Virus record (IMG/VR): IMGVR_UViG_3300030104_004245
Location: 1 to 64,000 of that record
Length of the DNA stretch: 64,000 bases
Origin: a virus
Reading direction: 5' to 3' (one strand)
The notes beneath the pieces were generated by a model. The model made no database searches. It saw only the letters and a list, made by a program, of their open reading frames with translations, and was not told the DNA's origin. This document shows, piece by piece, positions 1 through 64,000 of the stretch (position 1 is the first letter of the stretch; each line of letters opens with the position of its first letter). A program made the translations under genes and the position numbers.

Positions 1-516
1 CTTCTGATTTTTATCTCTCCTAACTTTTTCATCTTTTTCAGAAACCACAAGACCTTCTTTTGTGTATATCAAAGTTGAAGGAATACCCTTACGCTCTTGT
101 TCTATAGACCAATCAGCTCCTCTTCTTTCTGCTTCTATTTCATTTTTCCAAATAGTATTATATGCTCTCTTTAGAGCCGGCTCATTATGAACTTTATTTC
201 CATAACCAACTGGATTTAAATTTCTATTTAAATTATCTTTCCAATTTATAATATTATTTATTTTACTACCAATTCCTCCACCTTCTTGTTGTTTATTAGA
301 AAATTTATTATCCTTTAATGGTACTTCAAATACTGTATTACCTGGAAATGTATATCTTGCACCTGGCATCATAAGCTTAGTATTACCAAGATTATCTATA
401 CCAACAACAGGGTGTTCAACATTTTTCATAGTTATATCTCTTGAGTTAATTTCAAGCCATGGTTCATGTTGATCTACACTTCCTTTTTTATATCCGTTCT
501 TGCTGTATTTTTTCAT
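1..516 (-). CDS. Partial conserved phage protein, C-terminal end outside window
   Basis: An open frame of 172 codons runs from an ATG at 516 off the left edge without a stop. The N-terminus reads MKKYSKNGYKKGSV, followed by a stretch with LEINSRDITM and PGARYTFPGNTVFEVP, then a charged region. The ATG overlaps the stop of the upstream giant tail gene (TAATG), so translation is probably coupled and the gene belongs to the virion operon. No function is recognised. The position next to tail genes suggests a virion or host-contact role, but this is inference only. Confidence 0.75.
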   Translation of the reverse strand, partial: MKKYSKNGYKKGSVDQHEPWLEINSRDITMKNVEHPVVGIDNLGNTKLMMPGARYTFPGNTVFEVPLKDNKFSNKQQEGGGIGSKINNIINWKDNLNRNLNPVGYGNKVHNEPALKRAYNTIWKNEIEAERRGADWSIEQERKGIPSTLIYTKEGLVVSEKDEKVRRDKNQK

Positions 517-3500
517 TATCTAAAAGATGTGTTAAGTTTTGTATTTGTTAATTTAAGAATCATTTTTTTATCTTCAGGTAAATAATGTTCTACTATTTCA
601 CCTTCTACCATTTCTATATAATCTAATTCAGGAGCTCTTCTTAAAAGTATTTTATGAGCATAATGTCTAAACTTTTTTTGTTCTTCATTTACTTTTTGAT
701 AATCTAAATTTTGTTGATTTAGTGATTTATGATATCCGTCTAGATCTGTAATAAATTGTGTTCTTGCTACATTTCTATTATCTGTAATATCCCAAAATTG
801 ATTAAATCTAAATTTATTTTCTATTTTAGAAAAAGCAATTTGATATGCATTAGTAGCTACATCATAAAAAGGATACTGTGTTAAAGTTGCAAGACTTTCT
901 AAATTTAATTTTAATAATCCTGAAATTTGTTCTGTGTTATAAATAATAGCTTCATTAAAGTTATGATTTTTAACATGATATCTATCTTCACATCTAGTAT
1001 CACTTGGTTCACCTAAATCAGTTGTAGGTGTATCATAGTTTCCAATATCTATTGCTAACTGTTGAAGATATTTATAAGACTCAAGTTGATATTCTACACT
1101 TCTTAATGTTTCTACACTTTGTCCAACAGATGCTACATATTCTATTTCCCAAGGATAAGCTTTATCATAATAGTTAGCAAATAAATCACATCTAGCATTA
1201 TGCTTCCAAATTCCACCACACATAAAACTGGCATCCATAGATATTTCACCATCATAAATACACATTCTAGGATTAGGATTAATATAATCTGAATATCCAA
1301 CTTCTATAAGATCATCACATTCACCAGTTTCTGTAAGAGTTAAATTACTTGCATCAACGCTAATTCCAGGAGTTTCTGGACAATAGCATTCAATTTTTCT
1401 ACATTCTACTTGATCAGGTCTACAATCTTCATCAGGTCTTGGATTAGTTGTTAGTACAAATTCTCCATCACTATTTGCCCAAAACATTTCCATATCATCA
1501 GGGCAAGTACAAAGTTGAGGTGGTTGACATGCAGCTAATTGTAATTGTTCTCCTAGCTGTAGTATATTATTCATTCCTAAATGCCACTGATTAAGTCCTA
1601 ATTGTCCTGTAACACCATCCATATCTACATTACTATATCCTGGATTTTCTGAAGAAGACACGTCATCAACATCAATAAAAACTGAATGAATTTCACAAGG
1701 AACTTCTGTACCATCTGGTAATGTATGTGTACCACCTTGATAATCACTAAAATTACCACCAACATTTTGTGTACTATCAGATACAACAATTGCTATTTGT
1801 TTATATCCAAATAAACCTGTTCTATCTCCTAATGCACTATTTGCTGGATATTTTAATGTAGCATCTAAAATATCTACTGCTAAACTACCACTTGTGCCTC
1901 CATCTGCATTAGGCATATATTGTCCCCAGTCTCCACCATCAGCATATGCGTCATTTGACATCCCTATATTCCATCTTTCATCAATAGAATTTTCTGTTGG
2001 TATATTAGTATTAGCATCATCACAATAATTTAGAATACAAAATCCTCCTGGAAATGGAAAATTTTCAGACACTTGATCATATATTGGTAATGCTGCTGCT
2101 ACATTTTCTGCAGGTAAATCATCTGCAAATGTATATAATCTTTGTGCATGTGGAGTACGTACTGCGCTATTAGGAACGTCAGAAGTAGGACTATTCCAAT
2201 TACCCCAACCTATTTGAACATATCCTGCAAGCATTGCGTCTTCATATTGATCAACAAATGCATTAAGGAAAGTTCTTTGATTATCAATAGCACAAACACC
2301 ACCTGAGCAAACACTAGAACCTGTTGAACCAGAAGTATCAATTGCAAGTACAAGATCTATTAAACATTCTGATCTTGCTAATTCAGCTGTTCCTGCTTCT
2401 TGTGTAACAACATTATTAACAGCTTCAACTGTACTAGATATGTCTTGAATACATTGATCGGTTTCTGAATCATAACTCCATCCTTCTGGACAATATGCCT
2501 CATTATTAAGTTTATCTTCTATTGACTGAGTTGTAAGAAAATGATTTAAACTTGGTAATGCAAGTTCTGGATGCCAATCATGGAATGAAATAAATGATTG
2601 AGATTTTGGATCATAACTTACAGTCCATGATACATCTTTAAAGTATTCACTATCTCCTAACTCAATTGGATATGTGCTATCTGTTAATGTAACATCTTTA
2701 CAGTTTATTGTACTAAGATCTTGAAAAGCTCTATAACATATTACATCATATTGTTCTGGTTTTAGACACATTGATTCATCCGCATCTGTTTGATATATTC
2801 CATCATCTATTACCATATTATATCCATAAGGACATACACAAGTATCAACTCTTATTGTTTCATATTCTTGTGTAGGAGTTGTATCAGTTGGTCCATCACC
2901 ACTACCATCAGTAGTATCACCATTACCAGTTGATCCGTCAGTTGATCCATCACTTGAAGGACCGCCAAAAGTAGATCCGTTACCTTGCTGACTAGCTGTA
3001 GTGCTACCTTGTATTGGTTCAAATATTCTCATATATTGTGCTAATACTAATCCTCTATCTGGATCACCATCATCAGCACCTTGAGCATAGTCTGCAACAA
3101 TCATTAATCTATTGTTAGTATATGTTTGAGTAGGGGTAAACTCAACATAGTATTCTTGCCAAACATATTTATTATATACGTAATTACCATTACCATCTTG
3201 TTGTAAACTAACATTGTTATTTCCTTCTGCTGATCCAGCATCACTTACATATATTGTAGCTATTTCTTGACGGTTAATAGTACCAGCAGAAGCTGAATCT
3301 TTATTTTCTTTCCAATTCAATCCATCTGCTACATCATCACCCCCAAGAAAAACTCTAACTAAAGTAGCTTCACCGTTTGCTATTTTACCAGTAGTATTTG
3401 TTCCTACATCACCACAACCTCCAACAAGAGAACCTGGTGATTGTCTAAAGCAACATGGCTCTGCAAAAGTATTAATTCTTTGTTCAGTATCCATTGCATA

Positions 3501-6500
3501 TGCTTTTTTAGGAAGTCTTAAACGAACAGAAAACGCATACGTTTGTCCCACTGTAAGATTAGGAAGAGCATCAACTGTAGTACCATTATCTGGATGATTT
3601 AAAGCTGCATCTCCAGTCCATAAAGCTGTTCCTGCAGGTATTCCAGCATAAGGCCAATCACCATTAGCACCAAGAGTACCAATTGGAGGTGTAGCTCTCC
3701 AAAAGTTTGGAGAATCTCCGGCAGAATTATTTTTCCAACCTGGTGTAGAAATATATCCTGTTAAACCTCCAATAAACCATGATGTAGTTGGATCAGGAAA
3801 AGTATTAGTACCCGCACTATAAAGAGGATTATTTACAGCAGAACAATAATCAGTAGGAGGAGTTACATCATAAATATTATCAGGACAAAATTCGTCTTGT
3901 GAACCCCATTGAAATGGTATTGGATCATCATATGGAGTAACGTCAGTTATAAAAAAGAAAGGTTGTGGTGGCATTGTTCCTCCTGCGCCCATTACATTTC
4001 CTCCTTCTAATGGGAAAGGGCCCCATGTATTAAGTGATGGACAAAATGGTACAGGTGTATCATTATAGTCATTTAGCCAATTAGTTTTCCAATTCCATGG
4101 TCCATTGTTAATATCATGTACAGTCCAAGGTTGACCTGTATCAGGATTGTCTCCTAGAGTAGTAGGATATTCATTTATAGGTTTTGCTCCTCCATATACT
4201 CTCCATCCAACATCTACTACAGAATTAGTACTGGGTTTATGATACCATCTAGGAACACAATTAGAATTAGAATCCCAATAAAAATATTTTAAACCCCCCA
4301 TGCTATTAGCCCAAATTTGCTGATAATCATCAGGGTTTATTGTAGAAGAATTGTTATCAGTAACTTGTTCGCTTCCTGGTTGAGATACTGGATTATCATC
4401 ATCATCATTATCAACAGGTACCTGTTCATCATAATAACCAAGAATAGGTTCTTCAGTATCTTCTTCTATAATGTTTTCATCATAATCACAACATGTAGGT
4501 TCTGCAAGAACTTCTCCTGTTCCAGGATGTGTATCTCCTACATCATACAATATATAACCGGTAGGACACTCCATTGTTTGCTCTCCACCACCACAAAGAG
4601 TAGAATTATAAACAAATCCTTGTTCTGGATCATATTCTATGCATTGAGTGTCAATAGGTGCATAATCCTTTTTACAGAAATAAATTAAATCATAATTTGG
4701 ATCATATATGGATTGACAACCTACACCAACTACTGGGTTATCTGCATCAACAGTTCCTTCTATTTCTGGGAAGTAATGTAATAATGATGAAGGTAAGTAT
4801 TTATTAAACCAATGTTTCATTCCATAGTTTGCAATATTACTTATACCTTGACCAGTATAATGGAATATTTTACCTTGAGCTTGTGATATATAATACAGTC
4901 CTGATGGTGTATTAACAACACTACGCATGCTTTCACAAGATCCATATTCATGAGATAGATCTGCATTAGTTACATTTTGCATTGGATTGCTAAACAAACC
5001 TCCGTCACCTATAGTTAACTTTGTTTTAAGATCTGTTGTTAATTGATCTACACCTTGGAACATTTGTGGAGCTAGATGTGGAAATAATATCATAGCACCA
5101 GACTTAGATATAGGTTTAACAACATTTACTTGATTCTTAAACTCTTTATAGTTGTTAGGTAAGAATACTTTCCAGAAATCTTTTTTAGATTCTTTAGAAG
5201 CTTGATTAGAATAAATTAATCTTTTAGGATAATAATCATAACATACTTCTGCAACTAATGGATCATAATCTCTTGGTTGAATAGTACCAAAAGTTATAAG
5301 TTGTGTAAAGAATTTATTTTTAGATAATGATTGATCATACTTATAGAAATTACCATCCCTAATAATCTTAGCATCAAATAATGCTCTTGTATCTGTATAC
5401 TCTAACCAATCATAATGTGTTTTTCCTGGAACATCTTCCCAGTCTCTTAATGCAGTATTTATTTCTGATTCTACAAAAAAGTCATTTACACCACTACAAT
5501 GAGTATACATATATTTACCGCTTAATACCCAAATACTAGGAGCACCACTACTTAACTCACCACCACCAGGATTACCACTAACAGCTGCAGATAATTCAGG
5601 AAAAAGACCTCCATCATCTAATTGTCTAAATGAACTAGGTATACCTCCGTTCATCCAGTTAAAACTTAAAGATGTTAAAGGCTCTACAAAACCAGACATA
5701 TCATATCTTTCAAAATTTGCCCAATATCTTGGATAAGGAACATTAATTCTATTTCTATAATCAAAAGGATATCCATCTGGTTGATCATATAAAAAGTCCC
5801 ACCAGAATGGCATTATAACTTTTTCTGTATATCTAGCTAAATAAGTATCACCACCAAAACATAAACGTGAATTAAATGTAGTATTGTTACTAACTTCAAG
5901 TTCACCATCTTCAGTAATTAAATTTCTTTTTATTAAATCATTTTCAAAATCTATATAACATGATGGTGCAGGTATTTGACGTATACCATCTAGTTGTCCA
6001 TATTGATTGCTAAAAGCTAATTTAAGACCTACATAATGTGCAGAAATTGCTCCAGATAAATCTCCACTAGGATTTCCAAATATTCCAGAATTAGTCCCTA
6101 AAGTAAATTTAGAATTATCCCCTGCAACATTACTTGACGGAGTTAAATTTGTACCTTCAGTTTTAAGAGCAACTGTAGCAGGTCTATTAAGATTATTTAT
6201 TTTAATATTTTGAGATAAATTTTGAAAACTATCTCCAACATATCTTGCTTTATCAATTTTAGCTCTATATACATCTCCTGTATTTTTAGTATTTAAATAT
6301 AATCCGTGTGAGCTATATTTTAATACATAATCTCTATAACTAGAAAGATTATAAATAAGATCTATAATTTCTTGTCCGCCTGTAGAAACATGATTCATAA
6401 ACTGATACAGTTTTGAAAATATTTGAACAAAGTTAGGTAGACTTTTATTTCTTGATCCTTCTTGTACAACTTCATCTTGAGGACCCATATGACCAGATGT

Positions 6501-9254
6501 ACTCTTTTTAGCTTTATTATGAGCTTTATTCATATTCCTCATATACTTACCTTCACCTGCTTTTGCAGAAGAAGCTACATTTGTACTAAACGGCCATGCA
6601 TGTGAATCCATTGCTGCCTCTGGATTTGTATCTTCAGTTGCATCTCCAGCAACTATTAAAGCAATGTCAGCAGGATTTCCAGCCGCTACTTGTTGACCTT
6701 CATTTCCATCAGAAGCAGAATTTTCAGTTTCGTGTGCTTCAACATTATCTTTAGCCATTTCCACCATATGTGGCTCTTGAGAAGGAGCATCTCCTCCACC
6801 GTATATTGGTGTATTAGCTTGACCAGGATAATTAACTTCTGCAACATCTGTGTCAGTATCAGTTGTATCAATAGTATCTGTAGTATTCCATGTATCTGTT
6901 AAAAGATATTTATCTGCTGTTGAAATACCTGTTACTTCACCAGTTACTAATCCATATATTGTTCCTTCTGCGCTTGCAACAAATGGAATAAAATCTACTT
7001 CTGCACTTACAGTTCCACCTGTTATTGTACCACCTGATGTTTCTGTTCCTAACGTTTTTACTGTTCCTGTAGTCTGAACTGTTCCACTTCTTTTTTCTGT
7101 ACCATCTCTATCTGTAATTTCATAAGGTCCTATATTTTTACCAATAGATAATGAACCTCCTGACTTTTGTTTCTTAGTTCTTTTACCACGCATTTCACCT
7201 AAAGCATAACCCATACCAATAATGGCTGCAACAAATGCTGATATATCTCTTAATAGTTTTTGACCTGGATGTTTTTCTGATTTATAAAATCTACCTACAG
7301 ACATACCTGAAGTTACACCATAACTTTTAACTTCATAAGGATTTAAGAAAGGTCTATTAAATGATGTTTCAGGTGAATGAAATGTAAATACATCTTTTTT
7401 TACATTAGCACTAGATAAAGGACCTCCTAAAGTACCAGGATTATCAATAGGATTATTAGTTGTTAAATAAGGATCTGAACCTAAATCATTAAATGGATAA
7501 TTAGGAAATACACCTTGTATAATACCTTGACCATCTGAGTCTTGTTCTGGTATTTGATATTTAAACATATTTCTTATTATTCCTTTTGCTATAATAGATT
7601 TATGTCCTTCTCTAGAACCCACTAAAATTTCAAATCCTTTTATATTTGGAATACGTTGACCATAGTTATCTGTAGGCCAAACAATATTTTCAAATTCAAC
7701 TGCTAATAAATATATACTTTGTGCATCTGATGTTGATCTATGACAAACATCATCTGTTTGTTCATCTGGCATTTTATGATGTCTTATAGGCACACCACAT
7801 AAGTCTCCCCATATATCAGGTTGTGTAGCAGGATATTTTTCTACTGATTCCCAATATCCCATATAACCTTTACCAGCAATATAACCTCCATCATTTAAAG
7901 TATCACCAACAGTATAACCTGGTAATGCATCAAGTCTAGATGCTGTATTTTCTACTTGCCATCTTAAGTTATCACTATCAATAACATTAGAACCACCTAC
8001 AACATCCATATCATTGCCATCTGGAGCTCTACCTGGTATATGATAAGATGAAGATTTTTCTCCAGTAGTATAAACAAACCTTATAAAAAATGAATATTGT
8101 TCATCTCTCATAAAAGTTGTTTTATTACCACCATTAGCATAATAATTAGCAGGATATCTTACAGATACCCAATGAGCTACTATTTCATTTGCTTGTTTTT
8201 GATAATTAAAATCAAATTGTGTAGTTGGTCCTTGCCTAATAAGATAGTCATTTACTACATACATCTTATCTGATTTTTCAAAAGCAGGAGTTCTTAATGG
8301 TAAAAACTCAATAGGCACACTTTCTAACTTCTGATCTATATAGCTTATTTCAATAAAAGATTGTTCTGTACTATACAAGCCAATTTTTTTAGCTTGCATT
8401 TGTCCTTGGTTATTACTAGCAATAACTAATTCAAAAAATTCAAACTCTTTATCTAAATTTGAAATTTCTAATGTTAATGAAGCTTGACCATCTTCGTGTG
8501 AAAATAAAGGTTGTAAATTAGATTGTCCAACATAATCACTTATTTTTTGTTCATTGAGTGTATAGGCTATAAAAGCTTGATATGATCCATTTCTTAATTG
8601 ACCACCTTTTTTTGATTTTTGTAAATCCATACAAGGTATATCAATAAAAGGAGCTAATCTTACTCTTTCACAATCAAGTCTTAAAGGTTGAGCATCTTCA
8701 TATATGACGCAATCAGATGTTGGATTACCGTCTTCATCAACAGGAGAAGTAATTATTTGTTTCCATGGTATGTTTCTATTAGAAGGTATATCATCTCCAA
8801 AACCTAAATTAAGCGTTCTAGAAGGATTTAAACCATCATCCCAATATATTTGCCAAGAGCAATCAAAATTCTCTTTAGAAGCTCCTGTAATTAAATATCT
8901 CTTATTAAAGTTTAAACATGTATCATTTACTAATGTAGTATATTCACATTTACTATCATCAAATAAAGCAATCTCACTAGTTTGATTATCAGTGGACATT
9001 ACTATCCATTTATCAGCATATAAATGTATAGCACCAATAATTGTATAGGGTGCACAACCACACTTCCAATTAGCTGGCTCATTTCCAATAGATCCTACAT
9101 CTCCTTTTTGTGAATTATTAACGCAGTTTCTACAATGAGTCCAAGCCTCCTTTCCTACCAAAGAGGTATTAGGATCCTTAACCATACCTTTAACAGGCAG
9201 TTCTGTATCTACTTTTGTAGTATTTTGAAGCTGTGGACGTTGTTGTTCTGCCAT
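516..9254 (-). CDS. Giant muzzle-like tail protein with Cys-rich repeats and vWA module (2912 aa)
   Basis: The N-terminal few hundred residues resemble the 'stabilisation/muzzle' protein that closes the tail of crAss-like podoviruses (IIGAIHLYADKWIVMST-type strands followed by IYWDDGLNPSRTLN). This assignment comes from remembered family features and from the adjoining ring proteins. Residues about 710-830 are Thr/Gly-rich low complexity. Residues about 1820-2080 look like a beta-sandwich, possibly carbohydrate-binding. Residues about 2295-2520 contain a vWA fold with the MIDAS signature DTSGS. Short Cys modules of the form CPxGY recur near residues 1565, 2140, 2255, 2583 and 2620. The protein is therefore probably a tail nozzle component carrying added surface-adhesion domains. 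It is the last full gene of the left-arm operon and starts 12 bases after the ring protein gene. Confidence 0.7.
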   Translation of the reverse strand: MAEQQRPQLQNTTKVDTELPVKGMVKDPNTSLVGKEAWTHCRNCVNNSQKGDVGSIGNEPANWKCGCAPYTIIGAIHLYADKWIVMSTDNQTSEIALFDDSKCEYTTLVNDTCLNFNKRYLITGASKENFDCSWQIYWDDGLNPSRTLNLGFGDDIPSNRNIPWKQIITSPVDEDGNPTSDCVIYEDAQPLRLDCERVRLAPFIDIPCMDLQKSKKGGQLRNGSYQAFIAYTLNEQKISDYVGQSNLQPLFSHEDGQASLTLEISNLDKEFEFFELVIASNNQGQMQAKKIGLYSTEQSFIEISYIDQKLESVPIEFLPLRTPAFEKSDKMYVVNDYLIRQGPTTQFDFNYQKQANEIVAHWVSVRYPANYYANGGNKTTFMRDEQYSFFIRFVYTTGEKSSSYHIPGRAPDGNDMDVVGGSNVIDSDNLRWQVENTASRLDALPGYTVGDTLNDGGYIAGKGYMGYWESVEKYPATQPDIWGDLCGVPIRHHKMPDEQTDDVCHRSTSDAQSIYLLAVEFENIVWPTDNYGQRIPNIKGFEILVGSREGHKSIIAKGIIRNMFKYQIPEQDSDGQGIIQGVFPNYPFNDLGSDPYLTTNNPIDNPGTLGGPLSSANVKKDVFTFHSPETSFNRPFLNPYEVKSYGVTSGMSVGRFYKSEKHPGQKLLRDISAFVAAIIGMGYALGEMRGKRTKKQKSGGSLSIGKNIGPYEITDRDGTEKRSGTVQTTGTVKTLGTETSGGTITGGTVSAEVDFIPFVASAEGTIYGLVTGEVTGISTADKYLLTDTWNTTDTIDTTDTDTDVAEVNYPGQANTPIYGGGDAPSQEPHMVEMAKDNVEAHETENSASDGNEGQQVAAGNPADIALIVAGDATEDTNPEAAMDSHAWPFSTNVASSAKAGEGKYMRNMNKAHNKAKKSTSGHMGPQDEVVQEGSRNKSLPNFVQIFSKLYQFMNHVSTGGQEIIDLIYNLSSYRDYVLKYSSHGLYLNTKNTGDVYRAKIDKARYVGDSFQNLSQNIKINNLNRPATVALKTEGTNLTPSSNVAGDNSKFTLGTNSGIFGNPSGDLSGAISAHYVGLKLAFSNQYGQLDGIRQIPAPSCYIDFENDLIKRNLITEDGELEVSNNTTFNSRLCFGGDTYLARYTEKVIMPFWWDFLYDQPDGYPFDYRNRINVPYPRYWANFERYDMSGFVEPLTSLSFNWMNGGIPSSFRQLDDGGLFPELSAAVSGNPGGGELSSGAPSIWVLSGKYMYTHCSGVNDFFVESEINTALRDWEDVPGKTHYDWLEYTDTRALFDAKIIRDGNFYKYDQSLSKNKFFTQLITFGTIQPRDYDPLVAEVCYDYYPKRLIYSNQASKESKKDFWKVFLPNNYKEFKNQVNVVKPISKSGAMILFPHLAPQMFQGVDQLTTDLKTKLTIGDGGLFSNPMQNVTNADLSHEYGSCESMRSVVNTPSGLYYISQAQGKIFHYTGQGISNIANYGMKHWFNKYLPSSLLHYFPEIEGTVDADNPVVGVGCQSIYDPNYDLIYFCKKDYAPIDTQCIEYDPEQGFVYNSTLCGGGEQTMECPTGYILYDVGDTHPGTGEVLAEPTCCDYDENIIEEDTEEPILGYYDEQVPVDNDDDDNPVSQPGSEQVTDNNSSTINPDDYQQIWANSMGGLKYFYWDSNSNCVPRWYHKPSTNSVVDVGWRVYGGAKPINEYPTTLGDNPDTGQPWTVHDINNGPWNWKTNWLNDYNDTPVPFCPSLNTWGPFPLEGGNVMGAGGTMPPQPFFFITDVTPYDDPIPFQWGSQDEFCPDNIYDVTPPTDYCSAVNNPLYSAGTNTFPDPTTSWFIGGLTGYISTPGWKNNSAGDSPNFWRATPPIGTLGANGDWPYAGIPAGTALWTGDAALNHPDNGTTVDALPNLTVGQTYAFSVRLRLPKKAYAMDTEQRINTFAEPCCFRQSPGSLVGGCGDVGTNTTGKIANGEATLVRVFLGGDDVADGLNWKENKDSASAGTINRQEIATIYVSDAGSAEGNNNVSLQQDGNGNYVYNKYVWQEYYVEFTPTQTYTNNRLMIVADYAQGADDGDPDRGLVLAQYMRIFEPIQGSTTASQQGNGSTFGGPSSDGSTDGSTGNGDTTDGSGDGPTDTTPTQEYETIRVDTCVCPYGYNMVIDDGIYQTDADESMCLKPEQYDVICYRAFQDLSTINCKDVTLTDSTYPIELGDSEYFKDVSWTVSYDPKSQSFISFHDWHPELALPSLNHFLTTQSIEDKLNNEAYCPEGWSYDSETDQCIQDISSTVEAVNNVVTQEAGTAELARSECLIDLVLAIDTSGSTGSSVCSGGVCAIDNQRTFLNAFVDQYEDAMLAGYVQIGWGNWNSPTSDVPNSAVRTPHAQRLYTFADDLPAENVAAALPIYDQVSENFPFPGGFCILNYCDDANTNIPTENSIDERWNIGMSNDAYADGGDWGQYMPNADGGTSGSLAVDILDATLKYPANSALGDRTGLFGYKQIAIVVSDSTQNVGGNFSDYQGGTHTLPDGTEVPCEIHSVFIDVDDVSSSENPGYSNVDMDGVTGQLGLNQWHLGMNNILQLGEQLQLAACQPPQLCTCPDDMEMFWANSDGEFVLTTNPRPDEDCRPDQVECRKIECYCPETPGISVDASNLTLTETGECDDLIEVGYSDYINPNPRMCIYDGEISMDASFMCGGIWKHNARCDLFANYYDKAYPWEIEYVASVGQSVETLRSVEYQLESYKYLQQLAIDIGNYDTPTTDLGEPSDTRCEDRYHVKNHNFNEAIIYNTEQISGLLKLNLESLATLTQYPFYDVATNAYQIAFSKIENKFRFNQFWDITDNRNVARTQFITDLDGYHKSLNQQNLDYQKVNEEQKKFRHYAHKILLRRAPELDYIEMVEGEIVEHYLPEDKKMILKLTNTKLNTSFR

Positions 9255-9265
9255 TATACAAAAAT

Positions 9266-10177
9266 TTACCTTATACTAGCGTAGCTCTTAAACATATTAT
9301 AATAATTATGGTATTGAGCTCTTCTATTAACTTGCCATATTTTTTGCATTTCTTTAAAGTCAGGAGTGTTCACAAATCCTAATGCATTATTTCTAGCAGC
9401 TCTTAATTTACCTTCTATTAATCCTAATTGCTGTGCAACATTTTCTCCATTAAATAACATGTTTTCAAGTATTCTTTGTTTAATAGCGTATTCATAATAT
9501 TCATTACAATAAGGATGATCTAATACTAATAAATCTCCTTCTCCATTTTCCATAGCTCCTTGATAATTTAAATAAACATTTCCTGATTTAAAATTTGTTA
9601 TCAAATGTTTTCCTCTTATTTCTGCAATATCTACAGCTTGTTCATTAATGTTAGGACAACTATCTTCACAAAAAGTAGCATCCCCACGTGCATGATTTTT
9701 TATCCTTAGTGGAAAATATTCACTATACTCTCTATATTGTTGAGCACCTATATTTTGAATGAGCATGTATTGCCCTTCATTTTTTGTGCCTTCACATGTT
9801 TTAACTACACATACATCTTTACATGTAGGGTCATCACAAGGTCCTGTGTCACCTCCATCTGGAGAAGGAACATATGCAGGTTGTGTTGTATCAACATGAG
9901 TTCCTGATGGTGGAGTGCTAACTAATTTATATTTTCCACAAACCCATGCATAATTTAAATATTTAAAATCTGATGGAAGTTGTGCTTTATTATGTTCTAC
10001 TTCTATTACAGTATCTTTAGTTCTATTAATTCTTAAACCTAAATCATAATTAACTCTTATTGCAACTTTAATTAATTGCTGAGGTTCTATCATTCCTTCT
10101 AATGCATAAGCAGAAAAATCAATAGTTACATCATTTATTAATTGATCAAAAGTTCTGTATTTATGTGATAGTGCCAT
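9266..10177 (-). CDS. Tail ring/tubular protein, crAss-like type
   Basis: This 303-residue protein begins with TFDQLINDVTIDFSAY, a GMIEPQQLIKVAIRVNYDLGLRI segment and then a beta-rich region. That pattern is what I recall for the ring proteins of crAss-like phages, which sit between portal and muzzle. A Cys-rich loop (GPCDDPTCKDVCVVKTC, about residues 112-128) is unusual for a ring protein. The start overlaps the stop of the next ring gene (TAATG), indicating coupling. It precedes the muzzle-like gene, as expected for the tail tube module. No alignment was run. Confidence 0.6.
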   Translation of the reverse strand: MALSHKYRTFDQLINDVTIDFSAYALEGMIEPQQLIKVAIRVNYDLGLRINRTKDTVIEVEHNKAQLPSDFKYLNYAWVCGKYKLVSTPPSGTHVDTTQPAYVPSPDGGDTGPCDDPTCKDVCVVKTCEGTKNEGQYMLIQNIGAQQYREYSEYFPLRIKNHARGDATFCEDSCPNINEQAVDIAEIRGKHLITNFKSGNVYLNYQGAMENGEGDLLVLDHPYCNEYYEYAIKQRILENMLFNGENVAQQLGLIEGKLRAARNNALGFVNTPDFKEMQKIWQVNRRAQYHNYYNMFKSYASIR

Positions 10178-10848
10178 TATCTATTAATATTTTGTTTATT
10201 ATCTGCATCTTCAGCAGGTACTTTCATTGTGTTAAATAACTCTTGTAATACTTGTTGTTCTATTTCTGCATATAGGAATTCAGGTATAAATATTCTTTGT
10301 TCATGTCTAACTACACAATCATCATCTTCATCACATGTCCATTTAGATATATCACCTTCAAAAATACCTTCTAGTTTAAAAGCTTCCCAATCAACATTAG
10401 GCATGTAGATATAATCATTTAACCACCAAAAATATTTTGTTTTATTATATTTAAAAGAAGTTGTTTTGGTCATTGATGTATATGTACCTGGAGAAGTTGC
10501 TTGACATTCTACTGAACCATCTATACTAGATACAGTCCTAATAAGTGGTCCCCAATAACCTTCTAAAAATATAGGAAGTTTGTTTTTAGATCTTTTTATT
10601 GTACAACCACTTTGTATACCTGTACAACATGCTTCTACTTTATCTACATCTATTAATTCTATAAACGGTAGAGATTGCCATACGCTATTAAATTTCATTA
10701 ATTTATTAGCACTGTCTTGCCTTCTCATTAAAAGTTGTGCATATTTTTTTAACACACTATATAAAAATCTATCTGTTAAAAATGCATCTTGGTATTCTCC
10801 TTTTATTTGACCTCTAAGTCTAGATACCACATCTCCTATTGTTGTCAT
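10177..10848 (-). CDS. Second tail ring/tubular protein, crAss-like type
   Basis: The 223-residue product has an N-terminal helical part (DVVSRLRGQIKGEYQDAFLTDR, split over residues 5-26) and a C-terminal part with PEFLYAEIEQQVLQELFNTM and ending DNKQNINR. Both ends match my memory of the P22 gp4-like ring proteins of crAss-like phages. It is translationally coupled to the following ring gene. Its likely role is to form a dodecameric ring of the short tail below the portal. Evidence is pattern recognition plus order. Confidence 0.6.
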   Translation of the reverse strand: MTTIGDVVSRLRGQIKGEYQDAFLTDRFLYSVLKKYAQLLMRRQDSANKLMKFNSVWQSLPFIELIDVDKVEACCTGIQSGCTIKRSKNKLPIFLEGYWGPLIRTVSSIDGSVECQATSPGTYTSMTKTTSFKYNKTKYFWWLNDYIYMPNVDWEAFKLEGIFEGDISKWTCDEDDDCVVRHEQRIFIPEFLYAEIEQQVLQELFNTMKVPAEDADNKQNINR

Positions 10849-10859
10849 AGTATGAACTT

Positions 10860-11375
10860 TTATTTTTTATAAATATCTGCCACTCTTTTTTTGCTTTCCA
10901 TAACAACGTATTTACTCCATTGTTCAGGATAAGTTTTAGCAACAGATCTTTTAAATTGCCTAACAGCAGTAAACTGCCATAATTCTCTATTTTTAAACCT
11001 ATATTTGGTTTTTAAATTTGTATAAAATATTTTAGCAATTTTACCATCAGTATTTAGATTTCTATTTTCTAAGACTTTACCATACTGTCTAGAAAGTGAA
11101 TAATTAGTATTAACACTTTTTGCAGCTGGACAAGTACCTATAAATAAATAACCTAATGAATCAGGAAGCTCAACACCATTTCTATTATCTATTACCTCTT
11201 TCCATAATTTTTCATTATATAAGGTAATAACTTTTTTAAGTTTATTATTATCTATATTTTCATATGCCGGATATTTTTCTTTAAATTCCTTAAAGAGATC
11301 CGCATTTAATAAACCAAACACCTTTTCTCTATATCTAGGTGCATTTAAATCTGGAGCTTTAAAATTACTTATCAT
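10860..11375 (-). CDS. Conserved phage protein, unknown function (171 aa)
   Basis: A basic, helical protein with RYREKVFGLLNADLFKEF, a LPDSLGYLFIGTCPAAK segment and a C-terminal KTYPEQWSKYVV motif. I have a weak memory of relatives in other Bacteroidota phages but cannot name a function. An ATG exists at 11387, but an AT-only promoter-like motif overlaps that position, so the internal ATG at 11375 is preferred. It lies just upstream of the ring genes and may be a small virion or assembly protein. Confidence 0.7.
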   Translation of the reverse strand: MISNFKAPDLNAPRYREKVFGLLNADLFKEFKEKYPAYENIDNNKLKKVITLYNEKLWKEVIDNRNGVELPDSLGYLFIGTCPAAKSVNTNYSLSRQYGKVLENRNLNTDGKIAKIFYTNLKTKYRFKNRELWQFTAVRQFKRSVAKTYPEQWSKYVVMESKKRVADIYKK

Positions 11376-11380
11376 ATTAC

Positions 11381-11406
11381 TATACAATATAATTTACAAA
11401 AAAAAG
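11381..11406 (-). promoter_or_regulatory. Putative AT-only late promoter motif
   Basis: Read on the minus strand this is a T-run followed by TTTGTAAATTATATTGTA, a variant of the TTTTGTATATTATA motif that occurs before several other late genes in this arm. It would drive the ring/muzzle genes. No mapped start supports it. Confidence 0.4.
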
Positions 11407-11435
11407 AGGACTAATAAAAGTTTAAACGTAAGAGA

Positions 11436-12644
11436 TTAATCTGGTGAATAAGTTAGTTCACATATGTTTCCTTTATTATAATCATGAAGTTCTATAACAC
11501 CTGATCTTTTAGATCCAACAAATTTATTATGATAATGCCAATAATCTGTTCTTGAAAGACTTGGTAATATTTTAAGCATAAACCCTGTACGTTCATTTGT
11601 AGTTATGTATTCTACTTTCTTTTTATGGTGTAAATGACCTGTAAACAAAGTTCTATTTTTAGTTATACCCCACTGTTGTGGAAACTCTGTAGCATAAAGT
11701 AAAAGTGAATTTTTAGTATTTACATCACCATGTTCAAAAGCAAAGAAGTTGTCACCCCATGTATATACTTTTCTTTCAAGATATGTTACATCCCAAAGTA
11801 TATTAGGATCATCTATAGCTCTAGATAAAGCATGAGTTAAATGAAATGAAGATAATCTATCATGGTTACCTGGTATATATACAACTTGAAGATCATCACA
11901 ATATTGTTTTATAAAATTAATACTCCAATATATTGCATCAAATGCTTGTGTATAAGCTTCAGTAGCAGTAGAACAATTATCTAATGGAGTACCACTTGTA
12001 GTAGTACCAGCCCAACTATCCATATTCATTAGATCTCCCCCTACTACATAAAATATTTTTTTAAGATTATGACTAGCATGTGCTCTTTCTACAAGATCCA
12101 TAATAGTTTCTTCAAAATCTTTATCTATAGTTTCATTACCTTGTTTTCCAAAATGAATATCTTGTAATGATAATACAGCACATACATCTTTTTTACCTTC
12201 ACTTTTAATTCTTTTAACTGGAGAGAATTTTTTAGGTTTCCAATTTTCAAGTAATTGCTCTATGTGAGCAGTATCATCATTCTTAAGTTTTGTAATTAAA
12301 GCTGATATACGCCAGTGATCTGACATTTGTTTATTCCAATATTGTGACAACTTCCATTGTGTTGTATCAATATTTAATATTTGTATAATCTCTTCTGGAG
12401 ATTTAGGTTCTGTTTGAGATATTCCAGTAATCTTTCCCTGACCACTTTCCATATCATATGAGGATGTGCAATCATCTGTTGCATAACCCATATCTCTTTC
12501 TTCTTTTCTTTTTTCTCTTCCTTCTGCTTGTATTTCTTTTTTTACTTTATCAAATTCTTCTTCCGTTATACCTAATCTTTCCGCACAATATTCTGAATTC
12601 TTTTTCCATTTAAGTGCATTTTTTACTTTTTCTTTTAAACTCAT
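11436..12644 (-). CDS. Calcineurin-like metallophosphoesterase
   Basis: All metal-binding motifs of the family are visible in the 402-residue protein: D162-x-H164, GGD at 202-204, GNHD at 259-262, H305-GD and GHLH at 336-339. The fold is shared by Mre11/SbcD nucleases and other phosphodiesterases. A DNA nuclease or nucleotide phosphatase role is possible but is not shown by the sequence. The first 60 residues look like a small helix-turn-helix (AERLGITEEEFDKVKKEI) followed by a charged linker. The gene has its own upstream terminator and promoter, so it heads a new transcription unit. Its place among virion genes is curious. Confidence 0.85.
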   Translation of the reverse strand: MSLKEKVKNALKWKKNSEYCAERLGITEEEFDKVKKEIQAEGREKRKEERDMGYATDDCTSSYDMESGQGKITGISQTEPKSPEEIIQILNIDTTQWKLSQYWNKQMSDHWRISALITKLKNDDTAHIEQLLENWKPKKFSPVKRIKSEGKKDVCAVLSLQDIHFGKQGNETIDKDFEETIMDLVERAHASHNLKKIFYVVGGDLMNMDSWAGTTTSGTPLDNCSTATEAYTQAFDAIYWSINFIKQYCDDLQVVYIPGNHDRLSSFHLTHALSRAIDDPNILWDVTYLERKVYTWGDNFFAFEHGDVNTKNSLLLYATEFPQQWGITKNRTLFTGHLHHKKKVEYITTNERTGFMLKILPSLSRTDYWHYHNKFVGSKRSGVIELHDYNKGNICELTYSPD

Positions 12645-12668
12645 GAGATAGCTATATTAATTAGTGCT

Positions 12669-12677
12669 GCTAATATA
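12669..12677 (-). promoter_or_regulatory. Putative promoter -7 element TATATTAGC
   Basis: On the minus strand TATATTAGC lies about 25 bases before the phosphoesterase ATG. It resembles the Bacteroidota -7 consensus TAnnTTTG with one change and matches the element at 40350. It sits just after a strong terminator, where a new promoter would be needed. No clear -33 TTG is present. Confidence 0.35.
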
Positions 12678-12686
12678 TAAAAAAAA

Positions 12687-12727
12687 TGTTAATAAAAAAA
12701 AGAACCCTAGATTTACACCTAGGGTTC
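12687..12727 (-). terminator. Intrinsic terminator
   Basis: A perfect 9-base stem, GAACCCTAG with CTAGGGTTC and an 8-base loop, is followed on the minus strand by eight Ts. It lies about 50 bases after the stop of the gene at 12777-13523 and should end the transcript of the upstream fibre genes. Confidence 0.85.
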
Positions 12728-12776
12728 AGAGCGTTTTGCAGAGTAAAACCAACAAAAAAATCTCTACGCTTCGCTT

Positions 12777-13523
12777 TTAATCATTACTGCAATCTCTTGT
12801 TACAAAAGACTGTAAAACTGATGCAGGATCAAATACATCTCCTTCATTAGTAATTGTAACAAGCTTTACAGCATATACAGTACTAGGACTTAAACCTGAA
12901 AGAGTATAACTTAAGAAGTCACCAGAAGCTAGTTGTGCAGATGATAAATTTCCTGTTCCAGGAGCATTATCATAAATCCAATCATCACTAACTGCTGAAT
13001 TTTTAATCCATACTTGAATTTCATCTACCTTATCTAATACCCATCCTTCAAATTGTATTACAGCATTCCAACCTGAAGCTTGGTCAAAATACTTATCTGC
13101 TATTACAAAGTAAGGAACACCATATTCTAAACTAGCAGAACTTTGATGAAATAACATTAATCTTTGAATTGTCATCTCTACATGTTCACCACAATATCTT
13201 CTCCATATACCACCTTTAGTTTCAACTGACATATACTCTCCAGCATAACCAGCTATTGCACCAGATCCTGCACCGGTATTACTACCAAGAGCAACTATAC
13301 CAACATCCCTTCCTTTTGCTACATCCATTTCTTTGCAGCAATTGCATTTTCTAACACATTCTGTACATGTTAATTCATCACATGGTTCTGGTAAAGCATG
13401 TTGTCCACGGTTGTTTGTATTATCTTTACAATCAGTGTATAGTCCAGCACCTGACATTTGTAAAGGTCTGTCTTTACAAGCACAAGGTGATGATTTAGTA
13501 TGTCCACATGTTTTACAAGCCAT
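12777..13523 (-). CDS. Cys-rich virion protein with fibronectin III-like C-terminus
   Basis: The first 70 of 248 residues hold sixteen cysteines in closely spaced groups (MACKTCGHTKSSPCACK, CDELTCTECVRKCNCCKE), which could bind zinc or form disulfides. The middle part is a beta-rich region, and the last 90 residues end in a fibronectin III-like strand (LSPSTVYAVKLVTI). It follows the 1115-residue appendage gene, and a strong terminator comes after it. It is probably a tail appendage or decoration protein. No enzyme motif is seen. Confidence 0.65.
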   Translation of the reverse strand: MACKTCGHTKSSPCACKDRPLQMSGAGLYTDCKDNTNNRGQHALPEPCDELTCTECVRKCNCCKEMDVAKGRDVGIVALGSNTGAGSGAIAGYAGEYMSVETKGGIWRRYCGEHVEMTIQRLMLFHQSSASLEYGVPYFVIADKYFDQASGWNAVIQFEGWVLDKVDEIQVWIKNSAVSDDWIYDNAPGTGNLSSAQLASGDFLSYTLSGLSPSTVYAVKLVTITNEGDVFDPASVLQSFVTRDCSND

Positions 13524-13541
13524 TTCTTTATTTTTTAATTA

Positions 13542-16500
13542 TTATGTGCAACTTCCAGCTGCTATTGTTTCATGTCCTGCTGCACCAGCTGCATTACGCC
13601 AATAAGGAGCTGAAGTATTATATTGTGCAACTTTTCTACTAGTACTACCTTTAGATACAGGATTATATTGACAATACCATCTTCCATTTACTAATTCATC
13701 ATTAGTTACACCAGTACCACCATGAAGAGCTCCTGCTAATGTTGCATATGCTCTTTCATCTGATTTAAATTCAATTCCTGAAACATTATATATTCTTGAA
13801 CAACCTGTAGGTCCTCCTGCAGATGTTGATCCTGCTGTTTGACAAGTAGTATTACTTGCATACAAGTCTACTGCTTGTCCACCATCAGTTCCTGTCATAT
13901 GTCTAGCAGCTATTACGCTTGTTGCACATTTGTTAAATGCTGAGTTTGGAGTAGTTGTATAAGATTGCATTAATCCTAATACAAAGTTTTTAAAATCTGT
14001 ATTTGTTGATGCAAAAGTAAAATTACTAGTTATATTAGAGAATAAATTAAACCGAACATTTTGTTTTATTTTAGTTAAACCTGTCATTGTATTATGAGTT
14101 GTAGTTGCTCCATTATAAGGACATGCAATAGGAGCTATAGTATCAACCATAAAATTAGCTAGATTAACAGGTTTTTCAACATTACCTATCATTACACCAT
14201 TAAATTCTTGTTCTTTAACTCTTTTACCTATTACAGCACCATACATTTGTAAAGCTGTTGCAGCTGATTCATCTAAACTTCCAGTAATTAAAGGAACTAA
14301 TGTAAATTTAAATGATTGTGAAAATTGAGGAACTTGTACGTGTTTAGAAGAAGCCCATGTTGAATGTGCAGTTCCATTAAATAAATCTACTACTGAATCA
14401 TAATGATCTTTATAAACAGTTGTAGGTTGTGAAGCCCATCCTGCTGGTAAATTTGCACCAGAGTAATCTCCATTTGTATATCCACCATTAGTAAATGCTA
14501 TAACATTGGCTGCAGCAGGTACAGGTAAAGTAGTACCAGATCCCCAATATGGAGGTAATGATTTCCATGTATCCCAATTAACTGCTCCTACTGTACCACT
14601 TGCAACAGTAATACTACCAGTAGCACCAGCTTTCATATCCCACATTGCTCTTATATATTCTAGATAATTACTACTAGAATTAGCACTTGCAGCAGCTGTA
14701 TTTGAAACAGGTATATAATATACAGTCCCTGTCCAAGTCCTACAATTTTTTAACAATTGACCTTTTATATTTTCAAATTGAGTTTTAATATTATTAGCAT
14801 CAACATCTGAAATATTATTTGAATCTACAAATACATATACATCTTGATCTACATAAGTTATTCTTGAAGCTTCTTGAATTGGAACGCTGAACATATTGCT
14901 AGTACCACAATCATTAGTTACCTGAATTTTAAATGAGTCTGATCCCCAACCATTAGCTGCAGTAGATGTATATTTAAATCTACCTATAGAATTTTCTTCA
15001 CCTGTTGGAGAAGTTATTTGTTGTACAGTACCATTTACAGGTGATACAACAACTGACCAAGTAGGTGCTGTTTTTGAAGTTGTATTAGTTAAAATCTTAA
15101 TATCTGCAATAACTGAATTTCCTGCTTCACAATAATATTGTTTTTTATATGATGAATCTGTTGTAGTTATATCAGTAGAGTCAGAAATAAACACCCCTTT
15201 ACAATCACATGCATATACAACTTTATCTATTCTATGTAATGCATGATTATATAAAGCATATAAATAATAAACTACACCACGAGGAGAAGTTATAGGGGCT
15301 AAAAATCTCCATCCAGATCCTTCATTATCTCTAGCTATACCAGTTGCAGGATATAATTTTCCACCAAGATTTATTGAAGTTGTTGGATTTAAACTGATTG
15401 GATTTCCATATTTAACAAATACTCCATCTGCACAAGTTCCTCCAATTAATGCACCTTTGTATATAATAGGGCTATTAGTTGCATCAAAACCTGCTACAAT
15501 TTCTTCTGTTGTTCCACCACTTGTATAACAAGATAATATTTGTGTTGCACCTCCTTCAATAAAAGGTAAAGTTGTTGCACTTGTATTGTAATCAGCATTT
15601 AATATTTCAGTAACTGAGCATGCAGGAGCTGTTGTAGTTATACTAGACTTAGGACAAGTTGATATATTACCTGCTTTTGAAGTAGTCTCAACATACACAC
15701 TATACGTTGTTCCTGGATTTAATCCTTTAATTTCTTTAGTAAATGTAACAGCTGTTGTTCCAGGTCTTGCAGTTTCTATTATTGATCCTCCTGGATCTTC
15801 TATTTTAACCGCAAGTTCATAACCTGCTGTTATACTAATGTTATTTACAGTAACTGTAAATTTTTCATCTGTTGCACCTGATAAAACAACTGTTGGACAA
15901 GTTGTACTATTTGTAAGTGTATGCGTTTCTGTTTTAGCACATTCAGAACTACCGTTTGTAAAACAATAATCTATAGTTACTTCAAAATTACTTGATGTAT
16001 CTAAAGATCCAAGTTCATTAATTAAAAATCCTTTATCATTAGTAATAAAGTTTTTAATTTTTACATATTTTACTATACTATTTAATGAAGAATCTTTAAC
16101 TGTAATTTTACAACCTTTTGATTTATCACAATCTTCCCATCCTGTAGGTAAAACAGTATCTGTAAAAAATATACGTATTCCTGAAATTGTACCAGTAGTA
16201 TCTAATAAACTACATTTAGCACCAAAAGTTACAGCACTACAAGTTGTAGGAGTTGTATGTGTTTTAAGATCTGTAACAGCCTCTCTAATATCCATTAAAG
16301 TTAACCAAACATTTGTCATTGATTGAGATACATCAGCTGGAGCTTTATACCAAGATGGTAAATCATTTAAAGTTCCTTTATCTTTACCTAATAAAGACTC
16401 TGAACTTAAATTTACATTAGGAGTTCTAGTTGACTTAAGAAGATTTGCTGATCCTCCTAAAGCTTGTCTAAGTTGACCATAGTCTGCTTCTAATGCAGTA

Positions 16501-16889
16501 AGTAAAACATTCATGTCTACTGGTCTTCCTTTTTTTGAAGTTAAATATTTAGGAGAAACTTTTGGAGGGTTATATGGTTTAGTTACTGCTGTTCTTTCTA
16601 ATTTTGAAACTCTTTGTGTTAATTTATTTGTTTCTGATTGTAATTTATTTGTTGTACTAATTAATTCAGATGACTTTAAAGCAAGTCTTTTTAAATAATC
16701 TTCTACAGAAGCGTTAACTACTCTTTCTCCTAAAGCATTAATATACTGTAATTGAGAAGGTAGTGCTACACCTGTAGTTGAAGCAGTAGACGTAGCAGAT
16801 GTAGTAGTAGTAGTTATAGAACTTTTTGTAACTACTTTTCCATTGTATATTGTATACTTACTAGGAAGTTTTATAATTTCTACTTTCAT
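13542..16889 (-). CDS. Large tail appendage/fibre protein (1115 aa)
   Basis: The protein opens with a Ser/Thr-rich segment and a coiled coil (LALKSSELISTTNKLQSETN, about residues 68-87). A fibronectin III-like domain follows near residues 340-420 (LNPGTTYSVYVETTSKAG), then further beta domains. A segment near residue 680 (VDQDVYVFVDSNN) resembles a vWA first strand but lacks a clean DxSxS motif. The C-terminal 300 residues are Gly/Thr/Asn-rich. The architecture fits a receptor-binding or adhesin-like tail appendage. It is 18 bases from the next gene in the same operon. Confidence 0.6.
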   Translation of the reverse strand: MKVEIIKLPSKYTIYNGKVVTKSSITTTTTSATSTASTTGVALPSQLQYINALGERVVNASVEDYLKRLALKSSELISTTNKLQSETNKLTQRVSKLERTAVTKPYNPPKVSPKYLTSKKGRPVDMNVLLTALEADYGQLRQALGGSANLLKSTRTPNVNLSSESLLGKDKGTLNDLPSWYKAPADVSQSMTNVWLTLMDIREAVTDLKTHTTPTTCSAVTFGAKCSLLDTTGTISGIRIFFTDTVLPTGWEDCDKSKGCKITVKDSSLNSIVKYVKIKNFITNDKGFLINELGSLDTSSNFEVTIDYCFTNGSSECAKTETHTLTNSTTCPTVVLSGATDEKFTVTVNNISITAGYELAVKIEDPGGSIIETARPGTTAVTFTKEIKGLNPGTTYSVYVETTSKAGNISTCPKSSITTTAPACSVTEILNADYNTSATTLPFIEGGATQILSCYTSGGTTEEIVAGFDATNSPIIYKGALIGGTCADGVFVKYGNPISLNPTTSINLGGKLYPATGIARDNEGSGWRFLAPITSPRGVVYYLYALYNHALHRIDKVVYACDCKGVFISDSTDITTTDSSYKKQYYCEAGNSVIADIKILTNTTSKTAPTWSVVVSPVNGTVQQITSPTGEENSIGRFKYTSTAANGWGSDSFKIQVTNDCGTSNMFSVPIQEASRITYVDQDVYVFVDSNNISDVDANNIKTQFENIKGQLLKNCRTWTGTVYYIPVSNTAAASANSSSNYLEYIRAMWDMKAGATGSITVASGTVGAVNWDTWKSLPPYWGSGTTLPVPAAANVIAFTNGGYTNGDYSGANLPAGWASQPTTVYKDHYDSVVDLFNGTAHSTWASSKHVQVPQFSQSFKFTLVPLITGSLDESAATALQMYGAVIGKRVKEQEFNGVMIGNVEKPVNLANFMVDTIAPIACPYNGATTTHNTMTGLTKIKQNVRFNLFSNITSNFTFASTNTDFKNFVLGLMQSYTTTPNSAFNKCATSVIAARHMTGTDGGQAVDLYASNTTCQTAGSTSAGGPTGCSRIYNVSGIEFKSDERAYATLAGALHGGTGVTNDELVNGRWYCQYNPVSKGSTSRKVAQYNTSAPYWRNAAGAAGHETIAAGSCT

Positions 16890-16902
16890 TATCTATTATA
16901 AA

Positions 16903-17382
16903 TTACGTTAAAATTTTAATTTCTGCTCCTTCTGCTAATAACTTATTGTATTCATCATCACTAATTTCAGCAAGACCCTTTTCTCTTGTGCCTGCTGGCA
17001 TACTATGACCATGTCCTGGATCATCATGAGTAGGTCTATCTTCTTTATCACAGCATGCTAATGCTGCACAAACCATTTCATATATTAAATTAAAATGATC
17101 TTCTAGTGATGCAGTTCCATTTGACAAAGTAGTAAGATCATGTTGTGACAAGTCATAATCATTTTCTCCAGCCCAATCTTTTATACATGCTACATTACCA
17201 CTAACTTGCACTGATTCAATTAAATCACATAACTCTTGAGCTAATGTTGCTATTACTGTACTTATTGTATCTCCTGTGCATAAATCAATACAATCAATAT
17301 TTGGACCTTGCCATACAACACATTCTGATGTTGTTGTTAGACATCCATTTTTACTATTAGAACTGCTATTTGTTGAAATCAT
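16903..17382 (-). CDS. Small probable virion protein, unknown
   Basis: A 159-residue acidic protein with paired cysteines (CALACCDKED) and a His-rich segment (THDDPGHGHSMPAG). No family is recognised. It precedes the 1115-residue appendage gene by 13 bases and has a late-promoter-like motif directly upstream, so it probably begins the fibre transcript. Confidence 0.6.
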   Translation of the reverse strand: MISTNSSSNSKNGCLTTTSECVVWQGPNIDCIDLCTGDTISTVIATLAQELCDLIESVQVSGNVACIKDWAGENDYDLSQHDLTTLSNGTASLEDHFNLIYEMVCAALACCDKEDRPTHDDPGHGHSMPAGTREKGLAEISDDEYNKLLAEGAEIKILT

Positions 17383-17392
17383 CTTAATTCAC

Positions 17393-17413
17393 TATATATT
17401 ATAATATACAAAA
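17393..17413 (-). promoter_or_regulatory. Putative AT-only late promoter motif
   Basis: The minus strand reads TTTTGTATATTATAATATAT immediately upstream of the gene starting at 17382. The core TTTTGTATATTATA also appears at 19402, 20811 and 26195. Confidence 0.5.
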
Positions 17414-17447
17414 CATTTATTTAAACTACAAGTCCTGATAAACAAGA

Positions 17448-18812
17448 TTACACTAATCCTCCTTTTGGTGGGTTAGTATGCCATAGATCATGAAGACCAA
17501 CATCTGGTACATGATGATCTTGTAAATCTGGTCTAGCAGGATATTCTGTTATTTCACATGTTGTACTTGGGTTTGTTATACTAATCTTTTCTTTACAAGT
17601 GTTTATTTTAACTTTTATTAATTGTTGGTTACAGCTTCCTGTTGTTGTAAAACAAAAACAATTTTGAAGGGTATGCTCTCTATTCCAATCAGAACCTGCT
17701 TGTTTCATTTCAAAAGCAAGCTCTCCTTTATAATCTGTTTTTCCTATATCTTTTCCATCTAAAATAATATTATATCCTTCTACAAGATCATCATGTTCAT
17801 CTGTAACAACAACTTTTATACATTCTGAATCATATACACAATTTCCATTTACAATACCACTACCACTTATACCACAAAAACTACAACCATATCCATGTCT
17901 CATACCCATTGAAAATGGAGCCTTTGGATCTTGAGGATGACAGTCCAAGCATGTACCTCTATCTTTATATCCCGTTACATATTCAGCACATGTCCAACAT
18001 TTCTCTGTCATTCCTAATGCCATAATTGCTGACCACCAAATATTAGGTGTAACATCAGGATCAGGAATTACAAAATCCCATGTGCTTAAACTTGAATCCC
18101 AATCATATACCCAAAACTCACCATTATCAGATGCAAAGGTTGCTTTTACTTGAGCACCTATAGGAACAGCTCCATTAAAGTTTACAGAATTAAAAGTATC
18201 ATCTGAAATATAAATAGTATGAACTACTTGTTGACCATCTGGTATAGGAATAATTGCAACAGTTTGAAAATAACTTTCATCATTATATGCTTCAAAATCT
18301 GTAGCAAGATATCTGTATGTTAGGTAAATTTTAGTAATGCCTATATTATTTAAACTAATTATATCAGAAGCAGGAATTGTTAAAGTAAAAGATTTAGTTG
18401 TAACAGGAACATTTGTAATACGAAGACAACTTCCAGGTGCTATTGTACCCCAACTTGTTCCTTGTAAATCTGCGTCTGTAAAAGCACCTTTATCACAATT
18501 TTTTATAACCCAATCAGGTATATCTTCTTTTAAGACAGGTGGGTATTCTGTAGGATAAGAAGCATTACAACCTTTATAATCAGTTATTGTAGGTAATATA
18601 AATTCTTCTGTTGAAAAAGTTGAACTAGGAGCAAAGACTTCACTATCTTGCCAATCACATAAATTCTTTTCAAAAATAGTACTATCTAGTTCTTCTATAG
18701 AACAACACGGAGCCATTCCAAATTGAACAGATCTCATTTGTTTATAGATTAGATCAGAAAACTTATTTTCTATATCTATTTTTTTAGTTATTTTATAATT
18801 TTCTTTTTGCAT
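17448..18812 (-). CDS. Cys-rich probable virion protein (454 aa)
   Basis: The product is beta-rich with CxxC pairs near the middle (CWTCAEYVTGYKDRGTCLDC and CSFCGISG), which resemble a zinc-binding or disulfide-rich insert. A late beta domain (VVVTDEHDDLVEGYNIILDG) looks like a carboxypeptidase-regulatory or Ig-type strand set. The start at 18812 is preferred over an upstream ATG because it falls two bases after the stop of the preceding gene. It sits among tail genes and is likely structural. Confidence 0.65.
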   Translation of the reverse strand: MQKENYKITKKIDIENKFSDLIYKQMRSVQFGMAPCCSIEELDSTIFEKNLCDWQDSEVFAPSSTFSTEEFILPTITDYKGCNASYPTEYPPVLKEDIPDWVIKNCDKGAFTDADLQGTSWGTIAPGSCLRITNVPVTTKSFTLTIPASDIISLNNIGITKIYLTYRYLATDFEAYNDESYFQTVAIIPIPDGQQVVHTIYISDDTFNSVNFNGAVPIGAQVKATFASDNGEFWVYDWDSSLSTWDFVIPDPDVTPNIWWSAIMALGMTEKCWTCAEYVTGYKDRGTCLDCHPQDPKAPFSMGMRHGYGCSFCGISGSGIVNGNCVYDSECIKVVVTDEHDDLVEGYNIILDGKDIGKTDYKGELAFEMKQAGSDWNREHTLQNCFCFTTTGSCNQQLIKVKINTCKEKISITNPSTTCEITEYPARPDLQDHHVPDVGLHDLWHTNPPKGGLV

Positions 18813-18814
18813 GA

Positions 18815-19378
18815 TTAGCAACAACTTACATCACATGTTATTTTCTTTAATCTTCCAAGAGCAAAAGTATATAAATCCATACCTTCTTTAGGACTATGAC
18901 CATATTCTACTTTTGCTTTTGCAGCATCAATCATAGTTCTAATAAATTTCATTTCTGATGTAAGTTTTTTTGTGGCATCGGTAGGTTCACAAGTTTGAAG
19001 ATTTAAGTCACATAATTTTTGATAATAATTATTTATAATTAATGTGGTTCTTAAAAAGTTATATTCCACATAAACTTTATCATGTGGAGAAACACTATAT
19101 CTTATAGTATATATACCATCTGGTAAAGCATTTCTACATTCATCACAACCAGAAATTTGAATACCTAATGCGCAAGCACTAAGATGTAAATCAAACATAG
19201 GTTTGACTTTTAACAATTTTTGAGGTGTTTCAAACCCAGGAGGTGTTATATATAAATGACCGCAATCTTTATTTAAGATATCTGCTGAAACATATTCACT
19301 AGTGTCTTTAATACTAAAAATATCACAATTAGATACACAATCAGGAATCTCTAAACTTAATATATGTTTTGCTGCCAT
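18815..19378 (-). CDS. Probable structural protein (187 aa)
   Basis: The sequence has LPDGIYTIRYSVSPHDKVYV followed by a helical C-terminal half ending in CDVSCC. I recall similar Cys-containing small proteins in Bacteroidota phage virion operons, but no function is known to me. A late-promoter-like motif lies about 25-40 bases upstream, and the gene is coupled to the next. Confidence 0.6.
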   Translation of the reverse strand: MAAKHILSLEIPDCVSNCDIFSIKDTSEYVSADILNKDCGHLYITPPGFETPQKLLKVKPMFDLHLSACALGIQISGCDECRNALPDGIYTIRYSVSPHDKVYVEYNFLRTTLIINNYYQKLCDLNLQTCEPTDATKKLTSEMKFIRTMIDAAKAKVEYGHSPKEGMDLYTFALGRLKKITCDVSCC

Positions 19379-19401
19379 AAGATGAATTTATTATAGTACT
19401 C

Positions 19402-19420
19402 ATAAATAATATACAAAAAA
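19402..19420 (-). promoter_or_regulatory. Putative AT-only late promoter motif
   Basis: The minus strand reads TTTTTTGTATATTATTTATG upstream of the gene starting at 19378 and just after a terminator hairpin. Confidence 0.5.
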
Positions 19421-19438
19421 TGCTATTGATATAAAAAT

Positions 19439-19468
19439 AAAAAGGGCAGGAATAAACCCACCCTTTTT
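19439..19468 (-). terminator. Intrinsic terminator
   Basis: An inverted repeat AAAAAGGG / CCCTTTTT with a short central loop lies about 24 bases after the stop of the gene at 19492-20742. The minus-strand copy ends in a T-run. Confidence 0.75.
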
Positions 19469-19491
19469 AAAAAGCTATGATTATTTAACTA

Positions 19492-20742
19492 TTATGAGTT
19501 AAATGAACCTAGATCTTGAATTGATACTTGACTAGCTGCAGCCCAGGTTTCAAGTCTTTTTAAAAGAACATTTCCACCACCACCCATTATAGTAGGGTCA
19601 GCTGCTTCACTATCTCTTGCAGCAATTTCATACACATATTGATCATTATCAAATACTCCAGTTGGATTGTTAAATCTTGGAACTGAATGTTTGATATAAT
19701 ATCTATTGTAATCAGTTGCTGTTCTAGATACTCCTGCTATAAGATCATCTGTTTGTTCAGTTTCTCTCATTCTAGCAAAGTCTCTATTACCAACTTTTAA
19801 TGGGAATTGTCTGTATCTATTAGTTAAAATAAGATCTCTTAAAACACCTTCACCATGTCCAGTTGCCATTGTAGGAGCAGTAGCTTCAGTAAATGTACCA
19901 CAAGATGTGCAAACTTCACCTGTTTCATCAATTACACCAGCAATAATTTTAACAGGTTCAGTTTCAAACATATCTCTAGGATCAAATGAACAATCTGCAA
20001 AGCTTGTAGTTAAATCTGCAACAGATTTAGCAGTTAAAATTAATTTACCTAAATAATTTGATGGAGTTGCAGGTTCAGCAGTTACAGCAGTATAAGTAGA
20101 TAAGTTAACAGGAGCATAACCACCACCACCTGTAGTACTTTTTTGAACAGTTGCTGCCATAAATTTAGATAACAACGGATCTGCATCAACACCAAGTGTT
20201 GTGTTACCATTAATTCTATTAGCAATGTCAACAAGAACTTTAACTGGATCTTGATAACCATTCATTGCAGTTTTACAACATACATTATCAGATGATACCA
20301 TTCTGTATAAATTGTGATTTAAAAGTCTCAACGCAGGTGATCCTTTTACATCAACTCTTATCATACCTAATGATTCACATGGGAAACATTGTCCCCATTC
20401 AGCAACTAATTCTCCAACACATGCAGTACCAGCTACAGCATCTTCATATGCTAACATATTAACATATCTAGGATTAATTGCTTTAGATTTATAAGTTTCT
20501 TGGTATCCTCCAAATGCAGGATTATTACCAACTGTGTCACTACCAAAATGTGACTTTTGAACTAACACTATAGGTTCTACGGGTATTACACCACTTGTAG
20601 CCTGTATTGATAGATTTGTTTTTGCGCTAAAGACACCTAATTGTTTTGCAGCTAATGAATCTGATCTATTACCAGGAGTATTATATACAATTACATCACC
20701 AGGTGTAAATATCTTTTTAAACGCGTGACCGAAATAAGACAT
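19492..20742 (-). CDS. Probable abundant virion protein (416 aa), function unknown
   Basis: The protein begins MSYFGHAFKKIFTPGDVIVYNTPGN. A longer reading frame starts at 20829, but the ATG at 20742 is preferred because an A/T-rich TTTTTAAT leader precedes it and the extension is hydrophobic and non-conserved-looking. The body is a globular alpha/beta protein with scattered Cys residues. It is bracketed by a late promoter motif and a terminator, so it is probably made alone in large amounts, as a capsid-associated or tail protein would be. No family was recognised. Confidence 0.6.
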   Translation of the reverse strand: MSYFGHAFKKIFTPGDVIVYNTPGNRSDSLAAKQLGVFSAKTNLSIQATSGVIPVEPIVLVQKSHFGSDTVGNNPAFGGYQETYKSKAINPRYVNMLAYEDAVAGTACVGELVAEWGQCFPCESLGMIRVDVKGSPALRLLNHNLYRMVSSDNVCCKTAMNGYQDPVKVLVDIANRINGNTTLGVDADPLLSKFMAATVQKSTTGGGGYAPVNLSTYTAVTAEPATPSNYLGKLILTAKSVADLTTSFADCSFDPRDMFETEPVKIIAGVIDETGEVCTSCGTFTEATAPTMATGHGEGVLRDLILTNRYRQFPLKVGNRDFARMRETEQTDDLIAGVSRTATDYNRYYIKHSVPRFNNPTGVFDNDQYVYEIAARDSEAADPTIMGGGGNVLLKRLETWAAASQVSIQDLGSFNS

Positions 20743-20810
20743 AATTAAAAATTTTATGTGAGGACCATTACCCCCACTGGTTAATACAAATAAATAAAAA
20801 AATTGGTTTT

Positions 20811-20832
20811 CTATATATATAATATACAAAAA
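20811..20832 (-). promoter_or_regulatory. Putative AT-only late promoter motif
   Basis: The minus strand reads TTTTTGTATATTATATATAT about 70 bases before the ATG at 20742. It is nearly identical to the motif at 26195 and close to that at 41109. Confidence 0.55.
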
Positions 20833-20853
20833 TTAAATAATACTCTCTGTATA

Positions 20854-21597
20854 TTAATTATTTTTTTCTACTGCTGCTGATTCTCTCTGATATTGATTTA
20901 CATCAGTAATATCCCCTGCAAGTATACTAACAGCTTCATCAATTAATAATTCTACAATGTCATCTTTAAATTCACATTCTATATTAGCACCTGCTACATG
21001 TGTATAAGGATCTCTACAACCTTGAATTTGAATGTATCTAGGTTTTCTATAATATGTAAATTCAGTTGATGTAATATTAAAATCTTTTTTATATACTCTT
21101 AAAGTATTACCCTGCATAGTACAAAAAGTTTCACCCCATTCAAAATCTGGATTTTTATGAGGATCTCTCATTATAAGATCTACATTAGCAACTTCAGCTA
21201 AATATACTGTCATTGATCTAGGTTCAGTACAACAAGGAATATCTGTTTCTTTTCCATACTCATCTATTTCAAATTTAGTTGCATATGATGTAGTTCTTTT
21301 ATATTCAAAGTAATTCTCTATTGGACCTGGAATATCATATTCTACATAATCATCAGTTGTATTTGAAGGTAATAAATTATTAGTAACTAATAATCTTTGT
21401 AAATCATCTATTCTTTTTTTAGATGCTTCATCACCTTCTTTAAACTGATTAGATCCGTGTAGTTGTCTTCTACACCAATCTAATTGGGCCTTATTAAAAG
21501 ATTCAACAATTTGCCAGCATGATATATTATCATAGTCTTGACTATCAATTTTATTGATACGTTGCTTAAATTTTATTTGTAAAGTCTGATTATCCAT
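20854..21597 (-). CDS. Portal-proximal adaptor/ring-like protein
   Basis: The 247-residue protein has an N-terminal helical part (FKQRINKIDSQDYDNISCWQ), a beta-rich centre and a C-terminal helix (FKDDIVELLIDEAVSILAGD). This layout is typical of head-tail connector proteins in podoviruses, and the C-terminal helix resembles ones I recall from crAss-like phages. It lies between the capsid block and the tail block and is separated by one base from its neighbour. Confidence 0.5.
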   Translation of the reverse strand: MDNQTLQIKFKQRINKIDSQDYDNISCWQIVESFNKAQLDWCRRQLHGSNQFKEGDEASKKRIDDLQRLLVTNNLLPSNTTDDYVEYDIPGPIENYFEYKRTTSYATKFEIDEYGKETDIPCCTEPRSMTVYLAEVANVDLIMRDPHKNPDFEWGETFCTMQGNTLRVYKKDFNITSTEFTYYRKPRYIQIQGCRDPYTHVAGANIECEFKDDIVELLIDEAVSILAGDITDVNQYQRESAAVEKNN

Positions 21598-21598
21598 A

Positions 21599-21952
21599 TT
21601 AAAAATCTCCAGGTGTTTTTATATTACAAGCTGTTATTTCTGTATTAAAATAGTTACTATTCGGTACATCTGCAATAACTACAGGATTAAATGTTTTATT
21701 AAATGTTCTCTCTATATATCTATACATAGAATATAATACATCATTCCCTTTATCAGCTGTATGAGTAAATACTATCCAAGCATTACATTGTTTAAGGTTG
21801 ATATTAACATAATCAAATACTAATACAGTTTGTGTACTAGATAAAGGAAATGCATTTTTAAAATCTGCCCATTTAAAAATATATGGTCCTAAACTTGTCT
21901 TTACCCCTAAATGTATTATACTCGCATCAGGTGCATTTTTACTATATGCCAT
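21599..21952 (-). CDS. Small head-tail region protein, unknown
   Basis: A 117-residue alpha/beta protein with no recognised motif. It is packed between the adaptor-like gene and the 371-residue gene with 0-1 base gaps. Its length and position would fit a tail completion protein. Confidence 0.6.
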   Translation of the reverse strand: MAYSKNAPDASIIHLGVKTSLGPYIFKWADFKNAFPLSSTQTVLVFDYVNINLKQCNAWIVFTHTADKGNDVLYSMYRYIERTFNKTFNPVVIADVPNSNYFNTEITACNIKTPGDF

Positions 21953-23068
21953 TTATATATTCCAATATTGTTCAACTTTTCTCATAACATAAGCTAATAC
22001 CTCATCATTCAATGGACTCTTTAAAAACTCTAATGCATCTTCCATAGTTCTACCTATAAGAGCATGTGAGTCAGTATAAATTTTTCCATCAGATTTAGAA
22101 ACTATTATACCATAATAATTTGCATCTTTTAGTATAGCTTTTAATTTTAAATCTTCCATATTTTCCCTAGATGCATCTATAAATGTTTTAGCTGCTCTAA
22201 CAAAATTACTTTCACTACCTTCACCATCTATAAATAAATCCATATTTTCATAAACAACATCATTTGGTGTTGAATGATTATATTCGCTACTATTTACATC
22301 AACAACTTTTGCAACATAAAATAATTTTGTAGGATTTGTATCATACAAATTTTGTAATGCTGCAACAGCTTTATTTCTTAATTTAACAAGTTCAGTTCTT
22401 GTGCCAGCTGTTTCTTTTACTTCATCTAAATAAAATTTACAACCTGGTCCCTTTTTCTTAGCTGATGCTAAATCTTTTGCACATATAGAAAATCCTCCAG
22501 CTTTAATAGCAAAAAGCTTTATTAAATCATAAGGATCTTTACCTGGATCTAAGAACAAAGGTTCATTACCACATCTTAAACTTATTTTACTCCAGAATTC
22601 ATCATTATTAGGTCTAAGTAATTTAACCTTATTCCAAAACTCTGGATCATCTACTTTAATAACATTAGTTGCTAACATTTTTTCTAACTCTGCAACTGCT
22701 GTTCTAATTTGTCTAACTTTAGCTTCTCTTTCTGCTCTTGGTAATTGTTTTATTTCCGGAGCAAATTCATTTAAGCCAGTTATATATCTTCGTACACCAT
22801 TTACATCTAAACATGTAAGTTGTTCTTCATGATATACATTATCATATAAAGCCATTTTATAGTTTTCTAAACCCATATTTTCTGCACCAGTAATATAAGG
22901 TCTTACAGCTATAGTTTGATCTTTAGTTTGTTGATATTTTTCAATCATTGTAAAATCTTCCATTGAAACTTTTGGTTGTACAGTTTCAAAAGTAGGTTCT
23001 GCAATTGTAATTGTTTCTGCAACTTCTGCTTTTATAGTTGCTTTTTTAGTTGTTTTTTTCTTTGCCAT
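21953..23068 (-). CDS. Capsid-region protein with Lys-rich N-terminus (371 aa)
   Basis: The first 15 residues are very basic (MAKKKTTKKATIKA) and the rest is mostly helical and charged. No enzyme motif is visible. It lies directly downstream of the major capsid candidate and its terminator. Possible roles are a cargo, internal or connector protein; none can be shown. About 75 bases of T/A-rich sequence upstream contain no clear promoter. Confidence 0.6.
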   Translation of the reverse strand: MAKKKTTKKATIKAEVAETITIAEPTFETVQPKVSMEDFTMIEKYQQTKDQTIAVRPYITGAENMGLENYKMALYDNVYHEEQLTCLDVNGVRRYITGLNEFAPEIKQLPRAEREAKVRQIRTAVAELEKMLATNVIKVDDPEFWNKVKLLRPNNDEFWSKISLRCGNEPLFLDPGKDPYDLIKLFAIKAGGFSICAKDLASAKKKGPGCKFYLDEVKETAGTRTELVKLRNKAVAALQNLYDTNPTKLFYVAKVVDVNSSEYNHSTPNDVVYENMDLFIDGEGSESNFVRAAKTFIDASRENMEDLKLKAILKDANYYGIIVSKSDGKIYTDSHALIGRTMEDALEFLKSPLNDEVLAYVMRKVEQYWNI

Positions 23069-23099
23069 GATAAGTTTTTTTAAGTTTTTTAAATATAGT

Positions 23100-23141
23100 T
23101 TTTTTTAAAAATTTAAAAGAGGGATGCTAAGATCCCCCTTT
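23100..23141 (-). terminator. Intrinsic terminator after major capsid candidate
   Basis: An inverted repeat AAAGAGGGAT / ATCCCCCTTT (nine pairs, one mismatch, six-base loop) lies 16 bases after the capsid gene stop. The minus-strand product continues with a T-rich tract. Partial readthrough would reduce downstream expression relative to capsid. Confidence 0.7.
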
Positions 23142-23156
23142 CAAATTCAGTACATA

Positions 23157-24803
23157 TTAGAATGAACCTCCTGTAACAGGATTCTTCATAACTATTTTCA
23201 ATACCTTAGTCGGGTCTTTTACCCATACAGCAGGCATGGTTTGAGTCATATAAACTCTATAGCCATTGAAGTTTCCTGAAGATTGGAATCCTTGAGTTCT
23301 TCCCATATAATCCATAGTTCCATTTTGGTAGAACCATTTCAATTGATTATCCCAAGAAAGTTTCAACAAGTGAATGTTGTCATTTCCTTGATCAGTAATA
23401 TCAAAAATTATAAATGAATAAGAACTTAAAGGTCTTCCGTCTACTAGAGGATTCTCAATATCATTAGTATGTAAGTTATCAAACGCTGGATTCAGTACAA
23501 ATTGTACGTTAGCCAAGAATGGTATTACAAATGAAGTAAATGAAAAGCCATAACCCATATCCATACCAGAGCCTGTAACAGCACCAACATTATCAGCATT
23601 GATAACAAATGGATTTCCACCACCTGTACCACTATTAATCATACTAACATCATCTTTGATAGCTCTGTTAATTAACTGCATACCACCGATACCTGTTTGT
23701 ACAACTAAAGATCTTTTTGGATCTGGACCATCTAATTCAACTTTACCTTGATAGAAGTTATAAAGTTCAGACTTAAACATATCTAGGTTGAATGAAGACT
23801 TGTTGTAAACTCTTTTGTAAGAGTTGTCTAACTGTCTCCAAAGACCAATAGATAATCTAATATCATCTGGACCATCTTGTTTAACTCTACCTCCACGTCC
23901 CCACATTAGGTACGTTTCAATGTCACTTGCAACCTTAGAAAGGTGTGCAGCTTCCATATTAGTAAGGAAAGTTCTAGAAAGATTACCATTGTCAAATGCT
24001 CTTCTTACATAATCAGGACCCATAATTTCTACCATACTTTCTAAGGAAGAAACAGATGGATCTACATCTTGATCAAAAGTTCTCCAAATCTCTGTAACTG
24101 GAATAGAACCGTCAGCATTCATACCTCCTTTGATCATAAGATCTGCTCTAGAAGATACTGAATAATGAACGTGTGCTTCAGCTCCTCCTACAAAGTTGTA
24201 GAATTCTCTGAAACCTGTTCCTGTTGTAAGATCTGAAAATCTTTCACCATATTCACCACGTGCAGAACCTTTTCTGAAGTACTTAGTACCTGCAGCTAAA
24301 TAATCAGCTGACATTACACCTGTTGCAGTATTGTCATTGTTGACTAACTGAACGGTATAAATAAAGCCATCATTAGCTTGAATAATATCATCTGCTGTGA
24401 TATAAAGTTCCTTACCATTGTATTTATCATAAGTGATGATGTCACCATGTCCAAATGCCCTTTTGTTTATTTTTATTCTAAACGTAGTACCATCTAAACC
24501 TAGCTCTGAATCAGCCGCCTCAATATTCTTTACAATGAAAGGAAGGTCTTGTGCAACGGGAGTTTGCCACTTATACTCACCACGAGCATTGTCCACCATA
24601 ATTGTATTCTTTCCACCAAAAGACGCCATTTGATATAAAGGCATTTCTACCTTTTGAGCCATTGCCCATATATCAATTGGACCCATATCCATAGGCTCAA
24701 CGTCTCCTAACATATTTGTTAAGTGATAAGAATCAACATGTGAACTAGCTTTATAGTTAGTATCACGTAGGAAAATCCCATTATTTAAAACTGGAGTTGC
24801 CAT
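23157..24803 (-). CDS. Major capsid protein candidate
   Basis: The 548-residue protein starts MATPVLNNGIFLRDTNYKAS and is a mixed alpha/beta protein without enzymatic motifs. The call rests on position (after portal and scaffold-like genes), on size, and on signs of high expression: visibly more C/G-ending codons than neighbours and an own terminator after the stop. An HK97-type fold is expected for tailed phages but cannot be read directly here. Confidence 0.65.
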   Translation of the reverse strand: MATPVLNNGIFLRDTNYKASSHVDSYHLTNMLGDVEPMDMGPIDIWAMAQKVEMPLYQMASFGGKNTIMVDNARGEYKWQTPVAQDLPFIVKNIEAADSELGLDGTTFRIKINKRAFGHGDIITYDKYNGKELYITADDIIQANDGFIYTVQLVNNDNTATGVMSADYLAAGTKYFRKGSARGEYGERFSDLTTGTGFREFYNFVGGAEAHVHYSVSSRADLMIKGGMNADGSIPVTEIWRTFDQDVDPSVSSLESMVEIMGPDYVRRAFDNGNLSRTFLTNMEAAHLSKVASDIETYLMWGRGGRVKQDGPDDIRLSIGLWRQLDNSYKRVYNKSSFNLDMFKSELYNFYQGKVELDGPDPKRSLVVQTGIGGMQLINRAIKDDVSMINSGTGGGNPFVINADNVGAVTGSGMDMGYGFSFTSFVIPFLANVQFVLNPAFDNLHTNDIENPLVDGRPLSSYSFIIFDITDQGNDNIHLLKLSWDNQLKWFYQNGTMDYMGRTQGFQSSGNFNGYRVYMTQTMPAVWVKDPTKVLKIVMKNPVTGGSF

Positions 24804-24850
24804 AATTGAAATCTATTTTTAAATTTGTTAAACATTAATTAAACTATATA

Positions 24851-26176
24851 TTAAAATCTCTTAAATATATTTTTATTTGCTCTAGGTAGTGTTCTACCTC
24901 TCTTTGCTGCCTTTTGCTCTTTAACTGGAGTTGTTGCTCCTCCCTTTTGACCTTGGGCAGTTTTAAGTTTTCTAACTGTTTTTTCCACTGCTTTATTTTC
25001 TCCCTTCTGCATGATATTAGATTTATATCCCTTTGGATCAGCTAATAACCACAGTGCTTCAGTTATTAAATTATAATTTGGTTCAACAAACTGATATTTT
25101 TCTAACAGATGTCCAAGCAAATTAGTATTTTCTCCTGTTATAGATGGATAGTTAGGGTTGACTAATCCGTTATATAATAAAGATTGTGTTTTTCTGTCAA
25201 TCTTTGTATCCCCTATCTTACCATCTTTTAATGTATTATATACATTGCTCATATATTTTTCAGATGCTTGTTGTTGTTGTTTCTGTTTCATTTGTTGCTC
25301 TTCCAATCTTTGTGCAACAACTTTTTCTTGCATCTTATCTAATTTTGGTTTAAACTTCATTGCTTGTTTTTCAAGCTTACCTAAGTCTTTCCAAATTTCT
25401 ATTTCTTCTTGTATCTCTTCTGCATTTCCATAACCAGTAGCTCTTAAATAATCACTTATTATTCTTTCTTGTCCCGCTTCTGATTTAGGATCAATCTCTC
25501 TTACTTCTTCAACTTTTGCTAATGCTCCAAATAAACCTTTTAAATCTGTCCCACCATCTGCAACATATCTTGCTGCTATTTGTAATTCTTCAGGTAAACT
25601 ATTGAAGAATTGTTTTGGTGTTTCTCTTCTTACAGCATTAGTTCTTTCTTCCAGATTGGCTTGAATTAATTCTTCCCAATCTTTTGGTGTATATTCATCA
25701 AGAGGTTTTTCATCATCAAAAGGAATAATTTTTTCAGTTTTTATTAATCCTTCAAATACATCTGCAATTCCTTCTATCTTTTTTCTACCTCTTTTTGCAC
25801 CAGTTTCTTCTATTTCTTCTTCTGTTAAACCTAAAACTTTATCAACATCAACATCTGTTGTTTTAGATTTTGATTTTGGTTTAACATTTACAGTTTCAGC
25901 AGCTTTTTCTAAATCCTCTTGTTTAACTTCATCCTTTACAGGCTCTTCTTTTTTTGTAGGAGTTTTTGTTATTTCTTCTACTTTTGGATCTAAAAAACTT
26001 ACATCAACATTTTTCTTTCTAGTAAAAACATTAGGTTTTTTTTCCGGTGTTTCTACATTTGTTTCAGGCAACGTTATGGAATCTGCTCCAGGTGCTGCGT
26101 TGAATATATCATCTAAATTGACATCTACCTTTTCTACTTTAGTATTATCAACAGTTTCAGTTTTATTTTCAGCCAT
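24851..26176 (-). CDS. Scaffold-like protein candidate
   Basis: The 441-residue product is highly charged, with a disordered acidic/Lys-rich N-terminal half and a predicted coiled coil near residues 255-315 (MKFKPKLDKMQEKVVAQRLE and a Gln-rich run). It ends in a basic tail. Such composition between portal and capsid genes is typical of capsid scaffolds. No protease signature is seen. A late promoter motif lies upstream. Confidence 0.55.
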   Translation of the reverse strand: MAENKTETVDNTKVEKVDVNLDDIFNAAPGADSITLPETNVETPEKKPNVFTRKKNVDVSFLDPKVEEITKTPTKKEEPVKDEVKQEDLEKAAETVNVKPKSKSKTTDVDVDKVLGLTEEEIEETGAKRGRKKIEGIADVFEGLIKTEKIIPFDDEKPLDEYTPKDWEELIQANLEERTNAVRRETPKQFFNSLPEELQIAARYVADGGTDLKGLFGALAKVEEVREIDPKSEAGQERIISDYLRATGYGNAEEIQEEIEIWKDLGKLEKQAMKFKPKLDKMQEKVVAQRLEEQQMKQKQQQQASEKYMSNVYNTLKDGKIGDTKIDRKTQSLLYNGLVNPNYPSITGENTNLLGHLLEKYQFVEPNYNLITEALWLLADPKGYKSNIMQKGENKAVEKTVRKLKTAQGQKGGATTPVKEQKAAKRGRTLPRANKNIFKRF

Positions 26177-26194
26177 GGTTTTTGGTTTTAATGG

Positions 26195-26215
26195 TTATAT
26201 ATATAATATACAAAA
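26195..26215 (-). promoter_or_regulatory. Putative AT-only late promoter motif
   Basis: The minus strand reads CTTTTGTATATTATATATAT about 20-40 bases before the scaffold/capsid operon. It is one of the two best copies of the motif. Confidence 0.55.
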
Positions 26216-26279
26216 GATTTATGAGTAAACCTTAAAAATTTTTTTAAATTTAAAAAATTGTTCTAGTATATAGCTATCA

Positions 26280-29048
26280 CTATTTTTTCTTCTTCTTTTT
26301 ATCTTTTTCTTGTTTTGACTTAACATCATATTTATTTTTATTTTCTCTTGCAATTTGAAGTTGTGTATCTGAAATTTGACGTTGAGTAGTTAATTTTTCT
26401 CTTTCAAGATCTAATTTTTTTGAATCATATGATGACTTTCTAGCACTTTCTTCTCTTTTAAAGTTCATTGTATCCTGATATTCTTCTCTTTTTTGTATAT
26501 CTTGCATTGCATCACGGAAATCACTTTGTTGATTTTGATCAATATCTTGCATTGCTCCATATCCGGATGCTCTAATTTCTGCAACCATAAGATCTTTTTT
26601 ACGTTCAGCTTCATTTTCTTGTTGCTCAAAAGCTCTTTGTTCAGATTTTTCTTTAGCTTGTGCCTCAATTTGTTGTTGTTGCATTTGCTGTTGTTGTTGC
26701 ATTTCTTGTTGTTTTTGAGCTGTTTGTTTATCTTCAGCAGCTTTAAGTATGTTAGATACTTCAGCAATTGAATCAGCTTTAATAAGATTTCCTAGATCAT
26801 AGATACTTGCACCAGAGGTATTATTAGTCATTGCTAATTGTTTTAATTGTTCTAATGTTTGTCTATGATTTGTTTTTGTTGTACAGAAAATATTAAACTC
26901 TCTCATTAATAAATCCGTCCCATTCATTTGAAAATTTACTTTTTCTGCTTCACTAGATATATAATTTAATCTTACACTAGGTTTAGTACTGTGATAGTAT
27001 TGAGAAAGATCTGTTCTCATTTGATGTACTCTAGGCATAAGATTATCTGAATGTTGTATAAAATACATTTCTGTTTGTGAATAAGATGCCTGTACAGCTT
27101 GTTGTACTCCTGTAGCTGTTTGTCTTGCTACTTCTTGTCCTAAACGTTGTGGATTAATACCAATAGCATCAAATGCTTGTTGTTTAAAATGATTAGCTAA
27201 TTGTATTCTAGACATTAATCTTTGTGATTGTTCTAGATTTAAAGTTTGATAATGATTAAAATTTGTAGCATTTTCTGTATTAGTAATTGAAGTATCTAAT
27301 GGTAACATACCAAAATCCTTCATTGCCACATATGCTTTTGCCATATTATTCTTACCCCAATCTTCTCCCATTGAATGACGTGGTAGTGCATTTTGATCAA
27401 ACATAATAACAGTACCAAGTTCATCTACAAGTATATCAGCTATTTGATTATTAACCATATTATAACCAACTTGATATGCTTTCATTAAATCAACTAAAGA
27501 TGTTGATCTAGTATTTCTATCTGAAAATACTCTTCCTTCTACAGGAAGCTTACATCCATATAATGAACTTTCTCCTTTAAATTGAAATTCTAGTTTTCCT
27601 GGTTTACTTTTATTTATTCCAATATATATTGGATTTACTTCAGAAGATGTTTGTCTCCATGTTGCAGGAAGATTAGGACCTATTTTAACACCACCCCATA
27701 CTTCATTAATCCATATCCAATCTATATGTTCTCCAAATACTAAGTTATCTCTTGTTTTTTCTTTAAATAAGCTTGTATTGTATATTGGTTTTTCTGTTAA
27801 CTTAAAATTTTCGTCAACAATTTTTTGAGTCATTTGACCATCTTCATCTAATCTAATTAAATGACCTACTTTTCTTTGACTTTTCCAATATATAGTAGAT
27901 ACCCTTAACATATCTTTTTCTCCCCATATATGTACATCTTCTCCTTCATTCAAAATCCATTTAACTATATCATCTCCTGATCTTACATCATTTTGCCAAA
28001 AGCTAACAAATTGTCTATATCCTAATGAAGGCATTTCTGTATTCCATTTATGTGATTTTGTTGGATCATAAAATGAACCATCATTTTGATATCCTTGAAT
28101 TGGATATTTAGCGTTCTTAGCAGGATATATATTTTGTAATGATCTTAATTGATCTTCTGTCATAAGATATCCAAAGTTATCTACAACATCTGCAACAGTC
28201 ATCATTTCACATTTACCTACGTAATTAGAATCAGATATATATCTTGAGTTAGGAGATTTTTGATAGAATGTTAAAGCTGGATTCCAAAGTTCAACTTCAT
28301 AATCATCTTCTAACATTTTAAAATGCCAAAACTCTCTATCACAAATAAGCATATCTTTAAATGCTCTTTCTTCAAGCTCTTGCATTTTAAATCTTTCTTC
28401 ATCAACTTTCATTTGATGTGATGCCCATTCTTCAACAAGACTTCTATAATCTTTTGAAAAAAATTCTTCTATTTCAGGAAGTGTTTTTAATGATTCAGGA
28501 GCTAATTGTTTTTGAACTTCTTCATTTTGTATATCTGCACCCATAGAATGTAATTTTAATAACATTTTATTACGTGCATCAGATAATAAATTTTCTTCAA
28601 TAAGAGCTCTTTTAGATTCAATCATCTCATTATATGAAAGATCATCAACAGCTCTAAATTGAACTCTGGCAAATCTTTTAGAAAATTCACCTGATAAAAC
28701 ATTAACTACGTTTGGTATTATAGGATAAAATTTTAATTCTAAAGCGGAAGAATCTTCCTTAGTAAGGACATCCATTAAATCTTTATAGTCATTATCTTCT
28801 TCAACTATATAATCTGATTTATCAATAATTCCTTTTGCTAGTTTATAATTTTTTAAAATTTTTCTAGCATTATGTCTTAAGTAATCTAAACCTTGAACTT
28901 CTAACCAATCTAAATTCCATGCAGCCCAATCATCATTTTTTTTCTTTGCAGAAATAAATTGCATAGGTTGCGTTAAGCTAGCACTAGAAGGATAAGCTTT
29001 ATCCGCTTTAGCACCTTTCTTCATTTGTAAGGCATTTAGTACTCTCAT
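26280..29048 (-). CDS. Portal protein
   Basis: The 922-residue protein lies next to the large terminase and upstream of the capsid genes. It is rich in Trp/Tyr and alpha/beta segments, with a central part (YKQFVSFWQND-type strands) and a long C-terminal extension from about residue 780. That extension is Gln-rich (repeated QQQ) and then a strongly charged Lys/Glu coil ending in KKKKK. Large portals with such C-terminal barrels occur in crAss-like phages. The assignment rests on order, size and composition. Confidence 0.7.
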   Translation of the reverse strand: MRVLNALQMKKGAKADKAYPSSASLTQPMQFISAKKKNDDWAAWNLDWLEVQGLDYLRHNARKILKNYKLAKGIIDKSDYIVEEDNDYKDLMDVLTKEDSSALELKFYPIIPNVVNVLSGEFSKRFARVQFRAVDDLSYNEMIESKRALIEENLLSDARNKMLLKLHSMGADIQNEEVQKQLAPESLKTLPEIEEFFSKDYRSLVEEWASHQMKVDEERFKMQELEERAFKDMLICDREFWHFKMLEDDYEVELWNPALTFYQKSPNSRYISDSNYVGKCEMMTVADVVDNFGYLMTEDQLRSLQNIYPAKNAKYPIQGYQNDGSFYDPTKSHKWNTEMPSLGYRQFVSFWQNDVRSGDDIVKWILNEGEDVHIWGEKDMLRVSTIYWKSQRKVGHLIRLDEDGQMTQKIVDENFKLTEKPIYNTSLFKEKTRDNLVFGEHIDWIWINEVWGGVKIGPNLPATWRQTSSEVNPIYIGINKSKPGKLEFQFKGESSLYGCKLPVEGRVFSDRNTRSTSLVDLMKAYQVGYNMVNNQIADILVDELGTVIMFDQNALPRHSMGEDWGKNNMAKAYVAMKDFGMLPLDTSITNTENATNFNHYQTLNLEQSQRLMSRIQLANHFKQQAFDAIGINPQRLGQEVARQTATGVQQAVQASYSQTEMYFIQHSDNLMPRVHQMRTDLSQYYHSTKPSVRLNYISSEAEKVNFQMNGTDLLMREFNIFCTTKTNHRQTLEQLKQLAMTNNTSGASIYDLGNLIKADSIAEVSNILKAAEDKQTAQKQQEMQQQQQMQQQQIEAQAKEKSEQRAFEQQENEAERKKDLMVAEIRASGYGAMQDIDQNQQSDFRDAMQDIQKREEYQDTMNFKREESARKSSYDSKKLDLEREKLTTQRQISDTQLQIARENKNKYDVKSKQEKDKKKKKK

Positions 29049-29052
29049 GTTT

Positions 29053-29154
29053 TTATTTCTTTATAATATACTTAATTGATACTTTTCCATACGTAGATAT
29101 AGTATGCCAAGATGGAATATAACTTGTTGATGTAGTTGTCCAGTAATTATTCAT
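29053..29154 (-). CDS. Micro-ORF between terminase and portal (33 aa)
   Basis: The ATG at 29154 directly follows the terminase stop (TAAATG), and the stop lies four bases before the portal ATG, so the ORF fills the gap exactly. The sequence begins MNNYWTTTSTSYIPSWH. No function is known. The exact fit suggests a real coupled gene, though chance cannot be excluded for so short a frame. A TATATTATA stretch inside it could also act as a promoter for portal. Confidence 0.5.
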   Translation of the reverse strand: MNNYWTTTSTSYIPSWHTISTYGKVSIKYIIKK

Positions 29155-31344
29155 TTATTTGATATTTTTAAAGGGAGAACTCCTTTTTTTCTTCTCAAAT
29201 AGCTTTTTACGCCTACCTAAGTTTTTAAAAGGTCTCATATTTAATTTATACATTTTTTGTGATTTTTCCAAGTTATCCTTAGACTTATCCTCTTCTTTAC
29301 GCTTAATATAACCTCTATTGGCTTGTTGAAGCTTTGCAAATGCTATTAATGCAGAAAACGCTACAAGTCTATCCACGTTTAAACCTGGGAAGTATTGCAT
29401 CATTTCTGTTAGTAACATTTTATCAGGAATTCTTTCAACTCCTAGTTTTCTTTTTATCACTTCTCCATCTTTATCTGTTTCTTGATCTATCTCTTCTCTA
29501 AGAAACTCAATAGCATAAGATACTAAGTGATTTTTAAATAGTGTACCTGTATTTTTCCAACCATATTCTTGAAATACATTTGAATTAGATCCTAAGTCTT
29601 TTAAGAATACAATCTGTTGTTTTGGAACTAAATACTTTTGTTTTTTTCTAGCAATCATATGTTGAATAAAAAGAGATATGTTATTCTCTACTAAAGTCCA
29701 AGCATTATACCATTCTATAATTAATTCTAATTGTTCGTGTGTTTTATTTATATCATCATATCTACCACACCATGCAGCTACAATTTTATCACCTTCAACA
29801 AAAGTTTCTAAACCATCTGATGTTTCTCTTGTTATTTCTACGGGATTTTTATAAACAAATATGCTACATAAAGAATCTGATGTTGTTGTTTTACCTTCTG
29901 ACACAGGGTCAATAGATGCATAATACATACTAAAGTTTGGATCCTTTACTGGTTTTTCCCATACAACTAATGATCCTGTTTTATCCTCTCTTTTTTTATT
30001 TACAGGAAATTCAGATATAGGTAGCTTGTCTGTTTTACTAGCTTTAATTCCTTTATCTGTTCTTTCTAATTTTACAAACTCATAAGCATATTCCTTTTCA
30101 TCAATTCTTTTAAGTTGTTGTGATATTACAGCTTGAGGAAATATTGCTTCTTTTCTATAGGCAAAAGCTTCTGCAATATCTATAGGTTTCTGAGAAATTC
30201 TTAATTGATATTGTTCTGGTGTTAAATCTTTTTTCCATTGGGCTCTTTCTTCCTTTATAGAGTTTAATGCTTGCTGTAATAAAGAATTTCCATAATCATC
30301 TATATATGGAGGCATTGACCATTGTTCTGGTATAAATAAACCGCATTTACCTATAGTTCCTTTATCATCCATTAGGTTTGTTTCTACAGCATATATATCA
30401 TTTCCTTCAGGATTTAATATCATTTGTTTTAATGGTTCGCATTGATCAAGATCACCTACTGATCCTGCAGCAATAAACATACCAGTAGTTATCATACCTG
30501 ATGTCATTGCAGGTCTAATATACTCAAATGTTTGATCCATTTTAGGAGCAATACCAGCCTCTTCATGAAAGAAATAAGTACAAGGTCCACCAACACCTGT
30601 TGTTGGATTCTTTTCAAAAGAAGCACCTTGTATTTTAGACATAAGACCTTTATTAGTTTTTCTATTGTTTATTCTAACTTCAATTTTTTGTTCCCATAAT
30701 AAAACCTTTTCTGGAGTACAAGGTCTATACCAAGCAGTATGTTCATTAAGAAATGTTTTATATTCATCTAAAAATTTCCATGAACCTTTATCATTTATAT
30801 AGTCTTTAAGTGATGCACCTATTTTACATATAGATCCCTCTTCAAACCAAAATTGATTTAATACTTTAGCCATATGAAAATAAGAAGAAGCTATCTGACG
30901 TTTTTTAAGAATAGCCACATGTCTATGATGTAGTTCAGCTAACAGTTCATATAATGCCATATGATATTGTGCATCTCTAACTTTAGCAAATCCATACTTT
31001 TTTTCTTCTTTATCAAAGATTGGTAAAAAGTTTAACCACATATAGTAATCTCTAGTTAAATACCATACTTGTTTTTTACCTATATATATTACACCTTCTC
31101 TACATTTTTCTTTTTCAAAATTCCAATATTTAATATAGTCTTTAGATCTAAAAGGTTTATTACAATAAAAACCTTGATCATTAAATATTCTAGCCTGTTC
31201 ATTAAACAGCAGAGCAGTACCATCAAATTGATACTGCCCTGGTTCTATAAAGATTGTAAGAAGAAAATCTATAAAGTCATCTTTAGTTTTAAATTCTCTA
31301 TAAGACCATTCTCCATCTTTGTATGTAGGAATTTTTTTATACAT
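29155..31344 (-). CDS. terL: Terminase large subunit
   Basis: The 729-residue protein has an N-terminal ATPase domain with a non-classical Walker A-like segment (KKRQIASSY, residues 147-155) and a Walker B with the catalytic Glu (TYFFHEEAG, about residues 253-263). A C-terminal RNase H-like nuclease begins around residue 468 (YYASIDPVSEGK). It powers genome packaging through the portal and cuts concatemers. It overlaps the GroES gene by eight bases and is followed by a micro-ORF and portal. Confidence 0.88.
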   Translation of the reverse strand: MYKKIPTYKDGEWSYREFKTKDDFIDFLLTIFIEPGQYQFDGTALLFNEQARIFNDQGFYCNKPFRSKDYIKYWNFEKEKCREGVIYIGKKQVWYLTRDYYMWLNFLPIFDKEEKKYGFAKVRDAQYHMALYELLAELHHRHVAILKKRQIASSYFHMAKVLNQFWFEEGSICKIGASLKDYINDKGSWKFLDEYKTFLNEHTAWYRPCTPEKVLLWEQKIEVRINNRKTNKGLMSKIQGASFEKNPTTGVGGPCTYFFHEEAGIAPKMDQTFEYIRPAMTSGMITTGMFIAAGSVGDLDQCEPLKQMILNPEGNDIYAVETNLMDDKGTIGKCGLFIPEQWSMPPYIDDYGNSLLQQALNSIKEERAQWKKDLTPEQYQLRISQKPIDIAEAFAYRKEAIFPQAVISQQLKRIDEKEYAYEFVKLERTDKGIKASKTDKLPISEFPVNKKREDKTGSLVVWEKPVKDPNFSMYYASIDPVSEGKTTTSDSLCSIFVYKNPVEITRETSDGLETFVEGDKIVAAWCGRYDDINKTHEQLELIIEWYNAWTLVENNISLFIQHMIARKKQKYLVPKQQIVFLKDLGSNSNVFQEYGWKNTGTLFKNHLVSYAIEFLREEIDQETDKDGEVIKRKLGVERIPDKMLLTEMMQYFPGLNVDRLVAFSALIAFAKLQQANRGYIKRKEEDKSKDNLEKSQKMYKLNMRPFKNLGRRKKLFEKKKRSSPFKNIK

Positions 31345-31612
31345 CTTTTATTTTAGCAATAATAGTAGAATCAGAAAGAACTAAATGTAATTCATCTTCA
31401 TGCATAAATTCAATTTCATCAGTCATAGCCATAAGCCATCTAACTGTATCTCCTATTTGAAGTTCTTTTGTAACTTCGTCTCCTCTAGCTACAATAACTC
31501 CTTGTGGAGGTTGTTTCTGTTGTGATTCAGGAAGATATATCCCACCTTTAGTAGTTGTCTTCTTTTCTACTGGTTTTACTAAAACCTTTTTTCCAATTGG
31601 TATTACTTGCAT
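31337..31612 (-). CDS. Phage GroES-type co-chaperonin
   Basis: The 91-residue protein matches the GroES fold along its length: a KKVLVKPVEKK opening strand, a short mobile-loop region (TTTKGGIYLPESQQ), GVIVARGD, then VRWLMAM and HEDELHLVL. Phage co-chaperonins such as T4 gp31 adjust the host GroEL for capsid folding. No GroEL is seen, so the host GroEL would be the partner. It overlaps the terminase start, placing it in the packaging operon. Confidence 0.85.
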   Translation of the reverse strand: MQVIPIGKKVLVKPVEKKTTTKGGIYLPESQQKQPPQGVIVARGDEVTKELQIGDTVRWLMAMTDEIEFMHEDELHLVLSDSTIIAKIKDV

Positions 31613-31629
31613 AGTTTTAAAATTTAAAT

Positions 31630-32148
31630 TTATAATTGATCATAAGCTAAACCCTGACCACCGCGGACAGAGCTTTGTTGTTCATTTTTCATATCAGTAT
31701 ATGCTCCTTTAAAGGATTGTCTTATTTGATCAAACTTAGCAGCAGTATTAACTAATGCAGTTAAATTACCATCTCTACCATGATCAATAGCTGTAGTTTC
31801 CATATACCTTGCTAGTCTATCTAGCATACTTTTTATTCCCTTATATGCTCTATATGTTGGAGTTTCATATAATTCTTTACATGTATCTATAGCATGCCTT
31901 ATAGCTCCATCTTCTGATGATTCTTCAAATCCTATTTCTTCTATAATAAGATCTTCTTTTTCATGTTCAGGAAGATTAAAAAAAGGATTTAAATCAGGGT
32001 CAGGACATGTCATATAAAATACATATTGGTATACAGATAAATATGTATCTGGATATTTTTCCATAATATTTTTTAAAGACTTTAATGTGTAACAATGTTC
32101 ACTAGGAACAACCTTACCATTTTGTATATCAAATAATTTTATTAGCAT
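31630..32148 (-). CDS. Terminase-adjacent conserved protein (small terminase candidate)
   Basis: The 172-residue protein contains KLFDIQNGKVVPSEHCYTLK, an acidic middle (PEHEKEDLIIEEI), and a C-terminal helical region with a terminal segment (SSVRGGQGLAYDQL). I recall close relatives beside TerL in other Bacteroidota phages but no proven function. Position and size would suit a small terminase subunit. It overlaps the upstream nuclease gene by seven bases. Confidence 0.6.
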   Translation of the reverse strand: MLIKLFDIQNGKVVPSEHCYTLKSLKNIMEKYPDTYLSVYQYVFYMTCPDPDLNPFFNLPEHEKEDLIIEEIGFEESSEDGAIRHAIDTCKELYETPTYRAYKGIKSMLDRLARYMETTAIDHGRDGNLTALVNTAAKFDQIRQSFKGAYTDMKNEQQSSVRGGQGLAYDQL

Positions 32149-32975
32149 ATTGGGTTATCTTTTAACCACATTATAAGACTTTGTACTTCATCTTTTAAAT
32201 ATGGTAAATTATACATTTTAATTTCTTTTATTATAGGTTCTCCTTGATCATTATATTTGTTTATTGGATATCCAAATTTATCATCTTTTTCTTTTTCAAA
32301 TATAACATGTTGAACTGTTAACTCTCCTATTTTAAGTTTAGGATTATGTTTTTTAATAACATAAGCATATAAACTTAATTGAAGATTATAATGTTTAAGA
32401 TTGCAATCATCTAAATGACTAACAGGATTATACATTTTTGATGTTATACCTTCCCAATTAGTAAATCCTTTTTGTTTTATTTCTTTGTTAGTTTTATAAT
32501 CAAGAATATTTATTTTACCATTTACTATTGTAACAAGATCAGCTTGTCCACATAATCCAGCAGATTTTAAATAAACAAAATGTTCTGGGTAAACTCCTTC
32601 AGATAACTTTTGTTCTGGTGCAATTTTTATTCCATTTTGATCTACTATAGGTTTTATTATTGGAACTTCTGTACCATCTCTTTCTATTGTAGAAAACTCT
32701 AATAATCTTTTTTCTCTTTCATCATGATACCAATTACCTAAACCTATAGCTCTTTGAGATTCACCATCCCAAGCAGCTAATATTTCTTTTGGTGTCATAC
32801 CATACCATTTAGATCTTTTATTTTTAGAAGATTTTTTAGCTTGTTTTTCTGCATCAAATTTAGGTTTAAACATTCCTACAAATGATGTTACACTTGTCCA
32901 TTTAATTTTATCTTTTTCAAGATCTTCATTAAGTGTTTCATATACGTGTCCGTCTGCTTTAAATATTACTGGCAT
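32142..32975 (-). CDS. PD-(D/E)XK nuclease, RecB/Cas4-like
   Basis: The active-site set is visible in the 277-residue protein: H84, E131, D146 (GQAD) and D159-Y-K161 (NILDYKTNKE). This is the RecB-type restriction-endonuclease fold. It may trim DNA ends during recombination or packaging; its place next to terminase genes favours the latter but is not proof. A second nuclease of this fold lies at 59294-60286. Confidence 0.8.
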   Translation of the reverse strand: MPVIFKADGHVYETLNEDLEKDKIKWTSVTSFVGMFKPKFDAEKQAKKSSKNKRSKWYGMTPKEILAAWDGESQRAIGLGNWYHDEREKRLLEFSTIERDGTEVPIIKPIVDQNGIKIAPEQKLSEGVYPEHFVYLKSAGLCGQADLVTIVNGKINILDYKTNKEIKQKGFTNWEGITSKMYNPVSHLDDCNLKHYNLQLSLYAYVIKKHNPKLKIGELTVQHVIFEKEKDDKFGYPINKYNDQGEPIIKEIKMYNLPYLKDEVQSLIMWLKDNPIC

Positions 32976-33294
32976 CTTTTTCTTCTTTTATTTGTTCTTT
33001 TAACATTTTTTCTGATGCAGGATCCATAACTGCTTTCCATTTTCCTTTAGGACAATCAGATGATAAAGCTCTTAATTTAAGACCTAAACTACAACCACAA
33101 TCAGCGCAGCAAGGTTGAGTTCCATTAACTGCACATTTTGATCCTACATTATCTAGTGCTGGACACATTGAGCATTCTTGCCATCTTAATTTTGCAATAG
33201 CTTCAACATCTTCATTTTTAAAAATTTTGTTTTTAACACCTTCAGCAATTTGTTTTACATTACCAAGTGCGCTTATTAATTTATTTATTCTCAT
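32959..33294 (-). CDS. Cys-rich small protein, possible zinc finger
   Basis: The 111-residue protein has eight or more cysteines arranged as CSMCPAL, KCAV, CCADCGC and DCPKGKW between residues about 36 and 80. The arrangement suggests one or two zinc sites. Such Cys-rich proteins recur beside terminase genes in related phages. No enzyme function is evident. It overlaps both neighbours, so it is part of a tightly coupled cluster. Confidence 0.65.
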   Translation of the reverse strand: MRINKLISALGNVKQIAEGVKNKIFKNEDVEAIAKLRWQECSMCPALDNVGSKCAVNGTQPCCADCGCSLGLKLRALSSDCPKGKWKAVMDPASEKMLKEQIKEEKDASNI

Positions 33295-33640
33295 TTTTAA
33301 ATTTTTTCTTTTTACTTATTAAAGTATTTAACTTTTCTAACATTTTTTCCATTTTTTCTAATTTAGCTTTTACAGGTACATATTTATCATAATCTTTATA
33401 TTTCATTTTTTGAAGATTACCTGCTATATCTTTATTTTTTTTAATTGCTTTTTCTAGTTTAGTTTTTCTTAAACTAAAAGTACCTAAATTAGAAACAGAT
33501 ATTGAAGTATGTTCTAAATTAGATAATGTTTTTCTTACTTTTGCATAGTAAAATGTAACTAAATCATCTACAACATCTTTATGCACACCAACCTCTTCTG
33601 AAACAGATTTAAAAAAACTTTTATGATTCTTTGGTATCAA
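33281..33640 (-). CDS. HU/IHF-like DNA-binding protein candidate
   Basis: The N-terminal 65 residues follow the HU/IHF pattern: a helical part (SVSEEVGVHKDVVDDLVTFY) then SISVSNLGTFSLRKTK, comparable to the 'GFGTF' beta segment of HU. The rest is Lys-rich and coiled. IHF-like genes are typical of crAss-like phages. It could bend DNA for packaging or replication. The assignment is from pattern only. Confidence 0.6.
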   Translation of the reverse strand: MIPKNHKSFFKSVSEEVGVHKDVVDDLVTFYYAKVRKTLSNLEHTSISVSNLGTFSLRKTKLEKAIKKNKDIAGNLQKMKYKDYDKYVPVKAKLEKMEKMLEKLNTLISKKKKFKNENK

Positions 33641-33992
33641 CTCCTAAAATTTTATAATCCAATAAAATAGTACCTTCTGTTTGTATATTCATACTATCAT
33701 TTAAATATATAGTTTTTTTATTAGATCCATCTTTAATAATTAGTTTTTTCTTTTCTGCTTTTGCAATAGCATTTCTACAAGACTGAGAGCTTTTAAATAT
33801 ATTTTTTTTAGATATATACTCACAAAATTCTGTTAACTCTTTTCTTCCTTTTTTAGCTAATTCACATAAGCAATTTAAATCAGAATTACTTATTTGTATA
33901 TTATTTAAAAAGCAATAAGTAAGGATTTGGTATTTAATAACCTCATCCTTACTTGTTTTTACTCTTTTATCTACTTTATTAACTACAGCCAT
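33621..33992 (-). CDS. Winged-helix-like small protein
   Basis: The 123-residue product has a C-terminal segment (FKSSQSCRNAIAKAEKKKLI followed by IYLND) consistent with a winged helix recognition helix and wing. It overlaps both neighbours by 10-20 bases. It may regulate late genes or bind DNA with the HU-like partner; this is inference. Confidence 0.5.
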   Translation of the reverse strand: MAVVNKVDKRVKTSKDEVIKYQILTYCFLNNIQISNSDLNCLCELAKKGRKELTEFCEYISKKNIFKSSQSCRNAIAKAEKKKLIIKDGSNKKTIYLNDSMNIQTEGTILLDYKILGVDTKES

Positions 33993-34606
33993 GTTTGTAA
34001 TAGTTTATCACTTTCTAGTAGTGTATATGTAAAATTATTATTCCATGTATCTCTAGCTTTTCTACAAATTTTCATAAATAGTTTCCAATCATCATTACTT
34101 GCTATTACTTGACAACCTGCAGACCATTTATCTACTTGTGTAGATTTTTTTCCAGCCCATTTAGTTGCTCTATGAATATTAATACCAAATAAACCTTCTT
34201 GCACAGAATCTTCATTTAAGTTATAATATCCATCACGGTTATTATCTCTGTAAACTTTAACAGGTTTTTGCTGACCTAATGCTTCATATCTACCTTGATG
34301 TTTTCTAATTTTATGACTACTTCTATACTGTCCAGGTTTTAATATAGCAACACCTTCCTTTCTCATTATGTTTTCAACCCAATGAGTTCCAGGATCTGTT
34401 GTACAATCAAAACAATGGAATTGCCATTCACCATCTACTTTATAAGACAAAGTGATCTTGTCATCAAATCGGTTTGTAACTTTACCTTTTGTATTTGAGT
34501 TTCTTATACCCACAATATTAAGGTTATAGTCACCTTTTTCAAACCATTTGTAATCAGTCATTTGCTTAATAGTTTGTTCTATTTGTTCACGTGTAACTTT
34601 TAACAT
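33983..34606 (-). CDS. Probable cell-wall enzyme with L,D-transpeptidase-type motif
   Basis: The last third of the 207-residue protein has NIHRATKWAGKKS followed by KWSAGCQVIAS, which matches the H...S-x-G-C pattern of L,D-transpeptidase/YkuD-like catalytic sites, with Cys near residue 166. Such domains occur in phage endolysins and wall-modifying proteins. It lacks an obvious signal peptide. The holin-like gene lies 4 kb upstream. Its role would be lysis or peptidoglycan processing. Confidence 0.5.
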   Translation of the reverse strand: MLKVTREQIEQTIKQMTDYKWFEKGDYNLNIVGIRNSNTKGKVTNRFDDKITLSYKVDGEWQFHCFDCTTDPGTHWVENIMRKEGVAILKPGQYRSSHKIRKHQGRYEALGQQKPVKVYRDNNRDGYYNLNEDSVQEGLFGINIHRATKWAGKKSTQVDKWSAGCQVIASNDDWKLFMKICRKARDTWNNNFTYTLLESDKLLQTWL

Positions 34607-34608
34607 AA

Positions 34609-34959
34609 TTAAGTAGTTTTTTTAAGAGTTCTTTTTTTAGCTTCTAATTCCTCTTTGCTATCTTTTTTAATTTGCTCAGCTAAATTTCTAGCTCTAGTTT
34701 CTATTTCTGCTTTTTGAGCAGCATCAAATTCTTGTTTTGCAGCACTAGGTGCATCAGGAGGTCCAGCCATTGCATTTTGTACAAACATTTGAGCTTGTAA
34801 TCTTTCAGCACGTACTTTTTCAATATCTTTTAAAAGAGTTTCATACTCTAATTGAACTTTTAAAGAAGGAATATGATCATTATAATACTGAGTAATTTCT
34901 TCTCTCTTAGTTTCCAGTTCTTCTTTTGTAAGTTCTGGGTTTGGATTTTCATTTGCCAT
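34609..34959 (-). CDS. Small coiled-coil protein
   Basis: A 116-residue charged helical protein (repeated E/K-rich segments, AEIETRARNLAEQIKKDSKE) with a short Pro/Ala-rich linker (MAGPPDAPSAAK). It is two bases from the lysis candidate and carries a Bacteroidota-type promoter element upstream. A spanin, chaperone or structural role is possible; none is shown. Confidence 0.55.
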   Translation of the reverse strand: MANENPNPELTKEELETKREEITQYYNDHIPSLKVQLEYETLLKDIEKVRAERLQAQMFVQNAMAGPPDAPSAAKQEFDAAQKAEIETRARNLAEQIKKDSKEELEAKKRTLKKTT

Positions 34960-34987
34960 TTTATAAATTTTTAAATTAATAACTAGG

Positions 34988-34995
34988 CAAATATA
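34988..34995 (-). promoter_or_regulatory. Putative promoter -7 element TATATTTG
   Basis: The minus strand reads TATATTTGCC about 30 bases before the ATG at 34959, an exact TAnnTTTG match. A -33 TTG at the usual distance is not evident, and the upstream region is an A/T tract. Confidence 0.4.
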
Positions 34996-35038
34996 TATAA
35001 AAAAAGTTTAAATAAAAAAAGTTTAATGAAAAAATTAA

Positions 35039-35386
35039 TTATACATCAAATGATCTTACTATTTCATAGTTAAGAAAACTTGCTGCAGTATGTCCAGTAT
35101 CTGTTGATAATCTTAGTTCAAAAGTACCATCATATGAAAAAGGTGTTTTATCAAATATATCAGCACTATAATTTACTCCCATTCTAAACCATGCTCCAGT
35201 ACCTCCTAAAATATAAAAATCATTAGTTCCGTTTGTTAACCATAATCTTAATCTAATAGAACTGTTATCAGTATTATTAATTACTAAAGACTTTACATCA
35301 AGTTTTGTTGTTGAAGTATAGGTATTTCTAACTGGTCCTATTACGTTTGTTGCTCCTCCTGTATGATTAGTCTCTATTGTTTTCAT
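35039..35386 (-). CDS. Small beta-rich protein
   Basis: The 115-residue product is predicted beta-rich (SSIRLRLWLTNGTNDFYILG and TFELRLSTDTG) with no known motif. It follows the 156-residue fibre-associated gene. It may be a capping or decoration protein of the fibre, which is inference from context. Confidence 0.55.
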   Translation of the reverse strand: MKTIETNHTGGATNVIGPVRNTYTSTTKLDVKSLVINNTDNSSIRLRLWLTNGTNDFYILGGTGAWFRMGVNYSADIFDKTPFSYDGTFELRLSTDTGHTAASFLNYEIVRSFDV

Positions 35387-35392
35387 TTCTTA

Positions 35393-35863
35393 TTATGTTA
35401 AAATTTGTGTTCCTGTATATGTTACTGGAGCTTTACCAGTAATATCTGTAACAGTCCATATTAATACTGCAGTTCCTTTTTTTTGTCCCTTTTGTGGAGG
35501 CATTAATCTTACTTGTACGTCTAAAGAAACTCCTACTGCTATAGTAACTGTAAGACGTGGTATATTATTTCTATTAGTTGCTATATCTGCTATGTTAGTT
35601 GAAATCTTACCATTATTAACAGTAATATTTGTAGCATTGGCATCTATTCTTCCTTTTTCTTCAGTTCCAGAAAATTGTCTTAATGCATCAATATCATTTG
35701 AAATATTTTGTATTTGATATGCTAATGCTGCTAATTCCGGATGTGAATCTTTCATTTCTGAAAGTGTATTAAGATGACCCTCATCATAAAGAGCTTTTAG
35801 TTCATCTTTATCTGATCCTGTCATAGAGTGTATTGTTCCTGTTTCTTTTGCTGTTAATGCCAT
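35393..35863 (-). CDS. Fibre-associated protein with short coiled region
   Basis: The 156-residue protein has a helical first half (KDELKALYDEGHLNTLSEMK), then an Asn-rich repeat region (ATNITVNNGKISTNIADIAT) typical of trimeric fibre shafts, then a beta C-terminus. It lies four bases from the 828-residue fibre gene. A head fibre or tail fibre accessory role is likely. Confidence 0.55.
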   Translation of the reverse strand: MALTAKETGTIHSMTGSDKDELKALYDEGHLNTLSEMKDSHPELAALAYQIQNISNDIDALRQFSGTEEKGRIDANATNITVNNGKISTNIADIATNRNNIPRLTVTIAVGVSLDVQVRLMPPQKGQKKGTAVLIWTVTDITGKAPVTYTGTQILT

Positions 35864-35867
35864 AATA

Positions 35868-38354
35868 TTAATCTGTTAAAGTTACTGATAAGTTTGCACG
35901 TCCATATATTTGCGTTCTTATATTTCCTGATCCACTTGTTTGTCTCATGTAAAAAGTTAATGCATCTCCTACATCTAAAGTTCTATTAGCTGTTGTACCA
36001 TTAAATGTAAAAGTTTTTTTGTATGGAACATTTTCATTATAAGTTGCAGAAGCTATATTAGTTGCAGTTACTGCTGTTAAAGTTACTGCTGTTGTTGTTC
36101 CATCTCTTAAAGTATGTTTTGTAAAACCAAACTCTTGATCAGCAGTTGTAGGTGTATAAGTAGAAGAAGCCCAATACCAAGAAAATAAAAGTGAATCTAA
36201 TAAAACCTTTTCTGTGGCTACAAAACATGGCATTCTAGCTGAGTATTGATCATAACTTGTACTTAATGTAGTATTAGGAGCAACTCCACTTCCAAAAATA
36301 GAAAGAGTAGATGTACTACTTGTAGCCCAACTACTAGCATTCCATAAATAGAATTGATAAGAGTAAGGACTTTCTATAGAAATTATTTGTTTATAACCTT
36401 TAGATTGTAAAGCAAAGGTTCCGCTTTCTTCTGGTAAAACTATTGCTTTATCAGCACTTACAACATCTGGAACTTTAACTGTAATACTATGAGAACTATC
36501 TTCATCTTTAAATACTAAATTAGCTCCACCACTTCCATTATTTCCATATAATGTTGTAATACCAAGTTGTATTTTAGACATAGGGGTAGCACCATCCTTA
36601 AAATCAACATCTCCACCATCAGCATTTATTTCTATATCACCGGCAGAATCTAGTATAATAGCTGGTGCGGTTATTGCTACTTCAACTGGAGAAGAAATTT
36701 CAAGTTCTCCAACAGTACCTGGAAAAAGAGATGCAGGAGTATTTCCACCTTTTCTTAAGTCTATACGTCCATTAAAAGCATCTAAATCTATAGGACCTGC
36801 AGAATCAATTGTAATTCTACCATTAGCACCTCCATGATCATTATTCTTCATTATAACTGTTCCGTCAACTCCATGATCTATTCTAAAAAAGTTTCTACTA
36901 TTATCTAGATTCTTCATAAAGAATACATTATCAGTAACTATACCATTAGGATTAGCAAAAAAACTAAGCATTTCTGTCAAACTTCCAACAGAACTTCCTC
37001 CTCCAGGATTAGGAGCCTTATGACCCATAAACGTATAATATCCACCAACTCTTGCTCCTGTACCACTACCACTACTAAACTGCATTCTTCCTGCTCTTAT
37101 ATCTGTACCAGCACCACTATTACCATTTGTTAGAAAATAATCTGTTCCCCTATTTCCAGTAGATTTATTTGGAGATGAAAGATTACAACCTATTGCAACT
37201 GTATCTCCTATTACTGCTGTACCAATTGTACCAGAAATTGAATATTTAAAAGTAGCTTCATCAGTAACTGGACTTGTACCACTTCCTGTAAGTACACTAT
37301 TAGAACCTAAAGTATTTTTTCCTGTACCTCCGTTAGTTACTGGTAAAATACCTGTAACACCATGAGTATTATTAGCTGTACCATCAAAACTTACAGCAGA
37401 TGTACTAGCTAAATCTGTTTGAAAATCTCTTGCTGTAGCTAAAGCTGTTGCTGTAGCAGATGTACCAGAATATCCTGCTGAAGTTATACATCCTAAAGAT
37501 GTACCATGATCTTTAAAGCATATATTACCTGTATCAGCATCTAAAGTTATATCTCCATCTGCATCTAATGTAATATGACCAGTCATTGCAGTATGATCAT
37601 GACTACTTATTGTAAATGCTCCTGTATTAGACATTGCTAATTTAGCATAATCAGCAGTACCACTAGCAATAGTATGTCCAGGACCATATAAAGTAAATGA
37701 AGATTCAGTAGTGGCAAGTTGTTGTAATGTAGCTAGATCAAATATATTTTGTGCCGTAACACCACTGGCTCCTAGTACATTTGAACTTTTAAAAGTAAAT
37801 TTTCCAGGAGTACCTGTTCCAGTACCTAAACCTGCTCTAAAATCAATATCCCCTCCAGCTACATCAGTACCTGCTCCATTACCGCCTATTAAAGTTAATT
37901 CACCTCCAGCTCCAGTTGTATTAGCTGATCTTTCTATTTCCACCCTGCTAGATGATGCATTAGTGCCTAATGTTAAGGTACTACCTGAAAATCTAAGTCT
38001 TCCTTCAGCAGTTAATGTACCATTACCGTTTGATGTTAAAACTTTATCTGCAGCATCACCAGTAATAATTTCTGTAATATCTAATTCTATTGTATCTGCA
38101 GCACTACCATCCCATGTAGATCCTCCAGAAGTAAGATCTAAACCAGTTCCTACAGTTAATGCATAAGGTGTAGCAACGCCATTAGGTACCCAACTTAATG
38201 CACCACTTCCGTTAGTTTGTAATACTTCTCCAGCATTTCCATCAGTAGTTGGAAGAGTTAAAGTGTAACTATAAGCATAGGGATCTGGTGGTTTAATAAG
38301 AACCCCACCAATTAATAGATCATCAAAATATTGATGTTTTCCTAACCATCTCAT
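35868..38354 (-). CDS. Fibre protein with repeated beta motifs (828 aa)
   Basis: The N-terminus includes DGNAGEVLQTNGSGALSWV, a module common in fibre proteins of marine phages. Near the middle and C-terminus a short motif recurs, as in GDITLDADTGNICFKDHG, DSAGPIDLDAFNGRIDLRKG and DSAGDIEINADGGDVDFKDG. The pattern indicates a trimeric beta-helical shaft. The C-terminal about 170 residues form a separate domain that may be the receptor-binding head. The gene overlaps the holin-like ORF by four bases (ATGA). Confidence 0.7.
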   Translation of the reverse strand: MRWLGKHQYFDDLLIGGVLIKPPDPYAYSYTLTLPTTDGNAGEVLQTNGSGALSWVPNGVATPYALTVGTGLDLTSGGSTWDGSAADTIELDITEIITGDAADKVLTSNGNGTLTAEGRLRFSGSTLTLGTNASSSRVEIERSANTTGAGGELTLIGGNGAGTDVAGGDIDFRAGLGTGTGTPGKFTFKSSNVLGASGVTAQNIFDLATLQQLATTESSFTLYGPGHTIASGTADYAKLAMSNTGAFTISSHDHTAMTGHITLDADGDITLDADTGNICFKDHGTSLGCITSAGYSGTSATATALATARDFQTDLASTSAVSFDGTANNTHGVTGILPVTNGGTGKNTLGSNSVLTGSGTSPVTDEATFKYSISGTIGTAVIGDTVAIGCNLSSPNKSTGNRGTDYFLTNGNSGAGTDIRAGRMQFSSGSGTGARVGGYYTFMGHKAPNPGGGSSVGSLTEMLSFFANPNGIVTDNVFFMKNLDNSRNFFRIDHGVDGTVIMKNNDHGGANGRITIDSAGPIDLDAFNGRIDLRKGGNTPASLFPGTVGELEISSPVEVAITAPAIILDSAGDIEINADGGDVDFKDGATPMSKIQLGITTLYGNNGSGGANLVFKDEDSSHSITVKVPDVVSADKAIVLPEESGTFALQSKGYKQIISIESPYSYQFYLWNASSWATSSTSTLSIFGSGVAPNTTLSTSYDQYSARMPCFVATEKVLLDSLLFSWYWASSTYTPTTADQEFGFTKHTLRDGTTTAVTLTAVTATNIASATYNENVPYKKTFTFNGTTANRTLDVGDALTFYMRQTSGSGNIRTQIYGRANLSVTLTD

Positions 38355-38563
38355 TTTTTAGCAAATTTCTCAACGCCGCTAATTCCAAAGCAGCCAAGAA
38401 CTACCCAAACAAATGAATCATAAACAAATTCATTAATTACTAAGTCTTTACCTACCCAGCCTGTTACAAGATCAGCAACCATTATTAAACACATTATTAA
38501 AAAAGCTACAAAACCTATTATAGACTTTTCATTCCAATTGTTATTATCTTTAAATATATTCAT
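38351..38563 (-). CDS. Holin-like membrane protein (70 aa)
   Basis: Two hydrophobic segments are visible, IIGFVAFLIMCLIMVADLVT and a second (FVWVVLGCFGISGV), with a charged C-terminal KFAKK. Size and layout match small holins. The lysis candidate at 33983-34606 is in the same arm. A promoter element with the ATG at its predicted start site lies directly upstream. Confidence 0.55.
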   Translation of the reverse strand: MNIFKDNNNWNEKSIIGFVAFLIMCLIMVADLVTGWVGKDLVINEFVYDSFVWVVLGCFGISGVEKFAKK

Positions 38564-38567
38564 GATG

Positions 38568-38597
38568 CAAATATAATATAAATTATCTAGTTAGCAA
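38568..38597 (-). promoter_or_regulatory. Bacteroidota-type promoter, TTG-N19-TATATTTG
   Basis: On the minus strand TTG (38597-38595) and TATATTTG (38575-38568) are exactly 19 bases apart, the classical arrangement. The ATG of the holin-like gene begins five bases after the element, so the transcript may be leaderless. Confidence 0.6.
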
Positions 38598-38598
38598 A

Positions 38599-38898
38599 TT
38601 ATAAAACATTATTAGGACCTATTTGCATTCCATAAGGACAGCCGCAACCTTGAACAGAACCTCCATGCCCTTTTTTATACTTGCTAACTCTACCTTTTGT
38701 TTTCTTTTCTTTTTTAGCAGCAGCTTTTTCTGAGTCACTTAATTCACTCCACGTAGAAGGAGTATCTTTACTTACTTTTTTTGTAGGTCTAAATGTAGTA
38801 TCTCCACCACTATAATCTTTATCACCAGATGGTGTTCTCCAATCCTCTTTAAACCAACGTCTAAGAGCAGCTCCTTTTGCAGATTTACGTACAGCCAT
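38599..38898 (-). CDS. Small basic protein, DUF5872-like
   Basis: The 99-residue protein starts MAVRKSAKGAALRRWFKEDW and contains GDKDYSGGDTTFRPTKKVSK, a pattern I recall as the DUF5872 type found in marine viruses. It is rich in Lys/Arg and ends in a Cys/Gly tail. Its start is coupled to the upstream gene (TAATG). A DNA-binding or virion-internal role is plausible from composition only. Confidence 0.65.
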   Translation of the reverse strand: MAVRKSAKGAALRRWFKEDWRTPSGDKDYSGGDTTFRPTKKVSKDTPSTWSELSDSEKAAAKKEKKTKGRVSKYKKGHGGSVQGCGCPYGMQIGPNNVL

Positions 38899-39077
38899 TA
38901 TTTTTTCTTTTTATTACCCCAGTTAGCAGCACCAACTTTACGGCATTTAGCTAAGGCACCACTAGCATATGCAGATGGCCAAACACTATATCTAGATTTT
39001 ACTTTACTATAGCATGCATCTTTAGTTGCACCACCTTTCTTTTTTTTATCTTTTAAAACTTTTTTAAGTACACTCAT
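38898..39077 (-). CDS. Small basic protein, second DUF5872-type segment
   Basis: This 59-residue product carries DACYSKVKSRYSVWPSAYAS and KCRKVGAANWGNKKKK, which I associate with DUF5872-type proteins of marine phages. The ATG at 39077 is preferred over 39092 because it lies two bases after the upstream stop. More than a quarter of residues are Lys/Arg. Confidence 0.65.
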   Translation of the reverse strand: MSVLKKVLKDKKKKGGATKDACYSKVKSRYSVWPSAYASGALAKCRKVGAANWGNKKKK

Positions 39078-39079
39078 AA

Positions 39080-39394
39080 TTAACAATTCCACTTTTTTAG
39101 AGATAGACTTAATCTGTCTTTCCCTGTGTTATTACTAGGTTTTTGTCTTTTTCTCATACCGCGCATTCTAGCACAAAATGATTTTTTTCTTTTTTTCTTT
39201 TTACCTTTAGGGTTTTTTTCAGTTACAGGAGGTTTTAAATTATCTCCTTGTTTTTTTGCAGATGCCCTGCCTTTAGCATTTAATCCACCAGAAGGACTTT
39301 GACCTTCTTTACGTTGCCATGCAGGAGTAGATCCTCCTTTTTGGTACATACCTGGCACACGCATGCCTCTATCATTATAAACTGGATTCATCAT
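39080..39394 (-). CDS. Small basic protein, DUF6321-like
   Basis: The 104-residue protein has AWQRKEGQSPSGGLNAKGRA, KSFCARMRGMRKRQK and the end LSLSLKKWNC, the pattern I recall for DUF6321. It is strongly basic. It belongs to a run of four such genes and overlaps the upstream gene by four bases. Confidence 0.65.
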   Translation of the reverse strand: MMNPVYNDRGMRVPGMYQKGGSTPAWQRKEGQSPSGGLNAKGRASAKKQGDNLKPPVTEKNPKGKKKKRKKSFCARMRGMRKRQKPSNNTGKDRLSLSLKKWNC

Positions 39395-39627
39395 TTCTTT
39401 TTCTTTTTAGGTTTATCATGCCCCCAACCTTTAGCACTTAAATCTAAATGTTCTTGGCAAGATTTTGTCATTTTACTTTTACCAGTTTTAGAATCATACA
39501 TCATATGATTTTTATAACCTTCACAATTTACTTTATTTGCTATTTTTCTTTTTTCTCCTCCTTTTTGATATTTTTTAGAACCACCCTTACCATAGGTCAT
39601 TCCAGCTTTTTTCATGTTATTTGGCAT
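39391..39627 (-). CDS. Small Lys/Gly-rich basic protein
   Basis: The 78-residue protein is Lys-rich throughout (GKGGSKKYQKGGEKRKIANK) and ends KPKKKKK, with a short Cys/His-containing middle. No family is recognised. An A/T-rich leader (TTAAAATTTAAAATT) precedes the ATG. Confidence 0.65.
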   Translation of the reverse strand: MPNNMKKAGMTYGKGGSKKYQKGGEKRKIANKVNCEGYKNHMMYDSKTGKSKMTKSCQEHLDLSAKGWGHDKPKKKKK

Positions 39628-39645
39628 AATTTTAAATTTTAATTG

Positions 39646-40026
39646 TTAAAAACTTTTACGTTTACCTCCATCATATTTAACGGCATGACCTTCTTTTACG
39701 AGACAGTCATTTACGCAAACTTGAGTGAGTGTTTCTTTCCCAGCTAGTTTGTTTATATGTAATCTACCAATAACTCTACCAAATTTACCAAGCTCTGTAG
39801 ATTCTAATTCAAAACAGTTAGCAGCTCCTTCCATTAATTCTTTTAATCTTTCTTTTGCAGCCAACCCTAATTTCTTTTCAACTTTATTTCTTGTTCTAGA
39901 CTCAGGAGCGTTAATACCTCCTAGTCTTATTCTTTTAGTAACCTTAATATCAAAACCAAGATCTATTTCTGCATCAATAGTGTCACCATCCACTACTCTG
40001 ATACATGTTGCATTATAATTATACAT
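39646..40026 (-). CDS. Staphylococcal nuclease-like thermonuclease
   Basis: The 126-residue protein shows the SNase core: VVDGDTID at residues 11-18, RLGGINAPE with R34 and E42, and GKFGRVIGR with R84. These correspond to the catalytic Arg/Glu/Arg of the family. It probably degrades nucleic acid, perhaps host DNA. No signal peptide is seen. It overlaps the upstream acidic gene by eight bases. Confidence 0.85.
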   Translation of the reverse strand: MYNYNATCIRVVDGDTIDAEIDLGFDIKVTKRIRLGGINAPESRTRNKVEKKLGLAAKERLKELMEGAANCFELESTELGKFGRVIGRLHINKLAGKETLTQVCVNDCLVKEGHAVKYDGGKRKSF

Positions 40027-40330
40027 TCTTCAATTCTTTATTTTTTAACTTTAGCAACTCTGCACACTTTTCATAATCTTCATGATATTCAAAATGATCT
40101 ATCATATCATCATAAAGATCTTCATCAGGCTCTTCACCTGGATCATGCATAAGCATTGCCTTCATTCCAAATTGTGATTTTTTTTCCATCAACACATCCA
40201 TTGTTGTTTTTTTTGTAATTATAAGGTACGAGTTCTCAAACGCTCTATCAAGCAACATCTGCTCAACCTCATATTTTTCTGTTTCACTCATTTCCGGGAG
40301 GAAATCATCTGGATCCTGATCTTTAGACAT
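40019..40330 (-). CDS. Small acidic protein, unknown
   Basis: A 103-residue acidic protein (PDDFLPEMSETEKYEVEQML, EEPDEDLYDDMIDHFEYHE). No domain is recognised. It starts a transcription unit after a strong terminator, with a promoter-like element 20-28 bases upstream. It may pair with the nuclease, for example as a partner or inhibitor, which is speculation from position. Confidence 0.6.
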   Translation of the reverse strand: MSKDQDPDDFLPEMSETEKYEVEQMLLDRAFENSYLIITKKTTMDVLMEKKSQFGMKAMLMHDPGEEPDEDLYDDMIDHFEYHEDYEKCAELLKLKNKELKNV

Positions 40331-40349
40331 AGTTTATTTTTTTAAGGTT

Positions 40350-40358
40350 GCTAATATA
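40350..40358 (-). promoter_or_regulatory. Putative promoter -7 element TATATTAGC
   Basis: Same element as at 12669, again placed just after a terminator and about 20 bases before an ATG (40330). No clear -33 TTG was found. Confidence 0.35.
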
Positions 40359-40361
40359 ATG

Positions 40362-40440
40362 AAAAAAAATTGAAGAAGTAGAGACTTGTTAGTTATATAA
40401 CTAGATTGGGCCCGCCCTAACAGAGGTCTCTATAATCTTC
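40362..40440 (-). terminator. Large intrinsic terminator
   Basis: Nested pairs GAAG/CTTC, TAGAGAC/GTCTCTA and TGTTAG/CTAACA enclose a central part containing GGGCCC. On the minus strand eight Ts follow. It begins nine bases after the stop of the gene at 40449-40928 and isolates that gene from the rest of the arm. Confidence 0.8.
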
Positions 40441-40448
40441 AAAAAATG

Positions 40449-40928
40449 TTACGGAGTAAGATCGTTGCCAGCCTCATCATTAAGAGCTCTTCTGTCAACG
40501 TTAATACTAGCACATGCTGAAATACTTGACGAAAGGAACTCACCAGCACCTTGCGAATCTGCAACCGTAATAAAGCCACTTGCATCAGCAGATCTTTTCC
40601 ATGCAGGATCATCTCCGCTAAAACCAGAGTTAATTGCATTTACAATCTCTTTAAATACTGCAGGGCCTAAACCCGAAGCAACAGTTAAAACAACTTCAAT
40701 GTTACCTGAAGTCTGTATAACTGGATCAGTAGCACCAATAGCTCCGGCTGTCAATGTTTTCTTTTGGGCCAGATGTCTAATAACGCTCCCGTCAAATATT
40801 AAACTAAGTGATAAAGCTGTTTTCTTACGCATAGCTAATAACTTATCTGCACGAACACAGATACTGTTATCATTAGCCACCCTAAAGAATAGATACTTAT
40901 CACTAGTTCCATAATTTATGTTTGCCAT
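40449..40928 (-). CDS. Monocistronic probable abundant protein (159 aa)
   Basis: The product has a short N-terminal alpha/beta region (YGTSDKYLFFRVANDNSICV) and Ala/Ser-rich helices; no family is recognised. It sits alone between a promoter-like region and a strong terminator, and its codons are richer in G/C than those of its neighbours, both suggesting high expression. A decoration or other virion protein is possible. A long antisense frame overlaps it but is likely a shadow. Confidence 0.6.
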   Translation of the reverse strand: MANINYGTSDKYLFFRVANDNSICVRADKLLAMRKKTALSLSLIFDGSVIRHLAQKKTLTAGAIGATDPVIQTSGNIEVVLTVASGLGPAVFKEIVNAINSGFSGDDPAWKRSADASGFITVADSQGAGEFLSSSISACASINVDRRALNDEAGNDLTP

Positions 40929-41263
40929 GATTAAAAATTTTAAAGTTAATAAATATTTATATACTTGTTGTTTTTTAAATATACGCCCCCGTCAATTATC
41001 TACGATGTTATAAAAAACCCAATCACACACAATATCAAGGTTAATATATTATTTCAAAGGGCAGCACAAACCTTTTTGTAAAGGATGGGTATGCCCCAAA
41101 AACTCTTTCTATATATATAATATAATAAAAAATTGTCCCATATAAAAACAAAAGTTGTGTGTTTTGCATTCTGAGTGGGTCCCTCTGTGCTACTCCCCTA
41201 CTTAAATTCGGTGGGCATGGTGCCCCCATAATTAAATATTTATAAATTAAAATCTTAAAACAA
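40929..41263. other. Divergent intergenic region between the two arms
   Basis: About 335 bases without a convincing gene separate the leftward and rightward arms. It holds nested hairpins (GGGCA at 41059-41063 with TGCCC at 41092-41096, enclosing CCTTT/AAAGG), a second hairpin GGGCATGGTGCCC at 41213-41225, and a late-promoter-like motif at 41109. No clean TAnnTTTG promoter for the rightward arm was found. It probably controls both arms. Confidence 0.6.
41109..41133 (-). promoter_or_regulatory. Putative AT-only late promoter motif
   Basis: The minus strand reads TTTTTTATTATATTATATAT followed by ATAGAAAG, matching the motif at 20811 including its flank. It would drive the gene at 40449-40928 with a leader of about 190 bases. 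Confidence 0.4.
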
Positions 41264-41737
41264 ATGAAAAATTTATTAGAGCTTGGTAAACAAGTAAAAC
41301 AATGGTACGTTCACTCAATTACAGATAAAGGTATGATTACTTTGAGATCTACAATTGATAAACCTACAGAGAATGTAGTGGAATTCTTCAACACTGATAC
41401 AGGCAAGAAAGAGAAGTTATATACGCCATCAGGCGGGGATACTATCTATGCTTGTGCTGTAATTAGAAAGAAGTTAGCACAAAAGGTTAAAGATCCTAAC
41501 ACAGGTAAGATGGTTAACAAGAGAGTAACTCGCACAAAGAAGGAACTTCTTGCATTAGCTTACAGTAAGAAAGGAGAGAAAGTAATCCAAGTAGGTAAAG
41601 AACCATTAGGTCCTAACGGTGATCCATTATTTGTTTGGAAGAATGAAATGTGCATGGACACTATTGTTGACAAGGAAACAGGTGCTAAAACCAAAGTTCC
41701 TTCTGATACTTTCCAATGGCTTAAGTTTAACTCTTAA
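41264..41737 (+). CDS. First gene of the rightward arm (157 aa), unknown
   Basis: The 157-residue protein is basic and beta-rich in the first half (VEFFNTDTGKKEKLYTPSGG) with a helical Lys-rich centre (KRVTRTKKELLALAYSKKGE). No motif is recognised. Codons are somewhat richer in C/G than the rest of the arm, and two terminators follow, so it is probably made early and in quantity. A DNA-binding or host-takeover function is possible but unproven. Confidence 0.7.
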   Translation: MKNLLELGKQVKQWYVHSITDKGMITLRSTIDKPTENVVEFFNTDTGKKEKLYTPSGGDTIYACAVIRKKLAQKVKDPNTGKMVNKRVTRTKKELLALAYSKKGEKVIQVGKEPLGPNGDPLFVWKNEMCMDTIVDKETGAKTKVPSDTFQWLKFNS

Positions 41738-41745
41738 GTCTATTG

Positions 41746-41769
41746 CCTGTAGTTAATTCTACAGGTTTT
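41746..41769 (+). terminator. Short intrinsic terminator
   Basis: CCTGTAG and CTACAGG form a seven-base stem with a TTAATT loop, followed by TTTT, nine bases after the stop of the first rightward gene. Confidence 0.6.
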
Positions 41770-41796
41770 GGTGAAGAAGATGGATTATACATACTG

Positions 41797-41853
41797 AAAA
41801 TAAAAGAATGAGGTATTTAATGTTACTTGAGTACTTTATTCTTTTATTTTTTT
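41797..41853 (+). terminator. Strong A/T stem terminator
   Basis: A perfect 13-base inverted repeat (AAAATAAAAGAAT / ATTCTTTTATTTT) with a 28-base loop is followed by seven Ts. With the hairpin at 41746 it forms a double stop. On the minus strand the repeat would also fold, preceded by an A-run instead of a T-run. Confidence 0.6.
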
Positions 41854-41955
41854 GTGTGTGTCTCACAGTGTGGGAGTCAATATATCCACATTTTACCACT
41901 TTGTTACACATCCAATCAATCAACTCATAGTAATAATTAATATAGCTATAACTAG

Positions 41956-41979
41956 AGTAATGACTCAAGTAATGGCTCA
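41956..41979 (+). repeat. Tandem 12-base repeat with scattered relatives
   Basis: AGTAATGACTCA is followed directly by AGTAATGGCTCA. Further partial copies with the core (A/G)(A/G)CTCA lie at 41929-41936 (CAACTCAT), 42040, 42054 (TAACTCAC) and 42070 (GTGGCTCACC). They occur in the gene-poor stretch before the small ORF at 42093. Iteron-like sites for a replication or regulatory protein are one reading. Confidence 0.5.
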
Positions 41980-42092
41980 TATTACCAAGAACATAGGTTA
42001 TTGTTCTCTCTCTATAGGATAAGAGACATAGTAACCGCAACTCAATAAATAATAACTCACTTAATAGGTAGTGGCTCACCACTAAAATAAAA

Positions 42093-42263
42093 ATGGCAAA
42101 TCTTAAATCAAAACTAGTAGATGAACTACTAGAATTAACAGCTGATAGTCCAAAGCCTAACCTAGATGGTTACTTAGACTATAAAATGTTTTTATATACT
42201 TTAACTACTAACCAATTGTTAGATAGTATAGAGTATGAACAAAAACAATTAAAAACCCATTAA
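42093..42263 (+). CDS. Small ORF in the control region (56 aa)
   Basis: ATG at 42093 follows an A/T-rich leader (ACTAAAATAAAA). The product (MANLKSKLVDELLELTADSP...) is helical and charged with no known domain. Codon use looks like that of the arm. It is flanked by repeats upstream and hairpins downstream. Evidence for expression is weak. Confidence 0.45.
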   Translation: MANLKSKLVDELLELTADSPKPNLDGYLDYKMFLYTLTTNQLLDSIEYEQKQLKTH

Positions 42264-42457
42264 AGGTGACACCAGTGTCATACTAACAATACCAGAGTAT
42301 TAAACCTTTGGTATTGTTGTTAATGGTATAGTTGAGTAGACAATCATGTCTATTCTGTTTGAGTGAGTAGCGATTGAAGGGATGATTATAGCTACTTCAT
42401 CCCTTTAGTCCAGCTTGCTATTTAATAAGAATCACTAATTTAATAGATAATAATAAG
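42264..42457 (+). other. Four consecutive hairpins between small genes
   Basis: Four inverted repeats follow one another: TGACACCAGTGTCA (42267-42280), AACAATACC/GGTATTGTT (42285-42293 with 42310-42318), TAGACA/TGTCTA (42337-42342 with 42347-42352) and AAGGGATGA/TCATCCCTT (42377-42385 with 42397-42405). No gene is seen here. The row could be a leader RNA of the gene at 42458 or a small structured RNA. Confidence 0.55.
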
Positions 42458-42898
42458 ATGAATATAGAAAGAATAACATATAAACTGATAAGTGATACAC
42501 TTGAAAAAGGAGAAATTACTCCATTCATAGTAAAAATGATGATATCGTATCTTACAGATGAACAAAGAGGTACAATCCTAGATGAAATAGTAAATGAACT
42601 TCCATCCATAGAATATAAAAAAGATATGAAAGTATGGTTTAATCCTAAAGATAATACATATGATCTTAAAGGTTTGTTTGAAGAAGATATGATGAAAGAT
42701 AAAAAACTTATGGATGAACATGGTAATATTAAAGGCACAATTATAGATGATTGTAGTTATAAAGATGGAGTTAATCCATATGCAACAGAGTATAAAGTAA
42801 ATGCTTGGATAGGGTATAATGATGATGGATTTGCTAATACTAAAGAAATAAGAGTAAAAAGATCTAATATTTTAGCATTATGGAAGCCTTTGGGATAG
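42458..42898 (+). CDS. Small acidic protein, unknown (146 aa)
   Basis: The 146-residue protein has a helical N-terminus (ERITYKLISDTLEKGEITPF) and no recognised motif. It overlaps the next gene by 19 bases, so the two are coupled. It may be a partner of the helix-turn-helix protein that follows. Confidence 0.65.
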   Translation: MNIERITYKLISDTLEKGEITPFIVKMMISYLTDEQRGTILDEIVNELPSIEYKKDMKVWFNPKDNTYDLKGLFEEDMMKDKKLMDEHGNIKGTIIDDCSYKDGVNPYATEYKVNAWIGYNDDGFANTKEIRVKRSNILALWKPLG

Positions 42899-43119
42899 TA
42901 AATAAAGATGTAGTTACTGATCCAGAGCTATCAATACAAGCAAAAGGTGTGTATGCAATCATATGCACCTTTGCTAATAAAGAAAGGTCTTGCTTTCCTT
43001 CAATCAATACAATTGCAGACTTGGCTAACACACATCCAAGAACAATTAGTAGAAAATTAAAGGAATTATCATCAAAAGGTTACATACATAGAAAAGGTAG
43101 AAAATTATTTTTAAAGTGA
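42880..43119 (+). CDS. Helix-turn-helix protein, replication-initiator type
   Basis: The 79-residue protein has LSIQAKGVYAIICTFA followed by FPSINTIADLANTHPRTISR and KELSSKGYIHRKGRK. This is the winged-helix pattern of HTH_36-type phage and plasmid initiators (PSIxTIAxxxxxSxRTIxR). It may bind the repeats in the nearby intergenic region or act as a regulator. No other domain is present. Confidence 0.75.
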   Translation: MEAFGIVNKDVVTDPELSIQAKGVYAIICTFANKERSCFPSINTIADLANTHPRTISRKLKELSSKGYIHRKGRKLFLK

Positions 43120-43126
43120 TAGCTAT

Positions 43127-43151
43127 ACTACTATTAATTATTATTAGTAGT
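43127..43151 (+). other. Hairpin ahead of small gene
   Basis: ACTACTA and TAGTAGT form a seven-base stem with an 11-base A/T loop just after the helix-turn-helix gene. No T-run follows, so it may be a weak terminator or an operator. Confidence 0.4.
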
Positions 43152-43187
43152 GACTGAAAATCATTAGGTAATATCTGTTCAATCACA

Positions 43188-43195
43188 TATATTTG
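43188..43195 (+). promoter_or_regulatory. Putative -7 element TATATTTG
   Basis: An exact TAnnTTTG match lies four bases before the ATG at 43199, which would place the transcript start at or near the ATG. A -33 TTG is not present at 19-21 bases, so this is weaker than the site at 38568. Confidence 0.35.
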
Positions 43196-43198
43196 CGT

Positions 43199-43474
43199 AT
43201 GATTTATCAATTACCAAATGGACGTATTATAGAAATGAGTCTAGAAACTTATCTTGATCTTGATGATGATGAGATAAGAGAACTTAATGGTCTTGGTAAA
43301 GAATTCACTTCAGATATAACTAATCCTTTTCACAAATCTACTCTACAGTCTAATAGGACTGAGAAGCCTGAAGAACCAGAAGTATGGGAATTTCAGGAAA
43401 GAGAACCAAGTCTTGATGAAATCAAGGATATAGAAAAAATGGAAGACAAGTACTTCCATCGTGATGACACGTAG
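43199..43474 (+). CDS. Small acidic protein, unknown (91 aa)
   Basis: The product begins MIYQLPNGRIIEMSLETYLD and is acidic, with EEPEVWEFQEREPSLDEIKD later. A TTG start at 43193 is possible, but the ATG is preferred because the TTG lies within the promoter-like element. I have a faint memory of YQLPNGRxIEMS-type small proteins in related phages, without function. Confidence 0.55.
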   Translation: MIYQLPNGRIIEMSLETYLDLDDDEIRELNGLGKEFTSDITNPFHKSTLQSNRTEKPEEPEVWEFQEREPSLDEIKDIEKMEDKYFHRDDT

Positions 43475-43523
43475 TCATCAAAATTAATTAATTATTTATA
43501 AACTCAAAACAAATTTTAAAAAG

Positions 43524-44114
43524 ATGAAAAATCAACAAGCTGTCAGCATACAAGCTGATGAACAAGGAAACGTAGTAAGAGTATCTAATAACAACCCAGA
43601 ATTTGGTCATGTTAGATTAATCCAAAGCAAACGTGTAATAAGAGGTGGATGGGTAAACAAAAAAGAAAGAAGCGCATTATTACAAGGTACAGTAGAGGAT
43701 TTAACTGCATGCAGCTATGAAGCTGGTGAAGTATTAGATGGAAATATCATTATAAAAGAATCTTTTACACCATTTAATAAAAAGAAACCAGAAATGCATC
43801 TTAAAGTAGCAGGTGACAGTGGTGTTACATGCAAAGGTGTAGATCAAGAAACTGGTGAAGTAAGAGACATTTACAGAACTACTGAGTATGATGACACTGG
43901 TCTATTAAAAGATCAGTTAATTCCACATGTTAATGGTGATGAAATTAAAGCAGCATTAACTGGTGAAAGTATGTCTAAATCAGACTTAAATGATGTTCTT
44001 GCAAAAGGAACAAAGAAAACTAAGTCTAAAGAGACACCTGTAAAAGAAGAGGAGGTTATTGAAGAACCTGCTGAAGAAGAAGTAGTCATGGAAGATGAAA
44101 CTTTTGAATTATAA
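43524..44114 (+). CDS. Possible single-stranded DNA-binding protein with acidic tail
   Basis: The 196-residue protein has a beta-rich first 130 residues (GHVRLIQSKRVIRGGWVNKK, VLDGNIIIKESF) and a disordered, very acidic C-terminus ending MEDETFEL. An OB-like body with an acidic tail ending near an aromatic residue is typical of SSB proteins such as T7 gp2.5. The call is inference. The gene has its own A/T-rich leader and a structured RNA region after it. Confidence 0.45.
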   Translation: MKNQQAVSIQADEQGNVVRVSNNNPEFGHVRLIQSKRVIRGGWVNKKERSALLQGTVEDLTACSYEAGEVLDGNIIIKESFTPFNKKKPEMHLKVAGDSGVTCKGVDQETGEVRDIYRTTEYDDTGLLKDQLIPHVNGDEIKAALTGESMSKSDLNDVLAKGTKKTKSKETPVKEEEVIEEPAEEEVVMEDETFEL

Positions 44115-44404
44115 TTAATACATCCTGAGTAAATACGGTATCTGCAGTACCTGTTAATAAGCTTAAGTATTTACTTGTATCAGTCCTGGCCAGTGTTAAA
44201 TAAGGTAAAAGAGTTGGATTAAACTCCAATGTTCCCTTATTTAAACGAGAGGTACCAGTGGATGTATAATTATAGGAATGATCAACCTTAACTGATCACA
44301 CGTAATTTTAATAGTATTACGTTTAAATTTTTTTTACTGAAGAGGGAGTGACCGGAACCGGTTGCTCCTTTTTCTATATATAAACCTTTTAAAAATTAAT
44401 AAAA
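44115..44404 (+). ncRNA. Candidate structured non-coding RNA or leader
   Basis: This 290-base gap between coding genes has at least five inverted repeats in a row: AGTAAATAC/GTATTTACT (44128-44136 with 44167-44175); TTAAATAAGG/CCTTATTTAA (44196-44205 with 44235-44244) enclosing TTGGA/TCCAA (44214-44218 with 44225-44229); TGATCA twice (44279-44284, 44293-44298); ACGTAAT/ATTACGT (44300-44306 with 44316-44322); and a terminator hairpin at 44345. No ORF is convincing. It could be a phage small RNA or a regulatory leader of the next gene. Confidence 0.5.
44345..44373 (+). terminator. Intrinsic terminator
   Basis: GGAGTGACCGG and CCGGTTGCTCC form an 11-pair stem (two wobbles) with a minimal loop, followed by TTTTT. 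It ends the structured region before the gene at 44405. Confidence 0.8.
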
Positions 44405-44914
44405 ATGCTCACTCAAGAAGAATATCAAAAAATAAAGCCTGGTTTAGATAAACTAGACGAACAAAGACAAATTGCAAGATACACATATTTAGGTATCTTA
44501 AATGAATATCAATTATACTTAAAAGAACCAAAACAAAAACTCGTTTACACAAAACTTAATCCACATCAACATTTCTTATTTAAAAGAATATTACATGGAT
44601 TAAAGATGTATAAGCCAAAAGAAATAGAGACTATGCATTGGGATAAAAAGAGAAGAATAACTAAAGTATGGAAGCGTGGTCAAAATGTGATAAATGAGTT
44701 TAAACAATACGTTGCTTGGCAACAAGTTAAGCCTATTTTTCGTATATTTGCTCAATCAGAATTAGGTAGAGAAATATATGAAATGCCATTTGAATATTTA
44801 CCTGATTATAGGAACAGAATGACCTTACAAGAGTTAGGTATAAACTATGAAGACTTGATCTTAAAGTTTATAGGTTTAAAATTGTTACCAAAAAACTATT
44901 TAAGTTTAAAATGA
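44405..44914 (+). CDS. Unknown early protein (169 aa)
   Basis: A basic, Lys/Tyr-rich helical protein (RILHGLKMYKPKEIETMHWD, RITKVWKRGQNVINEFKQYV). No motif is recognised. It overlaps the HNH gene by four bases (ATGA) and starts the block of overlapping genes up to the helicase. Confidence 0.65.
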   Translation: MLTQEEYQKIKPGLDKLDEQRQIARYTYLGILNEYQLYLKEPKQKLVYTKLNPHQHFLFKRILHGLKMYKPKEIETMHWDKKRRITKVWKRGQNVINEFKQYVAWQQVKPIFRIFAQSELGREIYEMPFEYLPDYRNRMTLQELGINYEDLILKFIGLKLLPKNYLSLK

Positions 44915-45174
44915 GACAAAAATCTAAAAAAATGCAGAGAATTGATGCAAAGTATAGTCAATTGAGGAGGGTATTCCTCACTGATTATCCTTTGTGTCAA
45001 GCTGCTCTGCCTAAATGTACTAATAAATCCACTGATGTACATCATAAAAAAGGTAGAGGTATACATCATAATGATGTAAATACCTGGTTATCAGTATGTA
45101 GAAGCTGTCACAATTGGATAGAGTTAAATCCAATAGAGGCAGAAGAATTAGGATTTTCAATTAAAAGAATATGA
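44911..45174 (+). CDS. HNH endonuclease-type protein
   Basis: The 87-residue protein has Cys29 and Cys36, the DVHHKKGRG segment with H44 and H45, then HHNDVNTWLSVCRSCHNWI with Cys63, Cys66 and H67. These match the HNH fold with a zinc-binding Cys set. Small standalone HNH proteins occur in phages in packaging or in DNA modification/nicking. It is coupled to both neighbours. Confidence 0.75.
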   Translation: MRQKSKKMQRIDAKYSQLRRVFLTDYPLCQAALPKCTNKSTDVHHKKGRGIHHNDVNTWLSVCRSCHNWIELNPIEAEELGFSIKRI

Positions 45175-45434
45175 TTAAATTATTAAAATACTTAGCAACA
45201 AGTTTACAAAAGGAAGATTTATATAATCTTGCAATGTTTTTGTCAGATAATCCTGACGTTATAGATCAAGAAACTTTACTACATGTAATAAATGAAGTTA
45301 ATGACTTTGAAATGCATGTATTACCACAAGAATTAAATGAAAAACTTGATAAAATTCAAGAACATTTTAATGAAATGGATAAACATGAAGAATTACATAA
45401 AATATTAAAAGATAATAATATAGGTTTAAATTAA
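45171..45434 (+). CDS. Small acidic protein, unknown (87 aa)
   Basis: A helical acidic protein (LLHVINEVNDFEMHVLPQEL). No motif is recognised. It overlaps the HNH gene by four bases, and its stop is directly followed by the helicase ATG, so the three are coupled. Confidence 0.6.
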   Translation: MIKLLKYLATSLQKEDLYNLAMFLSDNPDVIDQETLLHVINEVNDFEMHVLPQELNEKLDKIQEHFNEMDKHEELHKILKDNNIGLN

Positions 45435-46541
45435 ATGGAAGTGAAAGAAATCTCAAGAGATAAAGTACAATCAGATGCTTTAGATGTAGCAATAAATAAT
45501 AATAGAGCAACGCTCGGTATATCTATGGGTGTTGGTAAAACAAGAATTGCTATCCAACATCTAATGAAACTATATGATCCCTTTATAAGGGTGTTAGTTG
45601 TAGTTCCAAAGTGGTCTGTAAAAGACTCTTGGGAAGATGAATTACAAAAGATGGGTAATCTTAAACTTATACATCATATAGAATTTTCAACATATTTATC
45701 ATTAAATAAACTTAATCCACTAGACTATGATATAGTTTATTTAGATGAATGTCACAGTTTATTAGAAACACATGAAACATTTCTCTCTGAATTTAAAGGT
45801 AGAGTATTAGGTTTAACTGGTACACCACCTAAATCCGGTGAGAAATTAAAGATGGTCAACAAGTATTGTCCTGTTAAATACACATTTAGTGTAGATGATG
45901 CAGCTGATAATGATATACTTAATGATTATCAAATTATAGTACATGAATTAGAATTATCTAGAGTAAAAAATGTTAAAAAATCTACAAAAGATGGAAGAAC
46001 ATGGTATACTTCAGAACTATCTGATTATCAGTACTATACAGGTGCATTGGGTGATTCTCAAACACCAAAACAAAGACAATTCCTATCTATTATGCGTATG
46101 AAAGCCATGATGGACTATCCAACCAAAGAAGCATATGCTAAAGGTTTGGTAAAAAACATAGGACAGAAATGTATTGTCTTTGCTAATACACAAGCACAAG
46201 CTGATAGAATGTGTCAACACAGCTATCATTCTAAAAATACCGCATCAGAGGATAACTTACAGTTATTTAGTGATGGTAGAATAGATAAGCTGTCTTGTGT
46301 ATTACAATTAAGTGAAGGAGTTACTATACCTAATTTACGTCAAGGTATTATTATGCATGCATATGGTAATGAACGTAAGTCAGCACAAAGAATAGGACGT
46401 TTGCTGCGCCTAAATCCAAGTGAAACTGCAACATGTCATATATTATGCTATAAAAATACTCAAGATGTAAAATGGGTAAACTCCGCACTTAATACTTTTG
46501 ATAAGGATAAAGTTAAATATTATAATCCACTAAATAAATGA
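45435..46541 (+). CDS. SF2 helicase/ATPase, SNF2/DEAD-like
   Basis: The 368-residue protein contains motif I MGVGKTRIAI (GVGKT at residues 32-36), motif II DECH at 104-107, motif III LTGTPP around 127-132 and motif VI QRIGRLLRL near residue 318. These are SF2 helicase motifs, in compact form as in phage UvsW/SNF2-type helicases. It probably remodels branched DNA during recombination or origin use. Its stop overlaps the next ATG. Confidence 0.85.
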   Translation: MEVKEISRDKVQSDALDVAINNNRATLGISMGVGKTRIAIQHLMKLYDPFIRVLVVVPKWSVKDSWEDELQKMGNLKLIHHIEFSTYLSLNKLNPLDYDIVYLDECHSLLETHETFLSEFKGRVLGLTGTPPKSGEKLKMVNKYCPVKYTFSVDDAADNDILNDYQIIVHELELSRVKNVKKSTKDGRTWYTSELSDYQYYTGALGDSQTPKQRQFLSIMRMKAMMDYPTKEAYAKGLVKNIGQKCIVFANTQAQADRMCQHSYHSKNTASEDNLQLFSDGRIDKLSCVLQLSEGVTIPNLRQGIIMHAYGNERKSAQRIGRLLRLNPSETATCHILCYKNTQDVKWVNSALNTFDKDKVKYYNPLNK

Positions 46542-46660
46542 TAGAATTAATTACACACGGTATAGCTCTTATTATTGCAATAGGAGCTGGTATCGCAATA
46601 GGAATATATATAACAACACAAATAAGTTGTTGGATAGATAAGAATATAAAAAATAAATAA
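46538..46660 (+). CDS. Small single-pass membrane protein (40 aa)
   Basis: The ATG overlaps the helicase stop (ATGA). The product has a hydrophobic segment IALIIAIGAGIAIGIYI and a short charged C-terminus. Such coupled micro-membrane proteins are common in early phage regions. Function is unknown. Confidence 0.5.
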   Translation: MIELITHGIALIIAIGAGIAIGIYITTQISCWIDKNIKNK

Positions 46661-46661
46661 T

Positions 46662-46811
46662 ATGGGGTTAATGAAAGAGATTTACCTAGAAATGATACGT
46701 AGAGAGTTTCAAGGTACACCACATGAATTTATGAATATATGGTTTAAAGAAAATAATATAAAAAGAAAATACAAAAAAAATGCCAAGAAACACATACACA
46801 AAAAAAATTAA
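46662..46811 (+). CDS. Small basic ORF (49 aa)
   Basis: ATG at 46662 begins MGLMKEIYLEMIRREFQGTP and ends in a Lys/His-rich tail. It overlaps the next gene by 32 bases in another frame. Codon use is normal for this arm. Support is moderate; it may be a real small gene or a chance frame. Confidence 0.35.
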   Translation: MGLMKEIYLEMIRREFQGTPHEFMNIWFKENNIKRKYKKNAKKHIHKKN

Positions 46812-47040
46812 TGAATGGGATCTAGATATAGAATATAATTACGTACCAGCTGAACCATCTACACATGACTATCCAGGTTATGGATCACATGTAGAGATAG
46901 AGGCTATTTACTTATGGAATGAAGACATAAATGTATCAACAGATGAACAAGTTGATATGTCTGATTTTTTCTATGAATTATGTCCAGACACAATGAGAGA
47001 GTTAGAAGAAGAAATAGTAGAAGATCATGAAAATTCTTAA
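46780..47040 (+). CDS. Small acidic protein, unknown (86 aa)
   Basis: The sequence includes DYPGYGSHVEIEAIYLWNED and DMSDFFYELCPDTMRELEEE. No function is recognised. It lies in the run of small genes between the helicase and the NinB-like gene. Confidence 0.6.
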   Translation: MPRNTYTKKINEWDLDIEYNYVPAEPSTHDYPGYGSHVEIEAIYLWNEDINVSTDEQVDMSDFFYELCPDTMRELEEEIVEDHENS

Positions 47041-47043
47041 ATT

Positions 47044-47151
47044 ATGATTAAGTATTGGAAAAATTTAAATGAAGAAGATAAAATTAGTTTTATAATTGTA
47101 TCAATAACATTGATATTATTAATATCATTATTTGCTTTAGCAATATTATGA
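47044..47151 (+). CDS. Small membrane protein (35 aa)
   Basis: The ATG at 47044 gives MIKYWKNLNEEDKISFIIVS followed by a hydrophobic segment ITLILLISLFALAIL. Its stop overlaps the next ATG (ATGA), which supports a real coupled gene. Role unknown. Confidence 0.5.
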   Translation: MIKYWKNLNEEDKISFIIVSITLILLISLFALAIL

Positions 47152-47531
47152 AAAACAATTTTTTCTCAATATTAAAGAAAGTGGATAGGAAGCTCATCCA
47201 TACTATAAAGGCTAAAGGTACACTCTATGACAATTGGATCAAAGAGTTACCTGAAGGAACTAAAATAGAAATATTTGCCAGTGTATCTGGTGAAGATGGA
47301 ACTAATGCACAACTTGCAAAGATTCATGCTATGATTAGAGAATTAGCTAATGAAATAGGTCATACATTTCAAGAGTTAAAACTTGAAGCTAAAAGAAAAA
47401 CAGGTTTATGTTTTGTTAGAGATAAACAAGAATATTGTAAATCATTTAAAGATTGTAGTAAACAAGAGTTAAATCTTGTTATACAAGCATTAATAGAGAT
47501 GGGGGATTTTACGGGGGTTAACTTGAGGTAG
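47148..47531 (+). CDS. NinB-like recombination protein candidate
   Basis: The 127-residue protein contains NAQLAKIHAMIRELANEIGH and FQELKLEAKRKTGL, reminiscent of NinB-type ssDNA-binding recombination mediators. The remaining sequence has no further motif. It overlaps the lone minus-strand gene at its 3' end by 14 bases. The assignment is a guess from pattern and the surrounding recombination genes. Confidence 0.35.
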   Translation: MKNNFFSILKKVDRKLIHTIKAKGTLYDNWIKELPEGTKIEIFASVSGEDGTNAQLAKIHAMIRELANEIGHTFQELKLEAKRKTGLCFVRDKQEYCKSFKDCSKQELNLVIQALIEMGDFTGVNLR

Positions 47532-48045
47532 AGATATCTTCTCCAAACTCTTTGTTACTAAAATCCCTTACATCATCTATTACTGCTTCCATAGTTTGTT
47601 CATTCATATTATTAAGAACATTAGTTAAACTTTCTTTAACTGTTTCTTTAACAGCAACTGTTTTTCCTTGATCAGCAGCTTGTAAATTTATTTCAGATAA
47701 AAGTGACATGAGTGTCCATACTGATTTATCTATAATAGTTATTTTATCTTCAGGTAGAAGTTTACCTTCTTCATCTCTAAAGTTTGCTTTAATTTTGTGC
47801 ATAGTAGCAACTATTTCATCTGCTTGCATTGGAGCTAATATAAAATTTAGAGTATCTTCAATGGCTTTTCTAAAGTTTCCTGAGATAGGTATTTGAATTA
47901 TAGCGTCATCTGGAATGATAACCGAAGCAATATCTAATTCTGATAATTTTTCTTTATTATCAATAGTATTTTGAATAAGCTCATTAGCTTTTTTAGTTTT
48001 TGTAATAGGTTTTATTTCCTTTGATTCTTTTTTCTTTTTAGCCAT
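47518..48045 (-). CDS. Lone minus-strand gene in the early arm (175 aa)
   Basis: The protein starts MAKKKKESKEIKPITKTKKA and continues with an acidic helical body (VKESLTNVLNNMNEQTMEAV). No motif is recognised. It is the only gene on the minus strand in the right arm, converging on the NinB-like gene and diverging from the DnaA-like gene. The symmetric operator-like repeat upstream could regulate both. It may be a late or virion-internal protein. Confidence 0.65.
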   Translation of the reverse strand: MAKKKKESKEIKPITKTKKANELIQNTIDNKEKLSELDIASVIIPDDAIIQIPISGNFRKAIEDTLNFILAPMQADEIVATMHKIKANFRDEEGKLLPEDKITIIDKSVWTLMSLLSEINLQAADQGKTVAVKETVKESLTNVLNNMNEQTMEAVIDDVRDFSNKEFGEDISTSS

Positions 48046-48068
48046 TATAAATAGTATTAATTATACAT

Positions 48069-48094
48069 AAAGATACAATAAATTTAGTATCTTT
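48069..48094. promoter_or_regulatory. Symmetric inverted repeat between divergent genes
   Basis: AAAGATAC at 48069-48076 and GTATCTTT at 48087-48094 form an eight-base perfect inverted repeat with a 10-base spacer. Both strands carry TATCTTTA, close to a TAnnTTTG -7 element. The layout could be a shared operator or two overlapping divergent promoters. Confidence 0.5.
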
Positions 48095-48115
48095 ACAAAC
48101 CTTAAAAAATAAACC

Positions 48116-48661
48116 ATGTTCAAAGAAGATATTTTAGAAATGACAAATGAGATTCAAAGATTTAAAAATGAATTTGAGTCAAAGTATGAAAAAAATATTA
48201 ATATATTAGTCAGTGATAAATCTGACATAGTTGTCAATGTCAGACAATGGGAGGATGAGTTAATTGCAATGAAAGAAGCTCATCAAATAAAAACTATAGA
48301 AATACTTGAAAAACTAGTATTAGGAACAATGAGAGAATTGTATCCTGAATTTAAAGGTTGGAGATCTTTAGGTAAAGAATGTAGAAGAAGAGAGTTTGTA
48401 ATATTCAAACAAATCTTTTGTTATATATGTAATAAAATAGGATTTACATTACAATACACAGGAGCATATATTAATAAACACCACGCAAGTGTAATACACA
48501 GTATTAAACAAACGGAAGGTTTATTAGATATAGGTGATCCACAAGTATGTGAAGCTTATGATAAATTAAAAGAAAATATTAGAAATTATGTTAGAACTAT
48601 TCCAGAAGATATTAAAAGACAAACTTACACCGAACCAATTACTTCTCTTGTATGGGATTAA
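48116..48661 (+). CDS. DnaA domain IV-like DNA-binding protein
   Basis: The N-terminal 70 residues form a charged coiled helix. Residues about 75-140 match the DnaA C-terminal DNA-binding domain: RREFVIFKQIFCYICNKIGF, then YINKHHASVIHSIKQTE, comparable to the DnaA signature with HxxV. There is no AAA domain, so the protein would bind DnaA-box-like sites without ATPase activity. A role in phage origin recognition or host DnaA control is likely. Confidence 0.65.
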   Translation: MFKEDILEMTNEIQRFKNEFESKYEKNINILVSDKSDIVVNVRQWEDELIAMKEAHQIKTIEILEKLVLGTMRELYPEFKGWRSLGKECRRREFVIFKQIFCYICNKIGFTLQYTGAYINKHHASVIHSIKQTEGLLDIGDPQVCEAYDKLKENIRNYVRTIPEDIKRQTYTEPITSLVWD

Positions 48662-49187
48662 GAATAAAATCTCTTTTCCTATACAAAACAAACAATATGA
48701 TGTAGGAGCATTAATTAAATTAGGTTTAGTAGTATATAAAGAAGGGCCAATGTATTCATTGACACCAAAAGGTAAAAGTATATGTGTTAAATATAATCAA
48801 TACTTTAAAGTCTCTAAAAAGAGAACTACCACACAACTATTAGGTAAAGGATATGTAGAAATGCTTAAAATATACAGAGAAGCATGGCCTGCAGGTAAAT
48901 TACCAAGTGGTAAACCAGGTAGACAAAATGTTAAAACATTAGAAAATGCATTTAGATGGTTTTTTGATACATATGATTATACTTGGGAAGAAGTTAGTCA
49001 TGCAACAGTTATGTATCTTACTGAATATAAAGCAAAAGATTATATGTATATGAAAACTAGTCAATACTTTATATGTAAAACAGATAAATATAAAGTAAAG
49101 CATTCAGAATTAGCTGATTATTGTGACATGGTTCGTGATGGTGTTAAAATAGAAGATCAAGATTATTTTAAAGAGAAAGTAGTATGA
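48588..49187 (+). CDS. Early protein with winged-helix-like N-terminus (199 aa)
   Basis: The first 60 residues (LTPNQLLLLYGIKNKISFPI, LIKLGLVVYKEGPMYSLTPK) look like a winged helix. The rest is helical with KLPSGKPGRQNVKTLENAFR. The frame overlaps the DnaA-like gene by 74 bases and the helicase gene by four. A helicase loader or accessory role is conceivable, given the neighbouring DnaB-type gene. Confidence 0.55.
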   Translation: MLELFQKILKDKLTPNQLLLLYGIKNKISFPIQNKQYDVGALIKLGLVVYKEGPMYSLTPKGKSICVKYNQYFKVSKKRTTTQLLGKGYVEMLKIYREAWPAGKLPSGKPGRQNVKTLENAFRWFFDTYDYTWEEVSHATVMYLTEYKAKDYMYMKTSQYFICKTDKYKVKHSELADYCDMVRDGVKIEDQDYFKEKVV

Positions 49188-50140
49188 GTAAAATAAAACC
49201 AGCATGGGACGGACAATATCAGTCTTTTAATGAAGCACTGAAATATATGCTTGCTAGGCAAAGTGGTAAAGAGAAATCTATACAAACACCATGGCCTAAG
49301 TTTAATGATGCTATCACAGATGGATTAGAATGGAACACCCTTACTGTTATCGGGGGAAGACCTGGATCAGGTAAAACTTTGATCAAGGATCAGATAGTAA
49401 GAGAATCTTTCATTCTAAATCCAGCTGAAGATTATAGAGTATTAGAATTTAGCTTTGAAATGGTAGGTAGAACTACAGCATTAAGAGAGTTTTCATCTTT
49501 AACTGGTAAAAGTTATAAGGAATTATGTAGTGCAGGAACAAAACTAACTAAGGATACATTTGACAAATGTCATATATATGCTAAAGATAGAATAAAAAGT
49601 CCTGTAGATATCATTACTACACCAATGACTGTAAATCAAATGAGAGATCAAGTAGATATATATATGAATTTACATCAAGGTAAAAAGACTATTATAACTC
49701 TTGATCATAGCATTTTAGTAAAAAGAGCACCGTATCAAAATAACAGATTAGATATGTTATTTGAATTAGGTGAATTTTTTACTCAATGTAAAAGAGATTA
49801 CCCTTGTATGTTTATATGTTTATCACAATTAAATAGAAATATAGATAATCCAGACAGAGCAGTAAATGGTAAGTATGGTAACTATGTATTAGAATCAGAT
49901 ATATTTGGTTCAGATGCAATGCTACAACATGCTGATACTTTAATAGGTATCAACCGACCTGCTAAACAAAAGATTAGATATTATGGACCTGATAGATATA
50001 TAATAGAAAATGATAGAACTTTAGTATTACACTTTCTAAAAGCAAGAAATGGTGATACAAGAATGAGTTTTTTCAAAGCAGAATTTGAAAGAATGCAAAT
50101 AACTGAGATGGATACACCACCTCAAGAACAAAGAAGATAA
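49184..50140 (+). CDS. DnaB-type replicative helicase (RecA fold)
   Basis: The 318-residue protein has Walker A GGRPGSGKT at residues 57-65, a Walker B-type strand near residue 170 (KKTIITLDHSILV) and the SQLNR motif with NPDRAVNGK nearby. These match the C-terminal ATPase domain of DnaB. The N-terminal domain of bacterial DnaB is missing. It should unwind DNA at the fork, probably with the Toprim protein at 52099-53052. Confidence 0.8.
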   Translation: MSKIKPAWDGQYQSFNEALKYMLARQSGKEKSIQTPWPKFNDAITDGLEWNTLTVIGGRPGSGKTLIKDQIVRESFILNPAEDYRVLEFSFEMVGRTTALREFSSLTGKSYKELCSAGTKLTKDTFDKCHIYAKDRIKSPVDIITTPMTVNQMRDQVDIYMNLHQGKKTIITLDHSILVKRAPYQNNRLDMLFELGEFFTQCKRDYPCMFICLSQLNRNIDNPDRAVNGKYGNYVLESDIFGSDAMLQHADTLIGINRPAKQKIRYYGPDRYIIENDRTLVLHFLKARNGDTRMSFFKAEFERMQITEMDTPPQEQRR

Positions 50141-50143
50141 TAT

Positions 50144-50617
50144 ATGACACCACAAGAGCGTAAAGCAAAAGTATTTGAATTAAGAAAAGAGCATCAAAGT
50201 TATTTTGAAAAATCAAATAACAAAAATGCATTATATATACCAAAGATGGCATACAGACCTCATGGTAAAGATGAGTTACATGTATCTTTCTTTCCAAGTG
50301 AATTACAAAAAGGTAGAGATATATTTACTGAATTTGTTAGTATTGATTATGACTCAGAAGATCCTAAAAGAACATTGTATTTATTTAAACACAATGCTCA
50401 TTGGGCTGAAGAATATGAAATAGTAACAAGTAGTTCAGGATTTGAAAGACATATTGTACCTGTATCTGAATTAAAAGTAATTAATGATGTAACTGATAGA
50501 AATATACCTATTAAAGAACCAGAATTAGTTAAAAATCCAGAAAAAAGAGAAATAGTAGATGTTCTTATTGGAATTGAAAGAGCATTATTAAGTATAAATC
50601 AAAAATTAAGTAAATAA
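50144..50617 (+). CDS. Unknown replication-region protein (157 aa)
   Basis: A mixed helical/beta protein (HGKDELHVSFFPSELQKGRD, VSIDYDSEDPKRTLYLFKHN) with a helical C-terminus. No family is recognised. Its stop overlaps the start of the Sak4-like ATPase gene. Confidence 0.6.
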   Translation: MTPQERKAKVFELRKEHQSYFEKSNNKNALYIPKMAYRPHGKDELHVSFFPSELQKGRDIFTEFVSIDYDSEDPKRTLYLFKHNAHWAEEYEIVTSSSGFERHIVPVSELKVINDVTDRNIPIKEPELVKNPEKREIVDVLIGIERALLSINQKLSK

Positions 50618-51300
50618 TGGCACAATCAGTATTAGTTATAGCTGACTCCGGGTCAGGTAAATCAACATCAATTAGGGACTTAGAACCTAAAGAGACATTT
50701 ATTATTAACATTGCTAATAAACCTCTACCATTTAAAGGATGGAAGAAAAATTATACAGTAATTGGTAAAGATAATTTAAAAGGAAACATGACAGCAGTGT
50801 CTAGTTCTGCAGGAATTATTAAAGCCATGATGCATGTTAATGATAAAATGCCTCATATAAAAAATCTAGTAATAGATGATTGGCAATATATGTCAAGTTT
50901 TGAATATTTTGACAGAGCCAATGAAAAAGGATATGATAAATTCACTCAAATTGCAGCTAATTTAGCACAAGTAGCTAAATTACCTAAAGATATGAGAGAT
51001 GATTTATATATATTCTTTTTGACACACTCTGAAGAATCAACAGATGTGAATGGACATAGAAAAGTTAAAGCAAAAACTATTGGTAAAATGATAGACAACA
51101 CTTTAACTTTAGAAGGTTTATTCTCTATAGTTTTATTTGGCAAAGTAGTCAAAGATGAAAATGATAAGTTAAGTTATGTATTTGAAACAGTTAATAATGG
51201 AGAAAATACTTGTAAATCACCAGACGGTATGTTTGATGATGCACGTATAGATAATTCATTAAAAGTTGTTAAAGATGCAATTATTGAATATGAAAATTAA
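50617..51300 (+). CDS. Sak4-like RecA-fold ATPase (AAA_24 type)
   Basis: Walker A DSGSGKST lies at residues 10-17 and a Walker B-like NLVIDDWQY near residues 84-91. The 227-residue length and motif spacing match Sak4/AAA_24 phage ATPases, which act as single-strand annealing recombinases stimulated by a phage SSB. The following gene is a fitting SSB-type partner, eight bases away. Confidence 0.75.
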   Translation: MAQSVLVIADSGSGKSTSIRDLEPKETFIINIANKPLPFKGWKKNYTVIGKDNLKGNMTAVSSSAGIIKAMMHVNDKMPHIKNLVIDDWQYMSSFEYFDRANEKGYDKFTQIAANLAQVAKLPKDMRDDLYIFFLTHSEESTDVNGHRKVKAKTIGKMIDNTLTLEGLFSIVLFGKVVKDENDKLSYVFETVNNGENTCKSPDGMFDDARIDNSLKVVKDAIIEYEN

Positions 51301-51307
51301 TTAAAAG

Positions 51308-52027
51308 ATGAACGAAACAAATTTAAAAAATAAAGTTATGTTAAATACTAAAGACATGTCTGCAGGAAGTGGACGAACTAAACCAGTTTTAGAACCAGGT
51401 AATCATGAAATAAAAATTAATTCTATTACCTTAGATCAAACACCGTATGATGCTGATTCATACAATATACATTTACACGTAGAAACACAACCAGTTGGTG
51501 GTGATTTTGAAGGTTTCTTTAGAGATTATAATAATCAATCATTAGGTAGATATGATGGTCAAGTTGGAAGAGTAAGAATAAGTCCTTTTCCATTTAAAGA
51601 CACTACATTACCAAGTGGTAGAGAAATTAGTAGAGATCAAGAGATTCTAAAACATATGATTACTCTTGCTGAAACATTAGATATGAGAGATGGATTAGAT
51701 TCTATTGAAGCAGAAACTATAGAAAAGTTTATGACTGAATGTAATACTTTATTTACAGGTGAAAAAGGCTCTAAGTTTATAAATATGTGTATAGGTGGCC
51801 GTGAATGGGAAAATAAAGAAGGTTATGTAAATAATGATCTTTTCTTACCACGTATATCTAAAGATGGTATTGCAATGGAAGCAGTAGATGCAGAAAACTC
51901 TAGATTACTTAAGTTTGATCGTGCTATGCATGTAAAAGCTTTAGTTAAGAAAAGTGTTAATCCAAATGGTGCTGAAGAAATACCATTTAAAGCAGACTCA
52001 GGATCAGGTTCTGATTTTGAGCTTTAA
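51308..52027 (+). CDS. Likely ssDNA-binding partner of Sak4-like ATPase
   Basis: The 239-residue protein is beta-rich at its N-terminus (GNHEIKINSITLDQ, SYNIHLHVETQPVGG) and ends in a flexible Ser/Gly-rich tail GSGSDFEL. Phage Sak4-type genes are often followed by an SSB. The C-terminal FEL resembles the end of the 43524-44114 protein. No OB motif can be read with certainty. Confidence 0.5.
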   Translation: MNETNLKNKVMLNTKDMSAGSGRTKPVLEPGNHEIKINSITLDQTPYDADSYNIHLHVETQPVGGDFEGFFRDYNNQSLGRYDGQVGRVRISPFPFKDTTLPSGREISRDQEILKHMITLAETLDMRDGLDSIEAETIEKFMTECNTLFTGEKGSKFINMCIGGREWENKEGYVNNDLFLPRISKDGIAMEAVDAENSRLLKFDRAMHVKALVKKSVNPNGAEEIPFKADSGSGSDFEL

Positions 52028-52058
52028 TAATTATATTAATTATTAAGTTAACAGGAAG

Positions 52059-52089
52059 AAGGGAGGTTTAATCAAGTACCTCCCTTTTT
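52059..52089 (+). terminator. Intrinsic terminator ahead of primase gene
   Basis: AAGGGAGGT and ACCTCCCTT form a nine-base stem with a 10-base loop, followed by a T-run. It lies between the SSB-like gene and the ATG at 52099. Because the ATG is only 10 bases beyond the T-run, it may act as an attenuator. Confidence 0.8.
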
Positions 52090-52098
52090 CTATTAGCC

Positions 52099-53052
52099 AT
52101 GATAAGTACAAAGAATCTCATATTAGATGGATCTAAAGTTCCAAGTACATGGGTGTTTGAGTTCTATCTGGATTTACCAGAAAGACTAAACGGACAGAAT
52201 GTACAGATTAAATCTGTATTTCATCCTACTGAAAGAACTCCAAGCATGTGGGTATTTGTGGACAAAGGTCAATATAAATTCAAAGATTTTTCAACCGGTA
52301 AAGGTGGTAATAAAATTGATTTAGTTAAAGAACTATTTAGTGTAGATTATTCTAAAGCAGTATTTAAAATAGGTCAAGATTATAATAAATTTATCACAGA
52401 AAAAGGTGAATATTCTCAATCTACTATAAAACCAGAAGCTAAATATAAAGTTGATAGTGTAAAAATAAGAAATTGGAATAAATATGATAAAAGATTTTGG
52501 TTACAGTTTAATATAGGTGAAGATATATTATATAAATATAATGTAAAACCACTTGAATTTTACCATATGGTTAAAGAAGATAACAAGATAACTATCCAAC
52601 AACCTTATATATATGGTTACTTTACTAAGAATGAAATTTATAAGATTTATCAACCAAGAAATAAGAAGTTTAAATTTATCAAAGTTAAACCTCATCTTCA
52701 AGGTATAGATCAATTAGAATATAAACAACCTTATCTTGTTATATGTTCTTCTTTGAAAGATGCAATGTGTTTAAAACAATTTGGATATAATATTGAAGTT
52801 ATTGCACCTGACTCAGAGAATACTATGATAAAACCATATATTATTGAAAATCTTAAGAAAAAGTATGAAAAAGTTGTAACTTTATTTGATAATGATGTTG
52901 CCGGACATGCAGCTGTAAATAAATATTTACTGCATTTTAACATAAAAGGCACATGGTTAGACAGTAGCAAAGACATTGCTGATCTTGTAAAAGAGAAAGG
53001 TTTTGATGCTGCTCATAAAGAAATTAAAGTTAAACTTAAAAATGTTTTATGA
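52099..53052 (+). CDS. Toprim-containing primase-like protein
   Basis: The 317-residue protein begins with a primase-type N-terminal part (HPTERTPSMWVF, KFKDFSTGKGGNKIDLVKEL) without zinc cysteines. It then has a Toprim domain with LVICSSLKDAM near residues 213-222 and VTLFDNDVAGH near 262-270. The second motif keeps DxD, but the usual first Glu of Toprim is Ser here. It probably primes replication with the DnaB-type helicase. The next gene starts inside its stop. Confidence 0.7.
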   Translation: MISTKNLILDGSKVPSTWVFEFYLDLPERLNGQNVQIKSVFHPTERTPSMWVFVDKGQYKFKDFSTGKGGNKIDLVKELFSVDYSKAVFKIGQDYNKFITEKGEYSQSTIKPEAKYKVDSVKIRNWNKYDKRFWLQFNIGEDILYKYNVKPLEFYHMVKEDNKITIQQPYIYGYFTKNEIYKIYQPRNKKFKFIKVKPHLQGIDQLEYKQPYLVICSSLKDAMCLKQFGYNIEVIAPDSENTMIKPYIIENLKKKYEKVVTLFDNDVAGHAAVNKYLLHFNIKGTWLDSSKDIADLVKEKGFDAAHKEIKVKLKNVL

Positions 53053-53456
53053 AGTGGTTTATACCAGGTAACGTTCCAAGTAGTAAAAATGGAAGAAGAT
53101 GGACAGGAAGATATTTTGTGTCCAGCAAAGCAACAACTAAATATAGAAAAGCAACAGCTAAGTACTATGATCAGTTTAGAAAAGGCTTTAGGAAGCAATT
53201 ATCTAAACTAGAATTACCGGTAAAAATATCATTTAAGTTCATCAGAGGATCTAAGCATAAGTTTGATTATATTAATCCTGCACAGACAGTGCAAGATGAT
53301 ATGGTTAAACATCATTGGATAGATGATGATAATTGTGAAAACATTCTACCTGTATTTGAACCTTATGAATATGATAAGGAGAATCCAGGCGTAGAAATTA
53401 AGTTAATTAAAAATGGAAACAAAACTAAAAAGAAACCTAGCAGTTCAAGTGATTAA
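53049..53456 (+). CDS. RusA-type Holliday junction resolvase
   Basis: The 135-residue protein starts with WFIPGNVPSSKNGRRWTG, followed by a Lys-rich helix, then DYINPAQTVQDDMVKHHW and IDDDNCENI with the Asp cluster of RusA (D73, D83-84, D92-94). RusA cuts four-way DNA junctions in phage recombination and packaging. It overlaps both neighbours. Confidence 0.75.
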   Translation: MKWFIPGNVPSSKNGRRWTGRYFVSSKATTKYRKATAKYYDQFRKGFRKQLSKLELPVKISFKFIRGSKHKFDYINPAQTVQDDMVKHHWIDDDNCENILPVFEPYEYDKENPGVEIKLIKNGNKTKKKPSSSSD

Positions 53457-53787
53457 AGATCACAATATATCAAAAATAGAAATAGATTATAGTGGTGGTG
53501 GTGATGACGGATGTTTAGATGCAGTTAGATATGAAGACATTAATGGTAATAATATTGATGTTAAATTAGATGGTGAAGTAGAAGCAGAATGGGATGACTT
53601 ACTATATAATATGTTAAGTGAAAACATAGAGTGGGATTGGATTAACAATGATGGAGGATACGGTCAAATGACAATTGATTGTACAAAAACTCCATGGAAA
53701 GTTAATATTAATCACACACAACGTGTTTGTGAAGATCATTATTATGATTGTGATTTTGATACTGAAGATAAACAACATTTCTTTTAA
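53413..53787 (+). CDS. DUF6878-like protein
   Basis: The 124-residue protein contains IDYSGGGDDGCLDAVRY and WDWINNDGGYGQMTIDCTK, the pattern I remember as DUF6878, with an acidic end. No function is known to me. It overlaps the RusA gene by 44 bases and abuts a DUF6915-like gene. Confidence 0.6.
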   Translation: METKLKRNLAVQVIKDHNISKIEIDYSGGGDDGCLDAVRYEDINGNNIDVKLDGEVEAEWDDLLYNMLSENIEWDWINNDGGYGQMTIDCTKTPWKVNINHTQRVCEDHYYDCDFDTEDKQHFF

Positions 53788-54134
53788 TGGCACACCCAAA
53801 TATTCATGCCAAATCTTCTGTAAAGAAGTTTGGTGGGTGTCCTGATGATTACATACATATACATAACTGGTTAGATGCAACAAAAAGTTGGGTGGGCAAT
53901 CACTTACACAGAATGTTTCGTCATCACAGTGAAGGTATATTTGAATGTGAAAGAAAATTTGGGCCAGTATTTAAAAATTCAGATGGTAAACCTGTTTATA
54001 CAAGATATGTTGCAGAGCAGCATGTAAGAGAGGATTGTAATAACTACATTCCCTCTGCAAAAGAATGGTTGGACAATATACACAAGGAAAAACTACCCTT
54101 GTGGATGATTAAAACAATGAAAATCAATGATTAG
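53787..54134 (+). CDS. DUF6915-like protein
   Basis: The 115-residue protein has HPNIHAKSSVKKFGG, DYIHIHNWLDATKSW, RMFRHHSEGIFECERKFGP and EQHVREDCNNYIPSAKEWLD, which match my memory of DUF6915. Many conserved His and Asp residues suggest a metal site. Paired here with DUF6878. Confidence 0.65.
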   Translation: MAHPNIHAKSSVKKFGGCPDDYIHIHNWLDATKSWVGNHLHRMFRHHSEGIFECERKFGPVFKNSDGKPVYTRYVAEQHVREDCNNYIPSAKEWLDNIHKEKLPLWMIKTMKIND

Positions 54135-54549
54135 TTTAAAAGAATATAAAAAATTAAGAGAACTCCTCCACGGATCTGATGAAGATTATAACGTAGGCTG
54201 TGAGAATATAAAAAACATGAAAGAAGTAACATCTATTACAAAAATGCTATTTGCTAAATCTTTAATGTTTGGTAAAAGGCAAGACTTTTGTGAAAAGTTT
54301 AAAATAGACTACCATAGTGTTAAAGAATGGAATGATATGTTTAAAGATCTTAATGATACTTTAGGTATAAGAATTGAACAAGAAATTATAGAGTTTGAAG
54401 TACACAAACAGATGCTTCCTGTCTTTACAAGTACTTGGAAGTTTATTAAAAATGTTAAAATTGAACTTGATTGGGATCATCAGAAACCAATTGAACCAGT
54501 TAGTAAAGAAGAACAACGTGAAATAGACAATATAGCAAATAATTTATAA
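54127..54549 (+). CDS. Unknown protein before the vWA/MoxR cassette (140 aa)
   Basis: A helical protein (KLRELLHGSDEDYNVGCENI; KMLFAKSLMFGKRQDFCEKF) with an acidic C-terminus. No motif is recognised. It is coupled at both ends (overlap of eight bases and shared base with the vWA gene), which ties it to the cassette. Confidence 0.6.
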   Translation: MISLKEYKKLRELLHGSDEDYNVGCENIKNMKEVTSITKMLFAKSLMFGKRQDFCEKFKIDYHSVKEWNDMFKDLNDTLGIRIEQEIIEFEVHKQMLPVFTSTWKFIKNVKIELDWDHQKPIEPVSKEEQREIDNIANNL

Positions 54550-55715
54550 TGGATATACAAGATAAACTAGCAAGAGCTTGTAAGTCACTAATATTAAGAG
54601 AGCCCTTTTATGGGCTCTTTTTAATTGGACTTAACAAGAAAATAAGAAAAGACGTCCCAACAGCGGGTGTCAGTAAAAATGGTATAGGTATACAATTATC
54701 TATTAACCCGGATTTCTTTATGGGAATACCAGATGAGCACCAGATAGGTCTACTTAAACATGAACTACTGCACGTTTCATTTGGGCATCTTATGATGAGA
54801 GACTCTTATCCTAACAAGAAGTTGTTTAATATTGCTGCAGATCTTGAGATCAATCAGTATATAAGTACAAGCATGCTTCCTGAAGGTGGATTAACTTTAG
54901 ATAGTTTTCCTGAGTTAAAATTACCAAAGAAAGCCGGTACTAAAAAGTATTATGATTTATTAGAACAAGAATGCAAGGATAATCCTTGTCAGTCACTAGA
55001 ATCTATACTTGATCAAATGGATGGTGACAGTCAATATGATCATAAAACATGGGAAGAGTTTGAAGATCTTACAGAAGCAGAGAAGAAGTTAGTTGAAAGA
55101 CAAATTGAGCATCAACTAAAAGAAACTGCAGAACAAACTGAAAAAAGAAGAGGAAATATTCCAGGTGAATTAGCTGAATTAATTAGTAAGCTAAGAACCG
55201 TGCTCCCTCCATCATTTGATTGGAAGGGCTATTTAAAAAGATTTGTGGGTAACTCCGTGTTTACTTTCACAAAGAAGTTGAGAAGAAAATTCAACAAAAG
55301 GTATACAGATAATCCAGGTCTAAAGATAAAACACAAAAATCATATATTGATTGGTGTTGATACTTCAGCATCTGTTAACACGAAGGAACTAGAACATTTT
55401 ATGAGTGAAATGGTTCATGTTCAGAAAACGGGACATCAAATAACTGTAGCACAATGTGACACAGGTATAAGTGATATATCCCCTTTTAATAGTAAACAGG
55501 ATTGGCAAATAAAAGGTAGAGGAGGTACAGACTTCCAGCCGGTTATTGACCACTTCAATGAGATGAGAGGTAGATATACTGCCCTTATATATTTAACAGA
55601 TGGTGAAGCACCAGCTCCAGAGAACTGCCCAAAGAACACATTATGGGTTCTTAGTGCAGATTCTAATTGGACTGATCATTTACCAGGAAAAACAATTCAA
55701 TTAAACACACATTAA
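54549..55715 (+). CDS. vWA-type putative metallopeptidase (DUF2201-like)
   Basis: Residues 71-75 are HELLH followed by H80, a zinc metallopeptidase-type motif. Near residues 265-275 ILIGVDTSASV begins a vWA domain with DTSAS, and GGTDFQP near 324 fits a later vWA motif. This layout matches the DUF2201 family often paired with MoxR ATPases. A protease or chaperone role is possible, with no known target. One base separates it from the MoxR-type gene. Confidence 0.8.
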   Translation: MDIQDKLARACKSLILREPFYGLFLIGLNKKIRKDVPTAGVSKNGIGIQLSINPDFFMGIPDEHQIGLLKHELLHVSFGHLMMRDSYPNKKLFNIAADLEINQYISTSMLPEGGLTLDSFPELKLPKKAGTKKYYDLLEQECKDNPCQSLESILDQMDGDSQYDHKTWEEFEDLTEAEKKLVERQIEHQLKETAEQTEKRRGNIPGELAELISKLRTVLPPSFDWKGYLKRFVGNSVFTFTKKLRRKFNKRYTDNPGLKIKHKNHILIGVDTSASVNTKELEHFMSEMVHVQKTGHQITVAQCDTGISDISPFNSKQDWQIKGRGGTDFQPVIDHFNEMRGRYTALIYLTDGEAPAPENCPKNTLWVLSADSNWTDHLPGKTIQLNTH

Positions 55716-55716
55716 A

Positions 55717-56979
55717 ATGGCACAAGTAAATTTAAATATAGATGAACTAAACGGTTTTGTAAACCATATAATAAAGAATAATAGATTTATTCAAGAACAA
55801 GGAAAAAATCCAGTTGCTGTAGAAGTAGTTGGTGAATCAGGTATAGGTAAAACTTCAGCTGTACTACAATTAGCTAAAGATAATGATTTAGATTTTGTTA
55901 AACTTAATTTAGCTCAGATAGAGGAATTAGGTGATTTAGTAGGTTTTCCTGTAAGACAATTTCAAATGTTTACTGAAAAACAAGTTACAAAGAAGATTGA
56001 TGATCTTAATTATACAGTAGCTCAAAGAGCTGCAGCATCTGCACAAGTTGCAAATGCTTCTATGACTAAGAAAGTTGGACAATGGGTTGATGAACTAGCA
56101 GTTGAAGAGTATCTTAGAAAAGGATGGAAGATGACCGGTAAGAATAGAATGTCTTATTGTGCACCAGAATGGATTGCAGACAAAAAGAAAGGAGGTATAC
56201 TTCTTCTTGATGACTGGAACCGTGCTGATGTTAGATTTATTCAAGCAGTAATGGAGCTGGTTGACAGACAACAGTATATTTCTTGGACATTACCTGAAGA
56301 TTGGCACATAATTTTAACTTCAAATCCAGATAACGGTGATTATATGGTTAACAGTGTGGATTCTGCACAAAAAACTAGATATATCACTGCTAATCTAAAG
56401 TTTGATGTAAACGTATGGGCAAGATGGGCTGAAGAGCAGCATATTGACACTCGTTGTATTAACTTCTTATTACTTCATCCTGAATTAGTTAACAAAGAAA
56501 CAAATGCAAGGGCTATAACAGCATTCTTCAATTCTATTTCAAGTTTTGAAAAATTTGAAGATGACCTGAGCATGATCCAAATGATTGGTGAAGGTTCAGT
56601 TGGGGACACGTTTGCTTCTATGTTTACTACGTTTATTAACAACAAGCTGGACAAGCTGGTCACGCCTAAAGATATGTTGACACATGAAAACCAAGATTGG
56701 GTTATTGGAGAACTAAATAGTGTTCTAGGAAAAGGTGACACATATAGAGCAGATATTGCATCTACTCTTGCAACAAGGTTGGCTAACTATTCAGTTGTTT
56801 ATGCTAATGAAAATACTGTAACACCAAAGATAAATGAAAGATTAATAGCATTATGCACAAAAGATGTATTTGCTAATGATCTAAAATATCTTATTGTTAG
56901 AACTATTTTCAACGGTAATAAAACTAAGTTTAACAAAATGATGATGAATCCAGAAATCATCAAGATGACAATGAAATAA
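55717..56979 (+). CDS. MoxR-family AAA+ ATPase
   Basis: Walker A GESGIGKT lies at residues 39-46, Walker B GGILLLDDWNRAD near 158-170 and sensor 1 ILTSNPDNGDYMV near 205. MoxR ATPases remodel proteins together with vWA-domain partners, and the partner gene is directly upstream. The downstream unknown genes may be substrates or additional subunits. Confidence 0.85.
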   Translation: MAQVNLNIDELNGFVNHIIKNNRFIQEQGKNPVAVEVVGESGIGKTSAVLQLAKDNDLDFVKLNLAQIEELGDLVGFPVRQFQMFTEKQVTKKIDDLNYTVAQRAAASAQVANASMTKKVGQWVDELAVEEYLRKGWKMTGKNRMSYCAPEWIADKKKGGILLLDDWNRADVRFIQAVMELVDRQQYISWTLPEDWHIILTSNPDNGDYMVNSVDSAQKTRYITANLKFDVNVWARWAEEQHIDTRCINFLLLHPELVNKETNARAITAFFNSISSFEKFEDDLSMIQMIGEGSVGDTFASMFTTFINNKLDKLVTPKDMLTHENQDWVIGELNSVLGKGDTYRADIASTLATRLANYSVVYANENTVTPKINERLIALCTKDVFANDLKYLIVRTIFNGNKTKFNKMMMNPEIIKMTMK

Positions 56980-56980
56980 G

Positions 56981-58039
56981 ATGAGTAAAGTTTATAATTG
57001 TACTTTGGGTGCTATTAAAGAGCAGTTAGAAGACTTTGGTTTAGATGGGCAGCCTGTATATCAGGTTGCTCTATCTAGACAAAGTTGGGATATGGGTCAA
57101 GCCATATTCTCTGATCTAAATAACACTTATAAAGTATTTCAGAGATATTTTAATGATGAGATAGATGTAGTAGATCTAACTCAATATAAAAAAGCTTTTG
57201 TGTTTCCAGGATGCCCGGTATCACTACCTAGGTTAAAGGAAGCATTAAGAGAGCACAAAATCACTGTAACAAATGATTTTAGTAAAGCTGATTTCTTTGT
57301 AACCCATAACGAATGGAGTAAATACCATAGTGATGGTGAGTCAATTAGAACTAACACCATGATGTTTAAAGCTATGAACTATGAAGCTATGGATATTAGT
57401 GCAAGTGAGAACTTAGCTCTTAAAAATGAAGAGCCAAATGTTGATCCTGCTATTCAAATTGTATTTGATGATAAGATGGCAGAGACATATAGTAGAAATA
57501 GTTTAGATTATGAAGCTGATTTGTATGAAAAATGGGTATTTACACCATTAGCTATACAAATTGCATATCGTATTAGACATGAACAAATACCGGTTATATA
57601 TGCTGAAACATGTTTAAATGAGTCAGCAAATAAAACAGTTCTTGATGAACAACTATTAGATGATGTTATTAGAATGATTCAACATGGTAGTGAAGAAGAA
57701 AGAGAAATGGTTAAAAAAATTGTACCAGCTATTGACTATAGAAAGAAAAAACATCTTCTATGGAAACTAGCAAAAGAGACAAGTGGTTATATGTATAGGT
57801 TTAATAGAGATAAAGATTTAAATTATTGGGCAGATAAAGCTCGGTTTCATACATATGGACGCCATAATGCTGAGGACATGATTAAACAGTTAGAGGAAGA
57901 AGAATGTCTTGATGCAGAATCATTTAGATATCTTGAACCTATTGTTCGTAAAGAGATTAGTATTAATAATAGAGAACTATATACCTTTAAAGTGCAAGTT
58001 AAAGAGGAGTATAGAAAATATTTAAAAATTAAAAAATGA
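56981..58039 (+). CDS. Unknown cassette protein A (352 aa), paralog of the next gene
   Basis: The 352-residue protein contains KKAFVFPGCPVSLPRLKEAL followed by VTNDFSKADFFVTHNEW (residues about 68-110). This segment parallels one in the next gene and looks like a small alpha/beta fold with a possible BRCT-like feel. The rest is helical (LLDDVIRMIQHGSEEEREMV). It lies one base after the MoxR-type gene and overlaps the next by four. Confidence 0.6.
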   Translation: MSKVYNCTLGAIKEQLEDFGLDGQPVYQVALSRQSWDMGQAIFSDLNNTYKVFQRYFNDEIDVVDLTQYKKAFVFPGCPVSLPRLKEALREHKITVTNDFSKADFFVTHNEWSKYHSDGESIRTNTMMFKAMNYEAMDISASENLALKNEEPNVDPAIQIVFDDKMAETYSRNSLDYEADLYEKWVFTPLAIQIAYRIRHEQIPVIYAETCLNESANKTVLDEQLLDDVIRMIQHGSEEEREMVKKIVPAIDYRKKKHLLWKLAKETSGYMYRFNRDKDLNYWADKARFHTYGRHNAEDMIKQLEEEECLDAESFRYLEPIVRKEISINNRELYTFKVQVKEEYRKYLKIKK

Positions 58040-59304
58040 CAGATTTAAAACAAATATGGTTAATTAGTATTGACCCAAGTAAAGTAGATAAAGTAAGTAA
58101 CGCTTTGGTAATGCAAAATGGTAGTGTTAAAGTAAAACAATTGGGTCATTATATAGAATCAGGTGATAATAGTGGTAGGTATAGAAATAAAACTAATAAC
58201 ACAAAGATTAAAGAAATAATGGATGATATTCCTACTATTACATCTGATGATCTTAAAAATGCCACGGCACTATTTAGATTTCCTAGACTTAGTTTATCAA
58301 GAGATAAGGTAAAAATACTACAAGAAAAGTTTGATCTTAAGTTGAAAAGAGATTTTCACCAGGCAGACTATGGTATTGTATCTGAAAAGTATTTTGATGG
58401 ATTATTTGTTACTAGATGGTTAGCATCAGCAGATCCTGCAGATGTACTTTCTTGGGCACAAGTTTATCAAGATTGTTTTGAAGAGGATCTTTTTGATGAA
58501 ATTGTAAATGAATTAAATAAGATACCTGCAGATGCTCATGTTGTATATGAATCAGAATGGTTTAGTTCATATTACCACGAGGGTGCTAGTAATCTTGATA
58601 GATATTCTAAGATGTCAGAAAAAGTAAGAAATGTAGGAGGTAGTAGTAAGTATCATTATTACATTGAATCATTAGATCAATGGAATGATATACAAGCTAA
58701 TTTACCTAAACTTGTTTGGGATAGTAATATTAATGAACTTGCTACAGAAGACTCTGAAGTATTAACAGAAGAAATGTATATACAACTTAAAACTATGCTT
58801 GGTTGGGAAAAGACCGAAAGTGGTTGTGGTTGGCAAGGTACTAGAGACAAAGAGAATATGAATCTAGCTTTGAGCATTATTGCTAATTGTAATATTCAAA
58901 AGTCTCATACATATTTAGCACTATTATTTTCATTCTTAAGTGACTCTATGAAAGATTCATCTGTTTGGAATACTGTTAACTTTAAGTCCGTAAGGAAGAA
59001 GTTTGAAAAGTATATACAAATGAATGGTTGGAACTGGTGTCATAATTATAATTATTTAATTGAATATTTAGTTAAAGATAATGCATTAACTAAAATTGCT
59101 TGGAAAGAAGTTGCTCAAAAAATGTATGATGATGTATTGTCATCTCAAATGGGTGTTGATAGTAAAAATGTATTTAGTATCAGTCCTGAGAGTATCCAAT
59201 TAAAACCGGAACTTAAAAAAAGAGTAATGCCAAGTCAAGAAGATCTACAATATATGGAAGATCTTGTTGATATGCACACTGAATCACATGATTATGCAAG
59301 ATAA
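58036..59304 (+). CDS. Unknown cassette protein B (422 aa), paralog of the previous gene
   Basis: Residues about 75-115 read ATALFRFPRLSLSRDKVKIL then KRDFHQADYGIVSEKYF, matching the pattern of protein A (FxFPxxxLxRxK, then DF.xAD). The C-terminal half is unrelated and helical (LVDMHTESHDYA end). It overlaps the exonuclease frame downstream. The two genes likely arose by duplication within the cassette. Confidence 0.6.
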   Translation: MTDLKQIWLISIDPSKVDKVSNALVMQNGSVKVKQLGHYIESGDNSGRYRNKTNNTKIKEIMDDIPTITSDDLKNATALFRFPRLSLSRDKVKILQEKFDLKLKRDFHQADYGIVSEKYFDGLFVTRWLASADPADVLSWAQVYQDCFEEDLFDEIVNELNKIPADAHVVYESEWFSSYYHEGASNLDRYSKMSEKVRNVGGSSKYHYYIESLDQWNDIQANLPKLVWDSNINELATEDSEVLTEEMYIQLKTMLGWEKTESGCGWQGTRDKENMNLALSIIANCNIQKSHTYLALLFSFLSDSMKDSSVWNTVNFKSVRKKFEKYIQMNGWNWCHNYNYLIEYLVKDNALTKIAWKEVAQKMYDDVLSSQMGVDSKNVFSISPESIQLKPELKKRVMPSQEDLQYMEDLVDMHTESHDYAR

Positions 59305-60286
59305 AATTAAAGAAGGCTTGTTTTACAAGGAAGAGTTTAACTTCAGTTACTCTTCCTTAAACAGGTTATTATTTTCACCAAAACTTTTTTATAAAGATTA
59401 TATCCTTAAAGAAAGGGAAACCAAAATGGAAAAACATCTAATAGAAGGTAGGTTAATACACCTGCTACTATTAGAACCAAATAGGTTTGAAGAAGAATTT
59501 GTTATGTCACCATTAAAAATGCCAACAGATTCAGTCAAAAAAGTATTAAGAAATGTCAGCAGTAAAATTGTTGACCCAAATAATTATATGAAGTTAAAAG
59601 ATTTAGATGTTCAGATACTAGAAGCTTTAAAAGAAGAGAACTTGTATCAATCATTTAAGGAAGACCAAAAAAGATTAGATAAAATAATAACAGAAGAGAG
59701 TGAAGCGTATTTTAAATTCTTACAAACAACAGGTAAAACTATAATTGATGCAGATACATTTGCACGTTGTATGGATCGTGTTGTTATAATCCGGGCTAAT
59801 AATGAAGTAAATAACTTATTGATGGAAGAAGGCACTGATTGGGATTTAGATCATATTCAAGTATACAATGAAAAGAAATTAGAGTGTAAATTAAATAACT
59901 ATAAATTTGGATTAAAAGGTATAATAGATAAATATATAATAGATGATGAAGAAAAGACAATAACCATTGTAGATCTTAAAACAACAGCAAAACCATTAGA
60001 AAATTTTGCTGAAACAGTAGATTTTTACAATTATTGGTTACAAGCGGCTGTATATTCACTACTTGTCATGAAAAATGTTGATGAAAATCAACAAGATTAC
60101 AAAATTATTTTTAAATTTGTTGTGATAGACAAGTATGACCAGGTCTACGTCTTTCCTGTATCGGAAGAAACCTTACTAAAATGGACAAACGGATTAAGAG
60201 AAGCATTAACTGAAGCAAATTATCATTACAGTGAAAGAAAATATGAACTGCCATATGTATTTGCTAACGGTAATGTAACCTTATGA
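59294..60286 (+). CDS. RecE/RecB-type PD-(D/E)XK exonuclease
   Basis: A longer frame begins at 59264, but the ATG at 59294 is preferred since it leaves a small overlap with the preceding stop. The N-terminus has SYSSLNRLLFSPKLFYKDYI and EGRLIHLLLLEP, typical of DUF3799/RecE-type nucleases, and the active site LKGIIDKYIID then ITIVDLKTT lies around residues 205-230. With the Sak4-like annealase it would form a recombination pair. Confidence 0.75.
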   Translation: MQDKIKEGLFYKEEFNFSYSSLNRLLFSPKLFYKDYILKERETKMEKHLIEGRLIHLLLLEPNRFEEEFVMSPLKMPTDSVKKVLRNVSSKIVDPNNYMKLKDLDVQILEALKEENLYQSFKEDQKRLDKIITEESEAYFKFLQTTGKTIIDADTFARCMDRVVIIRANNEVNNLLMEEGTDWDLDHIQVYNEKKLECKLNNYKFGLKGIIDKYIIDDEEKTITIVDLKTTAKPLENFAETVDFYNYWLQAAVYSLLVMKNVDENQQDYKIIFKFVVIDKYDQVYVFPVSEETLLKWTNGLREALTEANYHYSERKYELPYVFANGNVTL

Positions 60287-60843
60287 AAAAAATTTATGCA
60301 GATTATTTCCAAAAGAGCAAAGTATTCTTATACCCTTTGATAGGAATAAAAAAGGGTGTAAGATTCGTGCCTATAGAAACATATATAGAGTGGGATCAAT
60401 TAAACAATCCTAATACTTTGTATTGTTTATACATGGTTCCTAAAAAAGAACAAGACAAAAAAGTATTTCAAGTATTTATTGAAATGCATGTAAAAAATAG
60501 AGAATTTTTTGATCAATATTTTTATTTAAATAATGATAAATATATTCTTTGTAGTTTTAATTTAAGTTTATTCAAAAAAGATTTAAAAAAATTTAGAAAT
60601 GGAAAGTATTCAGAATTTTCAGAATACACCAAAAATATTATTATTAAATTTTTTGGAAATAAAGGAACAATTTCTGAATATATTGAAAGTTATTTATATC
60701 CTGAATATTATCATGAAACATATTCTAAAATATTAAACATTGATGTAAGTGTTTTAAAAGAAGTAAATGAATTGTGTGATATACCAGATATAGCTAGAGA
60801 AACTTTTATAAAAGAATCAATTGAAATTAAATTATTTAAATAA
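60283..60843 (+). CDS. Unknown protein (186 aa)
   Basis: A basic, Phe/Tyr-rich protein (KIYADYFQKSKVFLYPLIGI) overlapping the exonuclease by four bases. A helical segment FFGNKGTISEYIESYLYPEY lies in the middle. No function is recognised. Confidence 0.6.
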   Translation: MKKIYADYFQKSKVFLYPLIGIKKGVRFVPIETYIEWDQLNNPNTLYCLYMVPKKEQDKKVFQVFIEMHVKNREFFDQYFYLNNDKYILCSFNLSLFKKDLKKFRNGKYSEFSEYTKNIIIKFFGNKGTISEYIESYLYPEYYHETYSKILNIDVSVLKEVNELCDIPDIARETFIKESIEIKLFK

Positions 60844-60849
60844 ATATTA

Positions 60850-60857
60850 TATATTTG
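60850..60857 (+). promoter_or_regulatory. Putative -7 element TATATTTG
   Basis: TATATTTG matches TAnnTTTG 23 bases before the ATG at 60880. A TTG occurs at 60821, but the spacing is 26 bases, longer than usual. Confidence 0.45.
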
Positions 60858-60879
60858 TGTTTTTAAAATATTATTAATT

Positions 60880-61317
60880 ATGAGTATAGGAAAAAATATG
60901 ATTATTGTAAATGCTCCAGATTTTCAGAGCATGGAAAAATCTTTTAAGTTAGTCCCTATAACAATGGACTGCCCTTATGTTGAATGTTTATTTTCAGCAA
61001 AAGATAAAGTTTTAGCTGTTATAAGTAAGACTATGAAACAAACTTATCACATGGTCCCTAAGTTAGATGACAATGGAGATCAAGTACCTGTTAAAGGTAA
61101 AAGGCCTGGAAACAAGCCACCATACAAAGAAGAGAGGAGATTAGTAGATACATTTTCAGAATTCTACTTAATGACTCCTGAAGAAATTAATGGATTTATT
61201 GAATCATTTGCAGTTAATGCAAAAGAATTTGATTATAAGTCTTTTACACAACCAAAAGAAGACAAAGAAAAAATCATTCAAATGAAAAAACCTGATTTAG
61301 TAACTAAACCAGAATAA
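60880..61317 (+). CDS. Unknown protein before the polymerase (145 aa)
   Basis: A beta-rich protein (NAPDFQSMEKSFKLVPIT, CLFSAKDKVLAVISKTMKQT) with a helical acidic C-terminus. No family is recognised. It has its own promoter-like site and a terminator after it, so it is a separate unit. Confidence 0.6.
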   Translation: MSIGKNMIIVNAPDFQSMEKSFKLVPITMDCPYVECLFSAKDKVLAVISKTMKQTYHMVPKLDDNGDQVPVKGKRPGNKPPYKEERRLVDTFSEFYLMTPEEINGFIESFAVNAKEFDYKSFTQPKEDKEKIIQMKKPDLVTKPE

Positions 61318-61380
61318 GTTTGGTCAACTATAATGACTTTGTTTTGAGTGGGCCTTAGATCAGCCTTAATGATCTTTTCT

Positions 61381-61417
61381 AAGGGAGCTGGTTTGTGTGA
61401 CAGCTCCCTTTTTTTTT
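61381..61417 (+). terminator. Intrinsic terminator between gene and DNA polymerase
   Basis: AAGGGAGCTG and CAGCTCCCTT form a perfect 10-base stem with a 10-base loop followed by nine Ts. It stands 13 bases before the polymerase ATG at 61430, so an attenuator role is possible. Confidence 0.9.
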
Positions 61418-61429
61418 AAATTAAATTAT

Positions 61430-63334
61430 ATGAATCACTGGGTAATGGATTATGAAACATTATCTAATTGTTTTGTGGGCGTATTTACACATTACAAAAC
61501 TGAAGAGACTAAGATCTTTTCAATATGTAAACTGCAGAATGATTTTGATAAGTTCATAGAATTCTTAAAAGAAAACATACGGAATAAAGAGTGGCATATA
61601 TCCTACAACGGATTGGCATTTGATGCACAGATCACTCATTATATAATAAAAGAATATGGGAATTTAAAACTCATGGATGGAGAAGAAATTGCTCAAGAGA
61701 TTTATGGTTGTGCACAAAAATGCATAGAAAAAAGTAATGCTCATGAATTTCAAGAGTTTCCTGAGTGGCATATGTCTATCAAACAAATAGATGTATTTAA
61801 ATTAAACCATTGGGATAACATGGCTAAGAGATCTAGTCTTAAATGGATAGAATATACTATGGACTGGGATAATATTTTAGATATGCCTATACATCATGAA
61901 ACATTAATAGAAACTCAAGGTCAATTAGACCTTGTTATTGAATACTGTATTAATGATGTAGAAGCAACTAAAGAGATCTTTAATAGATGTAAACCTTTAA
62001 TAGCATTAAGAAAGAACTTAACTGAAAAATATAATATTAACTTGTTTAGTGCATCTGAACCAAGAATAAGTAAAGAGATCTTTGCTTACTATCTTAGTAA
62101 AGAGCTAGACATGCCAAAATATGAAGTTAAAAAATTAAGAACTTTTAGAAATGTAATTAAAGTAAATGATCTTATACTAGACTATATTAAATTTGAGACA
62201 CCTGAATTTAAAACTTTATTAGAAAAGTTTAGGACAGTAGAAGTAAATCCTAATTACACTAAAGGAGGGTTTAAATCTTCTGTAAAATATAAAGGTGTAA
62301 AAACTGATTTCGGATTAGGTGGTGCCCATGGTGCTACTAAAGCTGGAGTGTATGAGTCTGATAATGAGAAAGTTATAATGTCTTCAGATGTTACTAGCTT
62401 TTATCCTAATTTAGCTATTGTTAATCAATATGCACCGGCTCATATACCTAAAGAAAAGTTTTGTGAATTATATAAATGGTTCTTTGATGAAAGAAAGAAA
62501 ATACCAAAGAGTGATCCAATGAACTATGTATATAAAATTATCTTAAACTCAACTTACGGGTTAAGTAATGATAAGAACTCTTTTCTATATGATCCACAGT
62601 TTACTATGTTTATTACAGTTAATGGTCAACTTACATTAATGATGTTGTATGAGATGATTATGACCAGAATACCAGATGCTGTTGCTTTAATGCAAAATAC
62701 TGATGGTGTTGAAACCATCATACCAAAAGAATATGTTAATACATATATGGAGGTATGTAAAGAATGGGAACAAATAACCGGTCTTAATCTTGAACATGAT
62801 CAATATAGTAAACTAGTATTAGCTGATGTCAATAATTATATAGCTGTTGACACTAATGGTAAAGCTAAATGTAAAGGTAGATTTGAATATGACGGGTTAG
62901 CTCTTCATAAAAACAAGTCTAAACTGATCATTCCAAAAGCATTGTATGCGTACTTTGTTGATGGAACTTTACCAGAATATACATTAAAACATAATAGAAA
63001 TATTCTTGATTATTGTATAGGAGCTAAATCTAAAGGTGCATGGAGGCAACATGCTATATATGTTAAAGATAAAATTGCACAAAAAGATGAACTTCAAAAA
63101 ATTAATAGATATTATATTTCAAATAAAGGTTGTAAAATTGTTAAGATAAATAAGAATGATCAAAGAGAAATACAGTTAGAATCTGGGCAATGGGTTCAAA
63201 CTGTAATGAATAAGATAGAAGATAAAAAATGGTCAGACTATGACATTAACGAGAAATATTATCTTAATGCAATTGAGAAAGAAATAAATAACATAATTGG
63301 TGTAAAAAACAACCAATTGTTATTGTTTCAATAA
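61430..63334 (+). CDS. Family B DNA polymerase with 3'-5' exonuclease
   Basis: A GTG at 61397 lies inside the terminator stem, so the ATG at 61430 is preferred, giving 634 residues. Exonuclease motifs: Exo I MDYET (D7, E9), Exo II YNGLAFD (N60, D65) and Exo III YCIND (Y172, D176). Polymerase motifs: A SDVTSFYPN (D320), B KIILNSTYG (K369, N373) and C QNTDGV (D425). Motif C has Asn where YxDTD normally has the first Asp. The enzyme should replicate the phage genome. The length is short for family B. Confidence 0.9.
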   Translation: MNHWVMDYETLSNCFVGVFTHYKTEETKIFSICKLQNDFDKFIEFLKENIRNKEWHISYNGLAFDAQITHYIIKEYGNLKLMDGEEIAQEIYGCAQKCIEKSNAHEFQEFPEWHMSIKQIDVFKLNHWDNMAKRSSLKWIEYTMDWDNILDMPIHHETLIETQGQLDLVIEYCINDVEATKEIFNRCKPLIALRKNLTEKYNINLFSASEPRISKEIFAYYLSKELDMPKYEVKKLRTFRNVIKVNDLILDYIKFETPEFKTLLEKFRTVEVNPNYTKGGFKSSVKYKGVKTDFGLGGAHGATKAGVYESDNEKVIMSSDVTSFYPNLAIVNQYAPAHIPKEKFCELYKWFFDERKKIPKSDPMNYVYKIILNSTYGLSNDKNSFLYDPQFTMFITVNGQLTLMMLYEMIMTRIPDAVALMQNTDGVETIIPKEYVNTYMEVCKEWEQITGLNLEHDQYSKLVLADVNNYIAVDTNGKAKCKGRFEYDGLALHKNKSKLIIPKALYAYFVDGTLPEYTLKHNRNILDYCIGAKSKGAWRQHAIYVKDKIAQKDELQKINRYYISNKGCKIVKINKNDQREIQLESGQWVQTVMNKIEDKKWSDYDINEKYYLNAIEKEINNIIGVKNNQLLLFQ

Positions 63335-63352
63335 GTTTTATTATTATATTTG
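63323..63352 (+). promoter_or_regulatory. Bacteroidota-type promoter, TTG-N19-TATATTTG
   Basis: TTG (63323-63325) and TATATTTG (63345-63352) are 19 bases apart, matching the Bacteroidota housekeeping consensus exactly. It lies about 70 bases before the DUF932-type gene. Confidence 0.65.
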
Positions 63353-63422
63353 TAATTAAGTCCAAGGGGGTCAAGGTTCCATTCGTGCATGGCCCCCCTC
63401 TGGCAATTTAAACCAATAAATT

Positions 63423-64000
63423 ATGGGATACACAAGACCAACAACTACTACAAGAGATATGTTAGTGGCAGCACCACTACCTAATCATGGAAAAACTTAC
63501 ACAGTTATTCCTCATAAAGATGTCATAGATGTTACTAAAACTCTATTAGGCAATAGCGGATTTACAATTACAAAAGAACTTTACAGAGCAAATATGAATG
63601 CTAAAGTAGCACAAGGAGTATATCACCTTGCTTCAGATCAAGATCCAGAAATGGGCATGATGTTTGCTTGGACCAACTCTTATGATAAAAGTACACGTTT
63701 TCAGTGTGCTGTAGGAGCTTTTGTAAATGTATGCAGCAATGGTATGTTATGTGGAGACATGGCAAATTACGCTAGAAAACATACAGGTAAAGCAGATCAT
63801 GATATTCATGCTCAAATAAGTTCACAAATTAAATCAGCTAATAAGTACTATACCAAGTTAATTGATGATAAGAATAATATGAGAAAAATATTCTTACCTA
63901 AGAAAAGTCAAGCTGAATTAGTGGGCAGATTATTTTTAGATGAAGAAATCATTGATGCATCACAGGTTTCTATTATTAAAGCAGAAATGAAAGATCCATC
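63423..64000 (+). CDS. DUF932-type phage protein, partial at right edge
   Basis: From the ATG at 63423 the frame runs to the window edge (192 codons). The part SYDKSTRFQCAVGAFVNVCS followed by NGMLCGDMANYARKHTGKAD is the core of DUF932-type proteins found in phages and plasmids. Their function is unknown. The leader holds a G-run/C-run hairpin (63365-63400 region) without a T-run. The upstream promoter is the best one in the window. Confidence 0.75.
   Translation, partial: MGYTRPTTTTRDMLVAAPLPNHGKTYTVIPHKDVIDVTKTLLGNSGFTITKELYRANMNAKVAQGVYHLASDQDPEMGMMFAWTNSYDKSTRFQCAVGAFVNVCSNGMLCGDMANYARKHTGKADHDIHAQISSQIKSANKYYTKLIDDKNNMRKIFLPKKSQAELVGRLFLDEEIIDASQVSIIKAEMKDP

Follow-up and report, generated by a model that had tools for sequence, protein, structure and literature searches.

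Phage-encoded pairs of a MoxR-type ATPase and a vWA protein are not new. The pair corresponds to gp24/gp25 of phage N4, which belong to the core genes of N4-like phages and are expressed during the period of replication (PMC4193335), it is also present in AR9, and it has been noted in jumbo phages. For the group 2.2 jumbo phages, Iyer et al. (2021) described a vWA-metallopeptidase/MoxR pair with identical domain make-up to the one discussed here, including the fused N-terminal metallopeptidase; a third component was not described, and a function in virion assembly was proposed (PMC7824862). We found the pair in AR9/PBS1, cyanophage S-TIM5, Moorella MTATph1 and Alteromonas AD45 as well. An experimentally assigned role for the phage pair was not found in the literature searched. 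That MoxR-vWA systems can include a third protein is well established (Kaur et al. 2020, PMC7159879). The ternary conflict systems of this kind are bacterial and combine an ATPase and a vWA co-chaperone with a lineage-specific third protein of the VMAP, iSTAND, FtsH or beta-propeller type (PMC7159879).

The locus described here lies in a stretch of 64,000 nucleotides of viral DNA (the window). Its portal and TerL are of the crAss type, matching crAss-like phages at 22-34% identity, and place the window in a marine crAssphage-related virus. The locus (54127-59304) consists of five ORFs that follow each other end to end, as had been predicted, with junctions of -1, +1, +1 and -4 bases in that order (Table 1). 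Between the primase and the exonuclease, genes mostly overlap or touch. A promoter scan found as many sites as in shuffled sequences, and we therefore claim no promoter. For the exonuclease, a TTG start is listed, and the ATG at 59294 is the likelier one.

Table 1. Genes of the five-gene block and its surroundings (positions in the window)
Gene product	Position	Strand	Remarks
Sak4-like single-strand annealing protein	50617..51300	+	same arm; PHROG 2872 E 5e-63
Probable phage single-strand DNA-binding protein	51308..52027	+	PHROG 378 E 0.005; acidic C-terminal tail SDFEL
DNA primase (zinc ribbon + Toprim)	52099..53052	+	upstream, same gene run; Pfam/PHROG matches
RusA-like Holliday junction resolvase	53049..53456	+	same gene run
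g140	54127..54549	+	140 aa; first gene of the block; no known family
vWA/zincin protein	54549..55715	+	388 aa; PF13203 residues 5-239, PF09967 residues 267-376
MoxR-type AAA+ ATPase	55717..56979	+	420 aa; PHROG 1297 E 2e-34
ParA	56981..58039	+	352 aa; first paralog; probable BRCT-like domain ~68-120, C-terminal half helical
ParB	58036..59304	+	422 aa; second paralog; probable BRCT-like domain ~75-145, C-terminal half helical
PD-(D/E)XK exonuclease	59264..60286	+	next gene after ParB; PF12705 E 4.8e-13; PHROG 412 E 3.6e-22
DNA polymerase, family-B-like	61397..63334	+	PHROG 1252 E 5e-145

Both Pfam domains of the vWA/zincin protein, which represent the DUF2201 zincin-vWA family, score above their curated cut-offs (PF13203: E 4.9e-19, 69.4 vs 23.2 bits; PF09967: E 3.6e-17, 63.1 vs 26.4 bits). 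The predicted HELLH site is real and occupies residues 71-75. In 22 vWA/zincin sequences, 7 of them from other phage groups, the zincin residues H71, E72, H75, H80 and D98 are invariant, as are D271-x-S-x-S, T327 and D351 of the MIDAS, and the protein looks like a metal-dependent protease. It also matches PHROG 1314 (E 1.7e-69). We rejected the name of this family, 'HNH endonuclease', for the vWA gene; the label is apparently wrong, because a Pfam search finds no HNH domain.

A comparison of 15 sequences of the ATPase shows conservation of Walker A (GESGIGKT), the acidic position of Walker B, N203, R221 and R265, and Walker A/B, sensor 1 and the arginines are all in place. The protein remains below the Pfam cut-offs for AAA_3 (MoxR, 16.7 vs 27 bits) and AAA_5 (16.5 vs 22 bits). 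When its profile is compared with solved structures, midasin is the best match (E 9e-19), and McrB is found as well (1.6e-4). Midasin, which the profile match points to as the nearest solved relative, is a remodeller in the same helix-2-insert clade. The label 'MoxR-type' is used loosely, because the placement rests on PHROG 1297 and the midasin match, with Pfam AAA_3 failing. The pair as a whole looks catalytically intact, judging from its motifs. The original prediction was thus right to see a MoxR-vWA module, and has to be corrected in that such pairs are not unusual in phages.

N4 gp24/gp25 (Schitoviridae, PHROG 1297/PHROG 1314) are homologous to the pair in the window (vWA profile E 7e-21, MoxR profile E 5e-5). 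In N4, the order is MoxR, vWA and then dCTP deaminase, whereas in the window the vWA gene precedes the MoxR gene, and a profile search of the whole N4 record detects neither ParA nor ParB. The locus g028-g036 of Bacillus phage AR9/PBS1 has tandem paralogs of unknown function directly after the MoxR and zincin-vWA genes. However, there are five of these paralogs, and they belong to an unrelated family, since profile comparison rejected homology with ParA/ParB (E at least 0.02). In the other pair-bearing phages that were checked, ParA/ParB were not found by profile. Among 349 ORFs near the pair in eight other phages, no candidate homolog of ParA, ParB or g140 was accepted (sequence-versus-profile, best Prob 12%). 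In AD45, the pair is followed by a gene for a protein of 669 aa, which was rejected as a ParA-ParB fusion, as the internal repeat is absent and there is no match. Because the pair occurs without ParA/ParB outside the clade, the third component formed by the paralogs is specific to this lineage and not a general part of the machine. With an obligate third gene beside the pair, the clade resembles the bacterial ternary systems. It differs from them in that the vWA domain is fused to a zincin, and in that searches of Pfam, NCBIfam, PHROG and PADLOC found no VMAP, STAND, FtsH or propeller domain in ParA/ParB.

ParA and ParB were predicted to be related. By plain BLASTP, they share only a single 44-residue match (E 0.022). 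Profiles built separately from syntenic sets are collinear across 279 columns, with Prob 90% and E 1.9e-6 (unrelated-pair controls E at least 0.06), and indicate that the two proteins are ancient paralogs. ParB may also have a helical element of about 44 columns in common with g140 (hhalign, Prob 77%, E 2e-5). Nothing usable for ParA/ParB was found in Pfam, PHROGs, NCBIfam, PADLOC or the PDB sequences, nor a known family for g140 in Pfam, PHROG or NCBIfam. A tblastn search with ParB against 50,697 phage records gave zero matches. A ParB profile that recovers 9/9 clade members detected no ParB in 6/6 crAss-like or allied records of named Crassvirales, and PF13203 is likewise absent from these. 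The prediction that the paralogs are specific to this phage group therefore holds at the sequence level. At the level of fold, relatives were found in gut crAss-like viruses and podoviruses, with phages ctz6O13 and ctYsL76 as the sources in BFVD. YjeJ was rejected as a relative of ParB (E 0.007, sub-threshold, and present in 2/44 members), and a match of ParA to the primase C-terminus (16-20 bits, three loci) was judged insufficient.

Structure prediction, which had been suggested for the paralogs, yielded AF2 models with pLDDT of 86.8 (ParA) and 87.8 (ParB). Both proteins probably contain a BRCT-like domain, although the individual signals are weak. In the fold search with ParB, Sir4 H-BRCT chains occupy ranks 1-7, and the PARP1 BRCT aligns with prob 0.87 and 1.9 A over 50 columns. 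With ParA, the BRCTs of PARP1, XRCC1, MDC1, MCPH1 and Sir4 are among the matches. All these fold matches have E of at least 0.15. The PARP1 BRCT is also the top PDB match of a segment profile that uses sequence only (E 0.055). In the ParB model, the elements follow each other as b-a-b-b-a-b-a, which is the BRCT order (b1-a1-b2-b3-a2-b4-a3). Each BRCT match is by itself short of significance (E 0.055 to 1.2), and the Pfam BRCT models match 0 of 24 ParA/ParB segments.

The C-terminal tip of SSB is a short tail that, in bacteria, recruits DNA-repair enzymes. It is acidic-hydrophobic, lies at the exact C-terminus and follows a variable linker (DDDIPF in E. coli). The same is seen in a subset of ParBs. 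In 24/128, spread over 18/68 clusters at 60% identity, the exact C-terminus is LPF, mostly as [D/N/E]DLPF, and 21/128 (15/68 clusters) end in [DEN][DEN]LPF. These tips come after unalignable linkers, and no other ORF ends in LPF (0/2447). Unlike SSB, ParB has no OB-fold SSB domain according to Pfam, and the tip is absent from most of the ParBs examined, including that of the window. The SSB-like protein of the phage itself ends differently, with DDFDL in most of 126 homologs and SDFEL in the window.

We surveyed 145 distinct IMG/VR and genome loci. The original prediction was to be abandoned if related phages carried the pair without the paralogs, or the genes scattered. No intact locus showed either, and the order vWA-MoxR-ParA-ParB is constant. 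Only g140 was lost, in one phage (L111/L113). The ParA start lies -4 to +2 bases from the MoxR stop in 71/71 measured loci. MoxR is the best-conserved protein of the locus (81% identity, dN/dS 0.06), whereas ParA (39%, 0.24), ParB (29%, 0.36) and g140 (31%, 0.40) diverge far beyond MoxR and beyond the polymerase. The arrangement is more than chance, as the order is kept in all intact loci and dN/dS ranges from 0.06 to 0.40. The block, predicted to lie in a replication arm, is thus a conserved unit among primase, resolvase, exonuclease and polymerase genes.

Gene content and order, conserved motifs, paralogy and the SSB-like tails of the subset are the basis of our preferred reading, which is tentative and falls somewhat short of an even chance. 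The block would be a phage MoxR-vWA ternary machine whose targets are replication/recombination complexes and in which ParA/ParB serve either as adaptors or as clients. If, as we infer, the products associate physically, the MIDAS site would grip a client peptide, the MoxR ring would pull or reshape the client at the expense of ATP, and cleavage by the zincin domain is possible. The dedicated third component would be ParA and ParB, possibly joined by g140; this BRCT-like, helix-rich scaffold pair would either be the clients or bring them. ParB would dock onto enzymes that are normally bound to SSB, and MoxR-vWA would load, remodel or remove the complex. This worksite on DNA is the likeliest one, given that primase, resolvase, exonuclease and polymerase are expressed with the block and that many ParBs are SSB-tipped. 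A bolder version, which we regard as rather unlikely, is a new class of replisome-remodelling machine. Paired BRCT-like adaptors, one mimicking the SSB tip, would steer the MoxR ring and its zincin-vWA co-chaperone to single-strand DNA hubs, which would let the phage bring in, exchange or eliminate SSB-partner enzymes of the host at the phage replication forks.

The divergence of ParA, ParB and g140 relative to MoxR would also suit a host-target remodeller or counter-defence system, in which fast-evolving adaptors hand over host proteins, such as SSB-partner repair nucleases, and MoxR-vWA unfolds or cuts them. Binding partners of the host SSB, e.g. RecQ, RecO or Exo I, would be bound by a DDLPF tip, and the AR9 pair likewise has its own, unrelated paralogs behind it. 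However, the constant presence of the genes suits a core function better than a patchy counter-defence gene, PADLOC matches to defence systems are at noise level only, and there is no sign of positive selection, with dN/dS below 1 throughout. On balance, we consider a host target unlikely.

Quite unlikely is a role in virion assembly or maturation, with folding by MoxR-vWA, trimming of structural proteins by the zincin and ParA/ParB as assembly factors. Such a role was proposed for the pair in group 2.2 jumbo phages, following the example of Acidianus two-tailed virus, where such a pair serves tail assembly (PMC7824862), and the N4-like roseophage RPP1 encodes four virion proteins near gp24/25 (PMC4193335). 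Against it, the block sits on the replication strand amid replication genes, and the structural arm of this clade is distant and on the opposite strand. Moreover, an early promoter is annotated directly before the AR9 pair, N4 gp24/gp25 are expressed in the middle period (PMC4193335), and SSB-type tails are ill-suited to a structural function. The original prediction, correct about the unit, had left a chaperone or maturation machine and a host remodeller undecided; operon position, BRCT-like domain and the SSB-type tails of many ParBs tentatively favour replication/recombination complexes over virion maturation. ParA/ParB could be co-transcribed and yet act alone, but that MoxR-vWA has a general phage role and the paralogs are unrelated replication accessories, neighbours by happenstance, is improbable: the pair of other phages works without them and their fold has relatives elsewhere, yet none of the intact loci among the 145 separates pair from paralogs, and ParA starts next to the MoxR stop in every locus measured.

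What is new here is the contrast between a conserved motor and divergent ParA/ParB/g140, the probable BRCT-like domain, and the SSB-like tips in a subset of ParBs. To the known phage pair, the clade adds an obligate, adjacent third component with hints of its worksite (BRCT-like fold, SSB-type tip, replication operon). The open question of what a common phage machine does is thereby reduced to a few binding tests. If the reading of the SSB tip is true, ParB would clearly exemplify how a phage protein can borrow the main DNA-repair recruitment signal of its host.

The five-gene block of the window is real and strongly conserved, and not a chance cluster. The five packed open reading frames that had been predicted (g140, the 140-residue first gene; the zincin-vWA gene; the MoxR-type ATPase gene; and ParA and ParB, encoding two related proteins in no known family) are all present, with junctions of -1, +1, +1 and -4 bases. 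IMG/VR searches with MoxR, ParA and a divergent ParA, together with a single scan of genome contigs, yielded 145 distinct loci, 126 of which have the full order g140-vWA-MoxR-ParA-ParB (three with an additional weak ParA match inside the primase). The incomplete loci all end at a contig edge, except L111 and L113, which belong to a single phage that genuinely lacks g140. As the remainder is thus either cut by contig ends or devoid of g140, the vWA-MoxR-ParA-ParB core is unbroken throughout the clade, and the co-occurrence of the four main genes that the original prediction proposed to check holds in all intact loci. In whole-record searches of nine clade members, the ParB profile matched exactly once per member; AR9, MTATph1, AD45-P1 and N4 gave no match. 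Six crAss-like or allied phages that were searched lack both ParB and PF13203. In 12 of the first 80 loci, vWA and MoxR are separated by an additional ORF of 128-136 residues (MGRYYxGDIEGKFxFG...; PHROG 33624, E 6e-12).

Positions of the block and of features in the window and in related or compared phages
Feature	Record	Position	Strand
Five-gene block	Window	54127-59304	plus
DUF6915 protein	Window	53787-54134	
DNA polymerase C-terminus	Window	63275-63334	
vWA gene with group I intron	Relative L158	4007-6271	
MoxR gene with group I intron	Relative L110	32-2076	
ORF between vWA and MoxR	Relative L032	5873-6283	
AR9 paralogs g030, g031, g034, g035, g036	Bacillus phage AR9 (L084)	11579-17840	

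The complete virus record comprises 121,758 bases. Structural genes occupy the minus strand of the left 40 kb; the portal and large terminase are 22-34% identical to their crAss-like phage counterparts, and the nearest match of the portal is in Leptolyngbya phage Lbo-JY46. Replication genes follow on the plus strand from about 41 kb: DnaB-like helicase, Sak4, probable SSB, primase, RusA, the block, PD-(D/E)XK exonuclease and DNA polymerase. The polymerase ends in NNQLLLFQ, which resembles a sliding-clamp binding motif (QLxLF). The DUF6915 gene (PF21866, E 5e-38) immediately upstream of the block and the 124-residue gene before it are missing from about half of the loci. Three relatives were binned with bacterial genomes, from the Campylobacteraceae and the Pseudomonadales, which is weak evidence for the host. 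One record of 245,646 bases (IMGVR_UViG_3300030098_004828) has the block twice, with about 120 kb between the copies; at roughly twice the clade genome length, it may represent two phages concatenated in assembly, or a doubled genome.

PF13203 and PF09967 both match the vWA gene far above the Pfam cut-offs, and its zinc-site and MIDAS residues are invariant, also in comparison with N4, AR9, S-TIM5, Moorella, Thermus, Alteromonas and Pseudomonas phage homologs. In public phage records, this protein (N4 gp25 and PHROG 1314 members) widely bears the label "HNH endonuclease", which comes from the PHROG annotation; no HNH domain is recognised in it by Pfam. The ATPase retains its catalytic motifs, and midasin is the best solved relative of its profile (E 9e-19), followed by Clp and McrB types. 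It scores below the Pfam AAA_3 and AAA_5 cut-offs, so that PHROG 1297, the resemblance to midasin and the pairing with a vWA protein are the grounds for the name "MoxR-type". In a relative (L158; also L163 and L166), a group I intron of about 1.1 kb (in L158 RF00028, 40.3 bits, E 1.6e-8, short of the gathering score of 50) interrupts the vWA gene within the HELLH codons. The L158 intron encodes a LAGLIDADG endonuclease, and joining at the likely junctions (GAGCT/TAAC...AAATG/CTTACAC) restores HELLH. In another relative, L110, MoxR is interrupted at codon 181/182 by a group I intron (RF00028, 58.5 bits) that has an ORF for a GIY-YIG endonuclease. The independent presence of two homing introns, each within conserved codons, suggests that both genes are important to the phage.

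The same pair of ATPase and zincin-vWA protein occurs in N4 (gp24/gp25, which belong to the core gene set of N4-like phages; PMC4193335), AR9 (g028/g029), S-TIM5, MTATph1, AD45-P1 and others; for jumbo phages it was described by Iyer et al. (2021), with a proposed role in virion assembly (PMC7824862). ParA and ParB were not recognisable in eight other phages with the pair. Directly behind the pair, AR9 has a tandem array of five paralogs from an unrelated family (tblastn finds this family at 4-8 places per AR9/PBS1-type genome), and AD45 and MTATph1 have proteins of other kinds, with no known function. A pair with differing downstream partners resembles the bacterial MoxR-vWA ternary systems, where each subsystem is defined by its third protein (Kaur et al. 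2020, PMC7159879). The MoxR-vWA pair is known; an obligate pair of BRCT-like paralogs with SSB-type tips appears to be undescribed in the literature searched.

Direct BLASTP of ParA against ParB of the window matches 44 residues (E 0.022). Profiles of ParA (n=71) and ParB (n=66), with members chosen by gene position alone, can be aligned collinearly over 279 columns (Prob 90%, E 1.9e-6; unrelated pairs, E at least 0.06). g140 aligns with one helical stretch of ParB, about 44 columns long (Prob 77%, E 2e-5), so that as many as three genes of the block may have a common ancestor; the kinship of g140 is tentative. The predicted models of ParA and ParB (pLDDT 86.8 and 87.8) have no significant PDB match. 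Sir4 H-BRCT takes ranks 1-7 for ParB, which also matches the PARP1 BRCT (2le0; prob 0.87, 1.9 A over 50 columns), and BRCTs of PARP1, XRCC1, MDC1, MCPH1 and Sir4 are among the matches of ParA. The PARP1 BRCT is also the top PDB match of a sequence-only profile of the segment (E 0.055), which Pfam BRCT models do not match. As BRCT matches recur, none of them significant and none from Pfam, we term the domain BRCT-like and consider its presence in both proteins probable. A BFVD search with the ParA model gave matches at E 4e-6 to 3e-5 in crAss-like virus ctYsL76, in an uncultured Caudovirales phage and, with two proteins, in podovirus ctz6O13, which suggests that the ParA/ParB pairing may be wider than sequence searches reveal.

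In 24 of 128 distinct ParBs, LPF stands exactly at the stop codon, in 21 of these as [DEN][DEN]LPF (for example GFDDLPF, SHNDLPF, PLDNLPF, INEDLPF), behind short unalignable linkers. None of the 2447 other complete ORFs of the same loci has an LPF end (Fisher p 6e-33, sequences counted without correction for relatedness). Among 68 ParB clusters at 60% identity, 18 have the LPF end and 15 the acidic residues too. The C-terminal tip of bacterial SSB has the same form (DDDIPF in E. coli; PMC5872125), unlike the phage's own SSB-like protein, which ends in DDFDL or SDFEL. The ParB of the window ends in ...HTESHDYAR, and the SSB-like tip is thus a subset trait. Alternatively, the tip may have a clamp-binding-like function.

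Mean identity to the window over 34 divergent loci is 81% for MoxR, 68% for vWA, 66% for polymerase, 65% for RusA, 59% for primase, 51% for exonuclease, 39% for ParA, 31% for g140 and 29% for ParB. Among close relatives, dN/dS is 0.06 for MoxR, 0.13 for vWA, 0.24 for ParA, 0.36 for ParB and 0.40 for g140. A conserved motor with fast-evolving yet constrained partners fits a role of the partners as adaptors or clients. In known MoxR-vWA systems, the MIDAS site of the vWA protein captures a peptide, and ATP is used to reshape the client (PMC7159879). By analogy, the phage MIDAS site would grip a client peptide and MoxR would reshape the client with ATP, the zincin domain would possibly cut it, and ParA/ParB would be a dedicated client or adaptor. 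The worksite would be replication or recombination complexes. The weak fold statistics and the tipless ParB of the window count against this reading. It is supported in its timing by the place of the block among replication genes, by the AR9 annotation, which has an early promoter 57 bases upstream of the ATPase gene, and by N4 gp24/25, which are middle genes (PMC4193335).
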